Source: Thelonectria olida (Eukaryota > Ascomycota > Sordariomycetes > Hypocreales > Nectriaceae). From it: DNA of 64,000 nucleotides. The stretch lies in contig JAGPYM010000019.1 in NCBI GenBank assembly GCA_020736575.1, forward strand, positions 620,001-684,000. Direction: 5' to 3'. Position numbers and translations under genes: made by a program. Shown here one piece after another: positions 1 through 64,000 of this stretch (position 1 is the first letter of the stretch; each line of letters begins with the position of its first letter). The notes under the pieces were generated by a model. It made no database searches and was not told the origin of the DNA. It saw only the letters and a program-made list of their open reading frames with translations.

Positions 1-364
1 ACCAGCTGCTGCATTTGGCGACATCTTGTCTCTCGAGTCTTGCCTATCTCGTTTCTGTAGGTTCGAAGGCAATAGAGGTCGAGTCGTTTCGGCCAAGTCC
101 AGTGGATAGGATCGTCTCGTACGTTCCGACTACTTTAGGCTCGCTCGCTTTGAGCTCGTCGTAGGCCTGGTTCCAAAGTCGCTCTTGTAGACTCGGCAGC
201 GAGATTTCAGAATCGCTAGAGGCGAGCGGGGAGGGCGTTGGCTGAGATGCAGGCTGAGAAAGTGTTGGTGAGGGTGTTGACGGACGGCCCAAGGCGGACT
301 CGGAGGGAGGGGTCTGCCACAGGCTTCTGATCCTGAATTCGAATTTCTCAAAGCGAGGCGCCAT
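1..364 (-). pseudogene. N-terminus of an NWD-type NACHT (fungal NLR) protein, frameshifted, runs off the left edge
   Basis: The frame opens at an ATG at 364 and reads a Pro/Ser-rich leader followed by LQERLWNQAYDELKASEPK, the signature of the NWD NACHT-NTPase N-terminal region that precedes the NTPase in fungal STAND/NLR receptors. The frame ends at a TAG at 44-46. Just before it, near 45-55, a different frame continues the family pattern (NEIGKTRETRCRQMQQLV) to the window edge, so a one-base frameshift interrupts an otherwise recognisable domain. What is seen: N-terminal signature plus shifted continuation. What is known: such proteins act in fungal non-self recognition or cell death. Inference: a decayed or allelic null NLR whose NACHT and repeat domains lie left of the window. 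A sequencing error at the shift cannot be excluded. Confidence 0.7.
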
Positions 365-2653
365 AGTCGCTAAATGAGAAGGGGAGAGCTTGACCTCCTT
401 GCGTGTGATGGTAATTTCAGCGAGAAGGCTTCTCCTCTGATTGAGGAGGGTGACAACGATAGATAACCATGACTGATAACCGGAAATGCCACCATCCTTG
501 CGGGATTTCCGTGCGGGAGGTGTCAGCAGCTGAAAAGACCCTTGTTGCTAGGCGCAGGTTGCGAGGCCAATAGGATTGCCGAGTATTGTACGTCTGCAGC
601 AGCTGCGATAAATGGTTCCAAAATGTATGAGGGGGTAAGTCGGGATGGTTGAGCTTCTGTTTCTTCTTGGCGTGTAGGAAGGGATTTTCTAGTGACCGGA
701 TTGCGGACCAAGTTCGCAATCGTTTTATGGCCACGGGATTGTGGATTGCTGGTCTGAGGAAGTCCTTGTGAGTCAGACATCTTCGTGTTAGAAGACTCGT
801 CCAGCAGTGTTGGAAAGAGTGGACGAAATGGCAGCGCGTGCTTGAACGACCTTGCATTGAGCTAAGCGCGCTTAGGGGAGAAGGGACCACCAGAGATCCG
901 TTAGTCAGCTATGCAGCCTAGTAGTAGTAGATTTATTACGCCCGGGAGAACGGATCTCATAGGGCCATGGAAGACGCTATGCTATTTACACTTCCGCCGT
1001 GTTGATCCTGACCACAAAATAAAGCCCCACCCTCTCTCCTTGAATCGCTTTCTTCTGGCCTCGCTTGACTCCGTCTGACAGGCCTGCTTGAAGGCCGATT
1101 TCTTCAAGTGTTCAGCATCCTATCCTCAGCAGCTGAAGCGTGGTCTGTCAAAATGAGGCTGTATTGTGTTAGTATTGTGCCAATGTTTCCTGGTTCCGGC
1201 TGTTAGTATGTTCAATTCTCCTCCCTTGCCCCTAGTCTTCCTGTGTCCATCGCGAATTTGATTGTTGCTCGCACCGCCTGTAGGTTAGGTGACCACTTCG
1301 GTCCGTCCGATGCCGACTTTCCAAGTATTGATTTGTATTTTCAGAGAAAATAACTAGTAGAGGCGCAGCGCGTCTACCTACATAGACCCTCTACCTTGCA
1401 TCCCCTTGGATCCTATTCCGCTCCTTGCGCGGGGCACTGCCGGTTCGCAAGTCAATACCAGTTTGCTCCTTAAGCCCACCTCCACAGCCAACCCAAAGCC
1501 CCATCCTCGATGGCCATCTTCAGGATCCTGTCCTCTCGGTAGACCGACACGCGCGTCCGTCCTCTCGGGCCATATAGAAAGTGTCGTAACTGCAGTCCGC
1601 CCACCCAGCCTTCCGTCGCTTCCATTATATGCCGCGCCCCGCAGATTGTCAGTTCTGTTTCGCGCTACCTCGCAAGATCTCTCTTGCAAGGCCGACCGTG
1701 TCTCGCAGGAGTTTGTCCACTTGCATCCTCTCTGTACCCAGAACAGCCGAGCAACGCAGTGTCACCCCTCCTACTAACCAAGGTGCCTTGTCGTTCTCTG
1801 TGCGGGTTCAAGAGTGCCGTTCCTTCTCGTTCGTTTTCGCCGTGACTATTCACGCTTCCTGTCGCTTATCCGGCGCGTCTTGGTGTCCTTACAACAGAGC
1901 AGCCCAGAAGCACCCCAAGGGTGTCCTCTTCCACGACCCATATGTTCATCGTTTGTAGGCTCGATTTCGCGGTCGCGTTTCGGGTGGTTTTTAAAGTGTT
2001 CCCTTGTTGCTTGTGGAGGGTAGGGCTCGTGAGCCCTTTCGCGCAACCATCGCCCAAACCAGCGGACAAGTGCTGGTTGGTGTTGACTCTTCTTGGCTCT
2101 GCGAATGCCTCGGAGGCAAAAGGCATTCCCAGGTTCCCAGCCGGCACCGCGAGGAGGTGAGAGTCGTCGCCGGCCCTATGCAGCCTATCAGAGCATACTG
2201 CTACCGAGGTGTGCCGTGCGCCTCAAGTGGGCTACCGTAGGCAATGATTTGTCATGACTAGCGGTTCGGTACAACATTGGACTGCTTCATGAACCGCGAC
2301 TTCTAATGACACCGTATTATTAGTCTTGGTGCATACCCAAGTATTTGGATTTAATATCCCTCTTCCGTCTTAAATTAGTCGGGAAGGGATACTAACCTTA
2401 CCCAAGAAGTCTCTGGGCTTGAAAGTAGGACGTCATGCTTGGTGAAGTTTGCCGGTATGTGAGATAATGAGTCATCTTTTGCTGGCCTAGAAGGCTCTAG
2501 AGAAGGGATATGAATAGAGGTTCCAAGGAAGAGTCTATACTTCCATTAATAGCTCATATCAGCGGATGCTCTGCCAGAGTCAGTGCAGAGCGAGACCGCG
2601 GGAGGCCTCGCATCCATCATCCGTCCAAACCTGTCTACAACTCATACGTATAG
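365..2653. other. Stretch with no recognised gene
   Basis: Several short open frames occur on both strands (for example 523-780 minus and 1406-1777 plus), but none shows a domain, signal peptide or splice-linked continuation that I recognise. The part from about 1400 to 2150 is pyrimidine-rich on the plus strand with overlapping frames of similar length, which argues for composition rather than coding. It could hold part of an untranslated leader or a decayed repeat. Confidence 0.4.
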
Positions 2654-2963
2654 TTTGACCTGCGAAGGGTTCAATCTGAAACCTCGTATATGCAAGGAAT
2701 CTTTTGGAAATTTATTAAGTTAGGGGCTGTAAGTCCTACTCGCATAACATGTGGACTTCTAGGAATAGCAATTCTTGGCTGGAGTAGCAATCTGCCTTAC
2801 CAACAACGGAGATTTGACCTAAGAAGGATCAAAATCCAAACCTCGTATATGCAAAGAATCCTTTGGAAAGGCTTTAAATCAGGGGCTGTGATACACGTAT
2901 GAGATGTGGACTTCTAGGGTAGCAATTCTCAGATGAGTAACAAATCTGCCTTACCAACGTCAT
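2654..2963. repeat. Imperfect direct tandem duplication, unit about 155 bp
   Basis: Two adjacent copies start at 2654 and 2813. Both run from TTTGACCT through AACCTCGTATATGCAA, GGGGCTGT and TGTGGACTTCTAGG to TCTGCCTTACCAAC. They differ by scattered substitutions and a few small gaps; the second copy is several bases shorter. There is no long frame shared by both copies, so this looks non-coding. The segment GGGTTCAATC in copy 1 resembles a weak Pol III B-box, but no A-box or tRNA fold was seen. Confidence 0.75.
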
Positions 2964-3631
2964 TCTGTGCTTGGCTCTTGCAATCAGGTCAATCTGAGGC
3001 ATTTATGTGATTTGTTCGGTGAATAATACCCATGCAATAATACCCATGCAAGTGGCGATGCATACGTCATCTGAAAGCTGGGTCATAAGGACGACGCTGA
3101 GTTGTGCGCCTGGTCTGGAGGAGGATCTTACGAGATTCACTTTACAGTCCGGAACACATCCTTGCCCTAGTTGTCCTATGATGTATTTCTGATACAACCA
3201 ATCTGCCATTTTTCATGCCTTTCATCCTTGTGGTTTCGAGTTCATTGACATGGGCTCTAATTGGCCTTGTGTCTGGACTGCTCCTCCCTCACCTAGGTTT
3301 CTTTTCCACACCAACGACTAAATCGGCAGTTGCTCAACGCAGTGATAAGGAGCGAAAATGTTAACTCGTTTTACGGCTAATATGATTGTGCTTTTCTCGG
3401 AGAAGATGTAAAGAAAATGGTGAGTGGCCTAAGGCTTGTGATAGCAGTAGTAATGCAATATTCTAAGCCCTCTAAACTGTCTCATGAAGCTCACGATACA
3501 GTAAAACTAGGTCGAGTCTAAAGAAGAGATTTCCAATGACAAATAAAACAATTTTTCTCTCTTCGGTGCCTATTTGGGTTCTTTGCGCCCTCACCTCTGT
3601 CTGAGAAGGTGGGAGTGACTGACACCCTCCC
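2964..3631. other. Intergenic, nothing recognised
   Basis: Low-complexity and short frames only. No domain, splice structure or RNA gene is visible on either strand between the tandem duplication and the CTCAG repeats. Confidence 0.4.
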
Positions 3632-3691
3632 TGCTCAGGCGCTACTCAGTTGCTACTCAGTTACTCAGGCACTGCTCAGGCACGACTCAGG
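3632..3691. repeat. Short tandem CTCAG-containing repeats beside the permease 3' end
   Basis: Six CTCAG pentamers spaced about 10 bases apart with GCTA, TTA, GCACT or GCACGA spacers. They begin some 65 bases beyond the stop codon of the truncated permease. They probably mark a slippage or rearrangement site; they are not part of the permease reading frame. Confidence 0.6.
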
Positions 3692-3755
3692 TTAAAGCGG
3701 CAACAGCTCCAGCTCACGCACGACAAAGGAAACTTTCAATGTCGAGATTCGTATT

Positions 3756-5374
3756 TTACAATTGACTGTTATATGCTACCCGAGCAAGCGCGACGGTTTT
3801 GATGCGCAGTCGTGTCGAGGGGATTTCGGCAACCAGGACATAGCACACGGGGCCAATGGTGATGTTATAGGTGAAGTTTAGGGCGATAATTGACCCCCCT
3901 AGTATCCAATTCACAACGCTAGTTGAGGTTAAGGCGACTGCTGCTATGCCGCCAGCGGCCAGAAGAACGAGGGCGAGGCATATGCCACAAAGATAGAGCT
4001 TGCGGCGGCCGATGAATGTGAGAAGTCCCCAGGAGATGATGCCTCCGAGAATTCCAATGCCGTACATCCCAGTTGAGAGACTGAAGGAGTGAGTTGAATT
4101 GAAGCCGGCCTGGATTAGAAAGTATGGCGCGTACGAGGCCAATGCTAAGCCACAAAGGGCCTGGCATGACCAGGCGACACATGCAATTTCCGTCCTGCGC
4201 AGGTTTGCGCCTTTAAAACAGTCCCAATAGCTTGCACCCCCATAGTCGTACTTTTTTTCGATCATATTTGTATGTTCCATTATAAGTATTGTGTCATCGA
4301 TGCTAAGGTGGTCTTGGTTGACAAGTCGCTTAAGAGCACAGCGGGCATCGGCTTGCCGTTCATGACGAATGAGCCACCCTGCCATAGGAAAGATTAGTTA
4401 TCGCTGTGGAATAGGAAGGTAGTTGGGGCGGGCTTCCTCACATGGACTATCTGGGCAAAAGAAGACGCCAATAAGAAGAGGCAATGCGAGTGCCCATTGT
4501 AGTGCGAACGGGAGGCGATAACACCACTGGGAATTATCTCGGACAAGAATACGGAGGAGCCCGGTGGCTGTAAACTGCCCGATTAACCAACACATGTTGA
4601 CATTGCTCAACGCGCATGCTCGTAGTGTTGATGGCATAACTTCAGCCGCATATGTGGCGGTGAGCGTTTGGATAACACCCCAAGGGAGTCCTACAGACAC
4701 CATCCAGTGAATGCGTCCAAATTGTGGAGGGGGTCATAATTACCACAAAGCGCCTGACCTACAGCCAGAACCCCTATATTGGTTGCAAAGAATGAGGGGA
4801 ATATTGCAATCATAAGCCACAGGAGACAGATGATCAGCATCTTCCGATAACCGATGACATATGTTATATAACCATGCGCCAGGAGGCCGATGGTCTCGCA
4901 GGCGATCGCGGTGTTTTGGAGTCCCATTTGCCACGCGGGCGAAATCTCGTAGTGCTGCTTGCCGGCAGGTTCAGCGGACGATTCGATCGGCGTTCCATAT
5001 CTCCTCTGAAACGCAGGCAAGGCCATGAACCCAGAGATGAGCGACTTGCCATACGCCTCCATAACGACGGTGCAGAACAGGAGAAGGGACCACGCCACAG
5101 CCTTAGGATACTGACGGCAACACCTGAGCAAGGTGGCTTGTCTCTCTTTGTCCAGTGCCCGCCGCACATTAGCCGGTAGGTCCCTGGAGCTGATGGACAT
5201 GCGTGTCGAGCCCCCATCTATCGTGGTCGTCCATGGTTCTAGACATTTGGCCATGGGCGAGGAAGCTGCTTCTTGGTTCTTTGCTGAATATGGCCGCTCA
5301 CTCTGGGTTTCAACCAGAGCGATTTCATCGCGGCTGCCTTCTGCCTTGTGGGCTAGACCGAGGAGTGTGAGCAT
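3756..5374 (-). CDS. MFS sugar permease of the alpha-glucoside (maltose) type, C-terminally truncated, three exons
   Basis: Exons inferred at 5374-4744, 4690-4442 and 4378-3756. The introns are 53 and 63 nt, with GTAATT/TAG and GTGAGG/CAG borders that restore GQALCG-LPWGVIQTLTATYAAE and DSPWWLIRHERQADAR. The product is about 500 aa. A cytosolic N-terminus is followed by the sugar-porter signatures MALPAFQRRYG, AAEVMPSTLRA, PDSPWWL and GRRKLYLCG. These are established marks of the fungal MAL-type proton/alpha-glucoside symporters of the plasma membrane, usually 530-560 aa. The last visible family block is AEIPSTRLRIKTVALARVAYN. The frame then stops after three more codons, so the last one or two transmembrane helices are missing. 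No continuation was found in the adjacent CTCAG-repeat DNA. Splicing looks sound but the transporter is probably non-functional, truncated by a rearrangement. Confidence 0.8.
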
Positions 5375-6567
5375 TGTGGGCTAGCTGTGGATCCTACTGG
5401 TGTTGAGTGATGAGGGGCGGAGAGAAGGGATTAGGCAATACGCAGGAAGATAGCGAGAGGACGGAGTGATAAGTGTCTTAAGACATCTACGGTCAATGGG
5501 CAGGGGATAGAAGCATGGGGCAGAGGCATTGTATGTTAGTCGAAGTCAAGGCAGCCTGCTCATTTCAGACCATGCCCTGTTCGCTACATCTTAGTCTGGG
5601 GTGACTTTGTATGTCAAGCCAACCCGGGCACAAGATCACCCAAAAGATTTTTGACCTGAGATAAAGTGAAGCTAGCATGACTTGGGACCAGGTCAGCCTC
5701 TTACCCCAGCATGTCCACACTGCCTAGGGGTTCACCTCCCCAGCTTTCCCCGGAGTGGGAATGTACGGACCTGGGGATCTCGACTAGCCGATCTTCTCAC
5801 TGAGAAGGAGACTTGCCCGATGAAGATTCGCGCAAAATAGCTATTCGGCCCTTGTGCGTTCTTTTGGCTTTTATTGCAAACTCTGTGGTCTAGACAGAAT
5901 CTATGAATACTCTGGCATGTAACTCTTAGTACTAGTTGATCGAAAGCTCTAACCATATCAGGTAAATCACCGGAGTTCACTCCAACCACCATTCCGCCAA
6001 CCTCTTCGGGTAAATGGCCGCAGAGTAAAGCGCCCGTCCTCAGCCGCCACCAGCTTAGCTAGTCCTGGGCACCATCACTGTTGACTCAATCGCGATGGTG
6101 CGGACGTATTCCACTATCTGCCGGTCCGCTTGGAATTCGTTTCTCACCCCTTTTCACCGGGGATTCGGCCATTTCCAATTAGCGAATGGTTTCATCAATT
6201 CTTACTCTAAACTTCGTACAATCGTGCAGTAACCAGGCATCGCTTCTGTCATGTGGTTATCAAGTCAGGGGCGAGGGATGAAAAATGGTGCTTCGTCTGT
6301 CTTTTGAGACTAGCATGCCCAGCTCCTCCTCCATCTTATGCAAACTTCTAAAAGTAATTGCGGCATGAAGGATGGCAGGTTCTGTATGGTAGCTAGTGGG
6401 CTGGAGTTTACTAGAAACGAGGAGTCCTTTGCGTACGCAATTACTGGCATCGATGTAGAGGTGACTTACCTGCATGAGCATTGCACGGGATGTCAGAGGT
6501 TTCTATTGAATGATAGATCAGAAGGTCGGCTTGGAGCGGGTAAGATGGATTCGACAAGTTCCTGAGA
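5375..6567. other. Upstream region of the permease; no gene recognised
   Basis: Contains the permease promoter side (5375-5600) and short frames without recognisable motifs, such as an 86-codon minus-strand frame at 5732-5992. No N-terminal half of the fluoride exporter that follows could be found here. Confidence 0.4.
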
Positions 6568-7220
6568 ATGGTGTTCTCGTCGGGCACTGATATAAACCGG
6601 AGTGAAGACAATATCAGTTCAGATGATAATGAGAAACAGTGCAAAATGGCTGCAGCAATGTTTCCACTGTCTGTGGCCAAATTGGTACGCTGGGCACTCA
6701 TTTCTCTAGCCAAATTCCATTACTATGGCCGGTTTATTCCCCGCTATGTGGACAGAAGCGTTGTCATCCTCGGCTGGGGATGTTGGGTTGGATCAATCCT
6801 CATATGCGTGTTCCCACCGCATGAACTTTGGCGTCGCCGCGTCCTTCTCTCCCTCCATTTGCGCCTCTGGCTGTTTTTACGAGATTCTACCTCGCCATTT
6901 GGCTTAACAGCAGGGTCGCATCAGTTCCCATGGGTACTTTTGCTGCTAATGTTTTGGGGACTGTAATTCTTGGTTTGGATCTTTCACATGCTCCTGTCGG
7001 GGGAGTTTTGGGGTGCCAGGTGTTACAGGGAGTTCAAAACAGTTACTGTGGTTGTTTGGCGACCATATCAACGTGGGTGGTAGAACTCTCATCACTAAGG
7101 CGAAGGCATGCATAAGTCTATGGAATAGTAGGCTTTGGTGTATCGTTTAGCTTCTTGGTTGTCATCATGGGTAGCCTCAAGTGGACGCGTGGATTTAGCG
7201 AACTAATGTGCTCAGTTTGA
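6568..7220 (+). pseudogene. Broken fluoride exporter of the FEX/CrcB family, C-terminal half only
   Basis: Frame 1 gives the block VDRSVVILGWGCWVGSIL followed by CVFPPHELWRRR. A shift near 6855-6860 moves into frame 0, which gives FAPLAVFTRFYLAIWLNSR, VPMGTFAANVLGT, LGCQVLQGVQNSYCGCL and ATISTWVVELSSLRRRHA. A TAA at 7113-7115 then interrupts, and the same frame continues as VYGIVGFGV and VVIMGSLKWTRGF to a TGA at 7218-7220. These are the conserved blocks of the second homologous half of eukaryotic FEX proteins, plasma-membrane fluoride channels that protect against environmental fluoride. The first half is absent. Lesions seen: N-terminal loss, one frameshift and one nonsense codon. The family call rests on motif recognition; the pseudogene call is direct. 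Confidence 0.8.
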
Positions 7221-7701
7221 GCGTAATGGTTTCAATTCTTTTTTAACATATTCTTAGTAAAGGTTAGATAGAGATCACCTAATAGAGGGTCAAAGAGTCA
7301 AAAGGTCAAACAACGTTGATAACAAGCAAGCCTGGGTGCTCCGGTTTTGCCGGGTATCACGGATGATGCAGAGTCTCCCGATGGCATGAATGGTATGGCC
7401 CGTCGAGGGGATAGGGCCTATGTCGGTTTTCATAAACTGAAATAATAAATGACAAGGTTATGATGGATGATCTGATCCTTGGGGATTCGTATCCATCTGC
7501 GGCATTTCAGGAATTGCCCAATAATCATAAATCGGTTTTCTATCTTGCCTCCAGTACAGACTCGTAGGCATTCCTCTCGGCCTCTTCTTGTCGCTTATCA
7601 GCTTCTTCGGCTTCCCTTGAGCATAAAACTGGACCAAAGCTAGCCCCTATTGATTCTATTGGAGACATGGGCTCGGCTCCCGAGGATACATGCTCCTTTC
7701 C
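7221..7701. other. Intergenic, nothing recognised
   Basis: No frame with a recognisable product. Includes the downstream flank of the secreted-protein gene that follows on the minus strand. Confidence 0.4.
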
Positions 7702-8130
7702 CTACTCTGCTCGATCGCATGCGAAACACCCAAGCTCGTAGTACTTGCCCCAATCACCCTCACCGAAACCAAGATCTTTTTCATAGGCAGAGAACAGAGC
7801 GCAGATGGGGAATGGCTGCGCACCTGGGGCGGGCCGATACATTTCCACGTAGAATGATACACAGCCTTGCCAGTCGCCGCAGAGCTTGGCGCAGCCTTCG
7901 AGAGATGTTGACCAGGGAAAGGTGAGGAAATATGGCGACGTCTGAAAGGAGCCCCGAGTGACTTCTTTGGCGCAGGCTTTGCTTTTTGGCGAAGGAGTGA
8001 TGAGTGTGTATGCTGGGCAGGGAGCGTTCGTAGTGGAGGTTGAGGTTGGCTGGCAGGGACCAGCAATGGCTCCCCACGGAGCCAATGCCAGACAGGATAA
8101 AGCGATGGTCTTGAGGGAGATCATGCTCAA
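7702..8130 (-). CDS. Small secreted cysteine-rich protein (candidate effector, apple/PAN-like)
   Basis: A single uninterrupted frame of 142 aa. Residues 1-24 form a clear signal peptide (basic MSMISLK, hydrophobic core, AIAG before the predicted cut); a second ATG two codons in would give nearly the same protein. The mature part has nine cysteines, with the spaced set GCAKLC-GDWQGC-FPIC-LGCFAC. The region from residue 49 on (KACAKEV ... SLEGCAKLCGDW ... CVSFYVEMY) resembles the apple/PAN-like pattern common in fungal secreted proteins. No membrane segment or GPI signal is seen. Secretion is well supported by sequence; the effector role is inference. Its neighbours are pseudogenes, so it stands alone rather than in an operon-like arrangement. 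Confidence 0.7.
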   Translation of the reverse strand: MSMISLKTIALSCLALAPWGAIAGPCQPTSTSTTNAPCPAYTLITPSPKSKACAKEVTRGSFQTSPYFLTFPWSTSLEGCAKLCGDWQGCVSFYVEMYRPAPGAQPFPICALFSAYEKDLGFGEGDWGKYYELGCFACDRAE

Positions 8131-8887
8131 TGGCGGCCGAGGAAAGGAGGAGGTGGGAAAATCGACAAACGCAATACAACAAGGCCTGATTAAGTAGTTT
8201 TTTTCTGACCTGGACAGGGGAGGTGTAATTTTACAGCGCAGCTGACATGGACTTGAGAGTAAAGTCAGAAGGAACTATTGATTGAAAAATGTTCTTGCTA
8301 GTCTTCATTCGGGGTAGTTGATCAGTGCTGAGCCCACAACATGCCAAACACAATTCGATAGTTCCTCCACGGGCCCTAGGACCCCTGCATTGCGTGTCTC
8401 GTCTGCAAGGGGGAGTAATGATGAGGATCTACTCCACACAATTGAGCAATCAAATTGGCCACAAAACACTGTTTATTACCCACTCTTCTGTCGTCACAGA
8501 GGTGACACAGGGTAAAGGAATTATCGAGCGTCGTTGATAGCTCTAATTTTAATGACCAAACCGCTGGGGCTGGAGTTGCAGACTGAGTATCTAGATAAAT
8601 CTACTCGTATTTGAAAGGGTGTAAGCCTTGGCGAGCTCTCTACCAAAGCTGTACATGTCATTTTTTTTTTTTTTTGGGGGCGGGGGGTAGACAAAGCGAG
8701 CTGTCTGACATGAAAAGTCATCTCAATGTACCCAATGAAACTGATGACGCTCAAACAGACGTAGATAAACGGGGTTTCCTCTCAATCAAACACTATAAAT
8801 TCATCCAACTCTTCTTTAGTGAGGCTATAACAAGCTCACTACTTTCTTGATGCTTCTCTTATATAAGGAGCGGCTATTCTATCAACT
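8131..8887. other. Intergenic with a T15/G-rich homopolymer tract
   Basis: No gene recognised. At 8661-8692 a run of 15 T is followed directly by a G-rich run (GGGGGCGGGGGG), a low-complexity tract likely to be length-variable. The region is flanked by the secreted-protein promoter and the 3' end of the broken HET gene. Confidence 0.5.
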
Positions 8888-10461
8888 TCAAGCTGTGGTG
8901 CCATCATCTGAACATAACGCATTTCCTCTCCATTGTGAACCTAGGCCAAGCTTCTGGATCTCGGACTTGGAATATACCCTCCCTATAGTAAACCCATTCT
9001 CATGTTGTATGACAGCGATTGAAACATACTTGTGTCTGATAGTATCATTCGTCTTCCACGCTCTGATCGAGTTACTGATTCTCTCCAGGAAGAAGCATTC
9101 AACAGATCCAGTATGCCATGCTCTGCCGTTGTCGAATTGACAATCTTTCATATCCTCCACCTTGAGGTGACCGTGATAGAGCAACGCTGATTCGATTTCC
9201 ATAGTGAGAATGGCAGTTTTACAAACGTCTTCTAATGTCGTGATATTGTGGTCAGCATCCCATAGCCAAACAACAGCGCTTCCAATTCTGTGTCCAAAAT
9301 GAACCGGCGATTCAACCACATTGAATTCTACTGCGCTCACCCACCCAACCCAGGACCACGATGGGGAGGGATGGTTGTCTTTCTGACACGGTAGTCTTCG
9401 CTTAAGAGGTGTCACTTCTTTCCAGTAATAACGTCCATTGACCCATAACAGCGCCTGCAGGAAGTGCTGGTCGTACCTCGGCGGGGACACCCCTTGGATG
9501 ACGCTCAAAGTAAACACGATCGCTGTAGAAGATTAACCACCTTGTCGAGGATTGATATTCCTGGTATGTCCACTCACGTGTTGCCCAGGCGGACTTCTCG
9601 AACGACGGAATGGGCTCAGCTTCAACAAATCTTCGTCCCTCAATGCAGGCATTCAGTTGCTGAAGGCATCTTGATCCGGAGTGTAGACCAGACAAACCCG
9701 AGCGGGAAATTTCGCCGCTCGCTGCAATGGTGGTCATTGTAGCCGTTTTGAATATCTGGTCCATGGCATGAATCATTGTCATCTGTTCCTCGTCGTCGTC
9801 TTGGATGATGCAAAGACAGCCAACTCACAGGTATCTTTCTCCAAGAGTTTTGACAACGACCATGCCATCCTTGATGGTGCAAGGGAGCTTTTGGCGGTCT
9901 AGCTGCGCATACGGGCATAGCGGTGAGTAACTAGATCCAATTATTTGAGAGTGAATGGCCGAGTACGGCCCCAAACATAGCTGAGGGCGATGTACCTGGA
10001 ATCTGGCGGGGCAATAAGGACACGATACGTGTTGACGTCGACAGCCTTGAGCGTTGTCGATGTACTCCACTTCACTGCCGACTCATCGGAATTATTCTCT
10101 TCCGTCTTTGGGTCCTGCCACCATTGTTTGGCGATCGCAAGATCAATTTGGTGAGGATTGAGAAGAGGTGTACCGGACACTTGGTACCATTTGTCGGATT
10201 GCTCTGTATATGCCGGATTGCCGGTCTGTATTCCTGCTTTACGACAACGCCTTCGCCCTGAAATGCATCGTCTTCCTTGTGGTCTGGAAAATAACGCGTC
10301 AAGTGATACCCCCAGTTGAACTGGGTGCAAGGGACACGAAGTCCGCGCGTTGTATAACCTGTAGGCTGCATGACATTGTGTTCCATAGAAGCTTTGAGAT
10401 GAGAGATTTTGGTGAATTCTTGGCTGTAGAGAAAGAAGGGAGGATCCCGAAGATCAGGCAC
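8888..10461 (-). pseudogene. Broken HET-domain (heterokaryon incompatibility) gene
   Basis: Blocks of the HET family follow each other along the minus strand in different frames: NPHQIDLAIAKQWW and YIALSYVWGRTRPF (about 10190-9945), LPCTIKDGMVVVKTLGERYL (about 9890-9828), CLCIIQDDDEEQMTMIHAMD (from about 9820), SAWATREWTYQEY (about 9600), and the C-terminal PSPSWSWVGW region (about 9370-9340). Between GERYL and VGCLCIIQ there is an in-frame TGA at 9825-9827 where the family has Trp (TGG to TGA). Frameshifts lie near 9945, near 9490 and probably upstream near 10270. HET proteins trigger cell death on fusion of unlike strains. The lesions are directly visible; an intron does not explain the TGA because homologous sequence continues immediately after it. 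Confidence 0.8.
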
Positions 10462-10679
10462 GGAGGATTAAGTGGCATGAGGCAACTCTCATTGATAGAA
10501 TTTGCTACAACTGCCTTTAACGAAGCCTCATGCTATCCTTTCAGCTCCCTCTCACTATTCTATTATGTGCATGACTATTAGCTACGCACTAAAGCTACGG
10601 GATGCACTGACACACTCGATAGGTTAGAAAACTAAACTAGCTATTTTACTAATAAGTACATATTATTTATTTAAATAAC

Positions 10680-11726
10680 TTACCCCTCAGAGAGCAATGG
10701 CGCAAGACTCATATCCGTCGCCTGAGCCTTGGATACAATAACTTTCTTCTTTCTAGATGCCCTGAAACATGTGAAAAAGAGGTAGAAAAAGCCAATAACT
10801 ATAGCAGCACCAAAAACAGTACTAACAACAACCCCCTCAATCCCCATACCCCGCTTCTCCATACATATATCTTCTCCTTCAGCATCTGTAGCGCATATTC
10901 GGTTCGCTGCGCACTTGCTAGAAAGGGACTTGGCTTTAGCACAGGTTGCCGTCTCAGTGTGGCCTCCGGTAGTGTGGATGTCGCAAACTTCAATATCCTT
11001 CGTGCTCGTAGTAAAACACGCAGTGCCTGACATGCTATTACTAGATGATAAAACAAGCGTAGATGAAATTTTTGTTGATGATGAAATCGTAGAGGAAGAA
11101 ACCGTCGTCCGGGCTACCTTCGATGACGCGGATGGAGATGAAATCTCTGTCGTCGAGGACATTGCCGATAAAGTTTGTTTAGAAGTCTCCTCTGTTGAAG
11201 ACGCCTCTGAAGAAAAAGCCTCTGTAGAAGAAGCCTCTGTAGAAGAAGCCTCCGCAGAAGAAGCCTCCGCAGAAGAAGCCTCTGTAGAAGAAGCCTCCGC
11301 AGAAGAAGCCTCTGTAGAAGAAGCCTCCGCAGAAGAAGCCTCCGCAGAAGAAGTCGCTGCACTCGAAATATCTGCCGATGAAGCGTCTGTAGATGAACCT
11401 CCATCCGCCGTAGTGATCTGGTTGTCTGGGTCGTTGCCGGTTGTAGCACGTCTCTTGAGTTCGTTGACAGAAAGCTGCCGACAGTGTTGAATAGCGAACT
11501 TGGTCCCGTCTTCAACCTCGTCCAAACTGCACCCGGCGATGATGTAGCAACGTTTTACATCTCTCTCGTTAAGCTCCTGGAGCTGCGACAGGCATTCGTC
11601 AATTGTGCTTGGTTTCCCACAACTGGAGTAGCCAGCTCGAGCGGCGCTATAGTGAACGTAGCAATAGTTTGCACGACAAGTGGCGATAATAGCGAAGAGG
11701 GCGGTCAATATCTGCATGAGGCCCAT
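10680..11726 (-). CDS. Single-pass membrane protein with Ser/Ala/Glu pentapeptide repeats
   Basis: I chose the ATG at 11726 because it places MGLMQILTALFAIIATCRA, a good signal peptide, at the N-terminus; an upstream in-frame ATG at 11858 would add 44 unlikely residues. The product is about 348 aa. In order: signal peptide (1-19), a Cys-containing extracellular segment with YCYVHYSAARAGYSSCGK, a Ser-rich stalk made of SSAEA/SSTEA pentapeptides, a second Cys-rich segment (CFTTSTKDIEVCDIHTTGGH ... CAANRICATD), a transmembrane helix (GVVVSTVFGAAIVIGFFYLF) and a basic RKKK cytosolic stop-transfer tail. The layout suggests an O-glycosylated cell-surface or sensor-like protein. I do not recognise a named family, and no function is claimed. 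The single long intact frame and strong topology support a real gene. Confidence 0.7.
   Translation of the reverse strand: MGLMQILTALFAIIATCRANYCYVHYSAARAGYSSCGKPSTIDECLSQLQELNERDVKRCYIIAGCSLDEVEDGTKFAIQHCRQLSVNELKRRATTGNDPDNQITTADGGSSTDASSADISSAATSSAEASSAEASSTEASSAEASSTEASSAEASSAEASSTEASSTEAFSSEASSTEETSKQTLSAMSSTTEISSPSASSKVARTTVSSSTISSSTKISSTLVLSSSNSMSGTACFTTSTKDIEVCDIHTTGGHTETATCAKAKSLSSKCAANRICATDAEGEDICMEKRGMGIEGVVVSTVFGAAIVIGFFYLFFTCFRASRKKKVIVSKAQATDMSLAPLLSEG
11204..11352. repeat. Coding minisatellite, about ten 15-bp units
   Basis: Near-identical 15-bp units of the forms GAAGCCTCTGTAGAA and GAAGCCTCCGCAGAA alternate irregularly. On the minus strand they encode the SSTEA and SSAEA pentapeptides of the membrane protein. 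The multiple-of-three length means copy-number change keeps the frame, which makes it a candidate for length variation between strains. Confidence 0.85.
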
Positions 11727-14248
11727 GCTAGACGTATTGAAGTAGAGGTCTTGAGAGATAAAGAATTCGGTTTGGATGTTAGATAACACTCGCGAAAGAG
11801 GACGGAGAAAAGGGGATGATTGAGCAGGCGGAATATGGTAAGGGACTTGAAGGCGCACCTAACTTGATCGCACCGAGTCGAGATCGGTTACAAAAGGATG
11901 ATGGATGTTGGTGCGTTTTTAGTTGGATGGAAAATATTCACCTAGCGTAAGAGTAGAAAATATAAAGATAAGCTGCCATCGTACATACCCGTATTTGACA
12001 GGTTATTAATTGGAAGTAGAGCAACACATTGGGCAGGCCGTGCGGTACGACATTCCGCATCCGCATAAGAACGAGCTCCTTGACCTTCTTAGTCAAGGCA
12101 TTGGGTATGACTAAGTGGTTATATTTAGCAAGGGGCCAAGTCCTCAGAGGCCCTCCAGGCTAACAAGATCAGAATACTGGATGGATGTTGGGCTCTGTCA
12201 TCCAAAACATCTAACGGCTTATCACGAAGCTTCCCGTCCACGTTACTAAAGATAGAGTACCACAAAGTGAATCGATACCTCCGGACCAAATAGAGGACAC
12301 TTGCAGGGACCACCGTCGATCATTTCATGTGCCAGTCCATGCACGGAAGTATGTGGACTAGATCCACCACATGACTAAATGTGGAATTCTACGTATCTCC
12401 AAGTCTCTCCATTCCCATCCACACTCAAAGAGGAAGCCTTGACACGTGTTCTTTAGGTTGTTGAAGATGCTACCCTCTCCATTGGATATACCTTCATGTT
12501 GTTCTTGCTGAAGAAAGTAGTATGTGGCGCACCAATGAAGGAAACGCTGGTCGGTCGACTTCTAACATGTTGTCATTGCATTGGCGTTGCTTCGGTAGTC
12601 TTCTGCACTCCTGTATTCGCGTTCTCTCCCAGGCGCTGGAGCGTGTAAATGTAAACAAGTCTAACATATCGGAATCCGCGGGCTTTTACTCGTCCCAACG
12701 TTGGTACCTTCTCGGTCCCCGAAAAACGCGGATGCCGGGATAACAAGCTTTAGACCTGTTTCCTTTCCCCGCCGCCTCGTATTGCCAAGTCCCCCAAGGC
12801 CATGATTCATGAACACGAACTGGGCCCTGTCGGATCCGTCCGTGCCCTCACTATGGGAACAGCACCCTGGAGATATTGAAGAGGTGAAGATGAAAACGCA
12901 ATGTATGTAAAGATTACCCCTGAAGATGAAGCGCCTCTCCATGCCGAATCATGAGCCAAGTGGCTGAGAGTGGTTCCCTCCTGAGTAGCCAGATGCCCCC
13001 TCTAACTCGAACAATAAGCCGGATGGCAACAACGCCAAAAATTTCGACGACATTGAGGTTCCCATCCTCAAAGACTCCCCCAACTCAAACCACATTATCG
13101 TCACTGGCTGGACCATGAAACTCTCTGAAATAGGGATCACGGTCTGGGTTGGATCTGTATATCGGCGCTCCGGGGGCATTGAGCTTACGCCCCGAACCTC
13201 GAGGGCCACTTGACTTGCACATTTCCCAAGCATCTCGCAGGCTCGTCCAGCGCATGTGAGCTTAGGTAAATGTTGGATTGAGACCTTAAGCGGCGGCAAA
13301 ATAAGCGGGATCTGCATAATCCTCTGATATATCAATAGCCGGATGCATAAAACCCCTCACAAGAAAAGAGGGAGCTGGAGGCATCCTGGATCAGCAAACC
13401 ACCACCTTCGGTCTCCACACCCGATTGAACACTTATCGCTTGATCGAAGGTGCCGTACGCTATCTGGGCGAGCATGCTCTACCACATGCGCCATGAGACG
13501 GATTGGATACGCGTCATGCAAGCGGCGTTTCTCTTCACCTGGCATATTGGGGATGGCGAACTATCATGATCTGGAGATCACACCTACCCCGCCAGCACCA
13601 AAACAACAAAGGGCCGACAAATTCAAGTTGCCCCCGAAGAGCCCAACCGCCCAGAAGGCGTCCCACGTCCTGAACTCATCCTTTAAGTTTAACACGGCTT
13701 TAGCACTGGCGGGCAAGGACCGTCTTTTTGTCAACGAGGGAGTCTGTTGTCTAGATTGCCCTTTGAAGTATGTGATGGCAATCGAGGAAAACAAACATTG
13801 CAAGTTTAGTGATGAATGCCGCTGGATTATGAACAGAACAAAAAGACCTTTCCACTCACACTTCCCCTTCATCCCGTGCCACTCGCTGTAGAAGGGAGAG
13901 TTGAGGAGGACCTTGCGGTCACTAATTAGAAGTGCCTTCTGTTCGGTGGGACTGTGAGAGGGAGATTTCTTCTAAGCTGGCTTAAGGCGGATAGTAGAGT
14001 CAGTAAAATTTCGCGTTATTTTACTGTTTATTTATTTCATTTTAAGACTTGATCGATAAATAAATTCTTATTCAATTTAATTCTCTAATTCCCTTACTGC
14101 CTCGAGGGAAAATGATCGGTACTCTCAAGCCGGGGACAGGATCACGGGATGGGGCGGAGATAACAGCGTGCATGAGTCGGTGAGGCATTTCCTCCACCGT
14201 CGTACTATTGAGTTCTCAACTTTCAAGACACAATTGACCATCTCAAAC
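11727..14248. other. Long stretch without an assignable gene
   Basis: On the plus strand at 12810-13330, fragments such as DDIEVPILKDSPNSNHIIV appear between several in-frame stops, which could be a decayed gene of unknown family. A 182-codon plus-strand frame at 13343-13891 has no recognisable domain, signal peptide or splice continuation. I could not support a product for either. Confidence 0.35.
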
Positions 14249-15197
14249 ATGTCGGACGCGGAAGCCACGACGCCTCGCGTCTTCATCGCACGCCACGGTA
14301 AACCTCCTATGATATTATGTCGAGTTCCCTGCCATTCCGCGAGTCATACTGACACTATGCCTAGGAGAAACGGAATGGGCCAAGATCGGCCGCTTCACGG
14401 GCATCACCGATATCGAGCTCACGGAACACGGCATCAAGCAGGTCTCGACCACCGCAGCGCAGCTCGTCGGCCGCGGCAAGCTGCTCGATCCATCCAAGGT
14501 GGCGCATATCTGTGTGAGTCCTCGTAAGCGGGCTCAGCAGACGTATGAGATCTTGTTTGCGGGCGGCGAGCCCGCGATCGAGGGGCAGAGGGTCACCGTG
14601 ACGGAAGACATTGCGGAGTGGGGATACGGGGACTATGAGGGCCTCAAGGCGGAGGAGATTAGGGCGACGAGGAAAGCAAAGGGATTGGACCAAGATAAGC
14701 CCTGGGATATGTGGAGGGACGGTTGCGAGGGCGGCGAGTAAGTAGGCCATGTGTTGGATGCTCATCGGAACCCTAAAAACTTCATTGGAGTTGCTAAACT
14801 GGTTCCCAGATCAGCACAGGATGTCTGCACTCGCCTAGACCGACTGATATCACAGATTCGCGACGTTCAACGGCCGTGTATGACTGGCGAGGGACACGCC
14901 GACGTTGTCGTGGTAACATTGCCGTGTACCCCTTCTTCTGCCATTGGAATTCTCTAATAATATTTGTCCAGGTTGCACACGGCGCGATTCTCCGCGCATT
15001 CGTCAAGAGATGGTTGCACTTTCCGCTGGACATGCCTCTCAATCTGATGTTTGAGCCCGGGGCGATTGGGGTTCTGAGGTTTGTGCTAGCATCGTCGAGA
15101 AGAATGGGATCTCATGGGACTGACAAACTATTTCAGTTACAAGAACAATAACATTCGGCAACCAGCCCTGCTCGTCGGCATGGCGCTGCCTCCTTAG
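14249..15197 (+). CDS. Histidine-phosphatase family, sedoheptulose-1,7-bisphosphatase-like (SHB17-like), five exons
   Basis: Exons 14249-14297, 14365-14737, 14810-14912, 14972-15078 and 15137-15197 join in frame (693 nt, 230 aa). Every intron has GT-AG borders (67, 72, 59 and 58 nt). Joining restores the catalytic motif RHGETEW (phospho-accepting His), TGITDIELTEHG, SPRKRAQQTYEI, EWGYGDYEG, WDMWRDGCEGGES, VVAHGAILR (second His) and GAIGVLSYKNNNIRQPAL. Order and spacing match yeast Shb17, a cytosolic enzyme that dephosphorylates sedoheptulose 1,7-bisphosphate towards ribose 5-phosphate. The enzyme specificity is inferred from whole-length motif similarity; other phosphoglycerate-mutase-superfamily phosphatases remain possible. 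It is one of the few intact housekeeping-type genes in the left part of the window. Confidence 0.88.
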
Positions 15198-16343
15198 GAC
15201 TCAGGAGACAGAAGGCAATTGAAAAATAGTAGAGGGGCAATCGGATAGAGGGTGTGGCCCGGGGGACGATTAAACTCCATACAACAGAAACGAATAACCT
15301 CCAGTCTAATGGGCCAACGTATCGATAGACTAGGCAGCATTTTAAGGTCAAATAGATTAAACTGACCAGTATTCTTTAGTCACCACATCCGCTGGCTAAC
15401 AAAGACCTGATATTCTTACACCGGCTAATTGCACTAAAAGAAGAGATGAACATTGAAGAGAGATATGTTAGTGGGAAGAAACAGGAAACGCAAGGATTCC
15501 ACCTTCTTTACACAGCTGTCTCGTCAAGCTGGCTTCGGCGGAAGGGTGTGCACATATTGTGGTTCATGGTTAAGTGAACATAGGTGTATTGGATCAAGAG
15601 TCCAGGTTAAAGGTCCATTATGCAGCCTATGAGACTATCCCTCCTGATATGCATAATAACCCCTTAGGTCCATTTTCGAATTCCTGTCAGTTCTATAATT
15701 ACATCCTGAATAACATACAGCAGAACAAAACCTAGGTTATTCAGCAAACGGGTTAGGGAGTACTGATATATGCTACGCTATCCATGCGGCAGCTGCTGAC
15801 CTAGGCAATCTTATGTAGGAAATCTAGCACAGGTAATCCACCACAGGTAATCCAACACTCTAAACCATTTAGTACATACACTAAAGGCCAAGTAACAACC
15901 GCTACTACTTACTATTTTATATCAAATGGGACACAGCCAGGATCTTCAACCGGTCATGCTATAAGCTGGCGGAAGCTTGCCACAAGCTCACGATAGCTGA
16001 TGAAGGCTCACCACAGCTGATAGGTCTCCCCCTATTCAACCTGGCAATAGATTGATCTAAAGGGCTTAGTTTAGTGCTCATTTATTTAGAGATTAAGAGA
16101 TTCTATAACCTCAATTCTGCATCCTAAAGTTGCCCACTTGCCGGCTCATCTGTCTCTCTAAACTGCGCAATAAAACCTATCTTCTTCATTCTTGTCAGAA
16201 CACCCTTTAGAACCACATCGGCTACTCTCTTTTACCCTTTCCTCACCAATCTGAACCACTGATCTTTTGATCCCACAAAGGGTCATTTGATCAACCAGTT
16301 CGAGAGCCAGCTAGTCATAGCTTTCAGCGCTGTCAACACAACG
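15198..16343. other. Non-coding; part may be the 5' flank or LTR/leader of the copia remnant
   Basis: No gene is recognised. The segment from about 15800 to the gag ATG at 16344 is a plausible LTR/leader region of the element that follows, but no matching downstream LTR was found, so its boundary cannot be set. Confidence 0.35.
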
Positions 16344-17471
16344 ATGGATTCGATCATGCAAGAAGACTCTTCCCGGGTCCCCGTCCTTACCGGTCCTGGC
16401 GATTGGAGCCGCTAGATCCGCATTATCGAACGCTGGACCTCTCAAGGCGATGTGTGGAAATACATCGACCCTTCTGCAGCCTCTAGACCGACCCTTCGAG
16501 AGCCGGAAGTCCTGAATTTTCAATAGATCAATCCAGAAGCTGTCTCTACCGGGGCCCTGACTACTTATCAACTCAATCCGCTGCAAGGTCCGCAGATCAC
16601 CTACAAGGCCGAAGTCAAGGTCTTCGAACGGAAGCGAAAGGCCCTCAAGAACGTCTCCATCATCGTCGGCTTAGGGTTAGCTATTACGGCACAATCGAAT
16701 CGGAATTCAAAGTCCTTAGAATACTGAGTCTTGCTACGGGCTCAAGTCTACCCCAAAAACTGGACGACAGAAAGAGAGATCCTAAGCCGCTATCGCGAGG
16801 TCCTATGGGAACGAAAGTATCGAGGAACTAGCTTTCCTGGGCGACGCTGATGGAACAGAAGGTGCCGACAGCACGCATGCTCTGCGGGACCTTCGAAAAG
16901 TGGAAATTATTGTTACCCGGAGCCAGGGGGTCCTTTGCGACCTTCCAAGGCAGCTCTAGCGGTCCTGAAGGCCTCAAGCAAGCTGGGACATCAGGATCAT
17001 CCGGATCTTCAAACAACACAAGGGCAGCGAAGCCACTCTGCCTATGTGGAAGGAGGCATCCCTATGCAGAATGCTTGTATCTGATCGAATGGATTAAACC
17101 ACAAAATTGGAGGCCGGACCCGAACATCGAAGTCAAAGTCAGTCAACAGCTCGAAGACCCGGCTATCAAGGAGGGTCGGAAAGGCCCGAGCCTGAAGGGC
17201 GAAATAGCAACAGAAATAAACAAACGAAGCCTTCAACATGAATGCTGCAGCATTTACCGGGCAGAGACAGCCCGGTCGACAGACTGTTCAACAGACAGAC
17301 CAGTTTTCCTTCCTAGGAACCAAGATTTACCCTCTAAGAGACTCCTTTATCTTCGAGGCCGGGTCAGAGACTCACATTTACGACAACCTAGCATGGATGT
17401 TGAACTATTGGCCTCTCAATTACCCGGAAAGCATCTATGCTGGAGACAGCCAGCTAGAAATCCTACGCTAG
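16344..17471 (+). mobile_element. Decayed Ty1/copia retrotransposon: gag and protease remnant
   Basis: From the ATG at 16344 the frame reads LTGPGDWSR, a TAG, IRIIERWTSQGDVWKYIDP, another TAG, then INPEAVSTGAL, TTYQLNPLQGPQITYKAEVK and VFERKRKALKNV: the gag N-terminal region of fungal copia elements with nonsense codons. A shifted frame from 16850 carries the gag zinc-knuckle region PLCLCGRRHPYAECLYL and RPDPNIEVK. Another, at 17238-17471, carries the protease region LRDSFIFEAGSETHIYDN, where the catalytic Asp-Ser-Gly is changed to Glu-Ala-Gly. Integrase and reverse transcriptase are not found downstream in this orientation. Clearly non-autonomous and decayed. Confidence 0.8.
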
Positions 17472-17669
17472 GTCAGGTTCATCTACGGATTCAAGGAGGG
17501 CTTTCGTCAGCCCATTACCCAACTTGTGCCCATAGTCCATGTACTCAATCTTAATGTGACCTTGTTGCTTAAGCTCGCAGATCCAGTACGTGTGGATTTC
17601 GATGTGACGGAGAGCGGTAGACAACTTATTCAGGTCCATGGCTCTCTTTTTGTCAAACCACATCACCAC
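17463..17669 (-). mobile_element. Copia-type RNase H/C-terminal fragment in opposite orientation
   Basis: A 68-codon minus-strand frame reads KLSTALRHIEIHTYWICEL and EYMDYGHKLGNGLTKALLE, the end of the RNase H region and tail of a copia polyprotein. It abuts the protease remnant of the opposite strand within about 10 bases. The two pieces therefore come either from different elements or from one element rearranged by inversion and deletion. Confidence 0.65.
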
Positions 17670-18631
17670 ATGGGTCGGAATGGTAACATTAAGGTCCCTA
17701 AAAGTAGTTCAGTTTATCTACAAATTAGTCTAAGATATTCTTATCGAAGATAATAGTCTTCCCAATCTGTAGCATAAACTGAAGGAAGACTTCTAGAGCT
17801 CAAGTTACAATTAGCTAAAGTAGTGTTATTATACCACTACATTTGACGAATATATCGCTGCCTGCCATTCCTTTGCATACTCCAGCTTTAACATTGAACA
17901 GAACCTGAAATTGACTTCAAAGAGCCACGCTACTAATCCGTGAAACAAATAGTGTCTTAGAAATCTTCGACTATAGCCCGGAGACTTTATTTAGCGATAG
18001 AGAATCGCATTTGGCACCCTCTACGACACTTTCCCTACCGATGCTCAGCTGCTAAGTCCCTTTTATATTTGCATACGTTAAATGGTACTTGCATGGGGCG
18101 GCCGAGTTCCTCCCATTTGGCGAAAGATTCGGCAAGCGTAAAAAGTAGTTGACAATATTCCACGGGTTCCTGGTCAGCATCGAGTCTCACTTGTCCTATT
18201 GCGAACTTGATTGCCGCGTGCGTCGCCTGGATAGTATTGTATGTTATTTCGCCAAGGGTCGTGACGCTCCGTCTTTCCTAGCCTAGTTCATCGCCTGGAT
18301 GTTTAGCATCCCGTCACACAAAACGGGGCAACGCTGGCCTTGAAACAATTTAGAGGATTAGTCAGCGACGTGGATTTGCGGCAAATACCACATATGCCAC
18401 TTCTTTCTTCATGGCAAGCTCTGCTCAAGTTCAAGTTTATTCCCACCCACTCGAACGGGTACAACGCAACCAGCAGTGTAATGTTCAACTTTGTGTCCAT
18501 CGCCTAATGTTTCGCATCCTCGGGCTCGTTTGGGACATCAGACTTTGCACTCTACAAATAATAACTCAACGGTAACTCAACGGTAACCGGCATTTCCAGC
18601 TGGTACTCAAGTTGTGCTCCAGGAAGCCGAA
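17670..18631. other. Decayed, probably retroelement-derived DNA without an intact frame
   Basis: The plus strand at about 18110-18300 reads FLPFGERFGKRKK, a stop, then LTIFHGFLVSIESHLSYCEL, which is reminiscent of a retroelement gag-like region, but several stops interrupt it and I cannot assign a family. No intact gene is seen. Confidence 0.3.
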
Positions 18632-20337
18632 ATGACCAAATACGAATTTTTAGTCTCCAATGGCATGCCGGCACCAGCTAACAAAGCCGCTCGGAGCCAT
18701 GCTGTAAAGACGGCCCTACAGTTGCGCTCTATCACGGTGGCAGGAGGAGATTCGCGAGGTGGCGCAGCCGACTCGAAACGGACGGCACAATGCAAAAATG
18801 AGCTAAAAGGCAGGTTCAGACTCGGAGCGGCTTCTATAAAGAGTCACAGTGACAGACCAAAGGCAAAGTCACAGACGAAGATCCGGCACGCAACCTTTCA
18901 GGGTACTGAAGCAGCGCCGGAAGAGAGTCGAATCGTGTCTGCACCAGCGAGCATCAACCAGAACCATTTGAGCAGCAACTACTTATCAGGAGTCGGATGG
19001 TTCGGAGCCAATATTCTGGACCCATTTGGAACAATTCCGATACCACCGAATCCGAGAATCGACATGCTTCTCAAGAATTGTATGCGATATTTCCGCTAGC
19101 CTATGCCCTCGCTCACCACCTCCAGGCATCGTGTTCTTCGACTACTTGACTACAACAGTTCCCAGCCACAAGACGTGGCTTGGTCTTGCAATAAAAGACC
19201 CGCTACTAATCCGCGTTACCCTCTGCATGACGGCAGCTTTTGGGGATAAGCAAGCATTCTTATTTAGTCTAGATCTGCGAAAGGAAGGATGGAAACTGAA
19301 AGGTGAAGTCATCAACGAGGTCAACTTAATCCTTCAAAGTGGCCGAGTTACAGAGAATCTACTTGCTGCTATTGCGCATCTAGGACATGTTGCGGTGAGT
19401 ATTGGAACGCCTTTGAGCTTCGAAGCCTCCCCGGCAGCTCTGTATCAGATCGTTGACATCAGTGCAGAGTTTAGAGGGTTCCCTTGAAGAAGCGGATATC
19501 CACATGCGGGGACTGCATGGGCTAATTGCTCTTAAAGGAGGTATCAAGTCTATTAAGGCTTATCAAGTTGGCAGGTTTATAAACTGGTAAGAGCGAGCTA
19601 TTAAGAGCTATATGACTTGGAAAAGACGGTTGGATCTGATACGCTTTAGGGTCGACCTTGAACTAGCTACTACCCGAGGGCGAAGACCTCTTTACCCTCT
19701 TCACTATGGCTTAGACAGAGTCAAACTTCCATGGTATATTGTAGAGCCCTGCGAGTATCCAGCTCTATCTCATCTACAAAGCCTGGGGCCAGGACACGAA
19801 ACTATCATAACAGTCATCCAACTGCTTCGGCAACGAGTCATGGCCGCAAAATGCAACATAGATCGAACACTACGGGACATTCGTGCGCTATCGCTTTCCA
19901 TAGCCTTTCTTACCCTAGATCACGTTGCGGATATTCCAACTACCCCGGAAGGAAAATGTCTCCGCATCCTGCTTTTAGCCGCATATCTCTTTGGGTGTGT
20001 GACTCTGAAACAAGAGTATCGATGGACGAGAGCCCTCCCACAGACTGTGGCACAACGCCTAAAGGCATCGCTCAAGACCCTGCCAACATATTCCGCGATT
20101 TGGGCGGACTATCTGCCTCAGTTGCTTTGGGTACTGTTCATTGGCGCTGTGGTCGAGGAGGAGGATCGACAAGACCAGGAAATATGGTTCCTCCCACAAC
20201 TTGAGGTAATTCGGCAACTCCTTGGATGTAGGGGGAGGATGGAGATGGAGGGGCACCTGCACTCTATGGTATGGGATGATCATTTTGGGATTGATTTTTT
20301 AGATAACTGGTGGGCGAATATGGCCCTTTTGCCTTGA
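18632..20337 (+). pseudogene. Decayed fungal transcription-factor-like protein (C6-type regulatory region without a zinc cluster)
   Basis: The ATG at 18632 starts MTKYEFLVSNGMPAPANKAA, the usual opening of a large family of fungal-specific transcription-factor-domain proteins. The family pattern continues as PPNPRIDMLLKNCMRYF, then after a frameshift near 19090 as KTWLGLAIKDPLLIRVTLCM and LRKEGWKLKGEVINEVN. After a second shift near 19480 it reads SLEEADIHMRGLHGLIALKG, and after an in-frame TAA at 19588-19590 it runs on from MTWKRRLDLIRFRVDLELAT to a TGA at 20335-20337. The second break leaves only about 23 nt between GT and AG, too short for an intron. Three lesions support a pseudogene, although unusual introns cannot be wholly excluded for the first. 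Confidence 0.6.
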
Positions 20338-20616
20338 GGAAGGAAGAGACGAGTTGCTCTACAAGAGGGCGGGGAGGCAGAGCTTAGAACACATCAACCG
20401 AGTCAATGATAATAGCGACCATGACGATCGTCCTTCGCTTACTTCAGACCGGGTCAGCCGTCGCAAAATGGGACTCAGCGCTCCCTCGCTGCTCTCCTCT
20501 TCTTCCCATTCTATACCATGCTCTTGTTGCTCCGACTCCTTGGCTTTCATCGTTCTAGCTCTTTTGCGATAGGACTTTTAGTAAAAGCGACCCTAAGTGG
20601 AAGAGCTCCCCTAACA

Positions 20617-23600
20617 CTACTCTACATAAGATTCAGCAGCAATCTCCCTTAGAGATGGGCCTTGCAAGAGCCGCATAATGGGGTAGCTAGTTTGCATCTC
20701 ACGTAGGATAATTCCCCGGACCTGCGTCAGTGTCATTGAGTCAAGGGCATATCTGTCAATCTTCTCCGTCGGAGAGATGAGATCGGGCTCTGCGCCAACG
20801 ATTCTGGCGAGAGCGAGACGGAGCTGGTCAGCCACGAAGTCAATCCTCTCGCCGGGAGGCAACGCCTCAGCGCGTGCTCGAACAGACGCCGCGGCCTGAT
20901 GACGAGGAGCGCCAGTGCTGATATGACGAACCTCGCGGAAGGCCTCGTCATGCAGCAGGTTTGGATAGGCTTTGAAGAAGCGCTGCCAGTCTATGTCGGC
21001 GATCATGCGCTGGGTGACGCCTTGCACCATGGCACACTCCAGGCCTTGTATCACATCAGGGAGAGCCATGCGCGGAAGGCCACATGAAGAGAGGACGTCA
21101 AGTACCTTGTTCGTATTAGCTGAGCCACGGGACATGCCCGCGTAGTCGCCGAGCACGCCGAGATTAATCGACAGGCCAGGTTGGCCGCTTGCCTGACGAC
21201 GATGCGCCAAGAGATCCAAGAATTGGTTGGCTGCGGCGTAGCTGAATTGGCCGACCAAACCTAGCACGCTGGAGCAAGAGGATACCGTGATAAAGAAATC
21301 TAGTCGTGTGTCCTGCGTAGCGTGATGCAAATGCCAGGCACCTAGAGCTTTTGGAGCAAACACGCCCCAGAAGCGATCCAGAGTCAACTCGTGTGCGAAC
21401 GCATCGTCAATTATGCCTGCACTATGGATCACGCCGGCGAGAGGTGGGAACTGTTGTAGGCGCGTCATCAGCGCCGAGACAGATTCTTCGTCAGCGACAT
21501 CAGCCAGTTCCAGGTACACAGATACGCCGCTTTGCTCCAGTCTTTTGATCGTCTGTTGGTCATCGGCCCTCTTTGGTCCAGAGCGGCTGACCAAGGCCAA
21601 ATGGCGTGCGCCACGGGAAGCAAGCATCCGTGCAACCTCGAGGCCGAAACCACTGGCACCTCCGGTAATGAGATACGTGCGGTCTGCCAGCAAGGATGGG
21701 TGTGCCGGGGGAAGCGCCGTCACATTCGTCCCCGTCGGCATTGTGATGGCCACCTTCCCAAGCACGACCCCGCGTGATAGTGCGTTCAATGCTCCCGATA
21801 CATTCGTAACAGGATACTCGGTGATGGGATGTGGAGCGAGATCACCGCACGCGAACAGGGCAGCGACTTGATCGAGGATCTGTCGGTGGCAAGCCGGGCG
21901 CTGCAACGCCAGTCGGTCTATGTCAACCGTAAAGAACGAGCAGTTATTGCCGAGTCGCTCTAGGCCGAGACGGGTGTTCTTATAGATGTCGGTTTTACCA
22001 ATCTCAACAAACCGACCAAAGGAGGCCAGGCAGGCAATCCCTTGCTGAAGGAGCTGCCCGGTCAACGAGTTCAAAACCACATCAACACCTCGGCCGTTGG
22101 TACGTTTCATAACCTCATCCCGGAAGGCCGGCGAGCGCGAATCGAAAACCGCCTCCGCGCCTAGGCGCCCGAGCTGTGCGCGACGTTCCGTCGTTCCAGC
22201 CGTGGCGAAGACTCGGGCACCGAGCTTTTTCGCGAGCCGAATGGCCGCCATGCCGACACCGCCTGCCCCGGCGTGAACCAGCACCGTCTCTCCGGGTTCG
22301 AGCCTCGCAAGGTGGACGAGGGCATAGGAAGCCGTCATATAGACCACGGGCAAGCAAGCAGCCTGGGCGAAGCTGAGGTTCAAGGGCATCGCCGCAACGA
22401 GGTCGCGACGAGCCACGACTCGACCCGCGAAGCCGTTGGCCACGCGTGCAATAACGGCATCTCCCGGAGCAAGATCCTTGACTTCCGCGCCCGTGGCCAG
22501 AACACGGCCCGCTACCTCCAGCCCGAGCTTCTGACCTGCCAAGCTCTCGCTTACGGCTCGCTGAGCAAGCAGACCCATCGCGTTCATGACATCCTTAAAG
22601 TTGACTCCAGCAGCATGGACCTCGATGGACACCTCGTCGGGTTCGAGACACCTCGTTGTCTGCCGCCGAATGCTCAGCCCATCCAGCGAACCCCCTGAAT
22701 CGCTCCAGCAAACGTAGGCCCCGCCGATGGCTGGCATGCTGACGGCAGATCGGGATTCAGCCTCTGCAACGTCGACAGGGACGATGCGACGAGCGAATCG
22801 TGCACTAGCGCGCAGAGCGATCACTGTATCACGACCTGCCACAGGATGGTGGCGCAGCTCATCAGCTAGCAGTTCGACCGGAACATCAGATGGGATCATC
22901 GAGAGGTCAATGACACGAAAGAGCACCTCTGGTATCTCATTTGCGAGCACACGCACAGTGGCCTCCAAGGCCGCAGCAGTTGGGTCGCAATCGCCATCAT
23001 TCGGGGCGACACAGGCACCTCGGGTCAAGACTACAACCTCTGGGACTGCACCAGTGGCCTTGAGCCACCTTGCCAACTCTAAGAGGTACGTGACCGGTGG
23101 CTCAAGAGCCTCACGCGGTCTCGTGGAGATGGAGTTGTGAGCTGGGAGCACAATGAGGGTGCGTTGTCTGAGCGAGACATTGCCCAGTGACTCCCCAACA
23201 GCGGCAGCTGATGATACTTGATGTACAGGCGCCCCAGGAAAGGCGCGGAGCAATGCAGCTCTAACATAATCTTCATGGTCCATCGAGCCCAGTATATTGA
23301 TATTGATAGAGGCAGCGTTATCAGTGAGCTGATCAGCCTCAAGCGGCGCCGGGTCGAAGCGAACCTCGCATTCCCGGGCTGCTTGCGCCTGGGAGCCTGC
23401 GACGCGTTTGGTAGTGAGCTCTGTGATTTGAGCGATTACATTGCCATCGTTATCGTACACACATGCGTTGAAACATAAAAAGGTGTTGTCATGGCGAGAG
23501 ACTTGCACATGTGCCCAAGCCGCCGTGACGCCTTTCATATCGGCAAGTCGCACACGTTGGATGCCGTTGGGGAGAAATGCGTAATGGGGATCGCCACGGT

Positions 23601-26600
23601 GCTGCTGCTCCGCAAACGCCATATGCAGGCAGGCATCCAAGAGAGCCGGATGGAAGTGGAATCGACTCGCCTCTGTGTGACATGTCGTAGGGAGCTCAAC
23701 ACGCCCAAAGAGCTCCATGCCGTGACGCCAGAGCGAGCGTATGCCCCGAAAAGCATCGCCATATCGTAGACCGGAGCGATCAAGATTTGAGTAGAACGCC
23801 GTGACATCCACAGGGTCGCCTCGTTGCAATCGCTCTCGAATGCTGTCTAGATTCTCCCCAGCCATGGCTGGAGGAAGGTCGAGGCTGTTGAAGCGACCGC
23901 GCGAGGATTGCTGCCAGGGCATCTCAGGAGCAGCACGAGAGCTGATGACGTAGTCGCCCAGGTCGGTCGTAACCTCGAGGAGAGCTTGAGGGGCTTCTTC
24001 ATTGCTGTCTGTCAACACTATCGGGTGTTCAATCCGCACATCTTCGAGAACGACGTCCCCTTGCGAAGTGAGCGACTTTGCAGCTGCGTATGCGACTTCA
24101 AGATGACCGGTAGCGGGAAAAACGATAGTCCCGTCGACCTGATGGTCCATGAGGAAGGGCGACGTGCCAGTACTCAGCCGCAGGGTGAAAACGCCGCGAT
24201 TGTCATCGAGAAGTTGGAGGTTATCGTCAATGAGCGGGTGAGAGGATACCTCAATACGCCTCTGTCTTGCAATCGGAGTTTCAAACCAATGGCGCTGGCG
24301 CTGGAAGGCATAGAGTGGTAGGGGAGCCAAGTTCCCACAGCCGCCGTTGAACTTGTCCAAATCTACTGAGGGAACAGTAGCAGCGTGTGCGGCACCTATA
24401 AGGACAGCAAGGGCTTGAACCTCCCGCTCACGTGTCATACTTGGGAGTACGAGGGCAGGTTTAGCAGCGGCATTCGCAACCCCGACTGTGCCCGATACCA
24501 AGACAGGATGGGGGCCGATCTCGACGAAGAAATCAAATCCATCATCGAGCATACGGGTTACAGCGTCTGTATACCGCACTGGTTTCCGGACATTCTCGAA
24601 CCAATATGAAGCCGTAAGGTGCGTGCCGGGGCAGCGCTGAGCAGTCACAGTAGAATAAAGCGGGATATGGGCGAGATGGCCCTGGAAAGGTGATAAGGCG
24701 TCAATCAGAGCGGGTTCTACAGCGTCCATGAACCGGCTGTGGTAAGGGATCTCAACCTTGACGAAACGTGCGAAAACGCTGCGCGCTTGGAGAGCGTCAG
24801 CAATCTCCTCAAGAGATTCACGGTCGCCGGCGAGCGTCAGGGCCTGGGGACCGTTGTAAGCGGCGACCTCGACCCGCCCAGCAAGGGGCTGGATGAGCTG
24901 CTCGGCCTCACCAGGAGAAAGACCCACGGCGAGCATAGCGCCACAGCCAGCAGCCTTGCTCTGGGCTTCAGAGCGCAGACAGATAATGCCCACGGCATCT
25001 TCAAGTGTCAAGGCACCTGCAATATGCCCAGCAGCAATCTCACCCATGGAGTGACCCACGACGGCGTCAGGTACAATGCCGTATGACATGAGAAGTCGCG
25101 CTAGCGCGACTTGGATTCCCGCAATAGCGGGTTGAACTATCTTTGTATCATTCAGCCGAGATTCAGCTCCATCACGGGCAATCTCTTCCCGAATGGAGAA
25201 GTTGGCGCGAGCTTTCAATACCTCATCAAAGGCCTCCAGGGCAGAGCGGAAGACGGGCTCTTGATCGGCAAGCTTCCGTCCCATCCCGAACCACTGCCCT
25301 CCCTGCCCGGAGAATGCAAACGCTATTCTGGGTCTGGTTGAGATGGAGCGGTGCAAAGTAATACAGCCCTGCGGTGACTCTCCCCTGGCCATCGCCTCGA
25401 GCATGGCGCAGAGAGCATCGCGACAGGGAGCCACGACCACGAAGGCATGCGGCAGGCGGCTCCGGCGAGTGCACAGAGTATAGGCCACATCATGAAGGTC
25501 AACTGGCGACTGCCTGACATAGGCCGCGAGCGCGCCAGCCATGGCCTGAAGAGCTTTTGGGGCGCGGGCCGAGATCACAAAGACTCGCGGCGGATGGGTG
25601 GCAGAGATACGTCGCGGGACCGGATGACGAGAAGCCTCCAGGACCATGTGCGCGTTCGTGCCGCCAGCGCCGAATGAGTTTACTCCAACTCGAATAGGCT
25701 CGGAGATGCCCATAATAGAAATGTTCCTTCGAGGCACCGCCAGACCCAAGCTACTAAAGGGGATTGCTTGGTTAGGGTTGTGATGATGCACCTGTGCTGG
25801 CACCAAAGCGTGATGGGTGACAAGCGCGGCCTTGATTAACCCAGCAACACCTGAAGCACCTTCCAAATGGCCAATGTTCCCTTTGACAGAACCAATCCAC
25901 AAGGGTGCCGACCGTCCACGACCGAGTACGTCGCCAAGGGCACCCGCTTCAACCGGATCGCCGACTGGTGTCCCCGGGCCGTGGGTCTCAACATAGCGTA
26001 TGGTGATGGGATCGACTCCTGCGACCCTGTAGGCATCATGCAGCATGGAGACTTGAGCGGCGAGGCTTGGCACCATGATGCCCTCAGGGGTGTAGCCGTC
26101 TTGGTTGACGGCGGAGCCACGGACAACGGCATAGATCCTGTCGCCAGCTTCAACAGCCTTGAGAGGCTTGAGGTAGACGATGCCAACGCCTTCGCTGCGG
26201 ACGTAGCCGTTGGCGCCTTCGTCAAAAGACTTGCACCGACCGTCGGGGCTCAGAAACCCTGCCTTGGACATCATGATGCTCGACTCGGGTCGGAGAATGG
26301 CATTCACTCCACCGGCGAGAGCCCCGTCAGCCTCGCCGTTCCAGATACTCTGGCAGGCGAGGTGAATAGCCACTAGGCTGCCTGAGCAGGCTGTGTCAAG
26401 AGTGACACTGGGCCCCCGTAGGTCGAACCGGTGGGATACGCGGTTAGCAATGCCGCAAGTCGAGACACCCATGGCCACATGTGGACTGATGCTGTCGCGC
26501 TGCAGCGTGCTGGTCTGTGAACACATGTGATCGTACATGAAGGCGCCCATGAAGACGCTGGTGCGCGACCCGGCGACGTTTTCGACAGGTATGCCAGCAT

Positions 26601-26937
26601 CCTCCAGAGCATGATATGTGGCCTCGAGGGCAAGACGCTGCTGCGGGTCGAGACGGGCAGCGTGCGCAGGGAAGAGATCGAAGAATTCTGCATCGAATGA
26701 GAGAATATCGTCCACAAAGCCTCCATTCCGATTTCGCACGGCGCCAGTCTTGCGCAGGTCAGGGTCGTGGAAGGCATTGATGTTGAACCTGTCACTGGGA
26801 ACTTCCGAGACAAGGTCTGCGCCTTTCAGGAGCGCGTCCCACAGCTCGGCTGGACTTGAGATGCCACCCGGGAAACGACACGCCATGCCGACAATGGCGA
26901 TGGGCTCCCGGCCACCGTTGAGTATCGCCTCGCCCAT
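20617..26937 (-). CDS. Reducing type I polyketide synthase, KS-AT-DH-ER-KR-ACP, intronless, 2106 aa
   Basis: One unbroken frame. KS about 11-435: Cys184 in DTACSGS, His319 in VETHGPGTPVGD, His357 in GNIGHLEG. AT about 535-860: Ser630 in GHSMGEIAAG. DH about 899-1175: His932 in DHQVDGTIVFP, Asp1101 in HPALLDACLH. A linker of about 235 residues (1180-1415) looks like the structural half-KR. ER about 1415-1735: HAGAGGVGMAA at 1555. KR about 1750-1985: TGGASGFG at 1758, Tyr1900 in YAAAN. ACP about 2030-2100: Ser2067 in LDSM. No methyltransferase, condensation, reductase-release or thioesterase domain is present, so all reductive steps are encoded but the release step is not. Fungal HR-PKSs are usually 2300-2600 aa with a MeT or MeT remnant between DH and ER. 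This size and order match the mycocerosic-acid-synthase type instead, which raises the possibility of bacterial ancestry (inference). All catalytic residues checked are intact. The product is unknown. Confidence 0.95.
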   Translation of the reverse strand: MGEAILNGGREPIAIVGMACRFPGGISSPAELWDALLKGADLVSEVPSDRFNINAFHDPDLRKTGAVRNRNGGFVDDILSFDAEFFDLFPAHAARLDPQQRLALEATYHALEDAGIPVENVAGSRTSVFMGAFMYDHMCSQTSTLQRDSISPHVAMGVSTCGIANRVSHRFDLRGPSVTLDTACSGSLVAIHLACQSIWNGEADGALAGGVNAILRPESSIMMSKAGFLSPDGRCKSFDEGANGYVRSEGVGIVYLKPLKAVEAGDRIYAVVRGSAVNQDGYTPEGIMVPSLAAQVSMLHDAYRVAGVDPITIRYVETHGPGTPVGDPVEAGALGDVLGRGRSAPLWIGSVKGNIGHLEGASGVAGLIKAALVTHHALVPAQVHHHNPNQAIPFSSLGLAVPRRNISIMGISEPIRVGVNSFGAGGTNAHMVLEASRHPVPRRISATHPPRVFVISARAPKALQAMAGALAAYVRQSPVDLHDVAYTLCTRRSRLPHAFVVVAPCRDALCAMLEAMARGESPQGCITLHRSISTRPRIAFAFSGQGGQWFGMGRKLADQEPVFRSALEAFDEVLKARANFSIREEIARDGAESRLNDTKIVQPAIAGIQVALARLLMSYGIVPDAVVGHSMGEIAAGHIAGALTLEDAVGIICLRSEAQSKAAGCGAMLAVGLSPGEAEQLIQPLAGRVEVAAYNGPQALTLAGDRESLEEIADALQARSVFARFVKVEIPYHSRFMDAVEPALIDALSPFQGHLAHIPLYSTVTAQRCPGTHLTASYWFENVRKPVRYTDAVTRMLDDGFDFFVEIGPHPVLVSGTVGVANAAAKPALVLPSMTREREVQALAVLIGAAHAATVPSVDLDKFNGGCGNLAPLPLYAFQRQRHWFETPIARQRRIEVSSHPLIDDNLQLLDDNRGVFTLRLSTGTSPFLMDHQVDGTIVFPATGHLEVAYAAAKSLTSQGDVVLEDVRIEHPIVLTDSNEEAPQALLEVTTDLGDYVISSRAAPEMPWQQSSRGRFNSLDLPPAMAGENLDSIRERLQRGDPVDVTAFYSNLDRSGLRYGDAFRGIRSLWRHGMELFGRVELPTTCHTEASRFHFHPALLDACLHMAFAEQQHRGDPHYAFLPNGIQRVRLADMKGVTAAWAHVQVSRHDNTFLCFNACVYDNDGNVIAQITELTTKRVAGSQAQAARECEVRFDPAPLEADQLTDNAASININILGSMDHEDYVRAALLRAFPGAPVHQVSSAAAVGESLGNVSLRQRTLIVLPAHNSISTRPREALEPPVTYLLELARWLKATGAVPEVVVLTRGACVAPNDGDCDPTAAALEATVRVLANEIPEVLFRVIDLSMIPSDVPVELLADELRHHPVAGRDTVIALRASARFARRIVPVDVAEAESRSAVSMPAIGGAYVCWSDSGGSLDGLSIRRQTTRCLEPDEVSIEVHAAGVNFKDVMNAMGLLAQRAVSESLAGQKLGLEVAGRVLATGAEVKDLAPGDAVIARVANGFAGRVVARRDLVAAMPLNLSFAQAACLPVVYMTASYALVHLARLEPGETVLVHAGAGGVGMAAIRLAKKLGARVFATAGTTERRAQLGRLGAEAVFDSRSPAFRDEVMKRTNGRGVDVVLNSLTGQLLQQGIACLASFGRFVEIGKTDIYKNTRLGLERLGNNCSFFTVDIDRLALQRPACHRQILDQVAALFACGDLAPHPITEYPVTNVSGALNALSRGVVLGKVAITMPTGTNVTALPPAHPSLLADRTYLITGGASGFGLEVARMLASRGARHLALVSRSGPKRADDQQTIKRLEQSGVSVYLELADVADEESVSALMTRLQQFPPLAGVIHSAGIIDDAFAHELTLDRFWGVFAPKALGAWHLHHATQDTRLDFFITVSSCSSVLGLVGQFSYAAANQFLDLLAHRRQASGQPGLSINLGVLGDYAGMSRGSANTNKVLDVLSSCGLPRMALPDVIQGLECAMVQGVTQRMIADIDWQRFFKAYPNLLHDEAFREVRHISTGAPRHQAAASVRARAEALPPGERIDFVADQLRLALARIVGAEPDLISPTEKIDRYALDSMTLTQVRGIILREMQTSYPIMRLLQGPSLREIAAESYVE

Positions 26938-27399
26938 GGTTTTGAAATATGGTACTGGCTGAATCTAGCAGGATCCTTCACAACTGGCGAAGGACGAGAT
27001 CGTCGTAGAGGGCGGAGGATGCAGACACAAAGATCTAGTCGAGATGAGAATTTGGATCAAGGGGTAGCAGGAAGAGGACAAACGGTTATTCAACGTTATT
27101 CGCATTGTTGTGGAGAAAGTCAAATACTGTTAGCTTCTGACTCGGTTCCTTGACGTGTTTCACACTCATTAGCCACGGAGAAAGCCAAATACCCAAGAGT
27201 AGCAAGACGTCGACTGAGGCACCTGGTAGTTGAACCGAGCCTGTCCAACAGACCGATCTAGATTTGCGACTAGATCCGGCCATCTGATCACTTCGGCATG
27301 GAGGCCCCCGTTTTACTACCTGTGGCTTGGGACTATTGTCTTGATTGGCTTCGCTTTGAATACCTAACTACGACAGCGTGGGACGGAGTGGCAGTAGTT
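26938..27399. promoter_or_regulatory. PKS upstream region
   Basis: About 460 bp between the PKS start and the AT-rich block. It contains a near-duplicate motif pair (GGAGAAAGTCAAATAC at 27111 and GGAGAAAGCCAAATAC at 27177). I found no CGGCCGC-N5-CCGC element here, unlike the promoters of the genes to the right. Confidence 0.45.
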
Positions 27400-27921
27400 C
27401 TCTTTAAAGTATAGAGTAGCATTTATAAAGTAATAAGTTTAGCTCTAGTATATATAATATTGCTTATAAGTTAGCTAATACCTGGGTCAGCTAACTGCTT
27501 TTTATATTTAAGCTTAGCTAGCTAATAAAAAAAATAGAGATTTAATATATTTAATATAATATAATATATATTAAACTAAGTTTTATTAAATATATTAAAT
27601 TAATAAAAACTACTATTACTTACTATTTTATTTAACTTATTATTACTTTTAAAAAGTATATTTTAATATAATATTTAAAATTTATTTTAATAGTAATTTA
27701 TTTATAATAGTAAAAAAAAGAAAATTTAAAATTTAATTATAATTAAATATATAAAAAGGCACTTTTTTTATAATAATATAATTAATTTTTAATAGTAAAT
27801 AAAAGGGTTTTTATAATAGGGCTAGTATTATTATAATTTTATTATAATAGTTTAATAACTATTAAATTAAAATTAAATAGTAATTATTATTTATACTATT
27901 TTATATTTTTTATAACTAGCC

Positions 27922-27999
27922 CTATTTTATATTATTTATAACTACCCCTATTTTATATTATTTATAACTACCCCTATTTTATATTATTTATAGGGGGAA
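27922..27999. repeat. 26-bp tandem repeat, three units
   Basis: CTATTTTATATTATTTATAA recurs at 27922, 27948 and 27974 with an ACTACCC spacer, the last unit ending in a G-run. A simple satellite inside the AT-rich tract. Confidence 0.75.
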
Positions 28000-28295
28000 A
28001 GCTTTTAGCTTTTAAATATATATAAAATTAAATACTTTTATAAGCAATTAGCTATAGTATATAGCCTTATAATTAATTATAAATAGTAATTATAATAATT
28101 ATAATTAGTTATTAATATATATTTATTATATAATAGCTAGTAAGCTACTAGTAAATGCCTTATAAATATTTAATAATTCTTATTATTTTAATTTTATAAT
28201 TTATTAATTAAAATATTAAAAGTTAAATAGTAAAAAGTATAAATTATATTTATTATATTAAATTTAATTTTTTAAGTAATATAATACTATTTTTA

Positions 28296-28425
28296 AGTAA
28301 GGTTTACTTAGTAAGAACTTTTATTTTAAAACTAATTATAAGCTCTATTAAAAAGCTTATTATAATAGATATAAAGCTAGGGTTTAGCTTATATTAACTT
28401 TTATTATTATAATAACATTATTTTA
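28296..28425 (+). repeat. Dispersed degenerate repeat, copy 1
   Basis: Shares the order TAAGGTTTACTTAGTA, TTTTATTTTAAAACTAATTA, TATTAAAAAGCTTATTATAA, GCTAGGGTTTAGCTTATATT with copies at 61889-62032 and 62463-62600 (same strand) and 60120-60264 (opposite strand). The differences are mostly C-to-T or G-to-A. Confidence 0.75.
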
Positions 28426-28712
28426 TATTATTTATATTAAGATTTTATATTTATACTTTTTTAATTAATTTTTCTTTTAAATATTTTAAAATAATACTAT
28501 TTAAAAAAACTTATAAAAATAATAAAACAAATAATAAAATAATTTTAAAAAGTTTAATTTTATTAAATACTAATTAAGTATTATAATATTATAAACTTAT
28601 TAATTCTTTCTTATTATTTTAATATAAAGTACTAAAATAATTGTTAGTAAAATTAAATAAAAAGTAACTAAATGTTAATCTTCTCATCCTTAAGCTCATT
28701 CTCTATTCACTC

Positions 28713-29616
28713 CTACAACTTCTTAGCGAGAGCAGCATCGGTTGTGTGCGGCTTGCCTAAGCCGGTCCTGCCAAGAGGCCCATAGTACCTTCCTGATATA
28801 ACATTATTAGAGGTCGAAGCCCACAGCTGGTTAAGGGTTCCGGTTGGAACATCCACGCCAATGAAAGCTGTAGTGATTTTCCAAGCGATACGCATAATCC
28901 AACTGTTATCACTCATAGCGTTAGCCAGGTTAGTTGTAACCAGGCCGGGCTGAATGGAAGAGGTTGTGAGCTGGGGGTGGCGCCGGGCTAGCTCCTTGGC
29001 GTAGAGGGCGTTGGCGAGCTTGCTCTGCCCATAGCGAGTGATGGTGCTCAGCTTCTCAGCCTCGTTCTTGAGTGTGTCGAACAAGATGCCCTCATTGGGG
29101 GTATACTGGTGGGCTGCCGAGGCGTGGATGGTAACGCGCACGTCGGAGCTTGGTTCTTCGGCCGTGTTAAGCATCGTAGGCAGTAGAAGCTTGGCGAGAA
29201 AGGCATGCCCCATGTGATTGGTGCCAAATTGGACCTCGTAGCCATTATCGGTGGTCCCAGCTGGCACCGACATGATGCCAGCATTAAGAAGGAGAATGTC
29301 TAGGCGATCGGACTGTTGGTTGGGTAAAGGTCTTGGCCGACTCGCGGATCGAGAGGAACGATCCTAGATCCATCTGAAGGAACTTGATCGGTGGTGCCTT
29401 GGAAACCTGTGCCTTAATATCGGCGATGGCTTCGTCAGCCTTGGTCTTGCTACGAGCTCCGAGCCAGATCTCCTTAGGGCCATGTTTGGAGAACTCAAGA
29501 ATGGACTACTTGCCAAGACCACTGTTGCCACCAGTAACAAGAAAAACTTTTTCCTTGAGGGACGGAATGTCCTCGTCGGGGTTGAAATTGATGTTCTTGC
29601 TCCCCGAAGATCCCAT
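28713..29616 (-). pseudogene. Short-chain dehydrogenase/reductase, broken by a TAG and a frameshift
   Basis: From the ATG at 29616 the frame reads MGSSGSKNINFNPDEDIPSL and VFLVTGGNSGLGK (cofactor motif). It meets TAG at 29506-29508 exactly where the family has Gln (CAG to TAG), and continues in frame as SILEFSKHGPKEIWLGARSK and IKFLQMDLGSFLSIRESAKT. Near 29312-29320 a one-base shift is needed to resume at SDRLDILLLNAGIMS. The rest is intact to 28713, with YGQSKLANALYAKELARRHP (catalytic Tyr and Lys) and GRYYGPLGRTGLGKPHT. SDRs of this retinol-dehydrogenase-like group reduce or oxidise small carbonyl/alcohol substrates. It is a close relative of the intact SDR at 44891-45838. Divergent from regulator 1 across a shared 802-bp region. 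Confidence 0.85.
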
Positions 29617-30418
29617 TGTGATGACCGAGTAGTGGCTGTGGCGAGTGATTTTCACTCCAAGTTTGAGGATGTGGACTGGTATCCAAGATTGCTGTCGAAT
29701 CAACCGCCACTCTACTAAGAAGCGTGCAAGATGGTATCTCTTGTTCAGAAACTTGCGATACTGTTGAATTGGAAATGCTGATGCGATAGACTGTGGGAAC
29801 AAAGGGCAAGAATAAATAGGTATTGTGTCATGAGAAGCCCGAGTTTGGGTGTGGCCTCCTGGCCATCACGATTGTTATATACTCATATCACAAAGTGGCA
29901 GATATTTCCCTGCAACTGGCCATCTTTGTCCTTGTGTAAACCTTCTTCTGTTCGTGGGCGGAGTTGACGCAGGACGTTTCTCTAACTCCGAGAATGTTCA
30001 TGCAGCTGCCATTGTGGGACGCGCCACCAAGTCCAAGATTGCCGGGATCAGTGCGGCCGCATTCCCCGCACCGGTCCCTCCATCAGTCTCAGCCTCTCAC
30101 GTCAGCTGGTCAGCACGCTGTGCGAACGGCTCAGAAGTCAAGAAGGGATTCCCCGGGAGACTTGCTCGCGAAGCCGGGAAGCTACTCCATCTCCCTCCGC
30201 CTCAGTTTCTTGCTCTCTCCCGCAGTCAACTGGGTATGCATATGGGGGCAGCAGGCAACCAGAAATCTCCATAGCCAGACTATTACTTCTCGCTCCTCTT
30301 TCTCCTATACCTTGGGTTGCTTAGGGTTACAAGGCCCCGCAACGTGTCGTGGCGTACGGCTGATCTCCACCTCGCCTTGTCATGACACGCAGCAAAACAG
30401 AACCGGCCTCTACCTACC
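29617..30418. promoter_or_regulatory. Divergent promoter between the broken SDR and regulator 1
   Basis: 802 bp between the ATG of the minus-strand SDR (29616) and the ATG of the plus-strand Zn2Cys6 regulator (30419). It holds one copy of the shared element, listed separately at 30053-30070. No gene is recognised inside it. Confidence 0.6.
30053..30070 (+). promoter_or_regulatory. Shared element CGGCCGC-N5-CCGC, copy 1
   Basis: Sequence GCGGCCGC-ATTCC-CCGCA, 349 bp upstream of the regulator 1 ATG. It contains CGG/CCG triplets typical of sites bound by Zn2Cys6 proteins. Confidence 0.65.
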
Positions 30419-32530
30419 ATGGCCTCCCGCAGCGACCAGGCCTGCAATGCCTGCAAAAAGCAGAAGCGACGCTGCGATAAGGGCCTCCCCGAATGTAGCC
30501 TGTGCCGGCGAACCAAGCGCTTGTGTGAGTATGGCATCGCCGCTGACCCTCAGCCGACCGCCAGCGACTGGGGCTTCCTGCAGGCACGTCTCACTGAGCT
30601 TGAAAACCGCCTGGCCGACTCTCCGAGAGCTGTCGAGCAGTCCTTGTTTCCGAACCCGGCCTCAGCCCCAGTCTCGGGTCCGGCCTTGACGTCCAGCAAC
30701 ACCTTATGCGAGTCCCTCGATACCCACAGCCCCGGGCCGAGCAGCGTGACCTCATCGTTCCGATTTGTCGGCGCCACACCTGCCTTCTCCATGGTCGAGG
30801 ATCCGGGCCCGAACTACGGAGCCCAGTTTCCAGCATCTATGTTCCTCGATGTTGACTGCTATGTCTGGTCCCGTGTCCGACTGCCTGCTCCCCGCGGCCC
30901 CATTCCTACGGTGCGTTTCCTCGGTCATCACCAACTGTCCTCGTCTTTGCTTCGTCCAAGGCGTGATCCCATACCCGTTCGCTCTTACCATGTCTGCTAA
31001 TCGAGACTCTAATCCTTCGCAGCCCGTTCTGTCGCTTCTCAGCCAAGGCAATGTCGTTCTCGACGTGTCGCGGGACTACTTTGCCACGGTCCACACGTGG
31101 TTCCCCATGGTATCTAAGAAGAGGATGGACATGGGCCTTCCGGTGCAAAATGCAGGCCCCGACCTCGCCATGCTGTTCCTCGGAATGAAGCTTGTCACCG
31201 CACCCGGTACCGACGCCACCGACTGCGCCTTGTACACAACAGCCAAGAGCTTCCTTGCCCACCTTGAGAGCAACGGTGCTGTCTCGCTGCTCTGTCTTCA
31301 GGCCATGGTTCTAATAGCCTTGTACGAGTACGGCCATGCGATCTACCCGGCAGCTTGGATGAGCATCGGATCATGTGCACGCTATTCTGATGTCTTGGGG
31401 CTTACCCCCGGTGATCATCCTATATTGGGTCAAGCCGTAAGTGCCCTGGCTGCTGGGTAGGGCCCGGTATCTGGTCGCCTATGCGGTTTCTTCGTACTAG
31501 TAAGAAAGCTAGGGAATGAAACAGATGTTCACTAACTATCTTCCCTTGATGTAGACAACCTGGACGGAAGCCGAAGAGAGGAGGAGAGTGTGGTGGAGCA
31601 TCTCTATCCTGGACAAGCTTGTGTCGATGGGTAGCAGAAGGCGTTGCCTGGTGCCGGATCCCCAACCCGAGGGCAGGTTGCCTGTTGACGATGAAGCATG
31701 GGTAAGTTCTCCTGGCGCTTCATTTCTGGAGACGAAGGTGTGATGGTCTCATCCCCACCATCGCCTCCAACGACAGGGTGCATCGCAGCAACTGACAAGG
31801 CGGCCAGGACTGCGGTGAAGTCGGCAAGGCCCTCGGTCACTCGACTTGTACGCCCTACCAGGTGGAGCAATCAGGCTTTGCACGGCTGTGCCAGGCCTCA
31901 ATCTATCTCGGCCGTGCCATAGGCTACGCACGCGGCAACCCAACGATGAGCACATCTCGCATTGCAGAAATCATGTCCCTCGCACACGAGCTCACTGGCT
32001 TCGGCGCGATCGTGGACAACGAAAGCACCGCTCGCGGTCTCGAGAATCGTTTCCCCCTCCTCGCCCCTCGGTCCATCACCCGCTCAGCGCTATTTGTCGC
32101 TCTTGAGCGCTTTACTTGCCCGGAAAAGATCGGTGCAGAGCCTGGGTATGTCGGCAGCCAGGGCGCAAAGGCACAGATGGAGCTCGATCTTCAAAGACAG
32201 TCAATGCAGGTCATAGAGCAGGCGAGTGAGCAGTTGCACACTCTAAGTATGGACATGTTGGCCATGCTCCGGGCTGAAGGGGATGTGGCTCAGCCGTATT
32301 CACTGGGCCACGTGAGCCCCTTCATCATGGACTCCATCTACGCAGGTGCCGCGACGTTCCACTGGCTTCTTGGGGAGAGCGGGAAGGACGTGTACCGCAC
32401 GGCTGCCGCTGATTTGGACATGTTTCTAGACACTCTGAGCTCAAGGTGGCGGCTCGGTAGCATGTACCGGGAAATGCTGAGCATGCACGACGTCTCAGCG
32501 AGGGTAGAGGCCAGCACGGTGTTGCGATAG
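30419..32530 (+). CDS. Zn2Cys6 transcription factor (regulator 1), four exons
   Basis: Exons inferred at 30419-30910, 31023-31436, 31555-31701 and 31862-32530 (introns 112, 118 and 160 nt), giving about 573 aa. The N-terminus has the binuclear zinc cluster C9-x2-C-x6-C-x6-C-x2-C-x6-C36 in CNACKKQKRRCDKGLPEC, followed by a basic linker and a Leu-containing segment (LQARLTELENRLAD). The middle region carries fungal regulatory-domain blocks, including LLCLQAMVLIALYEYGHAIY and the joined TTWTEAEERRRVWWSISILD. Such proteins are nuclear, pathway-specific activators that bind CGG-type sites. The last intron is uncertain: a shorter version ending near 31828 would add 11 residues. The promoter contains the shared CGGCCGC-N5-CCGC element, so self-regulation is possible. 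Its position at the head of a gene group with the same element makes it a candidate pathway regulator. Confidence 0.88.
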
Positions 32531-33277
32531 AATCGCCGGTCGGGCGGTCATTGGTGGGGCTTGACGACTTGGGAGGCCAGTGGCGTGTGGCCTGGAGTTG
32601 AGGGAGTGTGTGCGGATCATTTGGTGCTGTGATTGCGGTCATTATTTCACTAAGTAGTAGCTAAGTGGTATCGTGTATATCCGACGACAGCGAAGTCTCA
32701 ATACTTAATTCCGTTGTTTGATATCTCCGTGTGATGATTAGTAGCTTTTCCGCGTGGCAGTCGGCCTGGCTTGATAACATTTGGCCGCCGCCGAAATTGG
32801 TCAGGGCATTTCGGGCACGTTCTAACTTGGCCGAAGCGCTGAAACTTGGGCTCCCTAAGAAGGCTGTCATCATCAATGCGGCGCCACAAATGTTGTGCGG
32901 AGTGCGGCCGCGCAACCCGCATCCCACCGCCAGCGGGTCGCGGCCGAGTGGGTCCCGCCCGGCCCCGCTCTGTTGCGGCCGCCTCAATGCAAGTTATCCA
33001 GGAAGGCAAGTAAGTCAGTTTAACGTCTACGGTGCGGCTGCGCTATGATGTCGCTCACGACAAGGAAGGTCGCCATCCTCCTGAATGTCGACAAAGATGG
33101 CCTATAAAGTCAATAGCCGTCCCAATAACCTCAGAACACACCCAGCAACACACTCGCACCTCTCGCACATCTGATCACGGCCGAGGCCACGCTTTCCAAC
33201 TATCCCTTCCCATTGACCTCAAAACTGAGGTTCCCAAATCCCCCTCCGCCCGCCCCCCTCTGCCAAAACTGCCCATC
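32531..33277. promoter_or_regulatory. Promoter region of SDR 2
   Basis: 747 bp between regulator 1 and SDR 2. The segment 32900-32990 is unusually GC-rich and carries the shared element (listed separately) plus a second bare GCGGCCGC octamer at 32975-32982 that lacks the CCGC half. No other gene is seen. Confidence 0.55.
32904..32921 (+). promoter_or_regulatory. Shared element CGGCCGC-N5-CCGC, copy 2
   Basis: Sequence GCGGCCGC-GCAAC-CCGCA, 357 bp upstream of the SDR 2 ATG. A TGCGG half-site lies immediately upstream at a 3-bp spacing. Confidence 0.65.
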
Positions 33278-34516
33278 ATGAGTGTCCGCCGAAGCACCAT
33301 TATCCCCAACAAGCCGACCCTGACAGAGAAGAACCTTCCTGACCAAGCAGGCAAGGTAAGGCATAACTTGCTCCACACACCACTGCGACTCGCTGAATGT
33401 ACTAAAACATGCATCAGGTCTTTCTTATCACCGGCGCCTCGGGTGGCCTAGGCAAGGAGCTCGCTTCAATTCTGTACCAGAAGAACGGCAAGATCTACAT
33501 GGCCGCCCGCTCCCGATCCAAGACCAACGAGTTGATAAGGGATATCAAGGCCACCCATCCAAACTCAACCGGTAGGATGATCTTCCTGCCTCTGGTCCTC
33601 GATGACCTAACCACCATCAAGGCTTCGGCCAACGAATTCTTGGCACAGGAAGACCGCCTCGACGTTCTCTACAATAACGCCGGCGTTATGGTTCCTCCTC
33701 AGGGGTCCAAGACTGTGCAAGGCTATGAGCTACAGATTGGCGTGAACAACCTCGCGCCGTTCCTCTTCACCCACCTTATCCATCCCGTCCTTGCCGCTAC
33801 GGCTCGGATTGCCCCTAAGAACTCTGTGCGTGTGATCTGGGTTTCCTCTAGCGCCGCTGATGGCGCGCCGACTCCTGCTATCGACTTCACGAATATGGAC
33901 TATCATAATGAAGAGGGTATCTGGCCTAAGTACTCTCGCAGCAAGGCCGGAAACGTCTTGCACGCTGTCGAGTATGCTCGCAGGACGGCCGGCCAAGGCA
34001 TCATCAGCATTGTTTGTCATCCCGTGTCATCTCTATGCAGTTCCTCTTCTCTCGAGTCGGGCGCTGAAAACTGACACTTGTCCACAGGCCCTCAACCCCG
34101 GCAACTTTGTGACCAACCTGCAGCAGAACATGCCGAGGTTTCAGCTTGCCATGTTTGTAAGTTGACGCTGACTATAAGGGTCGAAGCATTAAACTAAAGT
34201 TCGCTGTTCAGAAACTCATTTCTCACGAACCCAAAAACGGCGCCTATACCCAGCTCTTTGCGAGCCATTCTACCACCATCACAGAGAAGAATAACGGCGG
34301 CTGGGGTAAGTCTTTCGTGTCCCAACCCAAGGCGCCCGCCAGCTTATTCTAGGCGCTGCGTGAGCAAATAAAAAGATTCACCTAGCTAACGACACCACTT
34401 GTTCAACAGTTTCGCCTTTCGGAAAGGTTGAGCCGGCTCGCAAGGACCTCCTTGACCCTGCCCTTGGCAAGCAGTACTGGGAGTGGACCGAGGAGCAGGT
34501 CAACCAATACAAGTGA
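33278..34516 (+). CDS. Short-chain dehydrogenase/reductase (SDR 2), five exons
   Basis: Exons 33278-33355, 33418-34011, 34088-34156, 34212-34305 and 34410-34516 join in frame to 942 nt (313 aa). All introns have GT-AG borders (62, 76, 55 and 104 nt). The Rossmann cofactor motif is TGASGGLG at 31-38, NNAG at 112-115, the catalytic Ser lies in VSSSAAD, and Tyr198/Lys202 in YSRSK. The C-terminal region includes ALNPGNFVTNLQ and ends with YWEWTEEQVNQYK. It is an intact member of the retinol-dehydrogenase/WW-domain-oxidoreductase-like SDRs, an NAD(P)H-dependent carbonyl or alcohol redox enzyme. The substrate is unknown. It is transcribed in the same direction as regulator 1 and has the shared element in its promoter. 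Confidence 0.9.
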
Positions 34517-36014
34517 CTTCGCCACGGCTTTTTGAGAAAGAATGGCGGATGTCGTGAGCCCATATTGCAGCTATAATTATATTGAGTTCCGGTCTTTTAG
34601 GGTTTCTTCGCAACTAATACCTCTATACGGCCAAATGTATTTGGGCAATGGGTCGGGTCGCTTTGAATGGGCCGTTAATGAGTTGTTTGGACATTATTTG
34701 TGTTGGACGGGTCACAGGGCTTAAGCATACACAATATCAAATTTGTTTTCGCCCTCCTGCCACAAAATTCATCATTTTGGTCTCTAGTAGTAGTCATGGT
34801 CGGCGGTTATCGTATTTGCGGTAGCGAACGCCCGGACAAGTAACAATTGACAATATCCCCGAGCAGTATTCACATACCTGCTCGCGTTGAGTGGCAACTC
34901 GGAATTTTCCCTAGTTCAGAAATAGAAGCAAATCATTGAAGTTATGGATTTGCCCCTCAAACAAGCTCCTGTCGGCATACACCACCATTCCCCTTCCATC
35001 CACTTCCTTCACCTAGTCGACATATTTTGTCCAGGCAAAATCGGGATAGAGGGCCTTGCAGTCCAGATAGCCCAGATACATGGCATATTCTGGAAGATTA
35101 TCCCTCGTAGCCACACTCATATGGGATACTGTGCGAGCACAAGGTTAGTGATGCTAAGGAATGTCTGGTAGGCTGGTAGTAAGATACGTTGAGTGCGTTG
35201 TTTGGGGGAAGATGTGGTTACGCCCTTCGGAAATCTTGCGCTTGAACGAAGCAAGGAGGAGCTTGTCCTAGACCGCCGCCAAGCCGGGCCAATCCTTCGA
35301 AGACTGCCAACGGGAGCCAATGACGAGTGGTCTCGGCGACTTTTCTTCCTCGACGGGACCGTGAATTCGTCCGCATGCCGTAAAGCGTCCCGAGAGTCAA
35401 GACCACTGTATAGGCCGACCACTGCTGGGACAAAAGCGCCAATCAACCTTTGTGATGCTGATGTCTCTTTCCGCGCCCCAAATCACGATGGTCGATCTTA
35501 TCCTTGTGGCTCGATGGGGATGGATATTAGTACCATTCGCCCAACAAGCGCCCGACTCTCACGGTACTTAGGCATGGCTAGCTGTATACTATAAAAGGAA
35601 AGATGCCCCTTCAACGGCCAGATGTAGGAGTATAAGGGCCCCTGACAAATTGTGATACACCCCTCCCAGCGGATGGGTTTACGTCGTACTAGGGAGATTT
35701 CAACAACTAGGTGTTTCGTCCACCTAATCAGTTCGTCCAATAGGAATGTTCCATTTTTTGCGCAACGGTTCAAGTGCGAGAAGAGTTACCTAGCTGGGTA
35801 TTGACTAGGAGCATAAAACCGCAGATATTTAATGGGTGAAATGCACAAGGCAAGACAAGAACGACACAGGAATTTTATCGTAGGCTTCCAGCGGTCAAAG
35901 CAGCGAAAGTGGCTATTGGTTATTAAAGTTTAAACTCGTGGCCGCCGTTATTGACGGTGAGGGATTTCACTGTGCCCAACAGCGGCGAAGATGATTCCGT
36001 TGCTTTCTCTTCAT

Positions 36015-36032
36015 GCGGCCGCGTGAGCCGCA
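36015..36032 (+). promoter_or_regulatory. Shared element CGGCCGC-N5-CCGC, copy 3
   Basis: Sequence GCGGCCGC-GTGAG-CCGCA, about 840 bp upstream of the ADH start. Confidence 0.6.
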
Positions 36033-36702
36033 TGCATCCTTCCGCAGGAGCCGACGGGACGATGGCCGCTCAGTGACAAATATCATAATCTATCTGCAGT
36101 TTATAGGTGTCCGCGGCGGGTTATTCTGGAAATGCTCAGATTCCGCATGGGATATCCCGCTGGCCGTCACCGCTTACCCTTATTATTATCGTAACTCAAA
36201 ATCAAGTATGTCACCGGAAGGGTGACATTTCCGCCGCGAACACCCTGCCTCTCAATACCGGGTTTTCTTGGCATTGTCGGCGTGCGGGCGGGGTGTGGAA
36301 CTTGGTATGTTATCGTAGTGCAGTATGTATATTGTGATGCTCGCAGGTGGCCAAACTTGGTAGTTGGAGGAATCATTGTTCGTAAGGAGACTTCTTGATT
36401 GAGGGAAGGTCCGATTCTGGAAAGTTCTGCGAAAGCGGGAAGTGAAGATTCGTTTCTTGATCCACCCTCTTTCTCTTGCTAAGTGAGTAAAAATGTATAC
36501 TAGATTATCTGGAAAATTATAACCAGATACGGGCATTGGTGGCATTGTAAGCCTAGCTTTACCCCTGGCGGAGCCAAGATTCAGGGTTAAGTTGAGAAAA
36601 TGGGACAATGTAACGACAATCACTCTATTGTTATACGCGTCCTTGCCGAACCTGCCGGATTCCGGTTGCTCTGGACGGCCAGCTCAGCGTTGAATCGAAG
36701 GG

Positions 36703-36720
36703 CCGGCCGCATCGTCCGCA
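36703..36720 (+). promoter_or_regulatory. Shared element CGGCCGC-N5-CCGC, copy 4
   Basis: Sequence CCGGCCGC-ATCGT-CCGCA, about 135 bp upstream of the ADH start and just upstream of the TATA-like ACTATATAG. Confidence 0.65.
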
Positions 36721-36855
36721 TGTACGCACGGACGTACTATATAGTGAAAGCATTAGAGGAAGTATAAATAAGGCCACCGCGATTCGAGCGCTTGATGTAG
36801 AAAGAGCATCGAGTAGTGCGAGACTTCTTTCTTCAATCTCACATTTTTCGGCATT

Positions 36856-38082
36856 ATGTTAAAGAACATGGCTCTAGCTGCGCTCAACACCACCCTCAAC
36901 GCCACCATGCGTGGTGTCATGTTTGATGGGAAGCCGTTTTCGATATCGGTCCAAGATCTTCCGATGCCACACATCGAGTTGCCCACAGACGCGATCGTGA
37001 AGATCACAACTTCAGGCATCTGTGGATCCGATCTCCACGCTTACCGCGGATACTCGGCGACCACGACTCCATACAACATTGGCCACGAGGCTATCGGGTA
37101 TATCACCGAGATCGGAAGCAACATCACCAGCCTCCAGGTCGGCGAATATGTCATCGTGCCAGACACATCTGCCCATGCACACATGCCGCTGGCACCAGAG
37201 CCGTTAACCTACTACGGCAATGGGCCGGCGCTCTCGCCTGGGCTTGGCGGCCTTCAATGTGGGTAGATTGGTAGTGGTGCCCTGATGAGGTGTCATGAGC
37301 TAACAGCCATGTCCGCAGCCGAGTATGTCCGCGTGCCATTCGCGGAAGGAAATCTGATTCCCATCCCTCTGACCAAAACGACGACGAACGCGAGCCTCGA
37401 GCAGAGTTACGTGACTGTCTCGGATATCTGGAGCACGGCGTGGACCGGCCTGGACTTCTCCGGCTTCGAACCGGGCGACACGGTCGCCGTCTTCGGTGCG
37501 GGCCCCGTTGGCCTGCTGACCGCGTACTCGGCCATCCTGCGCGGTGCCTCGCGCGTCTACTCGGTCGACCACGTCCCTATGCGGCTGGAGCGCGCCGCCT
37601 CGATCGGCGCCGTGGCTATCAACTTTGTCGAGTCAGACCCGGTGGCCCAAATCCTCGCGCTCGAGCCCGGCGGCGTCGCGCGCTCAGTTGACTGCGTCGG
37701 CCTCGAGGCTCTGAACAGCGACCTCCAAGTCGAGACCAATATCATCCTAAATCAGATGGTCAATGTGACCCGGCTTGGCGGCGGCATCGGTCAGCTCGGC
37801 ATTTACGGCATCTAGCCAGGCGCGCCGGCCATCGCCAACGACAGCTCCCTGATCCAGGACCCGACCTTCCCCATGTCCCTATTCTTCGGCAAGGGGCTGC
37901 ATATGCAGTCTGGCCTCGTCGACGCGCGGGCCGTCGCGCCCAAGTTGATCGAACTTATCGCCTCAGGCAAGGCGGACCCGAGCTTTATACACTCAGCCAC
38001 CATAAACATCGAGCAAGCGCCAGAGTATTATCGGCTGTTCAACCTCTCACAAGAAGTGAAAGTATTTATCTCTTTTCCCTGA
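36856..38082 (+). pseudogene. Zinc-type alcohol/formaldehyde dehydrogenase with one in-frame TAG
   Basis: Exons 36856-37258 and 37319-38082 (60-nt intron, GTGGGT/CAG) join through GLGGLQ-SEYVRVPF. The medium-chain dehydrogenase features are TSGICGSDLHAYRGY (catalytic-zinc Cys), IGHEAIGYITEIG (His-Glu), the Rossmann motif FGAGPVGLLTAYSAILRG, and a C-terminal FFGKGLHMQSGLVDARA region. The structural-zinc Cys cluster is absent, as in glutathione-independent formaldehyde-dehydrogenase-like fungal ADHs. Full length would be 388 codons. At 37813-37815 a TAG interrupts between YGI and PGAPAIANDSSL, after which 88 codons of family-like sequence continue in frame. An intron removing the TAG would need to be about 27 nt, so a nonsense mutation, a read-through codon or a sequence error are the options. 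Everything else is intact. The substrate is unknown. Confidence 0.75.
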
Positions 38083-39387
38083 AAGAAAGGATAAAGAATA
38101 CATGCGGTGGAGTCCTTCGCGAGATCTGCCACTCATTTCGCTCGTGAAGGAGGGACAACTGTTCGAGGGGTAGCTTTGTAGTCTGATCAGGGCCATGGAG
38201 TGAAACAACCGAGTCCTGGTTAGGCGTTTGTTGCGCGGGCTGCTATTAGTATTCTTTCCCCCTCCCCTTTAAATTAAACCTTAGATTCTTAGTTTGCATT
38301 CGTATGTCCATTGTGTTCACACGTCATGCTCAAATCCACTTTATCAGATACAAGATCAATTCTCATTTCCCACGCCGATATTGAACGGCTTATTAGTCTC
38401 TGCTTCTACAAGCACAAAGGTTCATATTGGTCTCGGCGCCTCTCCAATGTATATTCGTATCGATTGCCAAGCCGGTGCACCTCATGTACACGTCATGAGT
38501 TTGGCCGTAGGTCACCCGCCAGGGCCTGATCATTGCTAACCACCCAATCAAGGTTGAAGCCATTCCCTCCTCGTTCTCATCTCTGTACCTAATCCCACGA
38601 TCCCGCGCCCTGGCAACTCGGCGACTACTTGACTTTGTGGCAAGTTTCCCAGACTTTCACCTCCACGAATATACGTGGAGATGCGTCGAAACTTCTCACC
38701 GGGGGGTCCAGCTAAAATCGCCGAGGGCCCGAAAATTCAGGGAGCAGAATTTGTTTGCAGTGCTCAGAAGAGAGGCGTCGGCTTGGCCACGCAGTAGAGT
38801 CAGCCCAGTTCGAAGAGACCTTCTCCCCGGCCCTCCAATCGGATTTCAGGACCACAACGATTTCCCTCATGAAGTGCCGGTGCTAGGATCTCAAACATCT
38901 TGGATGATCTTGATGATCCACACATTGCCCACTGATCATCATCTACTGGGGCGATCATGCAGTCTCACAGAGGGAGACAACGGCGCGACAGCACTCCGCG
39001 AGGCCCCAAGCTCAATGCGGATGCGGATCTTGGTGGGGCTTTTCATCGGAGCATTTATTTAGTTACCAGCTCTAGCCTCACTAAATGACTACTCGAAACA
39101 TCATACGTCCATGCCTTCCTTCTGAACCCTCCTGATGTTACTTGCGGGCACTACCAAGGCTGTTCGTTGTGCCTACAGGAGCCCTGCCTAGGCACCTACC
39201 TGTCAGTTACCCCCACAGTCTCAATTACATCATCGTCTTCAACAGAATTCAGCTCCAAGATTGAAGAAGCCATTATCTAGCAATTGTAGCTTGAATTTCG
39301 TAATTTGCAGCTAGACTCGTTGAGAAATCATTGAGCGTTGCCGGTTGTACATTCTACAAGTAATGCTGTGAGGGTGCGGTAGATCAG
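38083..39387. other. Intergenic between convergent ADH and NmrA-like genes
   Basis: 1.3 kb between two genes that converge. Only short frames without motifs; no shared element and no RNA gene seen. Confidence 0.45.
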
Positions 39388-40434
39388 TTACTTCTTCAAG
39401 TACGTCTCGATAACATTGCGCCAGGTGAGGGGCTCGATATCCGGGAACTCCTTGTTGAGCGAGTTGAGAGAGATGTCCAGATCCATATGTCCCTCGGCAA
39501 GCCACTTTCCAAACACGGACAGCTGTTGGGTCAAGAGCCCGATAGCCTGGTCGTTGCCCTCGTACATCTTGAGCGCCGTCTGTGTCAGGGTGATCTCCCC
39601 TTTCTCCAGCTTCTCGAGCGAGTTATGGACAACGGTGAACTTGCTGCCCGTAAGCTCTTCGGCCAGCTTCACAGCCTCTAGCATGGTCTGTCGGCTTCCG
39701 TGGATGGTATAGATGGGCTCCCACTTCTCCAGGTCCAGGAGGGCCACGACGAAACGACCAACGTCACGGGTATGTGTGGCGACGAAGTGTGCCGTCCCAT
39801 CTCCGGGAATAGCGGCAAACCTGTTGTCTAGGTCGATGAAGACGTTGGGAGCATAAGGCATGGCGGTCGGGATATGGGGGACGCTGAGGTAGTCCAGGAA
39901 GAAGGAGTTGCAGACTGCGGTGAATTCCAAGGATGAGTCTTCCAAGGCTCTGATTGCCTTCAGCTTTCCCCTATAAGTAGGCATAGGCGGGGGACTCCTG
40001 TGGCATGCAACTTTAGCACTTGACCAGGTTTCAGAAAGATACGGCGCGGAGTGACCAACACATTAGGGGGCCACCAGGGGGGGCAAGGGGGGGCCAACTC
40101 CAAGTACTTACTCTCGGTTCCACCTGGACCCGTACTCGCTGGGAATAAAGCGCTTCGTGAACGAAGCCCGCTTGGCGGCTTCGATCAGATTGGCCTGGTT
40201 CTGGCCCGCCTCATCAGTGGAGAGGGAGAGACCAGAAATGACCGTGTTGACCTGATACTTGTCTAGCGTCGCAGCTAGACCATCGATATCATTGTAATCA
40301 ACTTGCACCGTCTTCGACTCTGCAGACGGGTTGCGGCTGAGAATGATGTACTCATGCTTGTTTCCCACGGCAACGGTGTCTGCAATAACCTTGCCCACGC
40401 CGGAGGAAGCTCCAGCAACAGCGACACAGACCAT
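39388..40434 (-). CDS. NmrA-like/isoflavone-reductase-like NAD(P)-binding protein, two exons
   Basis: Exons 40434-40112 and 39997-39388 are joined across a 114-nt GTAAGT/CAG intron to 310 aa. The start MVCVAVAGASSGVGKVIADT gives the Rossmann motif GASSGVG at residues 8-14. The next blocks are LSRNPSAESKTVQVDYNDID, NTVISGLSLS, NLIEAAKRA and TKRFIPSEYGSRW, the recognised NmrA-like/atypical-SDR pattern, and across the splice NRESPPPMPTYRGKLKAIRA. The C-terminal half includes HFVATHTRDVGRFVVALLDL. This family contains NAD(P)H-dependent reductases of aromatic or phenylpropanoid-type substrates as well as redox sensors; which applies here is not decidable from sequence. It is transcribed towards the ADH and has one shared element 462 bp upstream. 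Confidence 0.88.
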
Positions 40435-41953
40435 TTTGGTTGATGTTGGTTTTGGTTTAAGGATAAGGCATCCACGGGAGCGGACAGCGAGACGATGGCT
40501 TAAGTTATGAGAAGAAACTATGTGTAGTGATATAGAAGGAAGCGGTTGTGAGTTATATGGGATGCCATGTGTAGTTATAAAGAACGAGAGGGGGGAAATG
40601 GACGGCCATCGAAGTCAGCTCTGTTTCTCTCAGTCCCATTGATACTAAGTCCGCAGTGGAGTACTTGGTCTATGCTTTCTTCGCCCATTATATGCCGATG
40701 CTCACTCGGGCTTGATGTGTGCCGTGGAGAAGGGGCATAAACGGTTCTCAAGTGCAAAAGGAGGCAAAGCCCGTACCGTTCGCTTCCTCCGATCAGTGTC
40801 TACTGGTCCGCCAACTCGGGAATTGGAGGGCTCACTATGCGAGGTCCGACCGCGGACCATATGGATAGAAAGCTAAAACCTACCCCCTTTGAAGCGCGGC
40901 CGCACCGCCCGCGTCGTGAGTTGGTGCGGGATTGACTACGTTAACTCCGTTTCATCGTCGTTGTAACTTTCGGCCACCTGCTCCGGACTTATCGGGAAAT
41001 ATTCACTCATTCTCCGGCCCATTGCAGGAGGATAATATTGTCTGATCGAGGAGTTGTGAATCTGGAGCCCGGTCCAGCATCGCCAGTACACCCCCGTTGA
41101 CGTCGCCAAGCTAGAGACACTCCATCACAAAAGTCAAAATGGTCGCTGCTAACCTCACTCTCCCCGCCTCCCGCTCCATGGCACATATGGCGCCAGGAAA
41201 CATGACTTAAACAACTGGCAGCTGAGTACGCCCATGCGCCCCTCCCCATGCCTCTAGACAAGACCAACCCAACCCTAGAGCAGAGCTGTATCACCCTTAG
41301 TTGAATGGCTTTAATTAGTATTTTATTAGTATTTCATTCCACAGCTAGACCGTTGATGTGACTGAGGCGCGGGGACTTGAGGTTTGAGAGTGGGTGTAGG
41401 AAAGTTAATCATTTGGAGGAGTCTAGCTGAGATGGATAGAAGGCCGTTCCGTGCACTTTTAGAGCCTCCCTGTCCTGTATGAGTAATCAAAGAGGTTTAG
41501 TTGAGAAGCAAAAAGTAGATTGCATCTTCACGTTGCATTTTGGGCTAGGGTTGCCGGGCGGGACACACAACGGAGACCAATGTGTGTTTCATCAGGAAAC
41601 TCTGTACGTTACTACACTAGTTTGTTTGAGCTTACATAGTACACTCAAGTCGAGCCAGTCACCGGTGAATAGCATAGGCCTAAATGGAATGAAATTGTTG
41701 CGCGAGTATTCTTTCTATGTTGTGCTCTCCCGTCTTTCTTGTCTCTTTTAGCTGCAAGCTGCCAAAGGGAGATAATTATAACCGTGAGCTTACATGACCA
41801 TTTTGCTACAACCAAGACAAAGGAAACTAGCAACGTGTGCATATTACCATGGCCACTGCATCCCAAAATGAGCGCACTGGCTATAACTCTGTGCTCGGTT
41901 CATTTTCGAGTCAAGCCTGTTCAACGCCTACTATTACCACTTACATTACCTCC
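40435..41953. other. Upstream region of the NmrA-like gene; no other gene recognised
   Basis: 1.5 kb between two minus-strand genes. Carries the shared element at 40896-40913. The rest (41000-41950) has short frames only and includes the 3' flank of the MFS gene. Confidence 0.45.
40896..40913 (+). promoter_or_regulatory. Shared element CGGCCGC-N5-CCGC, copy 5
   Basis: Sequence GCGGCCGC-ACCGC-CCGCG, 462 bp upstream of the NmrA-like ATG (gene on the minus strand). Confidence 0.6.
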
Positions 41954-43858
41954 CTAGGCTGCACCACCACTCTCCTTCGGTGCTTCGCGACTAAGCCTGT
42001 CCCATCGCTGCAAGAGGCTTACCACGAAAGCAAGGCCGACGCCTCCAATACCAACCGCGAAGGCCCCCTTGATGCCCGACATGTAAGCGCTGAGGATACC
42101 ATTAAGCTGGTCGGCTGGGAAGGTTGCGCGGACCTCCGTGGCGCCAGTGGCAAGAAGCTGGAGTGGGTTCACACCGGGGGCGTCGCTGGCCAGCACATCT
42201 AACATGATATTGACGAATGCGGACTGGGCGGCCGAGACAAAGAAGGCCCCCCCAATGGTCTGGAAGACTAGCGGTGCATGCTCGTAAGTGGTGGACATTC
42301 AACGGGTTTCGGTTCTGTAAAGGAGACTTACATAGGATGATGGCCGTGACTGAAGACAGTGTTTCCGGCGTGGATGTTGCCTGCCCGATGATAATGGGGA
42401 TTTGCAGCGAGAGGCCCCAGCCGAGTCCTCCGAGTACCTGATAGCCTATCCATTTGCTTGAGCTTGACCCGATGTCCAAGGTGTAAAGCAAGCCCGCAGC
42501 AACTGTTGCGATGGCTGCTCCAACGGGGATTATCGGCGCCGCAATACCCGTCATGGAAATGAAGGCGCCGGAGGAGATCGTGGCAATTGTGATAGTGAGG
42601 ATCAGCGGTAGGTTGCGGATTCCTGAGGCGGTAGGACTGGTGCCGTCAATGCTCTGGAAGTAGATGGGCAGATAATAGATAGCCAGAAAATAGGGGCCAG
42701 CCAAAAGGAGGGCCAAGGCTGAGCTGGCCCAGATATGACGGTCCCGTATCAGCCCAGGGGCGAGCATGGCCCGATCGCCCTGGGAGTACTCCCACACGGC
42801 GAAGGCAATGGCGATAAGTACAAAACCAACAAGCAGACCGATCACGACACCAGAGTTCCAAGGGTGAGTCTGGCCGCCATATTGTAGAGCCAGAATGTAG
42901 GCAATGATGGCGCCCATGACCAGGGCCACGCCGACAAAGTCCATCTGTAGTAGCTTTTCGGCCAAGGAGGCGACAGCGGGCTTAGCCTGCGGAGGGGTTC
43001 GGAAGAAGAACATGATAATAAGCGCAGAGAGGCCACCGATCGGGAGGTTGATGTAGAAGCACCACCGCCAGCTGACCTTGTCTGCAAAGGCACCGCCGAC
43101 CAACGGCCCCACGACCGAGGCAATGCCGTACGATGCACCGATTATTCCTGTAAATATGGGCCGGCGGGATTGCGGCACGGAGAACGCAACCAGTGTGTAT
43201 GAACCAGAACCGATCCCCGCTGCGCCAACACCAGCGATAGCACGGCCCACGATTAAGGCCGTTGAACTTGGTGCCACGCCGCAGATCAAGGAGCCAAGTT
43301 CGAAGATAAGTATGGACAACAAATAGGAAGGTTTCAGTGGGAAGAACTTGTAGGCTTTCCCCCCTGTATGCGCGCACATGGTTAGAATGGACGTCGTTTG
43401 GAAACCAGATATGGAGAGGCCCGTCATTGTAGGCAGACTTACATGCTGATTGGAAGCCGCCAACACACATGAAGAAGGCGGAACCGTACCAAGATACATC
43501 GTCCAGGCTGTGGAACTCATCCGTGATTTTGGGGATGGCTGTGGCTATGATGGTCTAGCTGTGCTTAGCGAACGGTGTGTATGCTATGGACATAGTAGAA
43601 CCTTACCATGTCCAGAGAGACAAGGAAGATACTGAGGACCAAAGCAAGGACAACAAAGACCAGACGAGGCCCAGTCGGATATGCCTCCTCGAGCAATAAT
43701 GCGGCGCCGTCCTGCTTAGCTTCCACCTCCTTCTTCGCGCTGAGAAAGAATGGGTCTCGGGGGCTGTCCGAGTCATTCTCTGGGGTTAGAGTAGGAGCCT
43801 GCGAGTTGGGTAGCGGACCCAACATCTCCTGAGATGTTCCTTCGGGCGAGAGAGCCAT
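41954..43858 (-). CDS. MFS drug/toxin exporter, 14-TM DHA2 type, four exons
   Basis: Exons 43858-43607, 43554-43443, 43363-42332 and 42267-41954 join to 1710 nt (569 aa). The introns are 52, 79 and 64 nt with GT-AG borders that restore [33 protein letters not shown] and [16 protein letters not shown]. An acidic cytosolic N-terminus of about 60 residues precedes the helices. DHA2 marks include [13 protein letters not shown] (motif D1), [37 protein letters not shown] (motif C region) and [10 protein letters not shown]. Such proteins are plasma-membrane proton antiporters, and those in biosynthetic gene clusters usually export the product or give self-resistance (TOXA-like). The role here is inferred from neighbours and from the shared element 464 bp upstream. 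No lesions were seen. Confidence 0.92.
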
Positions 43859-44890
43859 TGTTGCTGGGTCCGAGGATGAGGTAGGAGTCCGACTGCGACG
43901 GAGACGTTGGAAAAAGTCGCTTCTTTTGAGATGGTGTTTGAAGGAGTTCGAAGTTCATGGAAACTATGATGGGGATAAGAACCAAATATATCTTTTCAAG
44001 TGGCTATCTTAGAGCAAAACCAACGTTGTGGCCGACGCTCCCTCTGGACATTGGAAAAGCAAAGTCCGCCAGAGCAGAGCCACAAACACCGTTGTTCCGA
44101 CATGGTAGTCGGCGGGGGGTCAAACTCCGCTGCGCTAGACGAAAAAAAACTATACATATTTAATCAGTTGCTAATTTAATTATTGATTCTGGGAGTCTTA
44201 TGAAAGACGAATGTTAAACGTGATGCTGACGATGTGGTGGAGACGCGGGATGTCGGAGTTATTCCAAGCCCGCGCCGCGCATCTAATACTCTAGGCTTAC
44301 CGCCAACATCAGCGGCCGGGTCGGCCGCGCCAGCCGCCTGTGGCCAAACACGGCCGGCTCAGGGTCGCAGTACAACGCGGATCTCGTCAAGGAAGCCGCC
44401 TCAGTCAAGAGGCGGTGCGTAAAGTACTCTGCCTCTCGAACGCGTAGAAAATGGCAGGGGAGGAGACTAAAGATACATATGGCGGAATAACCTGCCTCAG
44501 TTGATCACTAAGTCACCGTGGCGAACGCGTTGATAGCGGACATAGCGCCGCAGCCCGACATCAACAGCTCGTCCTTGCAGCAGGCGTATTGTTGCAGTGG
44601 AACCAGAGTCAAAGCAAGTCACTGTGGTTGTATTCCGATTCCCGGCGAGTCATGGTGTGTCAGACCGCCAACGTCGGAATCACCGGCTGTTTTTCTGTAT
44701 TCTTTAGTTCAAACATCAGGGGGTTGCAACTGGAACAAGTCGACAGAGCTCTCGTTGAAGCCTGCGGAGGCGTGCTCGATACAACAAGCCTAGGGAAGTC
44801 TAGTATATATACATCAGAACCGGGAGGAATCATTCTCGTTTGCACAGTGCTCCTGCCCGGAAGACTGTGTGTCCAGGTTCCAACCGCCAA
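43859..44890. other. MFS upstream region; possible unrecognised small protein at 44.5-44.9 kb
   Basis: 1.0 kb. It holds the shared element at 44322-44338 and, on the plus strand at 44589-44900, a 103-codon frame (GITGCFSVFFSSNIRGLQLE, YTSEPGGIILVC) that reads like a fragment of a small protein but has no signal peptide or splice partner that I can define. It overlaps the SDR 3 stop region. Confidence 0.35.
44322..44338 (+). promoter_or_regulatory. Shared element CGGCCGC-N5-CCGC, copy 6
   Basis: Sequence CGGCCGC-GCCAG-CCGCC, 464 bp upstream of the MFS ATG (gene on the minus strand). The least perfect copy: T instead of G before the core and C at the last position. Confidence 0.5.
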
Positions 44891-45838
44891 TCACGACTGA
44901 CCCGTGGCCAAGAATGCGTCGAGCTCCTTCTGAGTCCAGTCCCACAAGTCTTCTGCAAGCATCTGGCCCTTGGTGTGAGGACTTCCTTTACCAGTCTCTC
45001 CGATGCGAGAGTAATACTCTCCGCTCTTGACATCCTCGACTGTGCACGCCCACAGCTGCGCCTTGACTCCCTCCTCAACCGAGACCCCCATGATGGGGGA
45101 CAAGACAGACAGAATCACACGGTAGGTCAAGTTGTTTTTACCCATCACCTCTGTCAAACCTGTTCTCACCATTCCTGGATTTACAGATGCTACCCTAATA
45201 TCGGGGTACCTGTAGGCCAGCTCCTTGGCGTATAAGATATTGGCTAGCTTGCTCTGGCCATACCTTTCGACTGCTGAGATGGAGCTGGCGTCGGTCCTGA
45301 GCGTGTCAAATATAATCCCCGCCAGCGGCGCCCGAGCATGTGAGCCTGATGTCAGACTCACGATGCGGACTTCCCCCGGCCGCGTCTGCAGGGCCGTTTG
45401 CTGCATGATCGGCAAAAGTAGCCTGATAAGGAGAGCGTGGCCAAGGAAGTTTGTTCCGAATTGTAGTTCGTACCCGTCCTTGGTGAGACCCTCTGGATGG
45501 GCCATGATACCTGCGTTGTTCAACAATATGTCGAGCCGAGACGATGATTTGAGAAATTGACATGCCGCGCGCTGGACTGACGCCAGAGAGCCAAGGTCTA
45601 GCTCCAAGATACTGATGCGGACACTCGGAACAGACTTCGCGACTTCATCAACTGTTTTCTGCGCTTTGGAAACATTACGTGCGGCGAGCCAGAGGTGGCC
45701 AGGATCATGCTTTGCGAGCTCCAAAATCGACTGCTTGCCAAGGCCTGCGGTACCGCCTGTGACCAGAATTACTTTATTAGTAAGTGGTGGGATGTCTCTT
45801 GCCGGGGTGAATGAGATTGGTGCCGAGCATGTTGCCAT
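44891..45838 (-). CDS. Short-chain dehydrogenase/reductase (SDR 3), single exon
   Basis: I chose the ATG at 45838 (MATCSAPISFTPARDIPPLT) because it matches the family N-terminus; an upstream in-frame ATG at 45946 would add 36 residues without family support. The product is 315 aa and uninterrupted. Cofactor motif TGGTAGLG at 27-34, NNAG at 107-110, catalytic Tyr193 and Lys197 in YGQSKLANILYAKELA, C-terminal GEYYSRIGETGKGSPHT. It shares these blocks and the DIP-x-L opening with the broken SDR at 28713-29616, so the two are probably paralogues or duplicates within the same region. Retinol-dehydrogenase-like SDR; substrate unknown. Divergent from regulator 2 across a region with the best copy of the shared element. 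Confidence 0.92.
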   Translation of the reverse strand: MATCSAPISFTPARDIPPLTNKVILVTGGTAGLGKQSILELAKHDPGHLWLAARNVSKAQKTVDEVAKSVPSVRISILELDLGSLASVQRAACQFLKSSSRLDILLNNAGIMAHPEGLTKDGYELQFGTNFLGHALLIRLLLPIMQQTALQTRPGEVRIVSLTSGSHARAPLAGIIFDTLRTDASSISAVERYGQSKLANILYAKELAYRYPDIRVASVNPGMVRTGLTEVMGKNNLTYRVILSVLSPIMGVSVEEGVKAQLWACTVEDVKSGEYYSRIGETGKGSPHTKGQMLAEDLWDWTQKELDAFLATGQS

Positions 45839-46505
45839 ATTGACTGGAGAGGAGAGGGGAGGAGAGAAGAACTTCTCTGGGAACGCCGAGGGTTGCAGGC
45901 AGACCTCGCCCAAGCTTGAGGCTTGCGGCCGATGATGGGTTGGCACCTGTAGTCATTAAATATTAATGCCTACCAGTATGGGTAGCGCCTAATACCCTCC
46001 ACTCCATGCTGGTTGTTCCAACTGCCCGGAAGAGTACAAAAATGTCCGCATCCTGCGATGCGGAACATGCGGCCGCAGTATCCGCACCTGGGGGCATCCG
46101 ACACCGAGATTTGCGGCCGAAAGGCCCTAGCAAGCGCGGCCGCAGGCAGGCTTAAACGGGTCTCTAGAGCCAGCCGGTCTCGATGGTTTCCCGTAGCCGG
46201 GCACAGTACATCACAAAAGGGCACGCTACTGTACCTGAAGCTGAAAGAGTCCACGTTAACAGGAACTGCTCTCGCACGAGGCGGAGGCACGTCCTTCGCA
46301 CATGATGGCAAAAGCGTAAAGCCTCCAGCAAATTAGATGAGTCTACGCATCAGGGGTACAGTGTCCGTCGGTGTGTACCGACCTCTTGACTGACACGAAA
46401 TGATCCTAAAGTCACGTCTCGCCCGGCCTAGCATACAGAATTCATCCCTTATCCGCCTGTTCATCCAAAAATCCGCGACAACTCTCGCAACCCCAACAAT
46501 CATCG
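45839..46505. promoter_or_regulatory. Divergent promoter between SDR 3 and regulator 2
   Basis: 667 bp between two ATGs on opposite strands. Contains a symmetric form of the shared element (46059-46086) and a second bare GCGGCCGC at 46136-46143. Both genes are likely co-controlled from here (inference). Confidence 0.65.
46059..46086. promoter_or_regulatory. Shared element, copy 7, fully symmetric form
   Basis: TGCGG-N5-GCGGCCGC-N5-CCGCA: the half-site occurs on both sides of the octamer at equal spacing, making a 28-bp composite palindrome. It lies 221 bp upstream of SDR 3 and 420 bp upstream of regulator 2. Confidence 0.7.
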
Positions 46506-48133
46506 TTGCAGACGGCCAACTCTGCTATGTCTGACTCCGTTGGAGCCTCACCCAGAGCAGACCTAGCGCCTGCGCGGCCTGCTCTTCAGCTTCGGAGTTG
46601 TTCTCGCTGCCGTCGGCGCAAGGTGCGATGCGACCGCCGGAGCCCTTGTTTGAACTGTACGAGAAACCTGACAGAGTGCGTCTTCCCCGCCTCTGGAAGA
46701 GCGACGCGTTGTGACGACACCGGCGCCCCGACACCGAAAAGAAAGCAGGCTCATCTGCTATCACGCCTTCGAAACCTAGAGTCTGTCGTGGATGTCTTGA
46801 CAGCCCAGCCCCAGGGGCAGACAGAAAGCGGCTTCCCCGAGTCAGATGGCGCTGGGCGTGTCAGTCAAGGAATTGGCAGCGACAGCTGTGGTACCACGCT
46901 GGATGACGAAACTGCGGGGCTTGGGAAAGAATTCGGCCGTCTCGTCATCGATGAGAATGGGAGTGTCTATATTGGGAATCAGTTTTGGGCCGCTGTTCGC
47001 GATGAGGTATATAGCCCCTGGCCCCGGCCGAGTTCTCTTCTCCGGCCAGCATGGCATGGCCTTGTTATACTCACATTGGGATATACAGATCAACCAAATC
47101 AAGCAAGTCTTCGACGACGACGACAGGGATGGAGATACTTATTCGGCTGAATCTTCGTTCCTCAACGGATCATCCCCCCGCCACCTCGCTGGGCAGGGAC
47201 GGGAGGAGTCCCTGCTCTTCCTGCTCTGGCAGAGTCGGGCACAATATGTGCACCTGAAGGATCTTCGCGCGTTTCCCTCCCAAGTGCCTATCATCTGGCA
47301 AACTTACATTGAGCGCGTTGACCGCTACAGCAAGATATTGCACGTCCCGACATTCGCGAAGAGAATCCAAGACTTCCAAGATGACTTCAGCAGGATGACT
47401 CCAGGTATCAAGGCATTGATGTTCGCCATCACCATGTCCGCTGTCAACTCGATGAGTAATGAAGACGTGAGCGAACAGAAATTTCCCCTGTGACATGGAG
47501 GCTGATGAGGACAAGGTCAAGATGAAGTTACATGCAGAAAAATCCGATCTTGTCGCGCGGTATCGCACCGGTACAGAAATCGCACTCGCCCGCGCCGACT
47601 TCATCAACAGCACGGAGCTCGACGTAATCCAGGCATTTTCCATCTTCCTTGACACCGTTCAAACCATGGAGTCTCCGAAATACGTCTGGTCGATGACTGG
47701 TCTGCTCGCTCGGGTTGCCGTGTCAGCCGGGCTGCACCGCGATGGGTCGAATTTCCCAGGCATGAGCCCCTTCAACATCGAGATGCGACGGCGACTGTGG
47801 TGGAACATCTTGTTCATTGACGTACGCTCCGGAGTCGACCAGATTTCTGAGGCCTCTCTCCACGATGAGATGTTCGACACAAAGCTTCCGACGAACGTCA
47901 ACGATAGCGACCTGGATCCCTGTATGAAGGTGCCACCTGTTGCCAAGAATGAGATAACTGACACCACGCCCATTCTTGTCCGTTCGGAGCTTTGGAGTCT
48001 GGCCCAGCGTACCAGCTCTTCATTGTCTGCGTTGAAATCGAAGCGTGGGGTAGATCCAGTGGAGGCGCTGAAGCTGCCCTATTGGAACAAGTTTAGAGCA
48101 AAGAATATATTGCTGTACGGAAAAACGTATTAG
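46506..48133 (+). CDS. Zn2Cys6 transcription factor (regulator 2), probably truncated or frameshifted
   Basis: Exon 1 is 46506-47006; an 82-nt GTATAT/CAG intron joins RDE to INQIKQVFDDD; exon 2 starts at 47089. The zinc cluster is C32-x2-C-x6-C-x5-C-x2-C-x6-C58 in CSRCRRRKVRCDRRSPCLNC. The regulatory-domain blocks IERVDRYSKILHVPTFAKRI, LLARVAVSAGLHRDGSNFPG and RRRLWWNILFID are typical. Between SMSNED (47466) and DEDKVKMKLHA the frame changes. This needs either a 34-nt GTGAGC/GAG intron at 47467-47500, shorter than normal, or a one-base change in the CCCC run at about 47486-47489. The protein ends at 48133 after GKTY, giving about 460 aa, while this class often reaches 600-700. The end lies inside the antisense NLR remnant, so the 3' part was probably lost. 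Function therefore is uncertain. Confidence 0.75.
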
Positions 48134-50015
48134 GTATACAGTTAGGAACTCTAGCTCGGCGACACATCCTCGAGTTTCGACTAATAATGCATAAAGATTG
48201 AGGATCTCCAATCGGATGTAGTCCTCATCAATTGCATCTCGCCGTTCTTGCGAGAACGCCTCGCATCCTTCATCGGCAAGAAGTGGTGCCTCTGTTATCT
48301 CCACAACGCTCATTGGACGCAAAGCGAAGGTAGCCCAACCCGGATCGCCAGGGCTCGGCTTCTATCAGGCTCCGGAAGATTGGTGATTCTGCTCGAATTC
48401 CGGTCATATAGGTCTGTCACTCTGGTGGGTGCCTGGTCAATGGTTCGGTGAAGTGAGCCCAGGCTTTTCCCACTTTGAAGTTGTCCTTCGAGGATTTTAA
48501 TACCGAGGAACATGCATTCGGCCCGGTTGACTACGCGAGATAACAGTTCATCCCGCCAGAGATCACTTTTGTCGGTAATGTCCGGTTCACAATACTCCGT
48601 GCAAAACGCATAGCGACTTTTTTCACATCCTCAGGCCTTATCGGGCAATCGATTAGGGTCTAATAGGTCCCTAGTTCGCACATGCAAAAGCCATCTTGTA
48701 TTTCGGGCTTATGGCGACTAGTAATGACAAGTCGCGACGGTTTTGAGACAGACTATTTCAGAAATGTGAAGAATTCCATAAGCGACTATCGACAACTAGC
48801 CCTCCAATCGTGCCCCATCCCGGCACACTCATTAAGGCCATTAATAATAACACGAGCTGGTATGCTCTATGGTATAGCTTTAAAAAGCCCTTTGATCTCT
48901 TTAGGGGATGCAGGGGGTTTTTCGCTGGTCTCCCATCGTACCAATGCATGCTCGGATGCCTGTTTGTTTCTAGAGATCAACTGGTAAGTCCAGGCTCGTA
49001 CGATAACAAAAAGGTCTGCATGACTATCCGAATCAGAGCATAAAAGGTGATAAGCAACAGTGCAGTTAGAAGATTGAAGGTATTGGATGACCTTAGCGCA
49101 TAGGATTGTCTTGCTGCATCCAGCAGGGCCATGAATCCATAAAGATTTAGTGTAAGCTGATTTTGGCCTTTTCCATTGTTGGAACTCCTATTGCAGGTAT
49201 CTCCAAATTGCCTCTGCACAAAATTCCCATATATAGCCGCAGTCGACATAGTTCCTAGCCACTGAGGAAGCCCGTTCTTGAATTCATCTTGATTTATTAG
49301 CCCGTCTCCTATAGTGAAAGAAAACACGCACCGTTTCTACGCTTTCTGTCCCCCAAAAGAGCCTTCTCTAATGCCATAGACAGTTGTTTTATTAAGTCAA
49401 GGTTTCAAATTCATGTATTTCAACCATTTGGTTAGAGTTGCCCAGGCGACACAATAGATTCTATTCTCAGCAGGGGAGCTATACTTGGGCCTGCTTGTGC
49501 GAATTTACGCCATGCGTTTCGGATGGCTGCACCAAATCGTATATTCAAGCGCTAAAACGTTCTAGGTCTATTCAGAAAATCTTTCCTTATCCTGGAGAGT
49601 CCAAGTCCATCTCATTTCCGGGATATGGCTTTATACTATTTCCCTAACTGCACTGGTCCTTTTACATGACCACAAGAACCATACAGTCGAGATGTTAATC
49701 CTACTATCAAAGGGTCCCATCTCACAATACACTCTCCGTACCAGAATCAGTATTGCGGGTGCACTGGACGATCTTGTTAACTGTTTCACGCACTTTTGGA
49801 TCATCAAGGGCCGAATGGTGCCCGTCCTTCAATTGGTTGTCGCTGTAGCCCACGCGATCGCTCCATTGTTGTAACATAATGCGAGCGGCATCACGTTGGG
49901 CGAGCAGAGGTGGTGACTCGAATTCAGCATTCCGATACGACTCAAACCTCTCCTTGGCGTCCCGGGCGGAAGTCACTGGACCCGCTAGTCCGCCGACTCT
50001 AATACCAAGCCCGGC
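48040..50015 (-). pseudogene. Decayed NLR: HeLo-like N-terminus, NACHT domain and following region
   Basis: Reading down the minus strand, family blocks appear in order but in changing frames. They start with AAGLGIRVGGLAGPV (about 50009) and DAKERFESYRNAEFESPPLL, LQQWSDRVGYSDNQLKDGHH and ALDDPKVRETVNKIV (49976-49730), a HeLo/prion-inhibition-like helical N-domain. Next are WLGTMSTAAIYGNFVQRQFG (about 49250), EFQQWKRPKSAYTKSLWIHG and PAGCSKTILCAKVIQYLQSS (Walker A, with Ser where Gly precedes Lys), SDSHADLFVIVRAWTYQLIS, RVIINGLNECAG (Walker B region), a stop, SRLVITSRHKPE, IDQAPTRVTDLYDRN and LRPMSVVEITEAPLLADEGC, ending near ILNLYALLVETRG (about 48170). Many stops and shifts break it. NACHT STAND proteins act in fungal self/non-self recognition. 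The order and identity are direct reading; the exact N-domain family is less certain. Confidence 0.75.
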
Positions 50016-50062
50016 GGCCTCTGCAGCAGATCTTCATCGCCGGCATTAAGAGCAATGCAACC

Positions 50063-50998
50063 CTAGAACAGGATTTGGCCTTCGCGATGGTCCAGAATGT
50101 CAACGTTGCGAATCAGCACGCCGTCCGTGGTTTCGGGGCTCTCGGGATTCCCGTGAGTGCCTATGTTGATAGGATGGGCAACACCGGCCCATAATGCCGA
50201 GTTCTGCAGAGTGATATTAGTCGTGCCGCCGTACCACTGCCATCTGCGGTTGTAGATGGCCACGGAATCATCAGAGGTGCGCAGGAAGAGGTGGTCCATC
50301 AGGATATTATTACTGCAGAAGATATCGATGCCGTCGCCCCATTGGACTGAACTGATGGCCCGTACCTTCTTAATTACAACGTTTTTGGCCGCGTACGTCC
50401 TCGGTAGGACGTTGATACCAATAAAGCCTTCCAGGGTGATATTTCGAGAATGTGCCACGGGAATTTCAGCCCTTGAAGACGCGAGTAAGACACCGCGTCC
50501 TCGGATTGAAATATTGGTAGTGTTTGGGAGGTTGAACCCGCCGGTGGTCACTACGGCACCGCCTGCAACGTATACAGTCTGGCCAGAAGCCACGTCGACA
50601 TTCCCCGATATTTTGTGAAGGCCTGGTCCGTAGTATATGACATCTGGGCTGTCCTTGGACGGCACGGCGTCCTCAATTTGGTTGGTAAAGAGGTGAAGAC
50701 CGTCGAAAACATTGCCGTTAACCTGGAGGAAAATATTGTATGGCTTAGTGAGTGTAAAGGCAACTGTATGGCGGGTTTTGCGAGGTACGATACCCAAGGT
50801 CTCGGGGCGAACGATGGCTGTCTTGATGTCGCTGTTCTTGTACGTCGCTGAGACTTTAACCGACAGAACAGCTAAGAGATAAAGGGTAAGACAAGCTTGA
50901 AGGAAGTGCAATTTGAAAATTTCTTCAGAGGGTCGAAGCTGTAAGGTCGTTGGTCGATGGATTCGTTGAAGAGCAAGACCCGTTAGGTTCATTAACAT
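50063..50998 (-). CDS. Secreted pectin-lyase-fold (GH28-like beta-helix) protein, 3' truncated
   Basis: A single frame of 311 aa. A hydrophobic segment at about residues 30-50 (FLQACLTLYLLAVLSVKVSA) can act as a signal sequence; the true start may be internal. The rest is right-handed beta-helix sequence: NVDVASGQTVYVAGGAVV, NISIRGRGVLLASS, HSRNITLEGFIGINV, WGDGIDIFCSNNILMDHLFL, RTSDDSVAIYNRRWQWYGG and HPINIGTHGNPESPETTDG. It ends at TAG 50063-50065, but homologous sequence continues in frame as GCIALNAGDEDLLQR for about 15 codons before giving way to the HeLo-like NLR remnant at about 50015. The normal C-terminus (about 80-100 residues) is therefore missing and the gene is probably inactive. 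The family acts on pectic or related polysaccharides outside the cell; the exact substrate is not decidable. Confidence 0.75.
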   Translation of the reverse strand: MLMNLTGLALQRIHRPTTLQLRPSEEIFKLHFLQACLTLYLLAVLSVKVSATYKNSDIKTAIVRPETLGIVPRKTRHTVAFTLTKPYNIFLQVNGNVFDGLHLFTNQIEDAVPSKDSPDVIYYGPGLHKISGNVDVASGQTVYVAGGAVVTTGGFNLPNTTNISIRGRGVLLASSRAEIPVAHSRNITLEGFIGINVLPRTYAAKNVVIKKVRAISSVQWGDGIDIFCSNNILMDHLFLRTSDDSVAIYNRRWQWYGGTTNITLQNSALWAGVAHPINIGTHGNPESPETTDGVLIRNVDILDHREGQILF

Positions 50999-51889
50999 AC
51001 TCTAGAGGGTCTAGGTAGATGACCGTAGAATACCCCGGCGTTAGCTAGGGATTATCTAGATGATGCGACTTATTCTTACAATATTCAACTGTCCTTCCAA
51101 CAGCCCAGCCCAATTGCAACTTGCAAGGTTCATGTGAGCATTTTCCCCCAAGATCTGCGCCACCACAATGTCCCAAGGCCATTCAAGCCTAGGCGGGACG
51201 GGGATGGGAGAAGTTTCGGGGTTGGTGGTGCAAGATGAGCCCTTCCCCTATTTGCTAAATCTAAACGCCTTCAGTCCGAAGCATTGATGCAGTTCAGGGG
51301 ATATTTCCAAGTGCTACGTCCATAGCCCTGTGAGGTGACTCGATGTCTTCGGTACACCTCGTCTTGGCTCACTTAAGGGGATGCTCAGCTAGTAACCAAA
51401 TTATCCGTCTGCTGTTTGTTTTGGTTGTCCTAGGTAAAACTAGTTAAATCCAGACGGTTGTATTAGCATCCTACCTCTTGCGCTGTCTTGACGCCAGATG
51501 ACATGCCACCCTCAATTAACCCTTTCGCCTTATTGTCTAGGATTTTCGTTCGGTCAATATCCCGGATGGACTCCGGTGTGCCATGACAAGCGGTTCGAGA
51601 TGCCGATCAGCGACTCCCGTTTGGGACGCGGACTGAAGGGACACTAGGCCCGGTCTGACCCCGCAACTGGTAACCATCCTCGCGCTCTGATGGTGCGAGG
51701 TTAGTATACTTCGGCTAAATATCCTATGAGGAAATCTCGGAGTATTGAACGGGGAGAAATACATGCCACTTGAGCTCTCACCACTATGTAATAATGTTTG
51801 TGTAGCTTTAGACAGTAGAAACACAATAAATACCTCACGCGGCCCGCTAGATATCACGAAAGGCAGCAAGAGTATTCGACATTGGCCAA
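50999..51889. other. Intergenic, nothing recognised
   Basis: Upstream of the pectin-lyase-fold gene and upstream of the broken alginate-lyase-like gene. Short frames only. Confidence 0.45.
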
Positions 51890-52491
51890 ATGTTGGCTAG
51901 ACTTGTCACCATCTTTTTAGCCTCTGCAGCAACAGCAGCCGGATTCGTCATCCCGGCCTTCTGCACACATTTCAAGACCTAGCTAGGGTCCGAAATCATG
52001 TTGGCAACGCCGATAAACCATGGAACACGGGGTGGCAGCTTCGTATCGCCAGTGGCCATGCGTCACCGATATATAAACCCAACCCGCAGCCCATAATTTA
52101 TTGCGGTTCCAATAGGATACATAGAGAGAACTATGGGATTTTATATCACGATGTTCACGCCGCATATCAACTTGCTATTCGTTGGCACATCGAACAGGCG
52201 GCCGAGTATGCTGATGCCGCAATCAGGATTCTCAACGGTTGGTCATCCACTATGGTGGCTATTGGTGGGAGTGGTGATGGCTTCTTGGCTGCTGGCATTT
52301 ATGGGGTACCAGTTTACTAATTCTACAGAGTTAATGCTGTCTTATAACGGATGGTCGAGCGTGGGCCAGAACCAGATGAAAGCGTTTTTTGAGACGTTTT
52401 TTTCTCTAATAGCTATCGATTCCTGACAACTCACAACGGACAAGGCGAATATCACCAAGTCGCGCCAATAGACAGCATAGCTTGGTCTTGA
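51890..52491 (+). pseudogene. Broken alginate-lyase-like polysaccharide lyase (secreted)
   Basis: The ATG at 51890 opens a signal peptide (MLARLVTIFLASAATAAGFV) followed soon by a TAG. In another frame from about 52020 a clean stretch reads PWNTGWQLRIASGHASPIYK, PNPQPIIYCGSNRIHRENYG, ILYHDVHAAYQLAIRWHIEQ, AAEYADAAIRILNGWSSTMV and AIGGSGDGFLAAGIYG, the conserved core of fungal alginate-lyase-superfamily proteins. An extra G in a GGGG run near 52305 shifts it out, and it resumes as YQFTNSTELMLSYNGW. A further shift leads to YRFLTTHNGQGEY and a TGA at 52489-52491. Roughly half of the usual length is present. At least three frame breaks make it a clear pseudogene. The family cleaves uronic-acid polysaccharides; the enzyme substrate here is inferred only. 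Confidence 0.82.
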
Positions 52492-53349
52492 TCACATGAG
52501 GGAATGGCTTCTTCCGAGTCTTGGGAAATGCGGACTTCACGCATGAGTTCATCTTCCAATTTAGCCCAACTCTACGACCGATATTTTATGAACTCATCAT
52601 GTATCAGATCCGAATACGTTTCTAAATACAGCCAATTGTAAAATACCAATCTCGACATCTATAGTTTACCTTGTCATGCGTAAGCTGGAGCTCACATGTG
52701 AACGTCATAATCGTTACATAAAACTACATAACCTTGATGAGATGGTGACGGCCAATGAACCGAGAAAGAGCCTTGGCTGTGTCGTAAGCCCGTTGAATGC
52801 CGCTGCGTGTTCTGGAACCGCGGTATAGCTGATCTAGCGACTGAGGTATTCTGCCAAAGCTCTCATTAGCCATGTATGGCGGCGTAATTAACTTACTAGC
52901 CTGGCCACTTAAATTATATTAAAACACTGGATATCTTAATTACCGTCGCCTAAAGTTGTTCCACCCGACCAGCACTTTATTCCTTAGCGGCTATTGCTTG
53001 GTGCGATCAACTAATAGGTCTGCTGTATGCACCACTATTGCCCAATCTCCAAGATAATGATCGGCACTTATGGTAACATGATCGCTCGAAATTCACTTTC
53101 CCCCTTAACCAAAGTTCAGGCAGTGCCTTGAATTTGGCAGATGATATCGATTACCAAAATGCAAACCCCCCAATTGCGTATGGCAGTGAAGAGTTGAGTT
53201 GCCATTGAAATAGGAACCTTCTGCTACGATAATGAGTCCTTGAAGGTTCAACTGTTTTGCAGTCCTCACATGACTCTTTCTAGTCACTCTTTTGCACTCT
53301 ATTCGGAGACATTTTTTTCTCCAGCCACTCATTACTTGAAACGTTCAAA
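52492..53349. other. Intergenic, nothing recognised
   Basis: Promoter side of the GPI-anchored protein on the right. No additional alginate-lyase C-terminal blocks or other genes could be read here. Confidence 0.45.
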
Positions 53350-55300
53350 ATGCGTGTTTCCAGTTTCCTTTCTTCCATTGGAGGGCTTGTGGCTGTTGCC
53401 CACGCCTCTCCCCACCTTCTCGGTGGTTTGGACGGCCTTACCAGCAAACAGAGCAGTGTTGCTCCGTCAAGCTGCAGCTTGGCTAACAGCTGGGAAGACC
53501 ACACTCTCTTCTTGGGGTAAGTTCCGAAACTTCATCTAATATTGCGTCGCCGATGCTGATGTCTCCAATAGCATTGCCGCTCCCGAGACCCAAACTTCCG
53601 CCGCCATCAGCCTCGGTCTTCACCTCCCCAAGGCTCAGATCTCCGGAGATGTTCAGCTTGAGCTTGTCAAGGACTTCTTGAGTGAGCCCAAGGTCCGCGT
53701 TGGCCTTGGCGGAATCAAGGCTTACGTTGAGCTTGACATTTCCGCTTCTGCTGCCGTCCATGAAGCAATCGAGCTATTTGCATCTGCTGAGCTTGAGCTT
53801 GAGATTCCCGGACTCCTAGAGGCTGAGGCTGGCGCTGCCGTTGCTCTAGACCTTGTTGTTGGAGTTGATGCGGCTATTATCCTTTCTACTGGCGTCTACA
53901 TCTCTTTTGGTGAGGATGCCTTTGTCGAGATTTCTCTTCTAACCAAGGATATCGTTGATGTTTCCCTTGACGGACTCGTTGCCAAGGCCCTGCCATTTGG
54001 CATTGGCGCCGAGGTTGACCTGTCTGCTGAGGTCGCTCTGCAGCTCGGTCTCCGGCTCCGAACTGAGATTGATCTTGAGGCTGAACTTGACATCCCCATC
54101 CTTGACATTGAGGCTGGTTCCAAGGTTGCCATCTGGGTAAGCCTGTTCGACTACACTGCCGTCCTCGTTGGTACTGATGACTGTGTCGTCTCTATCTCCG
54201 AACTGATCGCTATCACTCTTGGTCTTGCGGTCGAGTTGAACGTCGAGGTTGGCGACATTCTCGATCTCAGCCTGGCCCCTACCTTGACCATCATTCTCGC
54301 CAAGGCCGCCGACTCCCGGCTCTGCGTCGACAGCCGTGGCACTCCTGGTATCTTCCTCGAGACCATTGGGGCCAGTGATTCTAGCCATGATTCCGACGGC
54401 GCTTCTAGCAGCGCCGGAACCAAGACCGTCTTGCTCGCCGCCGTTTCTACGATCACTTCCAGCGGCGAGGCTGCCACCACCTTCGGCCCCGTCGTCACTT
54501 CGCCCGCTGCCAACGGTACCTCGAGCGCCATCGCCCCCAGAGGCAGCGTTACCAGAACTGTTACGTCGGCTCATACCTACACTATCACCAGCTGCGCCGC
54601 CTCTGTCGTGAACTGCCCCGCTCGCTATACTCAGAAGGTCGTCACCTCCACTGTTGTGTCGACCACCTATAATGTCTGTCCGGCCAGTGAGAATGGCGCT
54701 ATTACAACCTCGACCGTTGCCTCCGAGTCGACTCCCACCTCTGTGCCCTTTACTATCATTACCGAGTCTCTGACTACCATTGTTCCTTGCAGCGAGCGTT
54801 CTACCAGCACCTTCCACGCTCCCACCAACAGCCCTCCTCCCGCCCCCACGGTCACCATTGTCAACAGCACCGCCGCCACCTGGGCTACGGAGAAGACTGC
54901 CGAAAGCACTGCGGCTCCTTCCACCTCTTCTAGCTTCCAGGTCGTGACCACTCCTGCCACTTATGAGGCTGCCTGGTCGCCTTCGAGCTACAGCACTCCC
55001 GGCGCCGGCGAGAGCTCCCTTCCCGCTTCCGTCGAGACGGCTCCCTTCCCGGCCCACAACGGCACTATCCCTACTAGCAAGCCTGTCGTTCCCGGTGTTC
55101 CCGCCCCCAGTGGCTACTTCACTACCCCCGTTTATACTCCCTCCGCTGTCGTCTCAGCCCCTGCTGCTGCCTCGACTCCTGCTGTTGTCTCGACGCCGTC
55201 TAGCGTCGCTGTCTCTCCCGCTCCGGTGACTGGCAGTGGCAATATGGTCCGTGGTAGCCTTGTAATGATCTTCCCGGCCATCCTGGCCTTGCTTATTTAG
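53350..55300 (+). CDS. GPI-anchored, Ser/Thr-rich cell-wall protein, two exons
   Basis: The ATG at 53350 gives the signal peptide MRVSSFLSSIGGLVAVAHAS. A 55-nt intron (53517-53571, GTAAGT/TAG) joins DHTLFLG to IAAPETQTSAAISL. Total 631 aa. Residues of roughly 60-290 form an unusual region of alternating acidic/hydrophobic residues (for example AEVALQLGLRLRTEIDLEAE, LDIPILDIEAGSKVAIWV) suggesting a beta-rich or amphipathic domain that I do not recognise. From about 310 to 600 follows a Ser/Thr/Pro stalk with the fungal surface-protein block SVTRTVTSAHTYTITSCAAS and paired Cys residues. The C-terminus has a small-residue omega site region (VTGSGNMV) and a hydrophobic tail (VMIFPAILALLI), typical of a GPI signal. 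Likely function: structural or adhesive wall protein (inference). No lesions; codon use is C-ending and GC-rich. Confidence 0.85.
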
Positions 55301-56159
55301 GGTAAAGGAGCATGGGATTTAAGTGTTTTAATATTCCTGCATTCGAACAATTCTGACTGAGGGCACTAAATCGTTTAAGATCGAACTGGTAGCATGATTA
55401 AGATATTATTCTCGGGTTTGCGGATCATAAACAGTATCCTTATATTAATCCTTTTGCTTAGTTTTAATCTAATTTTCAATCTGGATGTGAAAGTGAATGT
55501 GCAGAAACCTTGTTTGTGCTGGGTGGTCAAGCCCTCGGACGACGTCCCGGGATCACTAACATTCTTCAGAACCATTAACTTCCAAAGACCACCCGTGTCC
55601 TAAGCCCGTCGAAGTCCTAAGCCCGGCCCTCTGTTTCATTAACAACTGCCGCGTCGCTCTCTTCTGGACGGACCACTACATTCGAGCAGGAGAAGGCGCT
55701 AATTTGATGACGTGTTGATCGGCAGTCCATGGAACCCCATTCATGACGTGACGCACCTCCCTCAAGAGGGCAGAATTTGCTGCACTCAGCTCAGTACTCC
55801 GTATTCGCGTTGAGACTCCGGTACAGCCTCGGCTCCACACCCCCGCATTTGTCATATGATTTGCGGAGCCTTTAAACATACGTTTTCTTATTGTCCAAGC
55901 TACCAAGGTTGTACTGGAGTCTTCCTTAGTAGAGTCCCCACCCCCCTTTCCCCGCAGACCCCCCTTCCACGCAGGTTGCCCAGATTGTCCCACGACTTTA
56001 AGACCGGATTTCTCCACAAAATTAACATAAATTTGCTAGCTAAGCCTGGAATGAACTTATCATATTATATATATTTAATCCCGCTATTTGTTCTAATGTC
56101 TGCTTTGCTGGGGGCTTCTTGGCGCGCCGCTTTTTAGCCGACTTGTTCTTCTTCTCTAG
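55301..56159. other. 3' flank and intergenic
   Basis: No gene recognised. A 10-codon-scale duplicated phrase (GTCCTAAGCCCG at 55598 and 55614 region) occurs. The sequence turns AT-rich at about 56160. Confidence 0.4.
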
Positions 56160-57690
56160 AGCTGCCTTTTTAATCTCTTTAGGTGTAGGAAAACTAGCTA
56201 TTAGATTATATTAAATTGCTTTCCGACCTATTAGCTTCTATAATTCTAATTATACCTTTAGATATATGTTTTTTATTTTTAATTTTATAATAATACTATT
56301 TTAAAGGTTAAACTTATTTTTAGTTTTATCTATTAGTATATATACTTAGTATTTATAGCTATTAAGGTCTTTTTAAAATAAATCTATTTATAAAGTTAGT
56401 TAAATCTTATTTTTTAATATAAAAGGTATATTATTAAGTATTATTTTTTATTATTTTAATATTTATAAGGGCGTTTTAAAGTGAGGTAGTTATTTAATAA
56501 TAACTACCTTATTTAATAGCTTTTATATATTAATTAGCTAGATTTTAAAACTAGAAAATCCGCTTTAAATATTCTCTTTTATTATAGCTTTCTCTTAAGC
56601 TAATTTATATATTTTAATAAAGTGTTATTTTATAATAGGAGCTGTTAATATAAATAATATATATTTGCAAGTATAATATTAAAATATATATTTTAATAGG
56701 CTAAAAATACTAATATTTATAAGTTATATAATATATAAAAAATATAAAAGCAAGTAAATAACTTATATATAATTAAATAGTACTTTAAATTAGAATTAAG
56801 GCAAGATATAGCCCTAAAAACTATTAATAATTAATATTCTTTATATTAGTAGGTCTGGGGGCTATATTTTTAGTAGAAATATATTCTTAAGCCATTTTTT
56901 ATATACTTAAGTAGTTACCCAGCCTAATAGAAATATATTATATATCTATTTAGGAAAATACTCTAGAAACTACTACCCTTAAAAGTAGTTTCTTATAAAA
57001 ACTATATAAGGGGTTAAATATCTTCCTATAGTGCTTCCTGCCTTTATAATTAAGACCTATTTATAGCAGTTACTTTTTATAATAATTGCCCAATAGGTAA
57101 TAGCACTTCTAATTACTTTTCTAGCCTTAATTATACCTTTAGTAAGGCTATATTTATTTATATTATAAACTTAATTTAAGCTAATATTCTTTTTAACTAT
57201 TTTCTATACTAATATAATATAGAATTATTATATTATTTTAAAAGTTATACTATTTAATTGAGTAGTTTTAAAAAATATAAATCTTTTTAATTTAATTTTA
57301 TTATTATACTTAAAAAAATATAAGACCTAATTCTATCTAATAGTAGTATTTTTAATTTAAAGGTTAATAATTTCTTATATAATATTATATAGTTTATATT
57401 TTATTAGAGCCCGGCCTATAGTTTCTTTAGTAATAAGCTAATTAGCTAATTATTTCTTTTAAATTTTTAATAGTAATTAATACTTCTCTTATACTTTTAA
57501 TATATTTTTAGCACCTTTCTTTTAACCTTATAAGGTAGACTTATTAATATTATATTAAATAGTAAAAGGCTAGAGATTTTTACCTTTTATATTTCTTTTA
57601 AGAATTTTAATAATAGCTTTCTTATATTTAGGCTCTAGAGAACTTATAGTAAAAATTTAAAACAATTTGGATAATAATTATTAATATAAT
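56160..57690. repeat. AT-rich tract, RIP-like
   Basis: About 1.5 kb of TA-dominated sequence with stops in every frame and sharp edges on both sides. No recognisable element end was found. It fits a heavily mutated transposon remnant. Confidence 0.75.
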
Positions 57691-58021
57691 AGCGGAGTGT
57701 TTACAGGAGAATTATAGGGACGCGTCGCGTGTGGGTGCGTGGAAGGGGAGTCTGCGGGGAAAGGGGGGTGGGGACTCTATGTGCTGCTTTCGACGCCCAA
57801 GACGGCTAGCCCGTGGGCCCATGTAGGGAGCCTCATTGGCCTCCGGACGGCCGAGCGAGACGCTGCCCTTAACCAGGGCGCTAATACAGGCCAATTATTA
57901 CCCTTGCATACGGTTGCAGCTGACATTTCACATCGATGCTCCCGATGGTTAAAAACCCGCATGGCACACGCACGACTCAACCATCAATCCGATGTACCGG
58001 CAACTTGCTGCAAATTATACC
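57691..58021. promoter_or_regulatory. Upstream region of the STAND N-terminal-domain gene
   Basis: 331 bp of normal composition between the AT-rich tract and the ATG at 58022. No specific site recognised. Confidence 0.4.
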
Positions 58022-59384
58022 ATGGATCCTCTGAGCATCACCGCCTCTGGGGTGGCGATAATCACAGCTGCCATTCAGTCGACCAGGTCGCTCAAAGACA
58101 CCATCACCCGCTTTAAAGATCGCGATAAGACCCTTGCTAGGCTGCAAGATGAGCTTGAGGACCTGGGCAACATTCTGGACGCTCTAGAGGGAGCTGGCGA
58201 CTCTGGAATGTCAATGGCGGCTCTTCTCAAAGGCCCCGTCAGTCGTTGTACCCAAGTATGCCGCGAATTCGAGGCCGCCATGCAAGCTTTTAGCGGCAAG
58301 TCTAAAATAGGCATTCGAGATTGGGCGAAGATGGAGTTCATGAGAGGGAATATCAACGATTTCATGGACACTTTGGCGGGATATAAAGCGACAATCTCAG
58401 TGGGCCTGGGCATTATCACCATGTTAGTCACCCATCTTTATCAATTTGGTTTATTATTAACCTTGGGCTTACGTCCATCACAGGCAAACGTCCAAGCTTT
58501 CTTATCAGGTGCTTGAAGAGTATAGTGAAATGATTCAGGATACAGCATACAATCTCAACATTCATCTGCAGCGCATTGACGAGAAAATTGCGCTATTTAC
58601 CACGACAAGCAGAGAAAGCGTCGGTGCCTCGGACACGAGCATTAACCTGAAAGACGAGAGAGAAGTGACGGAGCAATGTCTTCGCATTTGTGAAGATGCC
58701 AGGTCTTATATCGAGTCCTTGACAGAGCTGCCGAGATCTAAGGAACGTCAGCCACTTCCAATCTTTGCCAATGACAGCACGGATCAATTCGAGGCACAGG
58801 TCCTCGCACGCGAAACCTTGGATCAGAATCGAGACAGCTTTTCTCAAACCATCGGCCGTCTTCGGGAACGCTTGGAATCTCTAACATCGGGTGAAACACC
58901 TGTGAATGACCGCGAGATCCTACGGTTGCAGGAACACCTGGAAACATCGAAGCAGTGTTTAGAGGTGTGCAAAATGGCTTCTGACCAAGTTGCGCATCGC
59001 AAGGTATACACTATTGGGGAAGCAACTGTCGACGGTGACAGCGATCAGGTTTTGATTACAAGTCTATCAGACCTCTTCAATGTTAGGAAAGCATCATCAA
59101 CAAACAGGTCGGCACAATGGTTAGGCTTCGTGACGGATGAGACCGCACAGCGGGTGTCAGCGGACCGATATAGTAGCCGATTTGGCGCCTTGGCTACTAG
59201 CGAGAGCAGAAACAGCAGTACGATGGCTTCTATATCGGATGCTCATGGAGTCAACGTTAGCCTTCCACATCGAGCAGGGAAGGCTGAACAGTCAAGACCG
59301 CTCGATGCAGCACGGAGACCATATCCGAATGAGATAAGGAAACGGGCAGCTGAGGGCGATAGTACGAAGGAGGATCGCCGGTAA
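58022..59384 (+). CDS. Fungal STAND N-terminal-type protein (azaphilone cluster protein L N-domain family), two exons
   Basis: I chose the ATG at 58022 (MDPLSITASGVAIITAAIQS) because MDPLSITAS is the invariant opening of this family; an ATG 10 codons upstream lacks support. Exons 58022-58422 and 58484-59384 (61-nt GTTAGT/CAG intron) join as GLGIIT-MQTSKLSYQVLEEY to 433 aa. Residues 1-130 form the helical N-domain that in other proteins sits in front of NACHT or ankyrin parts. The middle is predicted alpha-helical with heptad-like stretches (LARLQDELEDLGNILDALEG; REILRLQEHLETSKQCLEV). The tail is Ser/basic-rich and likely disordered. There is no NTPase domain, so it is a stand-alone version. 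Role unknown; association with fungal signalling or immunity is by family only. No lesions seen. Confidence 0.85.
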
Positions 59385-59999
59385 ATGGATGAATACAGTA
59401 TTGTGAAACACGTCTCAGAGACTATCAGGCAGAATCTTGAATGCAAGCACTCACGGAAACATTCAATAGAACGGGAGGTGCGACGCGGCTCGAAGCATCC
59501 TTGGCTCTCAGGGACCGCCGCGCTAGGGCCAGGGACTAATAGGAGCCAATTTTGACGGCCAAGAGCTGAGATTCCGAAAACTTTCTTTTAAGGCCCGTTC
59601 AGATTGACGCCATCGCCATGTCCCCTTGACTAGCTCTGTCGCTGGACTGGCTCAACGCACACAAATGTTTTGCACAGCATAAGCTCGACCCGTCATTAGG
59701 AGAGATCTAGAGCACAACTTCGCCATCTTTGATCTTGAAGTTATCCCCTGTATCAGTAGCCGTGAGGTCTTCGTCCGAACGCTGGGTTCGCATGCCCCTC
59801 GAGAAGAAACCAGGACTGATCTTCCCACTGACCGACCAAGTCCGAAATGCGAATACCTCGATTGGTGCGAGCAGGCAAGATGGCCTTGAATCCCAAGCTT
59901 AACATCTTTGGCTCGCATAATTCCAACTGGCGGCCATCCGTAGGGAGAATACATTATCGCTGCTCATTGCCCGCACTGTATAAGCCTGCTAGTAAGAGA
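59385..59999. other. Intergenic, nothing recognised
   Basis: Normal composition until about 60000, where an AT-rich tract with a (TTTC)n microsatellite (about 60008-60024) begins. Confidence 0.4.
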
Positions 60000-60109
60000 A
60001 GACTTTTTTCTTTCTTTCTTTCTAGCTTTAAATATTTAATTTTTAGGCTATTTTATATTATACCTATTTAAGTCCAGCCCCTTATACTTGTAACTTTTTT
60101 TATATTATT

Positions 60110-62035
60110 ATTATTATTATTAAAAAAGCTAATAATTTAAATATATAATAGGGGTTAATATAGGCCAAACCCTAGCCTTATATTTATTATAATAAGCTTC
60201 TTAATAGGGCTTACAGTTAGTTTTAAAATAAAAGTCCCTACTAAGTAAACTTACTTAAGAAACCTTATTTCAGGCTTCTAATATAAAAGCACCTCTCTAT
60301 CCGACCCTAGTCCGCATAACTTAACTAATAATATAATATATAATAGCTAAAATGCCCAACTTCTTATTAATTAAATGTAATATAATCTAATTAAATAATA
60401 GAAGCTATATAGCTACTTACTATATATTAAAATATATAGATTTTCTTAAGTATATTAAACTAATAAAAGACTTTAATAGGCATTTAAAGGAGTTATAACT
60501 CCTAGGCATCCCTATACTATCTAATATAAATATACTATTAAATATTAATTAAAAGATTAATCTAATTATTTTAAATTATAAAATTCTAGTTAAAAGACTT
60601 AATATATATTAATATTATTATAACTTCTTTAAATAGAAAGTTAAAAACCTTATATACTTTTTTAAAAGGGAAAAAAAAAACTATTTTAATAATAATAATA
60701 AGTAATTTATTAAGATAATTTAATTAAATGCTTATAAGCTGTGGCTCTAGGAGCTGCTATGTGCAGTAGTAATAATTTAAATAGTTGCCTGAAAGGCTAC
60801 TTACTTACAGGCGGGATAAAGCACAAGCTTTATTAAAGGAAAATTTAAAAATAAAAAGTAGGTCAAATGGACGCAAGGGTTAAAAAGTGGGGGGGCTAAA
60901 AAGATTAAATAAAAAAGAAAAGTCTAAAAAAGGTTAAAGTGGGTCTAAGGGCATTTAAACTAATAGAAATAGAGTAAGGCAACTAGATAGTAAAATATAT
61001 TAAAAGTTTACATAATAATAAAAATTACTAATTATAAAGAACTTTTTTTATATAATAGTAATATACTTTTAATTATATATTTTAAATTTAAATAATAAAT
61101 TGTTTTTAAAATAATATAAAAGTATAATTTTAAGCTATTTTTATAATTAGTAATTTTTATTATTATATAAACTTTTTAATATATTTTACTATTTAATTAT
61201 CTTATTTTATTTTTATTAGTTTAAATGCTTTTAAACCTATTTTAACCTTTTTTAAGCTTTTTTTTTTTATTTAACCTTTTTAGCCCCTTACTTTTTTAAC
61301 TTTTATATTTATTTAATTTACTTATTATTTTAAAATTTTCCTTTATAACCTTTTAAGTAACTATTTAAATTATTACTATTATATATAATAGCTCCTAAAG
61401 TAATAGCTTATAAATATTTAATTAGATTATTTTAATAAATTGCTTATTATTATTATTAAAACGGTTTTTTCTTTTCTTTATAAAAGATTATATAAAGTTT
61501 TTAACTTTCTATATAAAAAGTTATAATAGTATTAATATATATTAAGTCTTTTAATTAAAATCTTATAATTTAAAATAATTAAATTAATTTTTTAATTAAT
61601 ATTTAATAGTATATTTATATTAAATAGTATAAAAATATTTAAAAGTTATAATTTTTTTAAATACTTATTAAAGTCTTTTATAAGCTTAATATATTTAAAG
61701 AAATTTTTATATTTTAATATATAATAAGTAATTATATAGCTTTTATTATTTAGTTAAATTATATTATATTTAATTATTAAAAAGTTTAATATTTTAACTA
61801 TTATATATTATATTATTAGTTAAGTTATATAAACTAGAATTAAATAAAAAGATACTTTTATATTAAAAGCTTAAAATAAAGTTTTTTAAATAAGGTTTAT
61901 TTAATAGAAACTTTTATTTTAAAATTAATTATAAATTCTATTAAAAAGCTTATTATAATAAATATAAGGCTAGGGTTTAGCTTATATTAACTTTTATTAT
62001 ATATTTAAACTATTAGCTTTTTTATTAATAATAAA
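60110..62035. repeat. Inverted repeat, arms about 0.9 kb, centre near 61085
   Basis: The left arm (about 60110-61040) and the right arm (about 61130-62035) are reverse complements apart from many C-to-T/G-to-A differences. Examples: AAAAAAGCTAATAATTTAAA at 60122 matches TTTAAACTATTAGCTTTTTT at 62005; GGCCAAACCCTAGCC at 60163 matches GGCTAGGGTTTAGCT at 61968; ATAATAATAAAAATTACTAA near 61013 matches TTAGTAATTTTTATTATTAT near 61146. The right arm is more AT-rich than the left. Confidence 0.8.
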
Positions 62036-62462
62036 ATAGTAAATATCCTTTTACTTTTTAATTTTTATATTAATATAAGGGAAAAAAGGAGTTTTTAAAA
62101 ATATAAAAAATATAAAAATACATATAATATATATACTTTTAATAATTAATTATAAATATAATACTTATATATTAAAACATATTTTTAAATTAATAAAAGC
62201 TTTATATTTAATTTCTTTTAATAATTATATATTTTTATTTTAAATTATAAAAAGAATACTAGCTTTTATTTAATCTTTTTTATTATTAAATATTTCTAAT
62301 TTTAAAAACTATTTAAATTTTATAATAATACTATTATATTAATATATATATTTAAATTTTAATTTATTTATATTAAAAGTATTTTAAATAGTAAAATATT
62401 TATTTAAAGTTTTAATACTATTATAAATAAGTTATTAGTTTTTAAAAGATTTATAATATAAA

Positions 62463-62600
62463 AATTTACTTAATAGGGACTTTTACCTTAAGACTAATTG
62501 TAAGCCCTATTAAAAAGCTTATTATAATAAATATAAGGCTAGGGTTTAGCCTATATTAACCTCTATTATATGCCTAGATTATTAGCTTTTTTAATAATAA
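62463..62600 (+). repeat. Dispersed degenerate repeat, additional copy
   Basis: TTTACTTAATAGGGACTTTT, ACTAATTGTAAGCCCTATTA, AAGGCTAGGGTTTAGCCTAT. Same order as the terminal part of the palindrome arms and as the copy at 28296-28425. This copy and the left palindrome arm are the least mutated. Confidence 0.75.
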
Positions 62601-62664
62601 TAATAATAATATAAAAATTAAAATAGTAATAAAATAAATAAAACTTATTTATTTAATAATAGTT

Positions 62665-63030
62665 TCTATTACGGGCGTGGCCCGATAGTTATTTCGGGCT
62701 GCTGCCACGGAACGTTATAACCTGGAAGGCTGCGGCCGTCCCTAAAGGCATAGGCCACCTGGATGGCTGCAAGGCAGTAATAACTTCACTAGGTTATTCC
62801 AGCTGACCTTAAGGGACGGCAACCTTAAGGGGCTGCTACCTTGAGGGGCTGCTACCTTAAGGGCCTGCTACCTTGAGAGGCAAGCAGCTGCTAGGTATTT
62901 AAGCCTTTACTAGGACCTAGCTAGGATGCCTTTCCCTTCCTTTTCCTTAGTATTAGATATTTAATATTAAGGCTATCCTTAGTTGCATAGAACTCGGGTC
63001 CAGCCCCTTATAGTTTCTTTTATTTTTTTA
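62665..63030. mobile_element. LTR-like GC-rich island with 17-bp tandem repeats
   Basis: A block of normal composition inside AT-rich DNA. At about 62812-62881, three to four units of the form GGGGCTGCTACCTTGAG occur in tandem. It ends in TATTTAAGCC, then CCAGCCCCTTATAGTTTCTTTT. The phrase CCAGCCCCTTATA also occurs at 60074 at the end of another remnant, so both may be ends of one LTR or MITE family. No coding part is present. Confidence 0.55.
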
Positions 63031-63060
63031 ATTAATTAAACTAATTAGAAAATATTATAA

Positions 63061-63110
63061 CGTACATGATAAGCGAGTCGGAAATACAAGCGAGTCGGAA
63101 AAAAATCCTC
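63061..63110. mobile_element. Candidate terminal inverted repeat of the Fot1/pogo element
   Basis: AAGCGAGTCGGAAA occurs twice in direct order (63071 and 63089, the first followed by TACAAG) at the 3' side of the transposase gene, as expected of a TIR with internal sub-repeats. The opposite TIR would lie right of the window. Confidence 0.45.
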
Positions 63111-63165
63111 ACCCTCCAGATAGAATTCTAGATAAAATCAAAATAAAGCCTTAAATCAATTGAAA

Positions 63166-64000
63166 CTAATCGCTATTCTCTTCTCCAGATATTTCAATAA
63201 CAATCTGACATGTTCTTGAGTTATGACCAGCCTTACTATATATTCCACACCGCCTTTCCCTCGCCGCCCCCGACCTTCCCCGATCACCACTTCTCGATAA
63301 TTCCGCCCTCACCTGCGCATCAACGTCTTTCTGATTAATCTTATCCTTCCCCTCACCTACAGTTATCTTCCCTCCATTTCGCAGCCGGGTTCTTTTCGCT
63401 CTGCGCCGCTTGCTAAGGGTCTCATTTGACTGTCGAAGGTCCTAGACCTCAGACTCTAATAAGCTCATCTTATGCATTATTGCCTTTATTCCCTTAGTCA
63501 ATAACTTCAGGGCCTCAAGAATAAACGCAGGTGAGCTACTCTAATGCCTTTTGATTTGTCTTTCGAGGTATTCAGACTGTAAGCTAGCCTCAAGCACTAT
63601 CTTTAGTGTCTTAGAAACCCAAGGGTCGGGGAGGCCGACCTCCTCTCTAATCGGTGTTGGAGTCCGTAGCTGCACGTCAAGCTTCGATATGACATTTTCT
63701 GGGTTCAAGGGAATAAGTCCCGCCCCTCGAAAACCTCCCTCAATATTACTCCTTATCATCGCAGCTTCATGGGCGGCACAAAAGGCCGGGAAGAAGTCGG
63801 TCTTGGAAACATGGGTTATCGAGCACCTGATCAGATGCTCGATTTCTCGACTATATGCCTTTTTAAGCGGACCAAAGCACCCAACGTCAAGAGGCTGGAG
63901 TAGATAAGACGAATGAGCTGGCATACACAGCATGATGATGTGGTTGCCTTCGCAATATTTCTCAAAGTCGACCGAGTGGTGGCTGTTATGCCCATTAAGG
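63166..64000 (-). pseudogene. Fot1/pogo-type (Tc1/mariner) transposase, C-terminal part, runs off the right edge
   Basis: From the window edge one frame reads NGHNSHHSVDFEKYCEGNHI, MLCMPAHSSYLLQPLDVGCF, GPLKKAYSREIEHLI and EGGFRGAGLIPLNPENVISK, the DDE-superfamily endonuclease domain of fungal pogo elements. It stops at TAG 63541-63543 but continues in the same frame through a second TAG (63442-63444, in LLESEV-stop-DLRQSNETLS) to SKRRRAKRTRLRNGG, the knuckle-like CGIYSKAGHNSRTC and a final TAG at 63166-63168. In the segment NGHNSHHS the family has Asp-Gly-His, so the second catalytic Asp appears changed to Asn. Both internal TAGs fit CAG-to-TAG changes. Non-autonomous copy. Confidence 0.85.

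Follow-up and report, generated by a model that had tools for sequence, protein, structure and literature searches.

HAP1 recognizes CGGN6CGG, and AlcR places alcohol-metabolising enzymes under one regulator. PglR and the PGL1 pigment cluster occur in Fusarium, a member of the same fungal family as Thelonectria olida, the source of the DNA described here. PglR is the pathway-specific regulator of PGL1 and its site is CGGN3CCG; the CGG/CCG palindrome is over-represented in the promoters of this cluster, with nine copies in F. graminearum (PMC4872168). The cluster-specific Zn2Cys6 protein TerR of Aspergillus terreus has the site TCGGHHWYHCGGH, that is, CGG-N5-CGG, and the terrein cluster contains CGG direct repeats of fixed spacing, with up to three sites per promoter (PMC4360782). 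The yeast Rds1 site is CGGCCG (PMC4872168), the KojR site is CGGN6CGG (PMC10890517) and the half-site of the AlcR ethanol regulon is TGCGG (PMC12941744). 

The window analysed here, a 64-kb stretch of T. olida DNA, contains a group of reductase, dehydrogenase and transporter genes together with the two Zn2Cys6 regulator genes, TF1 and TF2, that an initial annotation of the sequence had proposed. PF00172 and PF04082 are present in both regulators. TF1, SDR2 and TF2 were delimited by reading frames, and TF1 read in this way agrees with the NCBI protein (100% identity over 100%).

20617-26964, HR-PKS, with no copy of the element in its promoter
28713..29617, minus strand, SDR1, short-chain dehydrogenase, broken by an in-frame stop and a frame shift
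30419..32530, plus strand, TF1, Zn2Cys6 and Fungal_trans regulator, 591 aa, intact
33278..34516, plus strand, SDR2, short-chain dehydrogenase; the coordinates give the span, with introns not modelled
36856..38082, plus strand, ADH, zinc-type alcohol dehydrogenase, with an in-frame TAG at 37813
39388..40434, minus strand, NmrA-like reductase, two-exon model
41954..43858, minus strand, MFS exporter (MFS_1/TRI12-like); the coordinates give the span
44891..45838, minus strand, SDR3, short-chain dehydrogenase, 315 aa, intact
46527..48133, plus strand, TF2, Zn2Cys6 and Fungal_trans regulator, with the C-terminal third missing as far as the frames show

An exact scan of both strands of the window found nine matches to the pattern CGGCCGC-N5-CCGC, at 30054+, 32905+, 36016+, 36704+, 40897+, 42219-, 44322+, 46060- and 46070+. 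Dinucleotide shuffles of the window (n=100) gave a mean of 0.03 matches and a maximum of 1, and Markov simulations of the locus (orders 2-4, 1000 each) gave means of 0.017-0.062 and a maximum of 3. The shared promoter element reported in the initial annotation is thus real, and stronger than first described. All seven places listed there were recovered, most of them with coordinates 1 bp too low, and one of them (46059-46086) consists of two overlapping copies. The further statement that no copy occurs elsewhere in the 64 kb holds in that there are no matches outside 30.0-46.1 kb, but the copy at 42219 had been overlooked. Likewise, the presence of the element in every gene promoter is borne out for the promoter regions of recognisable genes (6/6), a count that leaves the Pfam-less ORFs between them unjudged; eight of the nine copies are non-coding and are spread over these six regions. 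The promoter of the HR-PKS lacks the element, as reported. The individual sites are as follows.

30053..30070, plus strand, full element, GCGGCCGC-N5-CCGCA, in the promoter common to SDR1 and TF1, at -452 of SDR1 (antisense) and -365 of TF1 (sense)
32904..32921, plus strand, full element in the SDR2 promoter, at -373 of the SDR2 ATG
32975..32982, a GCGGCCGC palindrome standing alone in the SDR2 promoter
36015..36032, plus strand, full element in the distal ADH promoter, at -840 of the ADH ATG
36703..36721, plus strand, element with outer base C for G in the proximal ADH promoter, at -152 of the ADH ATG
40896..40914, plus strand, element in the NmrA promoter, at -478 of NmrA and also upstream, at -242, of an ADH-like 5' remnant at 41139
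42219..42234, minus strand, ninth exact match, within the MFS coding sequence, in frame S-A-A-Q-S-A and probably a coincidence
44322..44337, plus strand, element in the MFS promoter, at -479 of MFS, with extra CGGCCG at 44313 and 44351
46059..46086, symmetric double copy of the element, reading TGCGG-N5-GCGGCCGC-N5-CCGCA, in the promoter common to SDR3 and TF2, at -247/-237 of SDR3 and -467/-457 of TF2
46136..46143, lone GCGGCCGC palindrome in the SDR3/TF2 promoter

The strict 5-bp spacer is confirmed by a scan of spacers from 0 to 30 in the window, which gave nine matches at 5 and 0-2 at any other length (binomial 4.7e-15, or about 1e-13 allowing for 31 spacers). The element contains CGG triplets of the Zn2Cys6 type, as had been pointed out, and its parts can be counted separately. 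All seven window copies of the GCGGCCGC palindrome lie inside the locus, where 0.36 are expected; the genome contains 1,115. The Rds1-type palindrome CGGCCG has 19 of its 33 window copies in the locus, 11 of which are left after the full copies are masked. The direct repeat CGG-N6-CGG occurs 25 times in the locus and 14 times after masking, as compared with 6-19 occurrences at other spacings after masking. These sub-site counts weakly favour a core formed by the CGGCCG palindrome, to which a third half-site is tied.

The kind of system that emerges is familiar from PglR and TerR; the three-part composite site is less so. As for PglR, a short CGG/CCG palindrome is concentrated in the promoters of a cluster, but here the palindrome is CGGCCG without a spacer and is joined by a third half-site at a fixed distance. 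Moreover, a backbone PKS belongs to the PGL1 cluster and not to the locus described here. Unlike the TerR site, the direct-repeat part is CGG-N6-CGG, fused to the palindrome, and the TerR-type sequence TCGG-N5-CGG is not formed. The zero-spaced inverted CGG/CCG core resembles the Rds1 site, for which the cited account states no third half-site. Every copy contains the CGG-N6-CGG of HAP1 and KojR; however, this repeat is not enriched outside the full copies, in contrast to HAP1-type sites, for which the direct repeat suffices. The half-site TGCGG/CCGCA is like that of AlcR. An AlcR-type regulator was nevertheless dropped from consideration, the best solved relatives of the TF1 zinc cluster being LAC9 (E 8.5e-6) and GAL4 rather than AlcR (E 0.12). 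We found no description of CGGCCGC-N5-CCGC in a partial body of literature, retrieved by queries other than the spaced pattern itself. Some of the literature matches to CGGCCG were cloning primers only.

In the whole genome (52,528,275 bp) the pattern has 83 matches, 74 of them outside the locus. An equal density across the genome had been named as an outcome that would count against the regulon, and it is not seen: the density of the motif is 1.4 per Mb outside and about 530 per Mb in the locus (Poisson 6.6e-21). The genome total itself is at background level, because the reversed pattern gives 139 matches and spacers of 6 and 8 give 25 and 80, with none of either spacer in the locus; spacer 8 shares the codon phase of spacer 5. 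The exceptional feature is that nine copies are packed into a single 16-kb stretch. In its extended form, GCGGCCGC-N5-CCGCA, the element has 10 copies in the genome, of which five are here, two are on contig C139 and three are elsewhere. Extended patterns are not commoner genome-wide than their reversed controls (6 versus 4; 10 versus 13; 46 versus 44 with one mismatch allowed), so the case rests on the concentration here and on C139. Sequence context was read for 55 of the 74 outside copies, including C89:1697500. The extended 18-mers outside C77 and C139 are on C81, C80 and C89; the first is inside an open frame that encodes a run of alanines, and nothing related was found in the stretches surrounding the other two (511 bp for C89).

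The two sites on C139 modify the proposal of a candidate regulon, which is enriched locally but is not limited to the locus. One lies in antisense orientation at -382 of a paralogue of SDR1 (70%) that is intact, the other in sense orientation at -377 of the remnant of an ADH paralogue; both orientations match those seen at SDR1 and ADH in the window. When the 900-bp promoters of SDR1 and its C139 paralogue are compared, the sole BLASTN match at E<=1 is a 21-bp segment covering the element (E 0.31 taken alone). Because the two promoters are otherwise without a BLASTN match, the C139 element can be read as an independent footprint. The closest further paralogue of the C139 SDR, on C102 (89%), keeps the palindrome, and its outer half-site differs at one base. 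No CGGCCG is present in 511-bp stretches at the ADH paralogues on C97 and C81 or in a TF1-like/SDR intergenic stretch on C1 (601 bp), and among the genome matches there is no exact copy upstream of any of three SDR paralogues (53-54%).

As in CASSIS-type definitions of a cluster-specific regulon, the motif occupies all six promoter regions, is rare elsewhere and has a Zn2Cys6 gene within the group. From these sequence features, the element is probably the site at which a local Zn2Cys6 activator binds DNA across the cluster. A regulator dimer would sit on the CGGCCG core and make a further half-site contact on CCGC, five bases off. Binding would turn on the reductase, dehydrogenase and transporter genes jointly, feed back on the promoters of the regulator genes themselves and, in trans, control the SDR1-like gene on C139. 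The element also suggests which genes form one unit and leaves out the polyketide synthase, which was dropped as a member for want of a site; a biosynthetic cluster with its backbone synthase under the same motif is not what is seen here. Since the element accompanies an exporter, an NmrA-like reductase, a zinc ADH and three SDRs, with no backbone synthase under it, our guess is that the pathway converts or detoxifies a carbonyl compound. In addition, the element predicts a second controlled locus and supplies a short test sequence with few candidate regulators.

The two regulators had been put forward as candidates on the same footing. Both are present, but they are not equal: TF2 lacks about 220 C-terminal residues that are present in full-length orthologues, and its NCBI entry carries the name 'partial'. 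TF1 is the better candidate because it is intact, because it adjoins SDR2 in relatives, where the order TF1-SDR2 is kept, and because a TF1-like gene lies beside SDR1/SDR3-like genes there. Single gene models join TF1 and SDR2 in Fusarium phyllophilum, F. denticulatum and Ilyonectria robusta, and Clonostachys chloroleuca has consecutive tags, V2G26_009393-009395, for TF1-like (361 aa), SDR1-like (77-80%, in two pieces) and SDR3-like (83%) proteins; its closest TF1 relative (75%) is on a contig other than that of the SDR genes. The zinc cluster and following helix of TF1 align with the GAL4/LAC9 dimers. On this gene order and domain evidence we lean slightly towards TF1 as the reader of the element.

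TF2 retains its zinc cluster and Fungal_trans domain despite the truncation, and of all sites in the window only the one in the promoter that it shares with SDR3 is symmetric. In Dactylonectria macrodidyma a contig of 1,538,279 bp carries both the TF2 and the SDR3 orthologue, and the best TF1 relative among the matches listed (48% identical) is on another, which favours TF2 in that species. Given that one candidate regulon contains two zinc-cluster genes, TF2 or a TF1/TF2 heteromeric pair might read the element, one of the regulators occupying the palindrome and its counterpart the third half-site; with TF2 truncated and TF1, not TF2, adjoining SDR2 in relatives, we consider this possible but doubtful. 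We regard as unlikely an obligate three-half-site code in which the palindrome takes one dimer and the phased third half-site a second protein (TF1 plus TF2). Such a code, if true, would act as a two-key lock limiting the regulon to the cluster and its C139 satellite, and would let paralogues at the second place share this control in trans. An obligate three-part layout would also be a clear example of how fungi keep one pathway regulator off the many CGG triplets in the rest of the genome; this question of specificity concerns the whole zinc-cluster family.

A general CGGCCG binder encoded elsewhere, with TF1 and TF2 as mere targets, would fit the two sites on C139, where no TF1 or TF2 relative was found among the matches listed. 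It is improbable, since such a factor should show groups of sites elsewhere and seven of the ten extended sites are in the window locus and on C139. The broken genes, AT-rich flanks and paralogous gene families of the locus might suggest that the copies are remnants of duplicated or mobile sequence and not a selected binding site. However, flanks and spacers differ among the nine copies, and BLASTN between the promoters of different genes gives mostly 13-28 bp matches, that between SDR1 and its paralogue covering the element only; a mobile repeat was dropped on these grounds and this origin is very improbable. An origin by chance from GC-rich promoters or codon phase is practically negligible, and it too was dropped. 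Codon phase would account for the genome-wide excess of the N5 and N8 forms, both about three times commoner than N6, but locus-specific Markov models reach at most 3, the copies are almost all non-coding and the N6 and N8 forms are absent from the locus. Among minor observations, other TF1-like/SDR neighbours are found on C1, C133 and C68, and one 38% homologue of TF1 bears the source name 'Regulator of drug sensitivity 1'.

The element CGGCCGC-N5-CCGC is real and looks functional. An exact scan of the 64-kb window recovered it at every place named in the initial annotation and at one further place that had been missed, on the minus strand at 42219 within the coding sequence of the MFS exporter; as had been claimed, the rest of the window is free of it. 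The genes of the locus lie at 28.7–48.1 kb in the order SDR1, TF1, SDR2, ADH, NmrA-like, MFS, SDR3, TF2, where SDR denotes short-chain dehydrogenases and TF1 and TF2 are Zn2Cys6 regulators. Features discussed here are as follows.

20617-26964, reducing polyketide synthase
28713-29617, SDR1, disrupted by an in-frame stop and a frame shift
36856-38082, ADH (zinc-type alcohol dehydrogenase), with an in-frame TAG at 37813
41139-41210, ADH-like 5' remnant that begins MVAANLTLPA and then fades out, adjoining the NmrA-like gene
46527-48133, TF2, missing the last third of the orthologous proteins, acidic tail included

Dinucleotide shuffles predict 0.03 copies per window, and Markov models trained on the locus give means of 0.017–0.062 with a maximum of 3. 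When spacers of 0–30 were scanned in the window, spacer 5 yielded nine matches and each other spacer 0 to 2. CCGC lies exactly five bases away in 9 of the 22 oriented CGGCCGC of the locus, against an expectation of 0.6% per position (binomial 4.7e-15, before correction for 31 spacers). Eight of the nine copies are non-coding, whereas half of the interval is coding (P 0.019, although two of the eight overlap and are thus not quite independent). Copies stand 152–479 bp upstream of start codons, with an additional ADH copy at 840, and the commonest form across the eight aligned promoter copies is TGCGGCCGC-R-N4-CCGCA-Y. The polyketide synthase was correctly described as lacking the element: there is no copy, and no CGGCCG at 22.1–29.1 kb, so the element sets a boundary that excludes this gene.

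The ADH-like start at 41139 puts copy 40897 in front of an ADH remnant as well, one that we likened by eye to an ADH remnant on contig C139. A second ADH TAG, at 37264, may be intronic. With SDR1, ADH and the ADH remnant damaged, the cluster looks to be in decay in this strain, its sites persisting. TF2 stops ∼220 residues short of full-length orthologues, an early end also seen in the Fusarium oxysporum f. sp. cubense TF2 entry; TF1 aligns with 589–590-aa relatives along their length.

The element is not equally dense genome-wide: the 52.5-Mb assembly, window included, holds 83 copies, 9 of them in the window. The reversed pattern occurs 139 times, and the spacer-6 and spacer-8 forms, CGGCCGC-N6-CCGC and CGGCCGC-N8-CCGC, occur 25 and 80 times, with none at the locus. 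The N5 and N8 forms thus each outnumber N6 about threefold, probably because of codon phase, which should be allowed for when counting spaced GC motifs. Since N5 and N8 share codon phase, we infer that the 74 copies outside the window are background, mostly of coding origin. Five of the six genomic copies of GCGGCCGCRNNNNCCGCAY are at the locus (reversed control, 4), as are 5 of the 10 copies of GCGGCCGC-N5-CCGCA, the others being two on C139 and single copies on C80, C81 and C89 (reversed control, 13). At one mismatch, GCGGCCGCRNNNNCCGCAY gives 46 matches vs 44 reversed, with 7 of the 46 at the locus and two on C139. Set against these controls, the genome totals are ordinary; the concentration at the locus is not.

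The most telling result is the pair of sites on C139. C139:70000-79000 (3549-4020 and 5455-5833) is a second place with the element, where an intact SDR and a broken ADH paralogue lie ∼1.8 kb apart. The closest window relative of this SDR is the broken SDR1 (67–72% identity by pieces). The first site is 382 bp 5' of the SDR paralogue and antisense, like its SDR1 counterpart at 452 bp; the second is 377 bp 5' of the ADH 5' remnant and sense, as are both window ADH sites. A one-mismatch site lies 87 bp past the first. BLASTN of the 900-bp SDR1 and C139 paralogue promoters returned a single match at E<=1, 21 bp spanning the element (E 0.31). No TF1 or TF2 relative on C139 was among the matches listed (87 of the 162 and 74 of the 117 first-look candidates were scored), so control of the C139 genes would act in trans. 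The next paralogue, on C102 (89% identity to the C139 SDR), retains GAGGATGCGGCCGC-R-CTCTGGAG, with the palindrome intact and one base altered in the outer half-site. Two results point the other way: CGGCCG is absent from the 511-bp stretches read for the C97 and C81 paralogues of ADH, and the genome match list holds no exact copy upstream of three other SDR paralogues of 53–54% (two on C86, one on C1).

Each copy contains three triplets: a CGG directly abutting a CCG, and a second CCG nine bases further. They can be read as CGGCCG, CGG-N9-CCG or CGG-N6-CGG. With full copies masked, the CGGCCG count in the locus is still high at 11 (other inverted spacings 1–12, the 12 being N2), whereas CGG-N9-CCG is left with 3 of its 13 occurrences and CGG-N6-CGG with 14 of 25, which is an ordinary count. 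These counts tentatively mark the palindrome as the separable part, one that also occurs on its own, and the third half-site as tied to it; the C102 site fits a palindrome core. Alternatively, the element may be read in GAL4-like fashion as CGG-N9-CCG. The zinc cluster and next helix of TF1, whose linker is longer, align with those of GAL4 and LAC9, and from this alignment TF1 is likely a dimer. TF1 and TF2 may both use the site. In the mechanism we propose, a regulator would bind the element, binding would activate the cluster genes, in trans as well, and the regulators themselves would be subject to feedback.

Gene clusters sharing a promoter motif under a single local regulator are an established kind (PMC10153163), of which this cluster is a probable new member. 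The nearest case is PglR of Fusarium, with the site CGGN3CCG (PMC4872168, where Rds1 is quoted at CGGCCG); the TerR site is CGG-N5-CGG (PMC4360782), the kojT promoter contains CGGN6CGG (PMC10890517) and the yeast PDRE is TCCGCGGA (PMC8211738). The layout is possibly new: within the open-access text covered by the literature searches, no gene cluster was described with a CGG palindrome that has a third half-site at a fixed distance.

TF1 relatives include those of Clonostachys chloroleuca (75%) and Fusarium oxysporum (70%), among others. A single predicted protein spans TF1 into SDR2 in F. phyllophilum, F. denticulatum and Ilyonectria robusta, so the two genes are adjacent in those species. One C. 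chloroleuca contig, different from that of the 75% relative, carries under consecutive tags a TF1-like gene (72% over 59% of TF1), an SDR1-like gene (77–80% over two pieces; closer SDR1 relatives, up to 85%, occur in other fungi) and an SDR3-like gene (83%). In Dactylonectria macrodidyma, TF2 (84%) and SDR3 (89%) relatives share a contig. Three more TF1-like genes of the T. olida assembly adjoin an SDR gene (C1:3340133-3342713, C133:1737262-1740490 and C68:112926-115744), so SDRs and regulators of the TF1 family seem to stay in each other's company; the C1 intergenic stretch, the only one of the three read, has no CGGCCG. Elsewhere in the window, 56001-58000 and 60001-64000 are very AT-rich (GC 26%, 17% and 34% in 2-kb bins), and a PigL_N-domain gene lies between these stretches at 57953-59384.
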